Assembly (NCBI GenBank): GCA_027067555.1
Contig: JAMOVU010000107.1
Coordinates: forward strand, 1-34,269
DNA from: Candidatus Aminicenantota bacterium
Lineage (GTDB): Bacteria; Acidobacteriota; Aminicenantia; JAMOAD01
DNA length: 34,269 bases
Direction: 5' to 3'
Every line of letters begins with the position of its first letter. Position 1 is the stretch's first letter. The notes under the pieces are model-generated. The model did no database searches, had not been told where the DNA came from, and saw only the letters and a program-made list of their open reading frames with translations. A program made the translations under genes and the position numbers. Positions 1-34,269 of this stretch are shown here, piece by piece.

Positions 1-275
1 CAAGATGGAAGGAACACCTTTTGGCAATGGATCACCTGAGAGAAGGAATAGGTCTCAGAGGATACGGACAGAGAGATCCATTAGTGGAGTACAAGAGAGA
101 GGGTTTTTTTATGTTTGAAAAGACAATGAGAACAATTGAGGAGGAATCAGTAAGGGATCTCTTTTATTTTACACCGGCTCCCGAAGAAGAAATTGAAAGA
201 GCTCAAAAACAAAAATTCAAAATAAAAGGTACATTACCATCTTCAAAAAAGAAAAAGAAAAAAAAGAGGAGATAG
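1..275 (+). CDS. secA: SecA preprotein translocase ATPase, C-terminal end (5' truncated)
   Basis: Only the last 91 or so codons are in the window; the reading frame enters at base 3. The residues read [20 protein letters not shown] followed by [15 protein letters not shown], the highly conserved helical scaffold region of SecA, the cytoplasmic ATPase that drives secretion through SecYEG. After the scaffold the protein ends in a short linker and a lysine/arginine-rich tail (about ten basic residues) instead of the Cys-rich zinc-binding SEC-C motif found in E. coli SecA. The ATG at base 21 is internal, not a start. The stop TAG at 273-275 overlaps the Shine-Dalgarno (GGAGGT, 275-280) of guaB, so the two genes are probably cotranscribed. 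Family identity is very secure. Confidence 0.95.
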
Positions 276-1750
<1,475 letters not shown>

Positions 1751-1751
<1 letters not shown>

Positions 1752-2347
1752 TGAAAAAAATTATAATTTTTAGTTTTATATTGCTTTTCACAATCATCCT
1801 AATGGCAGAGGAAAATACTGCCATAAATCTTAATTTCGGAAAGTTTTCCATAGTGGAAAGTCTTGAAAGTTCATTTTTGTACGAATATCAACCGATAACC
1901 GGAAACGGAATAGGGATAAAGGTAAAAAGATTCAAAAAGGATGGAATAAGAAGTACTTTCTACTCGGTTTATGCTTTAAGGATTTTTGACCTTAGAGGCG
2001 GAGGTATGTGGAAACAAAAAGAGGATGACTATCCGACAAAAGCCTATGTAAAACTACATCAGATAAATTTCAGCTATTCTGTGATTTTAAATATCCTTCC
2101 GTCTTTTGTCGTAACACCTTATATAGGAATAGGAGTAGGCGTAGGAGTGGCAAAATTTGAAGGGAGCAGATTTTATATTGATCATTGGCAGGAGCATAAT
2201 GAGGATTATAAATATCAGGCTTTGATTCCAGTAATAAAATTTCCAATTGGAATATCTATTCGTCCTAAAAACAATATAGAGATAGAAATTGAGGGAGGAT
2301 TTGAGAACGGATTTTACATATCATGGGGTACATCTTTTCTGTTTTAA
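1751..2347 (+). CDS. Secreted outer-membrane beta-barrel protein (small OmpA/porin-like), function unknown
   Basis: 198 residues with an N-terminal signal peptide (MKKIIIFSFILLFTIILMAEE) followed by alternating hydrophobic/polar strands rich in aromatic and glycine residues. A glycine-rich strand (TPYIGIGVGVGVAKFEG) and a C-terminal Phe (GTSFLF) are seen in proteins assembled by the BAM machinery into eight-strand barrels. No specific family was recognised. Translation is probably coupled to guaB because the ATG overlaps the guaB stop codon by one base. Its stop codon directly abuts the stop of the convergent recombinase gene. The role is unknown; a structural or small porin-like role is an inference from topology only. 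Confidence 0.7.
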
Positions 2348-3229
2348 TCAAGCTCTCGGGTGAAATTTTTTGTATATCTTTTTTATTCTTTTTCTTGAAA
2401 TAAAAGTATAAATCTCAGTGGTTGAAATCTGAGAATGCCCCAATAGAATCTGAACCAATCTAAGATTGGCACCTTTTTCAAGCAAATGGGTAGCAAAAGA
2501 ATGTCTTAAAATATGGGGTTTTATTTTATCCTCGATTCCAACCATTCTTCCGTACTTTTTTAGCATTTTCCATATATATTGTCTCGTAAGTTTGTCACCT
2601 CTCGCATTTAAATAAAGATAGGGAGAAACCCTCCCCTTTAAAAATTTTTCCCTTCCTTCTTTCAAATACTTTAAAAGCCATCTTTTTGCTTCATCTCCAA
2701 AAGGGACAATTCTTTCCTTATTGCCTTTACCAATAACAGTTATAAAGCCCATATCAAGATTAACTTTATCCACTTTTAAATTAACAAGCTCAGAAACCCT
2801 TATTCCCGTGGAATACATAAGCTCTATAATAGATTTATTCCTTAATCCACCTCTTTTGGAGACATCGGGAAGTTCCAGAAGTTTTTCAACCTCTTCTACA
2901 GTAAGATACTCTGGCAAATTTTTCCACAGCTTTGGCTGACTTATGAAAGAGAGTGGATTTGTCCTAATCCTTCCGGTATATTGCAAATATCTAAAGAATG
3001 ATTTTAAGGCAGAAAGATTTCGAGCAACTGACCGGTGACTTATCCCATCAGCAATAAGTTTTATAATGTATTCGGAAACATCCCTTTCTTCAATTTTATC
3101 ATAACCCTTATTCACAAGAGTGAAAAATTTGTAAAGATCCCTCCCATAAGATTCCACAGTATTTAAAGATAACCCTTTTTCCAATTTTAAATAAGAAAAA
3201 TATTCTTTTAAAATATCCTCGTTCTTCAC
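2348..3229 (-). CDS. xerD: Site-specific tyrosine recombinase XerC/XerD (XerD-like)
   Basis: 293 residues, the usual Xer length. An N-terminal SAM-like core-binding domain (LKLEKGLSLNTVESYGRDL) precedes the catalytic domain. All active-site residues are visible: Arg144 (TGIRVSEL), Lys168 (GKGNKER), His239-x-x-Arg242 (HILRHSFATHLL), His265 (LLGHSQIST) and nucleophile Tyr274 (TEIYT), and the protein ends in HPRA as Xer proteins do. The GANLRLVQILLGHSQIST stretch resembles XerD more than XerC, but the assignment is not certain. The expected job is resolving chromosome dimers at dif with FtsK. The start is GTG at 3229, overlapping the stop of the preceding hydrolase gene (GTGA). No integron- or phage-type neighbours suggest a mobile element. 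Confidence 0.9.
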   Translation of the reverse strand: MKNEDILKEYFSYLKLEKGLSLNTVESYGRDLYKFFTLVNKGYDKIEERDVSEYIIKLIADGISHRSVARNLSALKSFFRYLQYTGRIRTNPLSFISQPKLWKNLPEYLTVEEVEKLLELPDVSKRGGLRNKSIIELMYSTGIRVSELVNLKVDKVNLDMGFITVIGKGNKERIVPFGDEAKRWLLKYLKEGREKFLKGRVSPYLYLNARGDKLTRQYIWKMLKKYGRMVGIEDKIKPHILRHSFATHLLEKGANLRLVQILLGHSQISTTEIYTFISRKRIKKIYKKFHPRA

Positions 3230-3834
3230 TGCAAATAAGGGTTTTCTTCCCTTTCAAATCCTACCGTTGTTTCATCCCCATGTCCCGGAAGTATAACAAC
3301 TTCATCAGGTAAGCTTAGTATTTTCCCCTTAATAGATTTTATCAGAGATTCAAAATCTCCTCCCGGCAAATCAGTTCTTCCGATTGTTTCATAAAAGAGA
3401 GTATCACCGGTAATTAAATAGGGATAAAAGTAAAGAGAAACACTCCCCGGAGTGTGACCCGGAGTGTGAAATACAGTAATTTCATTCCCATTAAGTTCAA
3501 TAATATCCCCATCTTCTAAGAAACTATCCGGAGAGAATTTTCTAAATTTGAAATCTCCTTCATTTAGAGGGCTTAAATAAATCTTTTCATCCTTCTTATG
3601 AATAAAGAAAGGAATATTAAACTCCTTTTTCAGAACTTCCACACCCTCCACATGGTCAAAGTGGCCATGGGTCGCAATTACCATTAAAGGTTTTATCTGC
3701 ATGGATTTAATCTTTCGTGCAAGCTCAAGAGCATCTCTTCCCGGATCAACTATAATAGCCTCTTTACCGGAAAAAAGCATATATGTGTTCACTCCCAAAC
3801 CTGAGTTTACCAGTTTATCAATATAAACACTCAT
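3226..3834 (-). CDS. Metallo-beta-lactamase-fold hydrolase (glyoxalase II / YcbL-like)
   Basis: 202 residues with the full binuclear metal-binding set of the MBL superfamily: THGHFDH (His56, His58, Asp60, His61), HTPGHTPG (His127), ITGDTLF (Asp144) and LPGHGDET (His185). The short length, with no C-terminal extension, places it with YcbL/glyoxalase-II-like hydrolases (PF00753) that cleave thioesters such as S-lactoylglutathione, rather than with RNases J or Z. The true substrate cannot be read from sequence. It sits between sppA and xerD with ATGA overlaps on both sides (the xerD start is GTG), so it is cotranscribed with them. No signal peptide is seen; a cytoplasmic location is expected. 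Confidence 0.88.
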   Translation of the reverse strand: MSVYIDKLVNSGLGVNTYMLFSGKEAIIVDPGRDALELARKIKSMQIKPLMVIATHGHFDHVEGVEVLKKEFNIPFFIHKKDEKIYLSPLNEGDFKFRKFSPDSFLEDGDIIELNGNEITVFHTPGHTPGSVSLYFYPYLITGDTLFYETIGRTDLPGGDFESLIKSIKGKILSLPDEVVILPGHGDETTVGFEREENPYLQ

Positions 3835-5540
3835 CTGTCTCTTAACTCCGGTATTATATTCATTATGGCAAGTGCTTCAAAGCTTTTGTAAGGGATAAGT
3901 TTGGCTTTAATTTTTTTAATATTAATTTTTGAAAAGAAAGGATTACTATTAAAAAATTCCTCAAAAAAGCTCTTTTTTCGAGGGAAAGTTTTTATCCCAT
4001 AATACTTTCCCAATTTTGCAAGATTTGAAGCTTCTTTTATGGCAACATCAAGGCCACCAATTTTATCTACAAGTTTTAGTTTGAGAGCACTTCTACCGGT
4101 CCACACTCTTCCCCTTCCTATTGAATCCACTTCTTTTAAAGAGAGCCCCCTTCCTTCTGAAACAACCTTTAAAAATTTATTATAAAAACTCTCAATGTTT
4201 TTATAAAGCAGTTTTCTCTCTTCAGGGGAGAACTCTTCGGTGGAACTGAATATGTGAGCATACTTCTCTTTCTCAACTCTTTCAACATTAAATCCCAATT
4301 TATTATAAAGTCCCTTTAAAGAAAATTTTCCCGCTATAACTCCAATTGAACCCGTTAAGGTCAAAGTGTGAGCCACTATTTTTTTTGCTCCCATGGAAAT
4401 CCAGTAACCACCGGAAGCTGCAAGATCACTCATTGAAACCACCACAGGTTTCTTCTTTGACGCAAGTTTAAGCTCTCTCAAAATTTCATCCGAAGCCACA
4501 CCGGAACCTCCCGGAGAATCCACTCTTAAAATTATTGCTTTTACCGAAGAATCCTTTTTAGCTCTTCTTATTGCAGAGATTAAAGTTTCAGAGCCTAACA
4601 TCTCGCCGTAAAGAGGATTATATCCACTCTGGCCACTTTCAATTTGTCCATAGGCAAAAATTATGGCAATATTTCGTCTTTTAGGATAAAACCTTTTTCC
4701 ATAAAGATATGAAGAAAAAGAAACTCTGTTTATTTTTTTATAAGGGTTAAGTTTATTGTACGGCTTTGAAATATCATCTATAATCTGATCATAATAAGCG
4801 ATAGAATCAATAAGAGAGAAATCCTTTGCCTCTTCAGGTGTTAAAAACGGATGATTAAATATCCTTTTTATATCCTCCTTGTTAATTTTTCTATTTTCCG
4901 AAACAACTTTTAGAAAATAACTTGAAAACTCATTCAATAAATACTCCATTTCTTCTCTGTGCGCAGGAGTTAGTTTATCTTCTGTGAAGAGATTTGAAGC
5001 GGTTTTATAATCTCCTATATGCAAGAGATCAGCTTTAATTCCCAATTTTTCAAGAAATCCTTTATAAAACATAACCTCAAATGAAAAACCTTTTAACACA
5101 AGAGTACCCGTTGGAATCATATAAATTTTATCACTAACTGAAGCTACCATATAATCGCGCATTCCTCCATATTCCAAAAATGTGTAAACCTTTTTCCCCG
5201 ATTTTTTAAAATCTTTTAAAATGGATATTATCTCCTCAATCTTTCCCATTCCTATCATTGGGTTGTAAACTTTTAAAATTATCCCCTTTATCCTTGAATC
5301 CCTTTCCGCAAGTTTTACTGCTCTGTAAAAATTCCAGATCGTAAGAGGCTCTCTTTTTGAAAAGATATTCTCTTTAGTTGTATAATCAGGGATATTCCCA
5401 TATAGGGGAATCACAAGATACGTGTTCTCCTTAATAGAAATTCCTCCGGTTCCAATACTCTTAAAGACAAAGATACTTGCAACAATAAAAATGAGAAAAG
5501 CCCCTATAATTATTAGAATTGAAGTTTTTCTACTCATCAT
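3831..5540 (-). CDS. sppA: Signal peptide peptidase SppA, double-length (67K) type
   Basis: 569 residues with one N-terminal transmembrane helix (about residues 8-27) and two tandem Clp/crotonase-fold S49 domains, the long form known from E. coli. The catalytic pair is split across domains as expected: Lys179 in HIGDYKTASN and Ser376 in DLAASGGYWISM. The conserved RVDSPGGSGVASDEI loop is also present. The role is degradation of cleaved signal peptides at the inner membrane by a Ser/Lys dyad. Two adjacent ATGs begin the frame (MMSRK); AGGAGG is almost on top of the first and about four bases from the second, so Met2 (5537) may be the real start. The stop overlaps the MBL hydrolase start (ATGA). 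Confidence 0.94.
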   Translation of the reverse strand: MMSRKTSILIIIGAFLIFIVASIFVFKSIGTGGISIKENTYLVIPLYGNIPDYTTKENIFSKREPLTIWNFYRAVKLAERDSRIKGIILKVYNPMIGMGKIEEIISILKDFKKSGKKVYTFLEYGGMRDYMVASVSDKIYMIPTGTLVLKGFSFEVMFYKGFLEKLGIKADLLHIGDYKTASNLFTEDKLTPAHREEMEYLLNEFSSYFLKVVSENRKINKEDIKRIFNHPFLTPEEAKDFSLIDSIAYYDQIIDDISKPYNKLNPYKKINRVSFSSYLYGKRFYPKRRNIAIIFAYGQIESGQSGYNPLYGEMLGSETLISAIRRAKKDSSVKAIILRVDSPGGSGVASDEILRELKLASKKKPVVVSMSDLAASGGYWISMGAKKIVAHTLTLTGSIGVIAGKFSLKGLYNKLGFNVERVEKEKYAHIFSSTEEFSPEERKLLYKNIESFYNKFLKVVSEGRGLSLKEVDSIGRGRVWTGRSALKLKLVDKIGGLDVAIKEASNLAKLGKYYGIKTFPRKKSFFEEFFNSNPFFSKINIKKIKAKLIPYKSFEALAIMNIIPELRDR

Positions 5541-5587
5541 TCCTCCTTTACTTACATATACGTATAATCAATTCTTTTGTTATTAAA

Positions 5588-6352
5588 TCAAATAGAAAGC
5601 TCAATTCCTGTTACCATTGTAAAATCATTTTTCTTAATTTTATCTGAAGGTGGTTTGTTGTTAAACTGATTTAAAACAGAAAATTTAAACCAGATAGGAG
5701 AGGTCATTAAAAATTTTATTGAAGATTTTATCTCCACACGATAATCATCTGAGATTTCAATAACATTCGGAGTATAGAGGACAGAAGCCTCAAAATAGGA
5801 ATATTTAAAAAAATTAATATTTGTCTGAGCAAGCATTTGAAGCCTGAAATTTTTCTTATCCTCTTTTTCAGGAATACTATAATTATCAATTTCATAAACA
5901 AAATTTGTAGTGAATGAGAAAGATTTACTGGATTTATCACCACCCAAATAGCTAAAACCAAGTCCATAGTTAAACCTGTAGTTAAGCTCAGCTATTCTGT
6001 CATACTCATAGGTAGCCGAGGAGCTAACATTAAAACCATCTTTTATCTTTCTGTTAAAAGTAAAAAAAGCCTTCCCTTTGTTAAGATTTACTTTATCCTC
6101 ACTCTTTCCATAGTATTGCTCATAAGAACCCGAAAGAAAAAATCCGCTTGTTTTATATGAAAGCTGAGCCTGTCCCGAGTAAGCAGCACCCTTACTATTT
6201 CCTTTGCTCATAGTGTAAGAAAGAAAGAGAGAAGATTTCCAATTTTTACTCTTTTGAGAAGTATTATTATCTTTTTTTATCTCTTCAGCTTTTAATAAAA
6301 AAATAGCAAGAAAAATAATAAAAAAAACAGCTACCGCTTTCCTTAACCTCAT
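5588..6352 (-). CDS. DUF481-family putative outer-membrane barrel protein
   Basis: 254 residues starting with a signal peptide (hydrophobic run VAVFFIIFLAIFLLKA, residues 8-23). The mature part matches the DUF481/YdiY 'salt-induced outer membrane protein' pattern: a lead-in SLFLSYTMSKGNSKGAAYSG followed by regular amphipathic strands (KTSGFFLSGSYEQYYG, FNRKIKDGFNVSSSATYEYD, LGFSYLGGD). The family is poorly characterised; a beta-barrel in the outer membrane is expected, with no enzymatic motif. It lies 42 bases downstream of the intact wzz-like gene and 47 bases upstream of sppA, so it may belong to either unit. The family assignment is good, the function unknown. Confidence 0.8.
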   Translation of the reverse strand: MRLRKAVAVFFIIFLAIFLLKAEEIKKDNNTSQKSKNWKSSLFLSYTMSKGNSKGAAYSGQAQLSYKTSGFFLSGSYEQYYGKSEDKVNLNKGKAFFTFNRKIKDGFNVSSSATYEYDRIAELNYRFNYGLGFSYLGGDKSSKSFSFTTNFVYEIDNYSIPEKEDKKNFRLQMLAQTNINFFKYSYFEASVLYTPNVIEISDDYRVEIKSSIKFLMTSPIWFKFSVLNQFNNKPPSDKIKKNDFTMVTGIELSI

Positions 6353-6394
6353 AGGAATTTTTAACAGATTAAAGAAGAAAAATCAAGGGAAATA

Positions 6395-7516
6395 TTATTT
6401 TTCTTTCTTATTACCTTCTATCAAAAGAGCAACAAATGAAAAAAGAAGGAAAGAAAAGAAAAGGACCAAAATAATTATCTTTTTCACAGGCAACTTTTGC
6501 GATTTAACACTAACCCCACCAGCAAAAAAGCCTATCTTTTTGTAAAATTTATCTTGTATATCCAATACAGAAGCTTTCAGAGACCATTCAACTTCTCTTA
6601 CCCAACTATCCTCTTTGTTTTTATTAGAAAAGAATTTCTTAAACTCTTTGTTCCATAGTTTTAACAACTGATCCCCTCTTTTAACATTATTCATATGCTC
6701 AATAAATTTGCCAAGAAACTCAATTATAAGCTCCGCTTTCTTCTTTTCTCTTTTTATCTTTAATAATTTAATCTTCAAATCTGTTATCTGAGATTCTATC
6801 CCTATTAACTGGACAATAGGAGAAAGATATTGATAACTGTTTTTCTCAATGGGAATTATCTGTTTCTCATAAATTTTTTGAGAGTTTTTATATTTTTGAA
6901 GAATATGATTTAACATAGATTTTTTCTCATTTAAAAGACTTATGGCAAAAAGGGATGAAAGTTCCTCTTTATTTAAAGTTTTAAGATTAATTTCTGTATT
7001 GTCAAATTCAGATATAATAAATCCACGCAATTTTTGATAAAAAATTGAATCACGAATGAATTTCCCAATTACTGTAACAAAAGTCTTTACTAAATTCCTG
7101 TCCTTATTTTTCATCGATATCTGAATTCCCATAATATAATTCTCCATATCCTTAAGACCTCCAATTTTTTCTTGATCCTCTTTTGTATAGGCATAAACCG
7201 GTTTTACATATTTAGATAATAGCAATTGCTTTAAAAAAGTTTTCCATTCTTTTTTGGGGCCTTTTACTTCACTAAAAAAATAATGTTCAAAAAGTTTTTT
7301 ATCAAAAAAAACAGAAGAGGCCTCTTTATAATCCGGTAAAGACATCTTATATGAATCAGAAGCTATAGCCAAGAAACCAGAACTTTGATATTGAAGTGGC
7401 TGTAAGAGAAAAAATATTAGTGTAAGTACAGAAAACACAACCATTCCTGAAATTATAAAGATCTTCTTTTTCCACAAAACCTTAAACAATTCAATTAAAT
7501 AAATTTCACCATCCAT
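6395..7516 (-). CDS. wzz: Wzz-type polysaccharide chain-length determinant (PCP)
   Basis: 373 residues with the polysaccharide co-polymerase layout: a short cytoplasmic N-terminus (IYLIELFKVLWKKK), TM1 at about 16-39, a long periplasmic region with coiled-coil-prone helices (about 185-290), and a C-terminal TM2 (IIILVLFFSFLLFSFVALLI) ending in a basic tail. There is no C-terminal tyrosine-kinase domain, so this is Wzz-like and not a BY-kinase fusion. It should set the length of chains built by the Wzy protein at 20830-22035. The RBS GAGGAG lies eight bases from the ATG and a possible sigma-70 promoter is just upstream (7541-7569). A second, broken relative lies at 26977-27928. Confidence 0.82.
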   Translation of the reverse strand: MDGEIYLIELFKVLWKKKIFIISGMVVFSVLTLIFFLLQPLQYQSSGFLAIASDSYKMSLPDYKEASSVFFDKKLFEHYFFSEVKGPKKEWKTFLKQLLLSKYVKPVYAYTKEDQEKIGGLKDMENYIMGIQISMKNKDRNLVKTFVTVIGKFIRDSIFYQKLRGFIISEFDNTEINLKTLNKEELSSLFAISLLNEKKSMLNHILQKYKNSQKIYEKQIIPIEKNSYQYLSPIVQLIGIESQITDLKIKLLKIKREKKKAELIIEFLGKFIEHMNNVKRGDQLLKLWNKEFKKFFSNKNKEDSWVREVEWSLKASVLDIQDKFYKKIGFFAGGVSVKSQKLPVKKIIILVLFFSFLLFSFVALLIEGNKKEK

Positions 7517-7540
7517 AATGCTCTCCTCACATTCTACTTT

Positions 7541-7569
7541 ATAATAAATAAAAAGATAGAAATTTTCAA
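7541..7569 (-). promoter_or_regulatory. Possible sigma-70 promoter for the wzz-like gene
   Basis: On the minus strand, TTGAAA (7569-7564) and TATTAT (7546-7541) are separated by 17 bases, about 25 bases before the wzz ATG. It overlaps the window between the preceding glycosyltransferase stop and wzz. The AT-rich background makes chance matches common, so this is tentative. Confidence 0.35.
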
Positions 7570-7570
7570 A

Positions 7571-9241
7571 TTATTTGAGATACAAAACAGCGGCAACCGG
7601 CTGTTTTTTATAAATAAGACTTTCTTTAAAAACAAAAATATCTTTTTCCCTCATTTCTCTAAAAAGAAATTTTTTTAATTCAACCTCGCCCGGTCGGTCA
7701 ATAGGGTTCAGATACCAGTCAAATGCTATATATTTTGTTTTCTTTCTCTTTAATTTACCAACAATAAAAACTTCAAGTTTTTTCCTATTTTTGTAAACAC
7801 GCTCATCTTTAGGATAAAAGTATAGCATATTAATATTTCTCTTCAAATAAAACCTGATCATTACTAAATCTGAAAAAATGGCAGCCCTTTTCAAAATGGG
7901 ATTATTATTAATCCATTCAGCAATGGCATAGGCCCCTTTGTTTGGAGTGGAATATATATATTTGTATGCCTTTTTATAATCTTTGAAATAATAATTAAGG
8001 AAAAAAGAGAATACTAAGGTTAATAAAATCAGCTTCTCAAGTTTTTTTAACTTTAATGATTCTAAAAAGATTAAGAGTAATGGTAGTATAAAAACAAGAG
8101 AGATTAGCATAAATTTTGAAGTAATAAGAAATTTAGAAAAAATTACAAAACTCAGAATAAAATAAGAACTATATCTAAAAAAAGTGAAGCTTTTATTTCC
8201 CACCTTTTCTTTAAGATATTTTAATAATCCATACAACCCAATAAAGCTTACTACAAAAAAGATAAAGACAAAAGATAAAAACCTTCTTAAATTGTGTTCT
8301 CCCGGGATGAATGTATGAGAATTTGCAAAAACATAACCTTTCCCAAAAGCAAAAACCAGCTCATAAAACACCAGGGAAACTGCTATTTTCACATTTTTCT
8401 TAGAAAGTAAAAAAATGCCAAAAATAAAAAATCCCATCAAGGAATAGAGAGCACCCCAATGAACAAATAATGGTGCTTTGTTAGGAATAAAGTTCAATAT
8501 CCCAGAATAAATAATATAAAAAAGCTGTTTTGGATGGTATAAAAAAAACAGAAAAGATTTTGTATCTGCCACAAGTCTTATTTTTTCCACAAAACGGTGA
8601 CCAAACCTGTAATAGAAAAGATAAATAATGGGAGTAGAAATCAAAAAAAAGAAGAATAATTTAAAATAGCTTTTAATCTTTTTAAAATCAAAAGAATAAA
8701 TAAATAATACAAAGATTAGCAATATACCTTCATATCTTGTTAAAGCACCCAAAAGAACACTAAAAAAAAGAAGAAAATCATTTTTAGCAAGGAAAAAGTA
8801 AAAAGAAGCTATAACAAAAAACAGGAAAATAATGTCAGTGGAGGGAAAACTCAAGAATTTAAGGAAAAATGGTGAAATAATAATAAAAATAGTTCCCAAA
8901 ATGGAAAAACTTCTGGTATATTCTCTTAAAAATTTGTAAGAAAAAAATATTATCCCCACTCCTGCAAAAAGAGATAATAATTTACTGGCTGTTATAAAAG
9001 GGTTATACGAGGATAAAAAAAGATTCAGGATTTTTCCTAAAATATATAGAGAAAAAGGGAAAAAAGGAGGAATAAATTTTAAATTTAAGCCCCCATTAAT
9101 TAATCTTTCCCCTGCAAAATAATATTTATAAAAATCCGGTGGAGCAAGCTTAGTTACAGGAAAGAGCAAAATCCAATTTAACAAGACAAAAGAAAGGAGG
9201 TAAAAAATCGGATTGGTAAATGTTTTTATTAGTCTTTCCAT
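7571..9241 (-). CDS. Multi-pass GT-C fold glycosyltransferase (GT39/ArnT-like)
   Basis: 556 residues, mostly hydrophobic, with roughly ten to twelve membrane helices. The first helix is followed by APPDFYKYYFAGERLI, an acidic residue (Asp36) in the first external loop as in GT-C enzymes of the PMT_2/RgtA-D group, which use polyprenyl-phosphate sugars on the periplasmic face. The C-terminal soluble part (about 420-556: YSTPNKGAYAIAEWINNN, KYIAFDWYLNPIDRPGE) resembles the periplasmic tail of this group. It would add a sugar to the glycan or lipid after flipping, or glycosylate a protein. It lies 22 bases downstream of fcl and before wzz in the same direction. Substrate unknown. Confidence 0.75.
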   Translation of the reverse strand: MERLIKTFTNPIFYLLSFVLLNWILLFPVTKLAPPDFYKYYFAGERLINGGLNLKFIPPFFPFSLYILGKILNLFLSSYNPFITASKLLSLFAGVGIIFFSYKFLREYTRSFSILGTIFIIISPFFLKFLSFPSTDIIFLFFVIASFYFFLAKNDFLLFFSVLLGALTRYEGILLIFVLFIYSFDFKKIKSYFKLFFFFLISTPIIYLFYYRFGHRFVEKIRLVADTKSFLFFLYHPKQLFYIIYSGILNFIPNKAPLFVHWGALYSLMGFFIFGIFLLSKKNVKIAVSLVFYELVFAFGKGYVFANSHTFIPGEHNLRRFLSFVFIFFVVSFIGLYGLLKYLKEKVGNKSFTFFRYSSYFILSFVIFSKFLITSKFMLISLVFILPLLLIFLESLKLKKLEKLILLTLVFSFFLNYYFKDYKKAYKYIYSTPNKGAYAIAEWINNNPILKRAAIFSDLVMIRFYLKRNINMLYFYPKDERVYKNRKKLEVFIVGKLKRKKTKYIAFDWYLNPIDRPGEVELKKFLFREMREKDIFVFKESLIYKKQPVAAVLYLK

Positions 9242-9263
9242 TAATTTAATAGGTAAAAAATCT

Positions 9264-10322
9264 TTATTCTAAATAATTTTCATAAGTGAGTTTTATTCCA
9301 TCTTCAAGAGAGGTTTTTGCCTTCCATCCAAGTCTGTTGATTTTGGAGACATCAAGTAGTTTCCGAGGAGTACCATCCGGTTTGGAACTATCCCAATCTA
9401 TTTCTCCCTTAAAACCCACAATCTTTTTAACCATCTCAGCAAGCTCTTTTATGGTAATATCCTCTCCTGTTCCTATATTTATTAACTCCCCTATATCCTC
9501 ATATCCGTATCTTTCCATAAGAAAAACAACAGCCTCTCCCAAATCATCAACATAAAGAAACTCTCTCTTAGGAGAGCCTGTCCCCCACAATCTGACAAAA
9601 ACGTTTCCGCTTTCATCTCTCATAATTCCAAATTTTTCAAGAAAACTCCCAATCTCTGCTTCATTTCCGTTCCGGGGAAATTCTTTCATAGGGCGCTTCT
9701 TAAAATCTTCTTTTATCTTCTCATAATTATTTTCCAAAAGAAGTTTTGCGAGATGAAATTTTCTTATAAGGGCAGGCAAAACATGAGAGTTGAAAAGATC
9801 ATAGTTGTCATTGGGCCCATAAAGGTTTGTCGGCTGAACAGAGATAAAATTCGTACCGTATTGGTCATTATAATATCTACACATCTTAAGCCCTGCTATT
9901 TTTGCAATAGCATAAGCTTCATTTGTCGGTTCAAGGGGTGAGGTCAGAAGATGCTCCTCTTTCATCGGCTGAGGAGCAAATTTGGGGTAAATACAGGATG
10001 AGCCCAAGAACAAGAGCTTTTTTACTCCATACTTATAGGCAGAATGTATGACATTAACCTGAATTAAAAGATTGTTATAAATAAACTCTGCCGGGTAGGT
10101 TTTGTTTGACATAATACCACCAACTTTAGCTGCCGCTAAAAATACATACTCAGGCCTTTCTTTTTCAAAAAATTCCTCTACATCCTCTTGCCTTTCAAGA
10201 TCAAGCTCAGCATGGGTTTTAAATATAAGATTTTTGTATCCTTTTCTTTTAAGCTCCCTTACTATTGACGAGCCTACAAGTCCTCTATGTCCTGCAACAT
10301 AAATTTTTGAATTTTTCTCCAT
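9264..10322 (-). CDS. fcl: GDP-L-fucose synthase (GDP-4-keto-6-deoxymannose epimerase/reductase), long form
   Basis: Performs 3,5-epimerisation and NADPH reduction of GDP-4-keto-6-deoxy-D-mannose to GDP-L-fucose. Short-chain dehydrogenase fold: GHRGLVG at 11-17, [11 protein letters not shown] with Ser108 and Cys110, Tyr137/Lys141 in [10 protein letters not shown], and His180 in FNSHVLPAL. Each sits one residue after its E. coli counterpart (Ser107, Cys109, Tyr136, Lys140, His179). At 352 residues it is about 30 longer than E. coli Fcl because of a charged insertion at about 192-240, before the conserved [17 protein letters not shown]. The expected partner Gmd is not in the window. The RBS GGGAGG is well placed and an extended -10 promoter candidate is at 10345-10353. 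Confidence 0.93.
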
Positions 10323-10344
10323 TTTTACCTCCCGCTAATAAAAA

Positions 10345-10353
10345 ATTATAACA
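10345..10353 (-). promoter_or_regulatory. Extended -10 promoter candidate before fcl
   Basis: On the minus strand TGTTATAAT forms a perfect extended -10 box (TGnTATAAT) about 23 bases before the fcl ATG. The surrounding 15-mer GTGTTATAATTTTTT is identical to the one in the promoter of the UDP-glucuronate epimerase gene (29057-29084). No good -35 hexamer is present, which extended -10 promoters can do without. It would give an internal transcript for fcl, the GT-C enzyme and wzz. Confidence 0.45.
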
Positions 10354-10373
10354 CAAAGCTCTATTTTCAAAGC

Positions 10374-11660
10374 TTATTTAAGAAAATATTTTTCCAATTC
10401 CTTCCCTATATCATTTATATAAGGATGTTTTTCCAGATCAAAGCCATACGAATCTAATAGGAGGGCATTATCCTGTGCGTGCATTCCTTCAAAAAAGGAG
10501 ATGGAATACTTTTCTTTTTTTGTTATTCCGGCTTTCAAATCAAAGCCATAGTTTGAAAGGAGTACAATATCGGGAGCATTATCAAAAAATTGTCCGGAGT
10601 AAATATCCTCTTTAAAAAAAACATTTTTAATGACTTTTTCCCCTTCTATTTCAATTGAAAGAAACCTCTCCTTAAGCTCCAGCCTTAGCTTTTCATAATC
10701 TTTTTGATCAACACTCCCCTTTCCATACTTATCTTTCAAATTAATGTATACTCTTGAAGGGTCAAGTGCAAATGCCTGTGAGGTTTCTTTTATGCTTTTC
10801 AGATTTTTCGGGTTTTCATCTTCAAAATCAAGATACCCCCATTCCTTTAAATATTGAGAAATATAAACCTCATACTTTAAAGAAGTGAAACCATGATCAG
10901 AGAGGATTATAAATGGAATACCTCTTTTTTCCATCTCTTCAGTAATTTTTCCTATAACACTATCAACATGTCTGTAATAATCTTCAAAATCCTTTTGGTT
11001 CTCATGCTTTTCATCATCTTTTGCCTTAAACAAAAAGTGGTGAAGCCTGTCAGTACCTGTAATTATAAAGAAAAAAAGATCCCACTTTTCTTTGTCAAGC
11101 TTTTTATAAACAGAAAATCTTTTATCAAGTGTATCGTGAAGCTCTTTTAAAAAGAATTTTTTATCACTCCTTCCCAGAGCTGTATCAACATCCACCTTAT
11201 AATCAAGCTTTTTTAAATATGATAAAAATTCTTTCGGATAAACAGCATTTTCAAGGTCAAGAGCAACAAAGCCTGAAATCAGATACCCATTTATTTTTCT
11301 CACCGGATATGTGTTCGGAAGATTAATTATTATTGATTTTTTACCTTTTTCTCCTATTTTCTCCCAAATAGTTTTTACAGGCAAAAGAGGAAAAGTGGGA
11401 AATCTGTATCCATAATTTTTTTTGTTTATTTCCATAAATCCGTAAATTCCATGTTCTCCCGGATTCATTCCTGTCATAAAGGATGTCCAGGAGACAGAAG
11501 AGACTTCGGGAACCGGAACCTGAGTTCTTATAAACTTATATCTTTCAATCAATCTTTTAAAATTAGGCATAATTCCTTTTTGGACAAAGTCTTTTATTAA
11601 CTCATGAGGAACACCATCAATACCAATAACCATGAACTTTCTGGATTTTTTAAAAAGCAT
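10374..11660 (-). CDS. Alkaline-phosphatase-superfamily phosphodiesterase/nucleotide pyrophosphatase-like protein
   Basis: Type I phosphodiesterase fold (PF01663-like). Visible motifs: metal Asp in MVIGIDGVPHELI, the nucleophile segment SSVSWTSFMTGMNPGEHGIYG, TGTDRLHHFLF, IILSDHGFTSL and GMHAQDNALLLDSYG, together giving the two-metal site of this superfamily. No signal peptide or membrane helix, so cytoplasmic. Such genes are frequent in exopolysaccharide loci of uncultured bacteria, with unknown substrates (phosphodiester sugar donors are one possibility). The frame is open to an upstream ATG at 11696 that would overlap the preceding epimerase by 26 bases. The ATG at 11660 was preferred because AGAGGG directly follows the epimerase stop, and the protein then starts close to the conserved domain. 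Confidence 0.8.
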   Translation of the reverse strand: MLFKKSRKFMVIGIDGVPHELIKDFVQKGIMPNFKRLIERYKFIRTQVPVPEVSSVSWTSFMTGMNPGEHGIYGFMEINKKNYGYRFPTFPLLPVKTIWEKIGEKGKKSIIINLPNTYPVRKINGYLISGFVALDLENAVYPKEFLSYLKKLDYKVDVDTALGRSDKKFFLKELHDTLDKRFSVYKKLDKEKWDLFFFIITGTDRLHHFLFKAKDDEKHENQKDFEDYYRHVDSVIGKITEEMEKRGIPFIILSDHGFTSLKYEVYISQYLKEWGYLDFEDENPKNLKSIKETSQAFALDPSRVYINLKDKYGKGSVDQKDYEKLRLELKERFLSIEIEGEKVIKNVFFKEDIYSGQFFDNAPDIVLLSNYGFDLKAGITKKEKYSISFFEGMHAQDNALLLDSYGFDLEKHPYINDIGKELEKYFLK

Positions 11661-11670
11661 CTTTCCCTCT

Positions 11671-12639
11671 TTAATTTTTCTCTTTAAACCAATCATAAGT
11701 CAGCCTTAATCCCTTTTTCAAATCAATCTCAGGATTAAAGCCCAGAATCTTTTTTGCTTTTTCTATTGAGGTATAGTTTCTTCTGATTTCTCCTTTTCTT
11801 TCGGGTTTATACTCAACACGGATTTCATTTTCTACAATATCCCTTATATACTCTACTAATTTATTTACAGATGTTTCAACACCTGTTCCGAGCTGAAAAA
11901 TTTCTCCCCCAATTTGTCTTTTTTCAATTGCTTTTACAATCGCCCGGGATAAATCTCCGGCATATATAAAATCTCTTGTTTGTTCCCCATCCCCATAAAT
12001 AAAAATAGGCTCACCTTTAATAATTCTCCTGTAAAATTCAGCAACAACACTTCCCTTATGATATGAATAAATTCCGTATACATTTGAAAATCTCAAGACT
12101 ACTGTTTCCAGACCAAAACTACCATAAAAAGCTTTGCAATATCCCTCACCTGCCAATTTTGAAGCTCCATATGGGGAAAGTGGGGAAGGAATTTTTTCCT
12201 CATTTAAAGGAGGAGTTTGTTCTCCGAGAGGAGCAGCAGAAGATGAGAAAACAAATCTTTTAATTCCATATTTTACAGAATAGTTTAAAAGATTTAATGT
12301 CCCCAGAACATTTACATCGGCATCTTTAAAAGGGTTCTCAATAGAAGGAATAACCCCGGTTTGAGCTGCAAGATGAACAACATAATCGCTCTTTTTAATA
12401 ATATCATCAAGATTTTTATCTCTTATATCCCTTTTACAAAAAATAACAGACACATCATCAGAAAGATTTTCCGAATAGATAACCCCGTGTTTTTCCAGGA
12501 TCTCCTTAAATAAGCTTAAATTCCCCGAAGACAAATTATCCAATATTATGACCTTATATTTATTTAACTTTAAAAGAAAATCCAGCAGATTCAGCCCTAC
12601 AAAACCTGCTCCGCCAGTAATTAAAATAGTCTCCTTCAC
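11671..12639 (-). CDS. NAD-dependent sugar epimerase/dehydratase (GalE-like extended SDR)
   Basis: 322 residues; TGGAGFVG at 8-15 is the NAD-binding loop, FSSSAAPLGE the Ser-containing active-site strand, and Tyr157/Lys161 in SPYGASKLAGE the catalytic pair. DNLSSGN, HLAAQTGV, RFSNVYG and DGEQTRDFIYAGDLSRAI are standard for UDP-glucose 4-epimerase-type enzymes acting on nucleotide sugars. The exact substrate (UDP-Glc, UDP-GlcNAc or another) cannot be decided. The start is GTG and overlaps the GT2 stop (GTGA), so it is translated with its neighbours. Confidence 0.85.
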   Translation of the reverse strand: MKETILITGGAGFVGLNLLDFLLKLNKYKVIILDNLSSGNLSLFKEILEKHGVIYSENLSDDVSVIFCKRDIRDKNLDDIIKKSDYVVHLAAQTGVIPSIENPFKDADVNVLGTLNLLNYSVKYGIKRFVFSSSAAPLGEQTPPLNEEKIPSPLSPYGASKLAGEGYCKAFYGSFGLETVVLRFSNVYGIYSYHKGSVVAEFYRRIIKGEPIFIYGDGEQTRDFIYAGDLSRAIVKAIEKRQIGGEIFQLGTGVETSVNKLVEYIRDIVENEIRVEYKPERKGEIRRNYTSIEKAKKILGFNPEIDLKKGLRLTYDWFKEKN

Positions 12640-13265
12640 TTTTTAAAAATCTCCGATAATACTATAAAAAATTGAAAGAAATGTCTCCATGCAATGCCCC
12701 GAGGTTTTTCAATAGGAATTTCTTCTATATCAACTTCTTTTATCCTTGCCCCTTTTTTATAAAAAAAAAGAACAAAAACCCCACAGGTGCAGCTTCCTTT
12801 TAGATTTTTAATCCCATCAGTAAAAGATTTCTTAAAAGCTCTAAACCCTGTACCCGCATCATATACTCCTGTTTTAAGCCTTGTGATAAAAGAAATAATC
12901 CTTTCGGAAAAGCGAGGGATTTTTTTTCTTTTACCCAAAACAAGGTCAGCTTCATTATTTAATATTGGAGCCACAAGGTCAGGAATCCTGTCAGCAGGAT
13001 GTTCTCCATCCGCATCTATTGTTACAATTATCCCTGAATCTATAAGCTTAATCCCTTTTATGATATTTTTCAGATAACCAAGGTTTTCGGAATTTCTTAT
13101 AATGTTGGCACCCAGTTTTTTTGCAACCTCAGCTGTTCTGTCAGAACTCGCGTCATCGATAACAAGAACTTCATCAACATGTTTTTTAACATCTTCTATT
13201 ACTTTCCCGATTCTATTCTCCTCATTGTAAGCCGGGATAAGCGCCGTTATTTTGGTTCTATTCAT
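12636..13265 (-). CDS. Family 2 glycosyltransferase (dolichyl/polyprenyl-phosphate mannose-synthase-like)
   Basis: About 210 residues with a GT-A fold: ITALIPAYNEENRIGKVI at the N-terminus, VLVIDDASSDRTAE (first acidic motif), NLGYLKNIIKG and IVTIDADGEHP (DxD metal and nucleotide-sugar site). GTGFRAFKK follows later. The short size and absence of C-terminal membrane helices fit Dpm1-like enzymes that transfer a sugar from a nucleotide donor to polyprenyl phosphate. Such a product could feed the GT-C enzyme at 7571-9241; this link is an inference. The frame opens with TTG at 13268 followed by ATG at 13265; the ATG is taken. It follows the thioredoxin gene by a few bases and overlaps the next epimerase by four. 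Confidence 0.85.
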   Translation of the reverse strand: MNRTKITALIPAYNEENRIGKVIEDVKKHVDEVLVIDDASSDRTAEVAKKLGANIIRNSENLGYLKNIIKGIKLIDSGIIVTIDADGEHPADRIPDLVAPILNNEADLVLGKRKKIPRFSERIISFITRLKTGVYDAGTGFRAFKKSFTDGIKNLKGSCTCGVFVLFFYKKGARIKEVDIEEIPIEKPRGIAWRHFFQFFIVLSEIFKK

Positions 13266-13272
13266 CAAAACT

Positions 13273-13632
13273 TTACTTCTCAGAGTCTATTATTTTTATC
13301 GCACTTTCAATAAGATCAGCAAGCTGTTTTTTTGATGAAGCACCTATTATTTCCTTTATCTTTTTTCTACCTTTTATTATCATGTATGATGGGACACCCT
13401 GAATATCGTATGCCTTTGCAATTTTTTTATTTATATCAACATTCACCTTGATAAACTCAACTCTATCCTTATACATATTCATAATATCATTCAAAAGGGG
13501 TTCCATCATTCTGCACGGAGGACACCACACAGCCCAGAAATCAATAAAAACAGGCTTTTTGCAATTGTCAACCTTCTCATAAAACTCTTTTTCATCTACA
13601 GGTTTCAAATCCCACATTTTTACTTTTCCCAC
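13273..13632 (-). CDS. Thioredoxin with a WCPPC active site
   Basis: 119 residues, the normal thioredoxin size and fold order: PVFIDFWAVWCPPCRMMEPL with redox Cys37 and Cys40, VEFIKVNVDINKKIAKAYDI, and the cis-proline loop QGVPSYMII (Pro81). The dipeptide between the cysteines is Pro-Pro instead of the Gly-Pro of classical thioredoxin, which usually shifts the redox potential. An extra Cys24 precedes the active site. No signal peptide, so cytoplasmic. It begins with GTG sharing one base with the stop of the SQD1-like gene (TAGTG), so the two are translationally coupled, which hints that it serves that Cys-rich enzyme. A later ATG (codon 6) is a possible alternative start. Confidence 0.9.
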   Translation of the reverse strand: MGKVKMWDLKPVDEKEFYEKVDNCKKPVFIDFWAVWCPPCRMMEPLLNDIMNMYKDRVEFIKVNVDINKKIAKAYDIQGVPSYMIIKGRKKIKEIIGASSKKQLADLIESAIKIIDSEK

Positions 13633-15098
13633 TAAAATTTATCTATTATCTCTATAATTTTTGCTTCCCTCTTTTCTCCTGACCAGTGAGTGCGCGGTAA
13701 GATTACATGTTTTTTCTCCTCTATTCTTGCTTTGATGTGAGGTTTGGTCAGGAGTTTAAACATTCTGTATATTTCTTCTTCAAGGGTAACTTTAGGTTTA
13801 AAGCCAAATCTATCGGGAAGGTTCTTATATATTACTTCATAGGGATGCTCATCAGCTTCAACTCTTGGATTTTCAAGTCTTTGAATTTTCGGGCTTAATC
13901 CAAATTCCTCTTTTCCTATTTTTGCAACTGTCATCGCAAGTTCCATTAAAGAATAAACACCGGACAGTTGATTAACAACATCATACACTCCCGGTGGCGG
14001 AGGATTGTTTATAAGTCTTGTCATACACTGCATTGCATCCATAAGTGCAAGAAAACCTCTTTTTTGATGACCTGTACCATATATCGTTAGCGGTATCCCC
14101 ACGACTGCCTGAGCAACAAATCTGTTAATTGCAGTTCCAAACCACTCGTCAACATCAAACCTTGTTCTCAAATCATCATCCTCTTCAAATTGGGGTAAGT
14201 GAACACCATAAATAACGCCCTGCATTATATCGTATGATCTAAGCCACCAGTATTTGCAGGCTTCGTAAACATTAAAAGTATCCTGAACCTTTGACACATG
14301 GTAAAAGCTTACAGGATCTCTCGGGGTAAGTTCTCCTCCGAGACTCCATTCTCTGTCTCCCCATTTTAAAACAGCATCAGCCGGGAAAAGCCCTTCAAAG
14401 ATAGGCCTCCCTGTCAAAGGAGTACCATACTCTCCCATTGTTCCCAATTTAATGAGTGAAGCATTGGGAACTATATCCCTCATAGCAAATAGCAATCTCA
14501 ATGTCCCCATCACATTGTTTGTTTGAACGAAAACTGCGTGATCATCATCCACCATACTATAGGGAGCAGAAGGATTTTCAGCATAGTGAACAATAGCATC
14601 CGGTTTAACCTCCTCAAGAAATTCTCTGAATTTGTTTCTATCAAGGAGGTCTATCTCTCTGAAATTTATATTGATACCCAAAATTTCCTTGGCTTTTTTA
14701 AGTCTCTGGGTCATTCTTGCTATTGGTACTATGGTGTGAGATCCCTTTTCCTTAACCCAATTTCTTCTGCTGTAATTATCAATACCACTCACCTCATAAC
14801 CGAGGCTGCCAAGCCAAAGAGCAAGAGACCACCCCAAATATCCGTCAATCCCGAGAATCATAACCTTCATCTTCCTGAGCCTATAACCGTATTCTGATTT
14901 TTCCCATTCAGGGCATTCTTCAAAGCTCACAGAAGACGGATCAAAAAAGCCAAGTTCCGGCCTCCTTTTACATGAGCCCATATTAAAACCCTCCTCAACC
15001 TCCCCCGCACTTTGCCCGCAGGCTCTAAAATCAACTCCTCCTTTAAATTCAAACATTGGACAATTCCAACATGTGTTATGAGCATTGTGTTCTGTCAT
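13632..15098 (-). CDS. sqdB: UDP-sulfoquinovose synthase (SQD1/SqdB/Agl3) homologue with Cys-rich N-terminal extension
   Basis: Extended SDR of 488 residues. Residues 78-480 follow SQD1 closely: NAD loop GIDGYLG (83-89), HYAENPSAPYSMVD, NNVMGTLRLLFA, KLGTMGEYGTP (Thr220), SFYHVSKVQDT (Tyr266, Lys270), MQGVIYGV, TRFDVDEWFGTAINRFVAQA, and the C-terminal NPRVEADEHPYEVIYKNL. These motifs separate SQD1 from ordinary epimerases. The family makes UDP-sulfoquinovose (UDP-6-sulfo-6-deoxyglucose) from UDP-glucose and sulfite. Residues 1-75 are an added domain with cysteines at 10, 13, 27, 43 and 62 (CWNC...C...C...C), plausible for a metal or Fe-S site. The start is supported by AAGGAG eight bases upstream. 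A coupled thioredoxin follows. An altered sulfonate or other substrate is possible. Confidence 0.82.
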   Translation of the reverse strand: MTEHNAHNTCWNCPMFEFKGGVDFRACGQSAGEVEEGFNMGSCKRRPELGFFDPSSVSFEECPEWEKSEYGYRLRKMKVMILGIDGYLGWSLALWLGSLGYEVSGIDNYSRRNWVKEKGSHTIVPIARMTQRLKKAKEILGININFREIDLLDRNKFREFLEEVKPDAIVHYAENPSAPYSMVDDDHAVFVQTNNVMGTLRLLFAMRDIVPNASLIKLGTMGEYGTPLTGRPIFEGLFPADAVLKWGDREWSLGGELTPRDPVSFYHVSKVQDTFNVYEACKYWWLRSYDIMQGVIYGVHLPQFEEDDDLRTRFDVDEWFGTAINRFVAQAVVGIPLTIYGTGHQKRGFLALMDAMQCMTRLINNPPPPGVYDVVNQLSGVYSLMELAMTVAKIGKEEFGLSPKIQRLENPRVEADEHPYEVIYKNLPDRFGFKPKVTLEEEIYRMFKLLTKPHIKARIEEKKHVILPRTHWSGEKREAKIIEIIDKF

Positions 15099-15166
15099 AT
15101 TACCAACTCCTTATTTTTCTCCTGCTATTTTATCATATCCTTTCAATATGGAAAACTTAATTCCCT

Positions 15167-16525
15167 TTAATTACCTTTAAAATTCAAAACTGTTTTAATC
15201 GTTTTGATTAATATTATTAAATCAAGTAAAAGAGACATGTTTTTTATATAAAATAGCTCATATTTGAATTTTTCAAGTTGTTGTTCCACTGTATTAATGT
15301 ATCCCATTTTAACCTGAGACCATCCGGTAAGGCCGGGTTTAATAAAAAATCTCAAATCATAAAAAGGAATCTCTTTTTTTAATTGATCAGCAAAATATTT
15401 TCTAATGGGTCTATTGCCTACAAGGCTCATGTCCCCTTTAAGCACATTAATTAGCTGAGGGATTTCATCAATCCTTGTTCTTCTCAAAAATTTCCCCACT
15501 TTTGTTATTCTCGGATCATCTTTTCCGGCCCATTTAGGACCTGTTTGTTTTTCCGCATCAACTATCATTGTTCTGAATTTTATTAATCTGAAGGGTTTCT
15601 TATACCATCCCAATCTTTCCTGGATGAAAAAAATAGGCCCTTTTGATGTTATCTTTATTAAAAATGCGGTTATCAAAAAAAGCGGAGCAAAAAGAATCAA
15701 TAGGAAACTTGCAACCAACAAGTCAAAAACTCTTTTTAATTTGTAATATGAAGTAATACTTGTCAAATAACTTTTTTCATAAACTATTTTCCAGACATTT
15801 TTAAAACTGATATCAAAAACTTTTCCCGTTATACTTATATAAAAATTCTCAAAATCATAGACAAAAAAGCCCTTAAACCTCAACTCGAGAATCTTCTCAA
15901 TATGCTCTTTCACAATATTTTTTTCAAAAGATAATACGATTATCTCTTCCTGCGATAAATTCTTTTCAATCTCATTAATAAAATTTCCCACCTTATTATC
16001 CGGAATAAACTCAAAAATAAAAAAAGAATTATTTTCAAATTCATCCGATATCGCCTTTCGCTCTCCATCCGAAAGCCCGAGAAAATAAACTTTTTGTTTT
16101 GTTATGCTTTTTTCAAAATTTAAAAAGAAGAGAAAACGCTGAAAAATAAGTATAATGAAATAAAGAGAAAAAAGAAGTACAAAAACCACTCTCCCGACAA
16201 AATAATAAGGTATAAAATAAAATATAAACCCTGCCAAAAAAGAAACAAACACAAGCGAAAAAAGAAGTTTAACAGCTGTTTTGCTAAAATTTCCCACTTC
16301 CCACCTTTCATAAACTCCAAAGATATAAAAAGCGATAAAGATTAATGGAAAAAGAATAAGGTACACCACCAAACTTTTTTCCATTAATATCATAGAAAAT
16401 TCTCTTTTGTCATAAATAAACCTTATTATATATGAAAGAAAAATCACCCCTAACAGGATAATCTGATCGATAAAAAACAATTTCACTCTTACTTTATTAA
16501 AAACAAAAGAAAAATAATCTTTCAT
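15167..16525 (-). CDS. Undecaprenyl-phosphate sugar-phosphate transferase (WbaP/WcaJ-type initiating enzyme)
   Basis: 452 residues. Four to five N-terminal membrane helices (residues about 10-135), a central Rossmann-like CoA-binding_3-type segment, one more hydrophobic helix in RVFDLLVASFLLILFAPLFL, then the PF02397 catalytic domain: KGPIFFIQERLGWYKKPFRL, LIKFRTMIVDAE, the Asp353-Glu354 catalytic dyad in TRIDEIPQL, and SLVGNRPIRKY. It transfers sugar-1-phosphate from a UDP-sugar to undecaprenyl phosphate in the inner membrane, starting repeat-unit assembly for the whole locus. The usual SLVGPRP motif reads GNRP here. Its start overlaps the stop of the upstream GT4 gene (ATGA). Confidence 0.92.
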   Translation of the reverse strand: MKDYFSFVFNKVRVKLFFIDQIILLGVIFLSYIIRFIYDKREFSMILMEKSLVVYLILFPLIFIAFYIFGVYERWEVGNFSKTAVKLLFSLVFVSFLAGFIFYFIPYYFVGRVVFVLLFSLYFIILIFQRFLFFLNFEKSITKQKVYFLGLSDGERKAISDEFENNSFFIFEFIPDNKVGNFINEIEKNLSQEEIIVLSFEKNIVKEHIEKILELRFKGFFVYDFENFYISITGKVFDISFKNVWKIVYEKSYLTSITSYYKLKRVFDLLVASFLLILFAPLFLITAFLIKITSKGPIFFIQERLGWYKKPFRLIKFRTMIVDAEKQTGPKWAGKDDPRITKVGKFLRRTRIDEIPQLINVLKGDMSLVGNRPIRKYFADQLKKEIPFYDLRFFIKPGLTGWSQVKMGYINTVEQQLEKFKYELFYIKNMSLLLDLIILIKTIKTVLNFKGN

Positions 16526-17739
16526 TCATTTACCTCCTTTTCCATCAACACATTATAATATCTTGAAGAGGAAAGAGTTCTTTTATAAAGAGATTCAAAC
16601 TTATTTCTTAGCAGTTTCCCCTCTTCTTTCAGAAGCTCTCTGTTATTATAATAAAAAATTACACTATCACAAAAAGTATCAACATCCCCCTCATCAACAA
16701 AATGACCTACCCTATTTTCAATTATAAAATCGTAAATCTCATTTTCTTTATCTCCCACAAGAATGAAAGGTCTGCCAACCGCCATAATTCCGTAAAATTT
16801 TGAAGGTAACAACAATCCCCCTATTCCCCTTTTTATACTAATAAGCGCAATATCTGCCATGTTCAAACTGTAATTTAAATCCTCATAGGCTTGATAAGGC
16901 AATATCATAACATTTGTAAGATTATTCTCTTTTACATATTTCTCCACCCCCTCTTTTTTAGGGCCTTCGCCGATAAATTGAAAAATAATATCTTTTTTAT
17001 CTTTTAATCTTTTAATCCCTTCAAGAATCGTTTTAAATTCATGTCCCAATCCCATATTTCCCGAATACTGAACCACAAATCTGTTTTCCAGATTGAACTT
17101 TTTTATAAAAGGATTATCTTTTTTTTCAACAGGATAAAGTTTTTCTTCATTTGCCCAGTTGGGGATTATGTGAATCTTTTCTTCTTCAATATTATAAATT
17201 TTTAGAATCCTATTCTTCATTCTAACACCGAGAGTAATAACCTTATCCGCTTTTTTAAAAACAAAATTATTCAATCTTCTTAAAATACTTGAGAAGATAG
17301 AGTTTTCCTTAATCATTCCTAATTTGATTTCCAGCTCAGGATGCAAATCCTCCACTATATATATGACTCTGGCTCCCTTGAGTTTTCCCAATAAAATACC
17401 CACCGGCGCTATCATCGGAGGAGAGGAAAAAACCATGATTCTATCAATTCTTTTTATAAAAAGGCCTTTTAAAAAAACACTTACAAAAAAAGTGATAATT
17501 TCCAATAATCTATAGAAAAAAGATTTTCCCTTTGCATACACATTATTTACCCTGTAAATTTTTATCCCTCTGTACTTCTCATACTTTTTGTGCTTTTTTG
17601 AGCCATTATAACTATTTCTTGAACAAATCACGGAAACATCAATCCCTTTTTTTACAAGATCCTCTGACAATTCTGTAAGCAGTTGGGGAACTGATGTTAT
17701 ATCAGGGTAAAAGTATCTGTTAATTATTAAGAGATTCAT
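16522..17739 (-). CDS. GT4 glycosyltransferase, WbuB-like
   Basis: 405 residues, GT-B fold. The N-terminus (MNLLIINRYFYPDITSVPQLL) and the donor-site segment LLLPSKFYGIMAVGRPFILV resemble the WbuB group (N-acetyl-fucosaminyltransferase-like) more than classical GT4 enzymes with an EGFG-type motif. It also has PNWANEEKLYP, VVQYSGNMGLGHE and GEGPKKEGVEKYV. WbuB-like enzymes often sit next to the initiating transferase, as here. It overlaps the previous GT4 gene by 20 bases and has no evident Shine-Dalgarno, so translation may depend on coupling. It would add an early sugar to the lipid-linked repeat unit in the cytoplasm. Confidence 0.86.
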   Translation of the reverse strand: MNLLIINRYFYPDITSVPQLLTELSEDLVKKGIDVSVICSRNSYNGSKKHKKYEKYRGIKIYRVNNVYAKGKSFFYRLLEIITFFVSVFLKGLFIKRIDRIMVFSSPPMIAPVGILLGKLKGARVIYIVEDLHPELEIKLGMIKENSIFSSILRRLNNFVFKKADKVITLGVRMKNRILKIYNIEEEKIHIIPNWANEEKLYPVEKKDNPFIKKFNLENRFVVQYSGNMGLGHEFKTILEGIKRLKDKKDIIFQFIGEGPKKEGVEKYVKENNLTNVMILPYQAYEDLNYSLNMADIALISIKRGIGGLLLPSKFYGIMAVGRPFILVGDKENEIYDFIIENRVGHFVDEGDVDTFCDSVIFYYNNRELLKEEGKLLRNKFESLYKRTLSSSRYYNVLMEKEVNE

Positions 17740-18865
17740 TTTTTGTAATTAGTTCATAAATTTTTTTGTGCATTTCAGAACAAATCTTTATGTCAAGATT
17801 CTTCCTCGCTATCTCTCTTGATAATATTCCAAATTTTTTTCTTAAATCCGGATTTTCTATTAAAACAGATATCCTTTCAGCCAATTTTTCAGGATTTCTT
17901 ACCCCAACTATAAAGCCATTCTTTCCCTCCCTTATAAAATCAGGTACGGAACCAACATCAGTCGAAACAACGGGCTTTTCCATTGCCATGGCCTCCCAGA
18001 CTGACTGGGGGGATGCTTCTGCAACAGACGAGCACACATAAATATCAGAAGCTTTCAAAATTTCACTGATATTATCAACACCGCCAAGAAAAATAAAATT
18101 TTTCAAATTATAATTTGAAATCTTTTTCTTTAAATAATCAATGTATTTTTTCTGAGTATCAAACAGGTTTCCTGCAACAAAAAACCACAAATTTTCATAC
18201 TTTTTATTCAAAATATTTGCCGCATCAATAAAGTATTCAAAGCCCTTGTAAGGATTAACATTCCCTACGCTTAGAATCCTTACTCCTTCATACTTTAAAA
18301 GGTTTTTATCAGGTTTTACAATATCAGGATTAAATTTTTCTGTATTAACAGGAGCCTGGATTTCCATAATAGGTTTATTAATTTTAAAATTTTTTAAATA
18401 ATACTCTTTTACTCTTCTCCCCTCAACAATAAAGCCATCCACAAAATTTTTCAAAAACCTGAAAATCCCTCTTATATAGGAAGGTATTCTTGTATCATTT
18501 AAATGCCAGATAAGTTTTTTCCCGGCAAGTCTTCCTGCAATCACTCCCTTCCACTGCCAGGAGGCATTACAGTGAACAATATCAGGATTTATTTCTTTTA
18601 TTATTTTTTTTAATTTTAATATCTGGGGAATAAAAGTCAATTTCCACCTAAAAAAACCGAAGAAACTTTTTGATAATTTATTCAGCCTTATTGCTCTATA
18701 GTCAATCCCATAATCACTCAATAATTTTTCAAACCTTTCCGAATCCTTGTCAGGAAAAAAAACAATTGTGTCAATTCCTTCTTTTTTTAACCTCTTTGCA
18801 ACCTCAGCAATTCGCAGTTGAGGTCCCGCAATTCTGCCATCAAGAACTATATTAATTATTTTCAT
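17720..18865 (-). CDS. GT4 glycosyltransferase
   Basis: 381 residues with two Rossmann-like lobes. N-terminal acceptor lobe: MKIINIVLDGRIAGPQLRIA, DIVHCNASWQWKGVIAG. C-terminal donor lobe: RILSVGNVNPYKGFEYFIDA, FIFLGGVDNISEILKASDIY and the EX7E-type motif EASPQSVWEAMAMEKPVVST, expected to bind the nucleotide-sugar diphosphate. No signal peptide. Start overlaps the upstream GT4 stop by four bases (ATGA). Sugar and linkage cannot be predicted. Confidence 0.88.
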   Translation of the reverse strand: MKIINIVLDGRIAGPQLRIAEVAKRLKKEGIDTIVFFPDKDSERFEKLLSDYGIDYRAIRLNKLSKSFFGFFRWKLTFIPQILKLKKIIKEINPDIVHCNASWQWKGVIAGRLAGKKLIWHLNDTRIPSYIRGIFRFLKNFVDGFIVEGRRVKEYYLKNFKINKPIMEIQAPVNTEKFNPDIVKPDKNLLKYEGVRILSVGNVNPYKGFEYFIDAANILNKKYENLWFFVAGNLFDTQKKYIDYLKKKISNYNLKNFIFLGGVDNISEILKASDIYVCSSVAEASPQSVWEAMAMEKPVVSTDVGSVPDFIREGKNGFIVGVRNPEKLAERISVLIENPDLRKKFGILSREIARKNLDIKICSEMHKKIYELITKNESLNN

Positions 18866-20004
18866 TTTTTAGATTCATCGTTTACTTCTTTTAGTAGTTT
18901 TAATACTTTTTCTGAAGCATATTCAGGAGTATATTTCAAGGCACTTATAAGTGCGCTATTTTTCACCTTTTTTATATCCAATTCAGCATTAATAATTTTT
19001 TTTATTTTACTAACTAAGTTATTTTTATCTAATGGATCAAATAGAAATCCATTTTGATTTTCTTTAATTAAATCTTTAGATCCGCACCGCCTTGAGATAA
19101 GAGGGACTAAACCGGAAGCCATAGCTTCATTAACTACAATCCCCCATGGTTCTCTTAATGAGGGTAAAATCAAGATATCACTTACCGCATAATATTTGGG
19201 AAGTTCATTTCTCTGTTTAAATGGAAGGAAAAACACATCTTTTATATCTTCATTTTCAACAAAATCTTTTAAATCACCAAGAAGAGGTCCCCCTCCCACT
19301 AAAATTAAACCCCAATTTTTATCTTTTGTCTGATTTTTAGCTTCTTTAAATGCTTTTAGCAAAAAAAACAAATTTTTTTCTTCGGAAAATCTTCCGACAT
19401 ATATGAAATTATGTTTTTTAAAACCCTCTGTTTTAATAATTTCCTCTCTCTTTGCCTTGTACTTTGCTGCTTCATTCTTCCAATATTCATTATCAGTAAC
19501 ATTGGGTTTAATCACGATTTTTTCTTCGGGCATACCCAATGATACAAAATATTCTTTGCTGAGCTTTCCATAAGTAATTCCATAATCACACATTTTCACA
19601 AATATTTTTTTTAAAAACTCCTTATAAAATCTTCTCTTTCCAATATTATATCTGTTCGAATCCATTTCTAAAATGATTTTTTTCTTCTTTACTTTGGAGT
19701 AAATTAAAGCAACCCAATAGGCAATTTCAGTATAACCTCCAAGATAAATCATTTTAAAATCTTCTTTTCCTAAAGTTTTTAGCAGTTTAAAAATTAACTT
19801 TATCTTTGGGACCTTATCCAGATTCCCTTTAAAAAGAATTTTATAAGGATAATTTAAATATGAAAGGTCTATTTCCCATTTTCTATCACTCTGAGTCTCT
19901 GCAAGGTGAATAACCTTAAACTCTTTATACCTGTTTTCCAGGGCATTGAATACAATATTTTTATAATAGGAAGTTGCAATATTGTGAAGTATCAACAGCT
20001 CCAT
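18862..20004 (-). CDS. GT4 glycosyltransferase
   Basis: 380 residues, GT-B fold. Motifs: IVIKPNVTDNEYW, NFIYVGRFSEEKNLFFLLKA, LILPSLREPWGIVVNEAMAS with the EPWGIVVNE donor-binding element, and a typical NGFLFDPLDKNNL tail. It resembles sugar transferases of LPS/capsule clusters. Its ATG directly adjoins the stop of the FkbM methyltransferase gene, so the two are coupled. Specific donor unknown. Confidence 0.88.
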   Translation of the reverse strand: MELLILHNIATSYYKNIVFNALENRYKEFKVIHLAETQSDRKWEIDLSYLNYPYKILFKGNLDKVPKIKLIFKLLKTLGKEDFKMIYLGGYTEIAYWVALIYSKVKKKKIILEMDSNRYNIGKRRFYKEFLKKIFVKMCDYGITYGKLSKEYFVSLGMPEEKIVIKPNVTDNEYWKNEAAKYKAKREEIIKTEGFKKHNFIYVGRFSEEKNLFFLLKAFKEAKNQTKDKNWGLILVGGGPLLGDLKDFVENEDIKDVFFLPFKQRNELPKYYAVSDILILPSLREPWGIVVNEAMASGLVPLISRRCGSKDLIKENQNGFLFDPLDKNNLVSKIKKIINAELDIKKVKNSALISALKYTPEYASEKVLKLLKEVNDESKK

Positions 20005-20817
20005 TTATAGTTCACCTTTAATAGCAAATAAATCGTGCGAATGTTTTATTAACTCCCCATCAAAAGACGGTAGCTTACCCTTTCCCAATGCAAAAACCTT
20101 CCATCCTCTTTTTTTAAAAAATTCAAGAAGAGGCTCCAGAGGAGTGGTTTTAAGTCTTTCGAACTGAATTAATCTCACTGAAGATTCTTCAATGATTTTT
20201 TCAGCTCCTTTTAATACATCAAGCTCAAATCCTTCCACATCTATCTTTATAAAACTTAGATCCCCATAATATTTCTCAGGAATAATGTTATCAAGTTTAT
20301 CAATTTTAACAATATAATTTCCGCTATCTTTGCTAATTTTTGCTGTGGTATCAAAATTTCCTTTAAAATCAAACTTTATTTCTCCACTGCTATTTCCCAG
20401 AGCAATTCCATAGAGTTCATATTTAATCCCATTTAATTTCATATTAGCTTCACAAATATTGGCAGTTTCCTTAATTGGTTCAAATAAAATAAATTTTCTG
20501 AATTTATCTTTTAAAAGAAGAGGATAAACACCCATATTTGCTCCTATATCTATAAATATCCCACCCTCTTTCAAAAACTTTCTTAAAAAAATTATTTTAT
20601 CACTATCATAAATTCTCGCGTATATCGGGAAGGAGCCCATAGGTGTTTTCGGGTGGGCGATATATTTTGCTCCGTTGTCCAGATTGATAATAAGAGGTTT
20701 TTTCACCGTTCTTTTCCATATTTGCCAGCATAAAGCATAAAATAATCTTCTGATTCTTTGCTTTTTGTTGGACTCTTCTTTTAAAATAAATTTAAAAATC
20801 TTGAATAATCTGTTCAT
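20005..20817 (-). CDS. FkbM-family methyltransferase
   Basis: 270 residues with the FkbM pattern: SAM-binding motif I GGIFIDIGANMGVYPLLL, FILFEPIKETANICEANM (acidic ribose-binding residue), and SFIKIDVEGFELDVLKGAEK, the family signature. FkbM proteins methylate hydroxyl groups, and in polysaccharide loci they are thought to O-methylate sugars. A basic N-terminal segment (about 70 residues) precedes the domain. Position between wzy and GT4 genes supports modification of the repeat unit or chain end. Substrate is an inference. Confidence 0.88.
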   Translation of the reverse strand: MNRLFKIFKFILKEESNKKQRIRRLFYALCWQIWKRTVKKPLIINLDNGAKYIAHPKTPMGSFPIYARIYDSDKIIFLRKFLKEGGIFIDIGANMGVYPLLLKDKFRKFILFEPIKETANICEANMKLNGIKYELYGIALGNSSGEIKFDFKGNFDTTAKISKDSGNYIVKIDKLDNIIPEKYYGDLSFIKIDVEGFELDVLKGAEKIIEESSVRLIQFERLKTTPLEPLLEFFKKRGWKVFALGKGKLPSFDGELIKHSHDLFAIKGEL

Positions 20818-20829
20818 TTTTATCTTTCT

Positions 20830-22035
20830 CTACACTTTGTTTAATTCACTTTTTGCTTTTATAGCCTCTCTTTTTAAAAAATAATAAACTTCCATAAAAC
20901 CTATTAAAAACCAAAAAATACTAACAAATAACATAGAATGAGTAATGTTAAAGATAAAGAAAGTAGAAACCGCTATAAAATAAAAATAATACTCAGAAAT
21001 CATACTTAGATTATAAATCAAAATATAGATACTCAACAAAAAAATACCGAAAGAAAAAAAGCCCAAAAGCCCTGTAGCAGCCAGAATCTCAAGATAAACA
21101 TTATGAATGTTCTTTCGGGGAATATTATATTCTTCAGATGTAACAATTTTCAAATTATCAAAACCAACCCCCGTAAGAGGAGCTTTCATCCAGGTATCAA
21201 AAGCAGCACTCCATCTTATTGTCCTATAATTTAATTCCACACTCATTATCCTCTTGACCACCAATTTATTAGGGATTAAAGCAAGAAAAAGCAGAAAAAA
21301 GATAATAAATACACCTGAAGACTTAAGTATATTTAACACTAATTCTTTTTTTATCTTCCTTTTCCAGAATATTATAAAAAAGACAGAAATGATTCCTCCA
21401 AATAACAAACTTCTGCTTTCACATAAAACCAATACGAATAATAGAAGAATATCCAGGGTAAAATATACAAGATTGTTTTTAATACTCTTTTTCTTATAAA
21501 ATTGAAAAGATAACACAAAAACAATAAAAACAAAAACCGCAAAACTGTTTGAGTTAGGAGAAGGGCCTATTCCTTTAAGTCTAATGAGTCCATTTTTGTG
21601 GATATGGAACTTAATAAAATCAAAATAAAAAAAACGAAAAAATTGCATAATAATTAAAAAAGATAAAAAAGAGGTTGAATAAAACAATATCTTAACAATT
21701 TTTGTCAATACTATTTCTTCTTTAATCACATTTAATAATAAAAAAGGAACTCCCACCCACAATAAAATTAGCAAAATCCTTAAATTTATTCTTCCATAAA
21801 CCAAATAGCCAAACCCAATGAAAACAAAAATAAATAGAATAGAAGGGAAAAAAGTTATAGGAATTCTAATTTTTTTTGTAATAGCCAATTTTGAAAATAA
21901 AAGAAAATACAAACTACCCATTATTAATAACGCCAATGGGATATTTTTAACTCTTATGACACTATAAAAAGGGAATAAAAGAAAAAATAGATACAATAAA
22001 AAATATAACAACTTATTTATATTAAAATTTACCAT
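20830..22035 (-). CDS. wzy: O-antigen ligase / Wzy-type polysaccharide polymerase
   Basis: 401 residues with about eleven membrane helices and the Wzy_C/O-antigen ligase (PF04932) hallmark: after PLTGVGFDNLKIVTSEEY comes a periplasmic loop with RKNIHNVYLEILAATGLLG, containing the conserved His followed by the glycine-rich turn and next helix. A basic Arg-rich stretch (VKRIMSVELNYRTIRWSAAF) precedes it. In a locus with Wzx and Wzz, polymerase is the likelier role than ligase, but the families are not separable by eye. Start overlaps the preceding GT4 stop by seven bases. Confidence 0.82.
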   Translation of the reverse strand: MVNFNINKLLYFLLYLFFLLFPFYSVIRVKNIPLALLIMGSLYFLLFSKLAITKKIRIPITFFPSILFIFVFIGFGYLVYGRINLRILLILLWVGVPFLLLNVIKEEIVLTKIVKILFYSTSFLSFLIIMQFFRFFYFDFIKFHIHKNGLIRLKGIGPSPNSNSFAVFVFIVFVLSFQFYKKKSIKNNLVYFTLDILLLFVLVLCESRSLLFGGIISVFFIIFWKRKIKKELVLNILKSSGVFIIFFLLFLALIPNKLVVKRIMSVELNYRTIRWSAAFDTWMKAPLTGVGFDNLKIVTSEEYNIPRKNIHNVYLEILAATGLLGFFSFGIFLLSIYILIYNLSMISEYYFYFIAVSTFFIFNITHSMLFVSIFWFLIGFMEVYYFLKREAIKAKSELNKV

Positions 22036-23171
22036 TTCATATTTAAAAGTGATTGATAAAGCATAACTTCCTCCTGTGCAATAATTCCAATAGAAAAATT
22101 TTCTCTAATATGTTTTACACTTTTTGAAGAAAGATCTTTCAGTTTTTTCTCGTCTGATATTAACTCAATAATTTTTCTAAACAATCCGTCAATGTTTCCA
22201 ACATTAACCACCTGAATAATATTTCTTCCCTTGTCAATTAACTTTATACCCGCGATATCATAAGCAACCACAGGCAAACCGCAAGCCATGGCTTCTTTTG
22301 CCACACGAGGAGAACCTTCATAATAAGAAGGAAATATAAATAAATCACAATTGTTATAATAATCAACTAATTCTTTTTGTTTTAATTTTCCAATGAATTC
22401 AATATTATTAATTAATTCATATTTAGATATCAAACTATTAACATCCTTCTCTACTTTTCTCTGATTAAATCTTCCCACTAAATACAAAACATATCTAATA
22501 TTAGCATCTCTAAGAAGTTTAGCAACCTCTATCAAATCAAAGATACCCTTTCTCTCCAATAAATTCCCAACAAAAAGTAATTTATAATAATTTTCTTCTT
22601 TTTTTATTTTCATAGGATGAAACAACTCTGTATCAACCGGTGTAGGTAAAGTAAAAATCGACCTTTTAATTTTAATTTTCTTGATTACTTCATTCACAAG
22701 CTCTTCAATTTGCTTTGAATTACCTATAATAACATCTGAAGTTAATATAGATAAAAGATCAAAAAGACTGCGTTTCAATAAAAGAATCTTTTGTCTCAAA
22801 CTAAACTTGATTCTTTTTCTCTTAAAAATAATTAGATTAGGGAAATAAAATTTGGTTATATTCTTAATATTTTTAGTTCTTTTATAATCTTTTCCAAAAT
22901 AAATTAAATTAATAAAATGATTAATAATTATTATATCTTTTTCATTATTAATTTCTTTTTTTATAATATTTTTTATTTTAAAATAGAATTTGAATTTATC
23001 TTTTATTATGAATATTTTGGTATTTCCAAAATTTTTAACATTAACGTCATTATGTAATTCTCTTGTAAAAATAATAACATTTTCGACCTCTGAAAAATTG
23101 CTCATTTCACAGTATAATTTTAATCTTTCAGAATAATTCTTAAAACTTGGAAAGATAATAAGTATTCTCAT
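22029..23171 (-). CDS. GT4 glycosyltransferase
   Basis: 380 residues. The C-terminal donor lobe is clear: YKLLFVGNLLERKGIFDLIE, YVLYLVGRFNQRKVEKDV, LFIFPSYYEGSPRVAKEAMA, with the EX7E motif in EGSPRVAKE. The N-terminal lobe is lysine/isoleucine-rich and divergent. It overlaps the wzx stop (ATGA at 23168-23171). Donor and acceptor unknown. The gene is markedly AT-rich like its wzx and wzy neighbours. Confidence 0.86.
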   Translation of the reverse strand: MRILIIFPSFKNYSERLKLYCEMSNFSEVENVIIFTRELHNDVNVKNFGNTKIFIIKDKFKFYFKIKNIIKKEINNEKDIIIINHFINLIYFGKDYKRTKNIKNITKFYFPNLIIFKRKRIKFSLRQKILLLKRSLFDLLSILTSDVIIGNSKQIEELVNEVIKKIKIKRSIFTLPTPVDTELFHPMKIKKEENYYKLLFVGNLLERKGIFDLIEVAKLLRDANIRYVLYLVGRFNQRKVEKDVNSLISKYELINNIEFIGKLKQKELVDYYNNCDLFIFPSYYEGSPRVAKEAMACGLPVVAYDIAGIKLIDKGRNIIQVVNVGNIDGLFRKIIELISDEKKLKDLSSKSVKHIRENFSIGIIAQEEVMLYQSLLNMKW

Positions 23172-24694
23172 TGTATTAAATCTCTATCAACAAATCTCAT
23201 TAATATATTTCTAATAAAACCGGGATATAAATAAAGTGTTATTCTAATTAAAAAGTAAAAATCTTCATTAAAAAACCTTAATCTAAAAATAACCACTAAA
23301 AAAAATAAAATTAAAAACCATAACACTATCATTAAAAATAAATAAAAAAAATGATTATCAATAATAATACTCATTTTTGCTATAAAAAAAATAATAAAAA
23401 AAGAAAATCCGTAAATAAATATTGGCTTTAACATAAGAAAAAACTCATAAATTTTTATATTTAATAAATTACATAAAAAAACAAATAAAATAATAAAAAC
23501 AAAAAATATACTTAAACCGACTCCATAACTAACGCCCTTGAGTCCCCACTTAATTCCAGTATAACTTAATCCTATAATTAAAATCATATATATCGTATGA
23601 ATAAAAAATTGTTCTTTTACTTTTCCTAAAGCCAAAATAACAGAATCAAAAACTTTATACAAACCTCTGAAGACACCAAACAAAATTAAAATCTTTAAAG
23701 GTAAAACAACAGGCAACCATTTACTGCCCAATATTGTAATAACTATACTTTTAGCAGTAAAAAAAATTAAAATTGTAATTGAAAAAGTTACAATAGACAA
23801 CAATGGGATAAAACCAAGGATAAATCTTTTCATCTTTTCCTTATCATTTTGAATTTTTGAAAAAACCGGGAATAACACATTTGAGAAAACCTCAATAATA
23901 GACGTACTTCCGAATTGCATTAAATAATATGCTTTGGAATAAATTCCCAATGAAAAATCTCCCATAAATTTACCAACTATAAAATAATCTCCTTTTACCG
24001 CCCCAAGATTAACTACATGAGTTAAGGCTGTCCAAGATCCAAACTTAATTATCTTTTTTATCTCATTGATTCTTAGTTTAAACTTAAATTTGAAATTATT
24101 TCTTTTCAAAATATTCAAAGATATCAAAAATAATAATAATGAATTTGCAATAGAGCCCCAAACCAAGCTAAAAACCCCAAAACCTAAAAAGGCTAATAAT
24201 ATAGAGATAAAAGCATATCCAAGAATATAACTATAAGATCTAATATAAAAGAGAGATTTGTAATCCACTTTTTTTCTTAAAACAGCCAATGGAACCAAAG
24301 ACAATGAATCAAATATAAATTGAACAGATAAGATTTTAATTATTAAAATCAATCTATTATTATTAAAAAAAACAGATAATGGTGAGGCACTATAAAAAAA
24401 TAAAAAAGAAAATATTACACCAATAATTAATGCCAATGAATTTGCCGAAAATAAAAAAGCATCATTAATTTTTTCCCTCTGAACCACCGCGGGCAATATA
24501 CTCATTCTAATAATAGAACTACCAACACTTAAGAAAATTTGAACAATACCAAACAAACCAAAATCCTGAGGGACAAGTAATCGTGCTAAAATCATCATTG
24601 TAACAAACTTCATAATGTTAACAAATGTTTGTCCGACTGCTTGCCACTTAACACCATGGATAAAAATTTGACTAATTCTAATTTTACTCCCCAT
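23168..24694 (-). CDS. wzx: Oligosaccharide flippase, WzxC-like (MOP/PST family)
   Basis: 508 residues with about 14 predicted membrane helices. The N-terminus HGVKWQAVGQTFVNIMKFVT, ILARLLVPQDFGLFGIVQIF and the later IIKFGSWTALTHVVNLGAVK, DYFIVGKFMGDFSLGIYSKA match lipopolysaccharide biosynthesis proteins of the WzxC/Polysacc_synt_3 type. Expected to flip undecaprenyl-diphosphate-linked repeat units across the inner membrane. No clear Shine-Dalgarno is visible before the ATG at 24694, and the sequence there is very AT-rich. It lies 19 bases downstream of a methyltransferase gene. Confidence 0.9.
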   Translation of the reverse strand: MGSKIRISQIFIHGVKWQAVGQTFVNIMKFVTMMILARLLVPQDFGLFGIVQIFLSVGSSIIRMSILPAVVQREKINDAFLFSANSLALIIGVIFSFLFFYSASPLSVFFNNNRLILIIKILSVQFIFDSLSLVPLAVLRKKVDYKSLFYIRSYSYILGYAFISILLAFLGFGVFSLVWGSIANSLLLFLISLNILKRNNFKFKFKLRINEIKKIIKFGSWTALTHVVNLGAVKGDYFIVGKFMGDFSLGIYSKAYYLMQFGSTSIIEVFSNVLFPVFSKIQNDKEKMKRFILGFIPLLSIVTFSITILIFFTAKSIVITILGSKWLPVVLPLKILILFGVFRGLYKVFDSVILALGKVKEQFFIHTIYMILIIGLSYTGIKWGLKGVSYGVGLSIFFVFIILFVFLCNLLNIKIYEFFLMLKPIFIYGFSFFIIFFIAKMSIIIDNHFFYLFLMIVLWFLILFFLVVIFRLRFFNEDFYFLIRITLYLYPGFIRNILMRFVDRDLIQ

Positions 24695-24713
24695 TATAAA
24701 TATTATTCAAAGT

Positions 24714-25400
24714 TTATTTAAAAAAAGATCTTCTTATTTTTGAATAGATATTATAAAATAAATTATATATTAGTGTTTTATAATCATTCATTCCCATCTT
24801 CCCATTTAAACTAACTAACTCCAATAATTTCTCATCAAGCACACCCTTCCATTTTCCCTTATCTTTGGTCCCTATATAAAAAAGATATACGTCTATAGCA
24901 GGCGGTGGGGTATAACTTTCGTATAGCACATCAAAACCATTGTTTTTATACATATTTCTCATTGCCATGGGAGAGAATCTATAATAATCACCATAATTGC
25001 CGGGAGAAAAATGCAATTTTTGTTTAAAAGGTACAACAAGAATTAAAATATCTTTTGTCATTAAGGAGAGGTTCTTAAAAACTTTAAGAGGATCGGACAC
25101 ATGTTCCAGTACCGTATGATTAAAAACAACATCAAATCTTTCAATCATATCTTCGGGTAAGTCCTTTTCAAGATCAAGAATAAAATCAGTTTTAACATAC
25201 TGATTAACACCTCTTTCCTTATCCTTACCATAATTTGAAACATAATAATTCGTAGCATTGGGGAAATAATCTCTGTAAAAATTCCCTTCTTTATCTTTAT
25301 CAGCCCAACCAGAAACATTAATTATTTCTCCCTTAAAAAACTTCCCGAATTTTCTTAATTCAATGTTTGACCAAGAACGAGGATTTACTTTTTTAAACAT
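24714..25400 (-). CDS. Class I SAM-dependent methyltransferase (Methyltransf_11-like)
   Basis: 228 residues. The core is readable from the post-motif FDVVFNHTVLEHVSDPLKVF, preceded by TDFILDLEKDLPEDM and followed by DILILVVPFKQKLHF and YYRFSPMAMRNMYKNNGFDV, typical of small-molecule methyltransferases in polysaccharide clusters. The glycine-rich motif I is degenerate (EIINVSGWADKDKEGN), so activity needs caution. A strong RBS (AAGGAGG) lies five bases before the ATG. A TATAAT about 18 bases upstream of the start might be a -10 box, but no matching -35 was found. Likely modifies a sugar or an acyl group. Confidence 0.78.
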   Translation of the reverse strand: MFKKVNPRSWSNIELRKFGKFFKGEIINVSGWADKDKEGNFYRDYFPNATNYYVSNYGKDKERGVNQYVKTDFILDLEKDLPEDMIERFDVVFNHTVLEHVSDPLKVFKNLSLMTKDILILVVPFKQKLHFSPGNYGDYYRFSPMAMRNMYKNNGFDVLYESYTPPPAIDVYLFYIGTKDKGKWKGVLDEKLLELVSLNGKMGMNDYKTLIYNLFYNIYSKIRRSFFK

Positions 25401-25565
25401 AATACCTCCTTAGATTATACTATAAAAAAGTTTGCTCACAGATACACTTATATATAAGTTTATAAAAATCAAAGTTATTATAATTATTATACTTTTACCC
25501 ATTTCTAAATTTTTACCCCTTCTTTTTTTAAGAATATTTTTCCCTTGCTTATATGATTTTTTTAG

Positions 25566-26975
25566 TTATTCCACATATCCTAAACTTTTCAATCTTTTAA
25601 TAATTTTTTTATTCACCTTTCGAACTTTTGTTTTCTTAAAATTGCTAAGTATTTTTAAAATTTTTTTCTTGTATCTTATAGCAATTTTTTCATTGCTATC
25701 TTTTATATTTTTGAGCTCATAAGGGTCTTTTTTTAAATTAAAAAATTCATCCTTGAAAGCAGAGCGATATATATACTTAAAATGTTTATCTTGAATAGAC
25801 ACTTTTATCCCTTTCTCCCACATTTTTTTCCAGAAAGGAAGCTTTTTTTTATATATCTTTCTCTTTTTATAAAACTGCCTTTCAGTAAACACATACTTCC
25901 TCACTTTTTTGTTTTCAAATATTTTTTTCCTTAATGAAATAGAAGATACTTTCTCCTTAAAGTTTCCTATTTCAAGCAAATCAAGAACAGTAGAAAATAT
26001 ATCAAAATTTTCAACCGGATCATCAATAACTTTTACAATCTTTCTTTTAATACCTCCAAAATAGAAGACTAATGGGACATGAATTTCCTCTTGATAAATT
26101 TGAGTAGCATGTTGGAGCCAATCATGCTGGCCCAGACCCTCTCCATGATCTCCTGTTATTATAAATAAAGAATTTTTATATAATCCTTTATTTTTTATAT
26201 AACCAAAAAATCTTTTTAGTTCATCATCAACATATCTTATTTCAGCATCATAGTTTAGAATATGCTCATAGTACTTTCCAAAAGAATTATCAAAAATTTC
26301 AAGATTAACATTTGCTTTTTTTACAAACTTTTCCAGAAATTCTTTACTTAATTGCTTTCTTATAATTTCCTTGTATTTTTCAGGAGGATGATATGGTAGA
26401 TGAGGGTCAAACAGATGTATCCACAAAAATAATTTCCTGTTTACATTGAAATTATCTAACCATAGAATTGCATTATTTATTGTTAATCTTGCCGGCCTAT
26501 ATTTATAACCATATGTTTTAACAGTATCCAAAGGTTCTTCATACATTTCAAACCCCTGATCAATATTGGAAGCTAAAAAGTGTCTGTCAGTAGAGGTGAA
26601 TGCAGCCGTTTTAAATCCTTTTTCTTTTAGAATTTCAGCCAGAGTTGTATATGAATCATCCAAAATATACCCGTTAGCAATAACTCTGTGCTCCGAAGGA
26701 TAAAGCCCTGTCATGATTGACGCATGAGAGGGACATGTTGATGCTGATTGGGAAAACGCATTTTTAAAGAAAATTCCATTTTTAGCTAAAGAATCAATAA
26801 AAGGAGTAGTTTTCACAGGATATCCATAACAGCTTAAATGATCAGCCCTCAAAGTATCAATTGTAATAAGAAAAACATGTTTAATTTCATTATTTCTTTT
26901 CTTAATTATAATACTAATTACAAGAACAAATACCAAAATAAATGCAAACATAATAAATATTTTTGTTTTTTTCAT
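25566..26975 (-). CDS. Membrane-anchored sulfatase-fold protein with Thr at the nucleophile position
   Basis: 469 residues. An N-terminal membrane anchor (residues 5-25) is followed by a sulfatase-family domain: HVFLITIDTLRADHLSCYGY, TTPFIDSLAKNGIFF, TCPSHASIMTGLYPSEH, LWIHLFDPHLPYH, FIITGDHGEGLGQHDW. The C-terminus is basic and ends in LKSLGYVE. In true sulfatases the motif is C/S-x-P-S-R; here it reads T80-C81-P82-S83-H84, so the formylglycine residue is replaced by Thr and the Arg by His. Thr is the nucleophile of phosphate-handling relatives such as phosphoethanolamine transferases. A phospho-substrate hydrolase or transferase acting outside the inner membrane is therefore likelier than a sulfatase. 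Confidence 0.85.
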   Translation of the reverse strand: MKKTKIFIMFAFILVFVLVISIIIKKRNNEIKHVFLITIDTLRADHLSCYGYPVKTTPFIDSLAKNGIFFKNAFSQSASTCPSHASIMTGLYPSEHRVIANGYILDDSYTTLAEILKEKGFKTAAFTSTDRHFLASNIDQGFEMYEEPLDTVKTYGYKYRPARLTINNAILWLDNFNVNRKLFLWIHLFDPHLPYHPPEKYKEIIRKQLSKEFLEKFVKKANVNLEIFDNSFGKYYEHILNYDAEIRYVDDELKRFFGYIKNKGLYKNSLFIITGDHGEGLGQHDWLQHATQIYQEEIHVPLVFYFGGIKRKIVKVIDDPVENFDIFSTVLDLLEIGNFKEKVSSISLRKKIFENKKVRKYVFTERQFYKKRKIYKKKLPFWKKMWEKGIKVSIQDKHFKYIYRSAFKDEFFNLKKDPYELKNIKDSNEKIAIRYKKKILKILSNFKKTKVRKVNKKIIKRLKSLGYVE

Positions 26976-26976
26976 T

Positions 26977-27928
26977 TTACTCTTCCTTTTTTAAATTAAT
27001 AATTATTACAATGAACATCATAAAAATCATCGTTAAAAAAGAAAAAACTAATAAGTATTTTTTATAATTTTTACGGGAACTTACTATTTTAACTTGACGA
27101 AGGTATTGTCTTTTAAAACTCTCTTTGAACTTTTCAACAAGATTTGCCGGAATTGCAATCATTTCCAGTTCATTGTTCTTTATACAATAGTCAAAAGTTT
27201 TCACCTTTTTTTCTTTAACTATTTTCTAATCTTTCGTATCTCTTCTAACTCATCTTGATATTCTCTAATTTTTTCTAACATATTATATTTTTTAACAAGA
27301 AAGCCAAACTTTTGCTGTTCAGGAGACAAAAAGTCACTATCATTAATAGAAGTAAAAACTGCACCGTTCGTAATGGTACCTTTCAGACTGTCTATAATCT
27401 TTATTTTTTTCTCTATATATTTAATCCTTTTTTTTATATCATAAATTTCCTTCAAATAAGTCAATTCAATACTTTCCAATTCTTTTATATACAAATCAAA
27501 TAAAACTTCCTCAAATCCATTTAAAAAATCATTTAAAAAGGCTTCCTTACTTTTACAACCTTTACCCTTTTCCCGTTTTAATAAAAATTTAACAACAAAT
27601 CTTTTTTCAGGTAAAGCGTTACGGCTCCCAATAATCTCTTTTTTGGTAATAATAAAATTATTAATTTTTGAAAACAGAAAGCCTAAGTCTTTAACATTCA
27701 AATAAGGATATTTTCGTATTGAATTATTGAATTTTTTATCCAAAGTCTTATATAAGATATAATTAAAATTCTCAGTATAAAGTTCAATAGAATAATATTT
27801 TTTTGGGGAGATAAATAAAAATAGAGGGATAAAAGAAAAGCTACAAACAAAGCGGGGACTATAATAATCCATTTTCTTTTCCACAAAATCTTAAATAATT
27901 CAAATAAATCGACTTCCTCGTTTAGCAT
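26977..27928 (-). pseudogene. Second Wzz-like chain-length gene, split by two apparent -1 frameshifts
   Basis: Three consecutive frames together reproduce one Wzz-like protein of about 317 residues. Part 1 (27928 to about 27800): LFELFKILWKRKWIIIVPAL with TM1, very like the N-terminus of the intact Wzz at 6395-7516. Part 2 (about 27798-27219): YYSIELYTENFNYILYKTLD and a long charged coiled-coil region. Part 3 (27204-26977, GTG): a basic segment and TM2 (LVFSFLTMIFMMFIVIIIN) with a basic tail. Part 1 leaves frame at seven As (27798-27804): one more A would join SPQK to KYYSIEL. Part 2 hits TAG at 27219-27221 next to AAAA, and a second -1 shift would join it to part 3. Decay, consensus error or slippage are all possible. 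Confidence 0.68.
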
Positions 27929-27952
27929 TATAATTCTTCTTACAATAAAACT

Positions 27953-28975
27953 TTATTCTTTATAGAATTTTCTGTACCAATTTACAAATCTTCTAACCCC
28001 TTCTTCAACAGAAGTTTTTGGTTTATAAGCAAAATCCTTTATAAGCTCTGATACATCAGCATAAGTTGAATATACATCACCGGGCTGCATTGGCAGAAAG
28101 TTCTTTTTTGCTTCCTTACCCACAGCTTCTTCAATAGCTTTTATAAATTCCATCAAATCTACTGGCTTGCTGTTTCCGATATTGTATATCTTATAAGTTT
28201 CCTTCTGATTTTCCCCATACTCAATAACTTTAAAAACCCCTTCAATAATATCATCAATATAGGTAAAATCCCTTTCCATTTTACCATAATTGTAAACGTC
28301 AATGGGCTTATTTTCAAAAATCAACTTTACAAACTTAAAAAGCGCCATATCAGGCCTTCCCCAGGGCCCATAAACAGTAAAAAATCTTAACCCTGTGGTT
28401 TTCAAACCATAAAGATGGCTGTAGGTATGGGCAAAAAGCTCATCAGCCTTTTTTGTGGCAGCATAAAGGGAAATGGGACGATCAACCTTATCTTTTTCTT
28501 TAAAAGGTATTTTTTTGTTTAAACCATAAACTGAGGAAGAGCTTGCATAAATCAGATGCTTTACTTCATTGTTCTTACTTGCTTCAAGTATATTCATAAA
28601 ACCGAAAATATTACTGTATAAATAAGAATAAGGGTGTGTCAAACTGTATCTTACACCCGCCTGAGCAGCAAGGTGAACGATTTTATCAAACTTTTCTCTT
28701 GCAAAAAGCTTATCAATCTCCTCTTTGTCTTCAAGGTTAAGTCTAACAAATGCATAATTAGCATATTTTGATGATTTAACTAATTTACCATACTCAATCT
28801 TTTCCCTTTCAATTCCTGTCTCTCTTAACCTTCCGTACTTAAGCTCAATATCATAATAATCATTTATATTATCAAGGCCTATGATTTCATAACCTTCATT
28901 TACAAGCCTTTTCACCAAATGGAATCCTATAAAACCGGCCGCTCCTGTTATTAAAATCTTTTCCTTTTTTAACAT
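27953..28975 (-). CDS. UDP-glucuronate 4-epimerase
   Basis: 340 residues, the normal length. Interconverts UDP-glucuronate and UDP-galacturonate. NAD loop TGAAGFIG (10-17), GLDNINDYYDIELKYGRL (typical of this subgroup rather than GalE), HLAAQAGVRYSLTHPYSY, ASSSSVYG, Tyr171/Lys175 in SLYAATKKADE, RFFTVYGPWGRPDMALFKF and GKMERDFTYIDDI. The GPWGRPDMA motif is a hallmark of the LpsL/CapI group. It is the first gene of the long minus-strand train, with its own promoter (29057-29084) and a leader of about 75 bases. No UDP-glucose dehydrogenase is in the window, so the substrate must come from elsewhere. Predicts a uronic acid in the glycan. Confidence 0.92.
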   Translation of the reverse strand: MLKKEKILITGAAGFIGFHLVKRLVNEGYEIIGLDNINDYYDIELKYGRLRETGIEREKIEYGKLVKSSKYANYAFVRLNLEDKEEIDKLFAREKFDKIVHLAAQAGVRYSLTHPYSYLYSNIFGFMNILEASKNNEVKHLIYASSSSVYGLNKKIPFKEKDKVDRPISLYAATKKADELFAHTYSHLYGLKTTGLRFFTVYGPWGRPDMALFKFVKLIFENKPIDVYNYGKMERDFTYIDDIIEGVFKVIEYGENQKETYKIYNIGNSKPVDLMEFIKAIEEAVGKEAKKNFLPMQPGDVYSTYADVSELIKDFAYKPKTSVEEGVRRFVNWYRKFYKE

Positions 28976-29056
28976 TGTAACCCTTCTTTAAATTTTAAGC
29001 AGGCTACCGCCCTTCTTATTTTTCCATAAAAATAAATTATTATCATATGTCAAAAA

Positions 29057-29084
29057 ATTATAACACACTTTCTACAAATATCAA
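29057..29084 (-). promoter_or_regulatory. Sigma-70 promoter of the polysaccharide gene train
   Basis: On the minus strand TTGATA (29084-29079), a 16-base spacer and TATAAT (29062-29057), with TG one base before the -10 (extended -10). Predicted start near 29050, giving about 75 bases of leader before the epimerase ATG. The same 15-mer around the -10 recurs before fcl. Confidence 0.65.
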
Positions 29085-29103
29085 GTTCCACCTTGAAATA
29101 TTT
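29076..29103. promoter_or_regulatory. Inverted repeat overlapping the -35 box (possible operator)
   Basis: AAATATCAAG and CTTGAAATATTT form an imperfect dyad around TTCCAC, with one bulged base. It covers the -35 hexamer of the epimerase promoter, a location where repressors commonly bind. No regulator is identified. Confidence 0.35.
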
Positions 29104-29116
29104 TTGACACTAATGT

Positions 29117-29151
29117 AAAAAAGGCCACCTCTTTTAAAAGAGGTGGCCTTT
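29117..29151 (-). terminator. Rho-independent terminator of the two-KNH/CARDB-like gene
   Basis: A perfect 32-base palindrome (29120-29151; AAAGGCCACCTCTTTT and its complement) can form a stem of about 14 pairs with a TTAA loop. Read on the minus strand it is followed by six Ts. It lies 26 bases past the stop of the gene at 29178-30665 and separates it from the polysaccharide promoter. Confidence 0.9.
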
Positions 29152-29177
29152 GTAAAATAGAGCTACTACTTATTTTT

Positions 29178-30665
29178 TTATTTCAGCATATCATTAATAG
29201 CTTTTCCGCTCTTGCTTTTACCATTGTTCTTAAGGTTACAATCATCATTTTTAGGATTAGAGTCCATATTGATATCAGGATCATAGGTTATGTAAACTCT
29301 GAAGGTGGGGGGGAATTCTCCCTCACTTGGGGAAGAACTGTTCCAATCCGTTTCATAAACTATCCTTACTTCCTCTCCTTTTCTCAGATTCTGGAATTTT
29401 TTAACCTTCAAAGGATGTGCCGCATCCCCAGCATCAAGAACAATGAGCTGTTGATTGGGACCACTGATATAATCAGCTCCACCAATATTCTTCACAATCC
29501 CTGTAATCCTTACTCTCCCTCTGAACTGAGAATATCTTCTGACTACACTGAATTTTATATCAACAACAGCCGGATCTGGGCAATTGGGTATCCTTGCACC
29601 TTGAATAACCCTTAGTTTGTCATAATTAACACCACTGAGTTTCCTCACATTATCATTGGATACCACAACATTTAGCGGACTCCTACCAATAATTTTACCA
29701 CCCGAAAAAAGCACAAGTCTGAAACCCTGAGGGTTCTCAGCCATCATTGCTCTCTGTTTCGGAGTAAGATTTAATTTCATAACAGAAGGCATTGTATTAA
29801 ATCTGACTCTTCCGCTTCTGACAGTCGGGGTAAAGGTACCAAGATTGGCAATCTCTCTGTTCCCCTGGTACAATTTAATAGTCACAGGTTCCTTAATTCC
29901 CTTTTCCTCAAGAAGCCCTTTGAGCTTTTCGAATTCTCTGATTCTCGGACCAGGACCATGCATGTAAATAGCAAGTTCCACTAAATCCATTCCCGCAATA
30001 AAATTACCGGGGAATCTCCTCACACAACTTGTCCTAATGTAAAAAGTAGGGCCATCTTCATATACTTGATTGTCAATTGTCCTTACCCTTATGTAATAGG
30101 CCCCATCAGGAATAGTTGTTGGAACGGTCCATGTATAATCACCATTATTGGCTGTTGAATTAGTAATTTCCAGTATTTTGTTGTTTCCCTGATATAGTCT
30201 GATTTTGACCTTAAGATTCATTGAACCTGTGGCAGTCCAGCGAATATGATAGGTGTTGCCCTTTTCCCAACATGCGCCTTCTGTGGGAGAAGTGATAGTA
30301 ATTGAGCCTGAAGAAGCAGGAGTATCTGCAATTGTAAAACTATCACTATCATCATAAACCTGATTGTCAATTGTTTTTACTCTAATTACATAAGTACCAT
30401 TGGGAACACTTGCAGGAATTGTCCAATTATAAGAGCCATCATTGTCCGTACTATTGGTTATCCCCAATATCTTTGTATTCCCCTGGTATAACCTGATTTT
30501 AACCTTAGAATTCATATTCCCTGACCTGCCCCATGTAATAGTATAAGTGTGTCCCTTATACCACACGTCACCTGAATGAGGAGAAGTAACAGTAATAGAT
30601 TGTGCGAGACCTAAACTAACGATAAAAGATATGACTAAAATGAAAAGAAAAAGCCGTTTTCTCAT
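29178..30665 (-). CDS. Secreted protein with two KNH-type repeats and a C-terminal CARDB-like domain
   Basis: 495 residues. Signal peptide 1-21 (cut near LGLAQ). Two KNH/Ser-Thr-rich GPI-anchored-type beta-sandwich repeats at about 23-112 and 121-211, each with the order ITSP...G..W.KG.TY.I.W, KVKIRLYQGN, W.(I/V)P..(I/V)P.G.Y.IRV.TIDNQV. A middle region (215-345) is unrecognised. Residues about 364-475 (VRITGIVKNIGGADYISGP, YDPDINMDSNPKNDDC) resemble a CARDB-type Ig-like domain. There is no membrane anchor and no sorting tail, so it is a released or surface-bound protein. Enzymatic motifs are absent; adhesion or matrix binding is an inference. RBS AAGGAGG is well placed, and the gene has its own sigma-54-like promoter and terminator. 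Confidence 0.82.
   Translation of the reverse strand: MRKRLFLFILVISFIVSLGLAQSITVTSPHSGDVWYKGHTYTITWGRSGNMNSKVKIRLYQGNTKILGITNSTDNDGSYNWTIPASVPNGTYVIRVKTIDNQVYDDSDSFTIADTPASSGSITITSPTEGACWEKGNTYHIRWTATGSMNLKVKIRLYQGNNKILEITNSTANNGDYTWTVPTTIPDGAYYIRVRTIDNQVYEDGPTFYIRTSCVRRFPGNFIAGMDLVELAIYMHGPGPRIREFEKLKGLLEEKGIKEPVTIKLYQGNREIANLGTFTPTVRSGRVRFNTMPSVMKLNLTPKQRAMMAENPQGFRLVLFSGGKIIGRSPLNVVVSNDNVRKLSGVNYDKLRVIQGARIPNCPDPAVVDIKFSVVRRYSQFRGRVRITGIVKNIGGADYISGPNQQLIVLDAGDAAHPLKVKKFQNLRKGEEVRIVYETDWNSSSPSEGEFPPTFRVYITYDPDINMDSNPKNDDCNLKNNGKSKSGKAINDMLK
30033..30599 (-). repeat. Two tandem KNH-type repeat modules (coding)
   Basis: Module 1 is 30599-30330 and module 2 is 30305-30033. They share KVKIRLYQGN, DNDG/NNGDY.W and the TIDNQVY stretch at protein level, pointing to duplication within the gene. 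Confidence 0.75.
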
Positions 30666-30701
30666 CTTTTTACCTCCTTTTTTAATTTAATAAAAGGTGA
30701 A

Positions 30702-30716
30702 TCAAGATTCATGCCA
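30702..30716 (-). promoter_or_regulatory. Sigma-54-like -24/-12 promoter element
   Basis: On the minus strand TGGCATG-AATC-TTGA matches the sigma-54 layout TGGCACG-N4-TTGC in spacing, with GA in place of GC at -12. A start about 12 bases on leaves a leader of roughly 27 bases with the RBS. The equivalent position before the paralogue (32526-32540) carries the same element, 14 of 20 bases being identical over the block. Confidence 0.55.
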
Positions 30717-30767
30717 TTTTTAAAAAACAAAGATTTAAAAGGCTTTTGAGAAATTCCTAAAAAACAA

Positions 30768-30804
30768 CCCGACAAATTTGTTAAAATAGGAGACGAGACT
30801 GTCG
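30768..30804. promoter_or_regulatory. Upstream inverted repeat, possible activator-binding site
   Basis: GACA and TGTC half-sites delimit a 33-base span (30771-30803), including the palindrome ACAAATTTGT next to GTCGGG (minus strand). A matching 32-base span lies before the paralogue. The position about 55 bases upstream of the -24 box fits an enhancer-binding activator site. Confidence 0.45.
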
Positions 30805-30845
30805 AAAAATTGTTCCAAGGCTTTATTATTAAATATAACAATAAT

Positions 30846-30881
30846 AAAAAAAGGGAGGTTTCTTCAAACCTCCCTTTTTTT
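30846..30881 (-). terminator. Rho-independent terminator of the three-KNH/DNRLRE-like gene
   Basis: Stem GGGAGGTTT (30853-30861) with AAACCTCCC (30866-30874), loop CTTC. A-run and T-run flank both sides, so it could work in both directions, but only a minus-strand gene ends here (stop at 30926). The stem sequence is shared with the terminator at 33134-33162. Confidence 0.88.
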
Positions 30882-30925
30882 ATCGTTAGCTTTTTATTGC
30901 TAATACCTTATCTTTTAATATATTT

Positions 30926-32494
30926 TTATCTTCCGATCACCGTGACTTCAAGGTAAACATTATCATAATAATCAACACATTTGTCATTATTATGGGAGAA
31001 ACTTTCATTCATACCGGTGAAAATTATTCCGTGATTGGAAGAGGGGGTCCTAACCCATTTTCTAACCAAAGATGACCAATCTCCCTGTGGATTTTCAATA
31101 AGCTCAATAGAAGCATTAAACAGGTTACTAAAAGGTTTTGTTACCCTGTAAATTCTTAAGCCACAAGAATTTCCCTTATAATGATGGTAGTGAAGGGTAG
31201 CTTTTGTTATCAAGCCTTTACCCTTTAGCTTACTTACATTGAAAAAAGCATGGGCACGGTATACTTCCCCATAATAATTATATGTTATCGAATCTTCTTT
31301 ATAGGTATTTGCATAACCAACCCTTAATTTTCCGTTACCAGGATCATCATATTTAAACCCCAGCACAAAAGGCGCCCCACCAATTATTGATGATTTTTTC
31401 TTATTTTTCCAATGATAAGTGTTCGTTGTTCTCGCATAAATTTTGTATGTTTGAGTCTTAATTGATGCAAAAATATGAAATGGCTTACTATATCCTACAG
31501 CACCATCCTTTTTCCTGACTATCTTAATCCTATGATCACCTATATATTTTGTAATATCACCAAACAATTTGTTAGGAATCTTCCAATTATAGGTAAAGTA
31601 TTTGGCTTTACTTCCGAAAGGAAGAAGCTCAATTACTCCCACCTTAATGACTTTCTCAACATCTTTTTTATCAAAACTTACAAGATAAATAGCAAATTCT
31701 TCTCCAGATTTTCCTTCCCACTTAATCCTCATTGTGGAACCTTCCTTCCATTTTCCTCCGGTAGGGCTAATCACATTGATAGGAAAAATCAAACTTCCAA
31801 TAACTCTTTTTTTATTAAGATCCACATACTTGCTAACATCACCAAATTTATTTGAATCCGAAGCAGGAGAAATTCCGAAAGCATAACTATCATCAAATAC
31901 ATGATTGTCAACTGTTCTTACTCTGATATTATAACACCAGAGACATGTCTGAAGATTAGTAGGAATTTTCCAATCATAATGCCCATTGTTAGGAGTCGAG
32001 TCTGTGATATTTAGAACTTTCTCATTACCACGATATAATCTTATTTTAACATAAGGGTTCATCTTTCCTTTCTTCTCCCATTTAATGGTATATGTTTTGC
32101 CTGCTACCCACTGAGCTCTTGCGCCTGGTTCTTTTACTGTAATAGACGCCTCTCCTGTTATAACAAACATATCACTATCATCAAACACATTATTGTCAAC
32201 TGTTCTCACTCTGATTACATAATTCCCATCAGGTAAATTATCGGGAACTTTCCATGTAAAAGAGCCATCATTGTCTGTTTTATCCGTAATTCCCAGAACT
32301 TTACTGCCACCTTGATAAAGCCTTATCTTCACCTTTGCATCCATAACTCCACTCTTCGTCCACGTAATTGTGTAAGTCTGACCTTTATACCACTTTGAGC
32401 CCGAATGGGGATTTGTAATTGTGATTTTCTGGGAATAAGCAAAAGCAGTTATGAAAACTGCAATCAACAGAATTAAAAAAAGTCTTTTTTTCAT
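30926..32494 (-). CDS. Secreted protein with KNH-type repeats and a C-terminal DNRLRE-like domain
   Basis: 522 residues. Signal peptide 1-21. KNH-type repeats at about 23-113 and 117-208, and a more divergent third (about 240-345, VISPTGGKWKEGSTMRIKWE). The C-terminal part (about 355-522) reads RAHAFFNVSKLKGKG, ITKATLHYHHYKG, WVRTPSSNHGIIFTG and VYLEVTVIGR, which looks like the DNRLRE beta-sandwich domain seen in many secreted bacterial proteins. The second repeat has two unusual cysteines (CLWC). No catalytic motif and no membrane anchor. A surface or matrix role is an inference. RBS TAGGAGG precedes the ATG. Monocistronic: sigma-54-like promoter upstream, strong terminator downstream. The gene at 33207 is a paralogue sharing the same C-terminal domain. 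Confidence 0.82.
   Translation of the reverse strand: MKKRLFLILLIAVFITAFAYSQKITITNPHSGSKWYKGQTYTITWTKSGVMDAKVKIRLYQGGSKVLGITDKTDNDGSFTWKVPDNLPDGNYVIRVRTVDNNVFDDSDMFVITGEASITVKEPGARAQWVAGKTYTIKWEKKGKMNPYVKIRLYRGNEKVLNITDSTPNNGHYDWKIPTNLQTCLWCYNIRVRTVDNHVFDDSYAFGISPASDSNKFGDVSKYVDLNKKRVIGSLIFPINVISPTGGKWKEGSTMRIKWEGKSGEEFAIYLVSFDKKDVEKVIKVGVIELLPFGSKAKYFTYNWKIPNKLFGDITKYIGDHRIKIVRKKDGAVGYSKPFHIFASIKTQTYKIYARTTNTYHWKNKKKSSIIGGAPFVLGFKYDDPGNGKLRVGYANTYKEDSITYNYYGEVYRAHAFFNVSKLKGKGLITKATLHYHHYKGNSCGLRIYRVTKPFSNLFNASIELIENPQGDWSSLVRKWVRTPSSNHGIIFTGMNESFSHNNDKCVDYYDNVYLEVTVIGR
31871..32428 (-). repeat. Two tandem KNH-type repeat modules (coding)
   Basis: Modules at 32428-32156 and 32146-31871. Both encode KI.LY.G...VL.ITD.T.N(D/N)G and RVRTVDN(N/H)VFDDS. 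The spacer between them is only a few codons. Confidence 0.75.
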
Positions 32495-32525
32495 AATTAC
32501 CTCCTAATTAAAGTAAAAGCGTGTT

Positions 32526-32540
32526 TCAATTTCCGTGCCA
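32526..32540 (-). promoter_or_regulatory. Sigma-54-like -24/-12 promoter element
   Basis: Minus strand TGGCACG-GAAA-TTGA: the -24 half is a full consensus match and the spacing is exact; the -12 half is TTGA rather than TTGC. Predicted start close to 32515, about 20 bases before the ATG at 32494. Confidence 0.6.
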
Positions 32541-32582
32541 GCATCTAAAACCCTTAATTATACTGTTTTTTAACAAATAATG

Positions 32583-32617
32583 CCCGACAAAATTGTAAAT
32601 AAACAAACAATTCTGTC
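32583..32617. promoter_or_regulatory. Upstream inverted repeat, possible activator-binding site
   Basis: On the minus strand GACAGAATTGT and ACAATTTTGTC (10 of 11 paired) are separated by 10 bases, putting half-site centres 21 bases, or two helical turns, apart. GTCGGG follows, as in the paralogue's upstream region at 30768-30804. Confidence 0.5.
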
Positions 32618-33130
32618 TTATCCACTCTCTTAAGAATTAATTAAAAAAAGAAAGAAATAAAGACTCAAATAACTTTTTCAATAATAATCAAATAAATTGT
32701 TATGAAAGGAGAAATGGTTGTATTCTAACTTCAACAGAAGAAATTCTGTTTTGTATTTAATCAAGTACGCTTGTTTTTTTTATGTATTGGGTCCCTTATC
32801 TTTATCTCCATAGAAAAGTTTGCAATTTTCTAACGGTGTTAGTAGTTTGTTAATTTCGAAATGATACTTTTCAAATCGCTCAAATTCCATGGTTCTCTAC
32901 ACAATAAAGACTATTACTTCCACATATTTATCTTAGCCTACTTGTATAATGTAGAACAACCTTTCAATTACTCCCCTACCTTTGAATTTATATCCCTCCA
33001 ACCCTTTCCACTGGTATTTAAGTACCGTGCTCTTGAATCTAATATCTCCTTATTCAGGGCTTTTTATAATTATTACATCATACTCTCTCTGAAAAGGACA
33101 TCCAATAATAGATAGAAGAAAACATATATA
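32618..33130. other. Long intergenic stretch without a supported gene
   Basis: About 510 bases between the activator-like repeat of one KNH gene and the terminator of the next. An open frame of 84 codons (32861-33115, +) has no Shine-Dalgarno and no recognisable motif, and the minus-strand frames are broken by many stops. No tRNA, transposase remnant or riboswitch could be recognised. Confidence 0.5.
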
Positions 33131-33133
33131 AAT

Positions 33134-33162
33134 AAAAAAAAGGGAGGTTCTGATAACCTCCC
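33134..33162 (-). terminator. Rho-independent terminator of the third KNH-repeat gene
   Basis: Stem GGGAGGTT (33142-33149) with AACCTCCC (33155-33162), loop CTGAT, followed on the minus strand by eight Ts (33141-33134). It lies 44 bases after the stop at 33207. Confidence 0.88.
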
Positions 33163-33206
33163 TCTCTATTTTGGGAATTCATATTAACTTATTTAAGACA
33201 TGGAAA

Positions 33207-34269
33207 TTACTCTATTTCAATCTCAAGCACAGGTTCGAAAGATGCTAAACAGGTTATTTCTTTCATATTATCAACATTTTCTTCTTCTCCTACAAACAAA
33301 AGACCGTAATTATTCTTACCTTCAATCCAGTCTTTTACATAATTAGAAAAGGTGCTTTTATAAAAATCATTAATTCTGATATTACCAAAAAGCCCTGAAT
33401 AAGAGGTATCCCCAGTAAGAATGTAAACTTTAAACCCACACTGCTTCTTAGGTTCATTTCCCTTGTAAAAGTTTTGACGAGTTTCATAATGAAGTGTCAC
33501 TTTTTTAACTTTCCCCTCTCCCTTAAGAAAACTAACATCAAAAAATGCTTTTGTTCTGTATATTCTAAGTCTTAAAGGATTATTAGCATCACCAAATATT
33601 AATTGATATCCTGTCCATGCCCAACCAGTAAAAGATGTCCTCTCCATAGAGCCTACACCTAACGGTTTTTTCCATCCGTTCTCCGTTCTAATATAGTCAA
33701 TAGTACTTCTTTCAATCTTTGGTTTAATTTTATACACTCTGAATTTAAGTTTCTTAATAAGTCTTCTATTGGTATCTTTTAAATTATTGACAAATTTATT
33801 AATTAAATTTGTATCTCCGGAGGATTTCGGAGAAATTTTAAAGCTATTGCTATTTCCAGAGACTCTATTATCAACTGTCATCACCTTGATTGTATAAAAG
33901 CCCTCGGGAAGAGAAGTGGAAATGCTCCACATAAAACTCCCATTATTAGGCGCCGCATTAACAATATCAAGAACCTTCGCTGAGCTCTGATATAAAGATA
34001 TTTTTACTTTTGCATCCATATCTCCGATTTTATTCCATTTTATATTATATGTTTTCCCCTTTTGCCAATCATCTCCGGAATGGGGAGAGGTTATGGTAAT
34101 TTTAGCTTCTTCTACAGTTGCCCCTCTTTTTATCGTAAAACTATCACTATCATCAAATACAAGATTATCCACTGTCCTCACCCTTACAGTATAAGAATCA
34201 TCCGGTAAACCTGCCGGAATATTCCAGCTATAGTGACCATTGTTGGGTGTATTATCAGTTATTGAAAGT
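33207..34269 (-). CDS. Secreted KNH-repeat protein with DNRLRE-like C-terminus (5' truncated by the window)
   Basis: The frame runs open to the window end; the GTG at 34181 is inside a repeat, and residues upstream (ITDNTPNNGHYSWNIPAGLP) continue a KNH-type module, so the start lies beyond 34269. Visible parts: the end of one KNH module (to 34131), a complete one (34103-33834, ITITSPHSGDDWQKGKTYNI), a lysine-rich linker, and the same C-terminal domain as the gene at 30926-32494 (KAFFDVSFLKGEG, KKVTLHYETRQN, WIEGKNNYGLLFVGEEE). Signal peptide and promoter are not visible. As a close paralogue it probably also acts outside the cell. Confidence 0.8.
   Translation of the reverse strand, partial: LSITDNTPNNGHYSWNIPAGLPDDSYTVRVRTVDNLVFDDSDSFTIKRGATVEEAKITITSPHSGDDWQKGKTYNIKWNKIGDMDAKVKISLYQSSAKVLDIVNAAPNNGSFMWSISTSLPEGFYTIKVMTVDNRVSGNSNSFKISPKSSGDTNLINKFVNNLKDTNRRLIKKLKFRVYKIKPKIERSTIDYIRTENGWKKPLGVGSMERTSFTGWAWTGYQLIFGDANNPLRLRIYRTKAFFDVSFLKGEGKVKKVTLHYETRQNFYKGNEPKKQCGFKVYILTGDTSYSGLFGNIRINDFYKSTFSNYVKDWIEGKNNYGLLFVGEEENVDNMKEITCLASFEPVLEIEIE
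33834..34103 (-). repeat. KNH-type repeat module (coding)
   Basis: A 90-codon module, with a second, truncated copy at 34131-34269. It has the shared DAKVKISLYQ and TVDNRV stretches but is more diverged than the modules in the two neighbouring genes. Confidence 0.7.

Follow-up and report, generated by a model that had tools for sequence, protein, structure and literature searches.

The window analysed here is a stretch of 34,269 nt from an Aminicenantes MAG, and all plain coordinates below refer to it. The host genome measures 2.8 Mb, and the named genomes closest to it are Candidatus Aminicenantes MAGs. The gene for an SQD1-like enzyme, the adjoining thioredoxin gene and the neighbours of this module were all found on the minus strand, which the initial annotation had left unstated:

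13632..15098, minus strand: SQD1-type NAD-dependent sugar-nucleotide enzyme with an N-terminal Cys domain, 488 aa (ORF with sequence and fold matches)
14874..15098, minus strand: N-terminal Cys domain, residues 1-75 (kept clade-wide; no Pfam, NCBIfam or PDB match)
15069-15071 (Cys10), 15060-15062 (Cys13), 15018-15020 (Cys27), 14970-14972 (Cys43) and 14913-14915 (Cys62), minus strand: cysteine codons of the domain
13635..14873, minus strand: SQD1-like catalytic part, residues 76-488 (PDB 1i24; Foldseek 1qrr)
14313..14417, minus strand: clade-specific active-site insert, residues 228-262 (alignment with relatives)
13273..13617, minus strand: CPPC thioredoxin from an ATG start, with an alternative GTG at 13632 (PF00085, TIGR01068)
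12636..13268, minus strand: GT2 glycosyltransferase resembling polyprenyl/dolichyl-phosphate hexose transferases (PF00535, E 8.8e-29; NCBIfam matches below cut-off)
11671..12639, minus strand: GalE-like NAD epimerase/dehydratase (PF01370, E 6e-56)
10374..11696, minus strand: alkaline-phosphatase-superfamily phosphodiesterase-like protein, cytoplasmic by sequence (PF01663, E 4e-42)
15167..24694, minus strand: surface-polysaccharide genes, namely Bac_transf priming transferase, GT4 transferases, FkbM methyltransferase, Wzy_C ligase and Wzx flippase (Pfam)

Wzx, Wzy_C, Wzz, a priming transferase and several glycosyltransferases were present, in agreement with the initial annotation, which had placed the enzyme inside a polysaccharide locus. 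A GT2 gene also comes after the module in part of the clade described below. The same locus contains a sulfatase (25566-26975; PF00884, E 4e-53), which may act on a sulfated glycan, and three genes of 556, 228 and 221 aa (7571-9241, 24714-25400 and 27219-27884) that gave zero Pfam matches. Adjoining the polysaccharide genes, positions 29178-34181 encode three secreted-type proteins with Kre9/KNH and bacterial Ig-like domains.

The cysteine domain and its operon partners

The N-terminal extension carries cysteines at positions 10, 13, 27, 43 and 62, as had been described, and two more (281 and 358) lie in the core. The annotated start of the SQD1-like gene is real: an AAGGAG precedes its ATG, and the first 75 residues evolve as slowly as the core (dN 0.04-0.05 vs 0.04-0.06 between Aminicenantes genomes, with synonymous sites saturated). 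A survey of one genome per species, covering 84,980 species, yielded 65 loci, and the Cys domain was present in every locus that reaches the protein start. We aligned 57 relatives from Aminicenantes, Planctomycetota, Omnitrophota, Chloroflexota, Asgard, Bathyarchaeota, Thermoplasmata and other groups. C13, C27, C43 and C62 were invariant, while C10 was found in 56 of the 57 rows, the remaining row starting later; such conservation argues that the Cys set is not due to chance. The domain consensus is TCW[NS]CP...VDFRACGQ...ECxRRPELG.F[DE]P..ITFEECPEW. Searches of Pfam (with 26 members), NCBIfam and PDB, the latter by sequence profile and by fold (Foldseek), gave no significant match, so the extension corresponds to no described domain. 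A known kind of Fe-S domain was rejected, as neither profile nor fold matched. In profile searches of 148 related and 294 Planctomycetota genomes the domain was always fused to an SQD1-type enzyme; a weak match in G234 (E 5e-4) was discarded, being a short frame without an SQD1-like gene.

The CPPC thioredoxin lies directly downstream (PF00085, E 1.4e-27; TIGR01068, 99.7 bits over a cut-off of 96.8). By ORF calls, 50 of 55 loci encode a thioredoxin no more than 600 bases downstream. The five apparent exceptions were rejected when tblastn found the gene; once these five, missed by the gene finder, and L019 had been recovered, all 56 loci with enough sequence (56/56) shared the arrangement. In contrast, neither a thioredoxin nor a PF01663 neighbour was found at any of 27 SQD1-type loci without the domain (flanks of 1.5 kb). 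The difference in thioredoxin linkage gave a Fisher p of 6e-17, with the reservation that locus counts are not independent because over a third of the loci come from Planctomycetaceae; the pattern of domain, thioredoxin and PF01663 gene holds over many bacterial and archaeal phyla. The proposed pairing is thus borne out well beyond the window, and the concern that the Cys set or the thioredoxin neighbour might not be conserved is clearly answered: both are. The initial annotation had further let the thioredoxin start share a base with the stop codon of the enzyme. This one-base overlap (TAGTG) does exist, but it involves the alternative GTG start only. In a close relative the thioredoxin starts at the equivalent of ATG 13617, 14 bases past the SQD1-like stop, and from this comparison we prefer ATG 13617, the GTG at 13632 being less likely.

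A fixed thioredoxin partner and invariant cysteines are also what a redox switch would show. Here an ordinary synthase would use free sulfite, a disulfide in the Cys domain would turn it off, and thioredoxin would turn it on when reducing power, and hence sulfite, is available. Chloroplast carbon enzymes are under thioredoxin control and provide a precedent. However, a switch leaves unexplained the thioredoxin-sulfotransferase fusion, the CysD/CysN neighbours and the sulfate activation without CysH described below, and many of the hosts are probably anaerobes (judging from taxonomy), leaving less for it to sense. We regard it as somewhat unlikely.

The usual operon order is PF01663 gene, SQD1-like gene, thioredoxin gene, often with overlapping ends. 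Of 61 loci, 54 have the PF01663 gene upstream and 57 have it on one side or the other, and in L013 and L047 it is visible in the ORF lists as well. Its counterpart in the window (10374-11696), two genes beyond the thioredoxin, was absent from the earlier reading, as were the active-site insert and the thioredoxin-sulfotransferase fusion of relatives described below. Residues D27, S66, D216, H220, D267, H268 and H406 are conserved in this protein, and we take them to be metal and nucleophile positions, as in known members of the alkaline phosphatase superfamily. Conservation of the metal-site residues makes an active hydrolase or transferase probable. A sequence search of PDB gave marginal matches only. 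Module-bearing archaea carry a second PF01663 paralogue beside ATP sulfurylase, often together with APS kinase (L183:8536-12578, L186:7032-9563, L187:6250-9324, L190:6824-9733), so the superfamily seems tied to sulfate activation. In five Planctomycetota loci (L035, L041, L044, L047, L070) a gene of about 125-135 aa with a GPGLLESAYE motif lies between the PF01663 and SQD1-like genes.

One variant (L158, from an Omnitrophota group; also L161:8127-9602) has lost the VDFRACGQ segment containing Cys27 and keeps the insert and the other four cysteines. Neither a thioredoxin nor a PF01663 gene was found within about 8 kb of it. The joint loss of Cys27 and both neighbours, although a single case, points to Cys27 as the probable partner of thioredoxin. 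In the AF2 model the domain has a pLDDT of 82, lowest around residues 21-40, and its most confident parts are at Cys43 and Cys62. Together with the CxxC and two further cysteines, this would also suit a structural or electron-transfer domain, in which zinc or an Fe-S cluster, bound by all five cysteines or by four of them, serves folding, oligomer contact or substrate choice, and thioredoxin only keeps the cysteines reduced or aids metal loading. Yet the invariant cysteines number five rather than four, Cys27 falls in a less certain loop of the model, and the lone relative without it is also without thioredoxin. We consider this account unlikely.

The catalytic part and its putative product

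The ORF at 13632-15098 carries the motifs by which the protein had been recognised as an SQD1-type enzyme, and its nearest match is SQD1. Residues 76-472 match Arabidopsis SQD1 (PDB 1i24) with E 1e-82 in a sequence search of PDB, and the predicted structure (pLDDT 79, pTM 0.85) matches SQD1 1qrr with a Foldseek E of 5.6e-36, the next family following at 4e-18. The core motifs are GxDGYxGW, TMGEYG (220-225) and YxxxK (266-270). The catalytic residues T220, Y266 and K270 are found in all 57 aligned rows, and position 221 is Met in 51 and Leu in 6. An [ST]MG motif is typical of UDP-sulfoquinovose synthases (PMC8987622).

Residues 228-262 form an insert (LTGRPxFEGxFPADAVLxWxxREWSLGGELTPRDP) in a low-confidence region of the AF2 model. 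This insert (PLTGRPxFEG...REWSLGGELTPRDP) was found in every Cys-domain protein and is absent from SQD1 and from SQD1-type proteins without the domain. Full-profile searches separated two groups, domain proteins at E 1e-170 to 1e-284 and SQD1-type proteins at E 1e-76 to 1e-137, the latter usually joining the profile near its residue 60-80. When the tree was built from the catalytic part only, the Cys-domain proteins fell together on one side of a branch supported at SH-aLRT 100, with a stem length of 1.24. Within the clade bacteria and archaea are intermingled (internal support is moderate), which points to transfer between domains of life. The clade enzyme was the sole SQD1-like protein in 19 of 20 genomes tested; Borrarchaeum has a second one without the Cys domain (L099:4479-5642).

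The sulfite-site residues, whose alteration in homologues had been named as a possible objection, gave a divided result. S180, the SDR triad and TMGE(Y) are kept. His95, Arg101 and Met145 are also essential in Agl3, where the Arg101 alanine mutant is dead (PMC4388408). In the clade alignment the Met145 position is Met in 51 of 57 rows, the His95 position is His in 35 and Gln in 22 (Gln in Planctomycetaceae), and the Arg101 position is Pro in 56. Pro occurs at this position in several SQD1-type proteins without the Cys domain as well, and we rejected it as a mark of the clade. Because a residue essential in Agl3 is replaced, UDP-sulfoquinovose can be called only the putative product.

The replaced Arg101, the partial His95 to Gln change, the insert in the active site, the long stem branch and an NF041015 score of 436.5 bits, under the curated cut-off of 575, could all indicate that the enzyme makes something else. 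The core might halt at, or branch from, the 4-keto-5,6-ene, using another nucleophile or yielding another 6-modified sugar. The score is not decisive, since Sulfolobus acidocaldarius, whose genome encodes a proven Agl3, falls under the same cut-off; this control led us to reject it as an argument against sulfoquinovose. Moreover, the TMG motif of UDP-sulfoquinovose synthases is kept (PMC8987622), among solved structures SQD1 is much the closest, and the sulfur-linked neighbours point to sulfur. A different product is improbable in our judgement, and sequence comparison suggests a new subfamily within the UDP-sulfoquinovose synthase family.

Sulfate activation and a possible on-site supply of sulfite

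Several genomes link the module to activated sulfate. Planctomycetaceae carry the thioredoxin as a fusion with a Sulfotransfer_3 domain (PF13469; L046:7553-8497 and about 15 further loci). Free Sulfotransfer_3 genes follow the thioredoxin in L032, L035, L037, L040 and L042 and precede the PF01663 gene in L033, and the domain was also found near the module in one Spirochaetes and one Thermoplasmata genome. It has a GLPRSGTS loop and an R...S pair eight residues apart, which we take to fit the PAPS-binding signature. The sulfotransferase was rejected as a universal partner, being absent from most genomes, including that of the window. CysD/CysN adjoin the module in six loci (L013, L015, L016, L021, L066, L069). 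In Borrarchaeum the genes for APS kinase and ATP sulfurylase flank a related sulfotransferase gene, and a DHH protein is encoded there too; in Geothermarchaeum the same two activation enzymes are encoded about 8 kb away from the module.

In the window's own genome, as in three Aminicenantes relatives that are at least 95% complete, ATP sulfurylase lies beside a DHH protein and no PF01507 protein was detected. Sat without PF01507 was found in 11 of 23 genomes, this one included, and four more had only CysD (15/23 in total). These cells can make APS yet have no assimilatory reductase of the usual kind; the count covers CysH-type (PF01507) reductases. Neither Sat nor PF01507 was found in G149. 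CysH-type reductases may be present in some of the genomes, where an on-enzyme route would be redundant.

The Cys domain and the near-constant thioredoxin neighbour, in bacteria and archaea alike, suggest that sulfite is made or handed over on the enzyme. Our preferred reading, held tentatively, is that the clade represents a subfamily of UDP-sulfoquinovose synthase in its own right, spread by horizontal transfer and bringing its own sulfite-handling part. The core would oxidise UDP-glucose at C4 and remove water, giving the 4-keto-5,6-ene to which sulfite adds. Cys10, Cys13, Cys43 and Cys62 would bind a metal, either zinc or an Fe-S cluster; this is a guess from their spacing. Cys27, in a flexible loop, would carry the sulfonate as a thiosulfonate (Cys-S-SO3-) obtained from activated sulfate (APS, or PAPS via the sulfotransferase where present) or from some other sulfonate donor. 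Reduction of Cys27 by the dedicated thioredoxin would then set sulfite free beside the active site, as with APS/PAPS reductase, and the sulfonated sugar would enter a surface glycan. There is precedent for such chemistry: in APS reductase the enzyme-bound thiosulfonate is resolved by thioredoxin, which frees sulfite (PMC6827007), and S-sulfocysteine is reduced by thioredoxins in vitro, sulfite being the other product (PMC3528435). How sulfite reaches C6 in vivo in SQD1-type enzymes has been called unknown, and Agl3 without sulfite yields UDP-glucose-5,6-ene (PMC4388408); clearing this dead-end compound is our guess for the PF01663 protein. Against our preferred reading stand the Pro at Arg101 and the Gln at His95 in 22 of 57 rows, the lack of a sulfotransferase in most genomes, and the single case of Cys27 loss. 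The stronger version, for which we see a rather small chance, has the Cys domain and the thioredoxin acting together as a new type of sulfonucleotide reduction unit, one with no relation to CysH, that turns the sulfur of APS or PAPS into sulfite on the synthase and passes it straight to the UDP-sugar, with no free sulfite.

Comparison with known systems

In the open-licence literature searched we found no description of the enzyme with a thioredoxin, the Cys-rich domain, the phosphodiesterase or these host groups, in line with the earlier view of the pairing as an undescribed system. SQD1-type enzymes have poor in vitro activity, and this clade links or fuses a candidate sulfite supplier to the enzyme in an expressible form. 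If the preferred reading is right, many uncultured bacteria and archaea make sulfonated sugars, for which we found no record in these organisms, and this would matter for the sulfur cycle and for surface glycans.

SQD1/SqdB (PDB 1i24, 1qrr; NF041015) share the SDR fold, GxDGYxGW, TMGEYG, YHxSK and NPRVEAxxH with the clade, at about 41% core identity, but they have no Cys domain and no insert, and Arg101 is present. To our knowledge they have no thioredoxin or PF01663 partner. Agl3 of S. acidocaldarius and its archaeal relatives belong to the same reaction family, serve surface glycans and also fall under the NF041015 cut-off; they differ in forming a separate branch, and 18 archaeal loci showed neither Cys domain nor insert, and neither of the two neighbours, thioredoxin and PF01663 gene. 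In CysH and plant APR, the APS/PAPS reductases, a Cys-bound thiosulfonate is resolved by thioredoxin, which is the model proposed here, and plant APR can carry a fused thioredoxin domain (PMC6827007). These reductases are unrelated in sequence, however, and the clade protein gave no PF01507 match in Pfam, so it may work like an APS/PAPS reductase without being one; its sulfite would be used in place rather than released. Plant SQD1 also has a partner protein, being found in complex with ferredoxin-dependent glutamate synthase (cited in PMC4388408), whereas in the clade the partners are the fused Cys domain and the thioredoxin.
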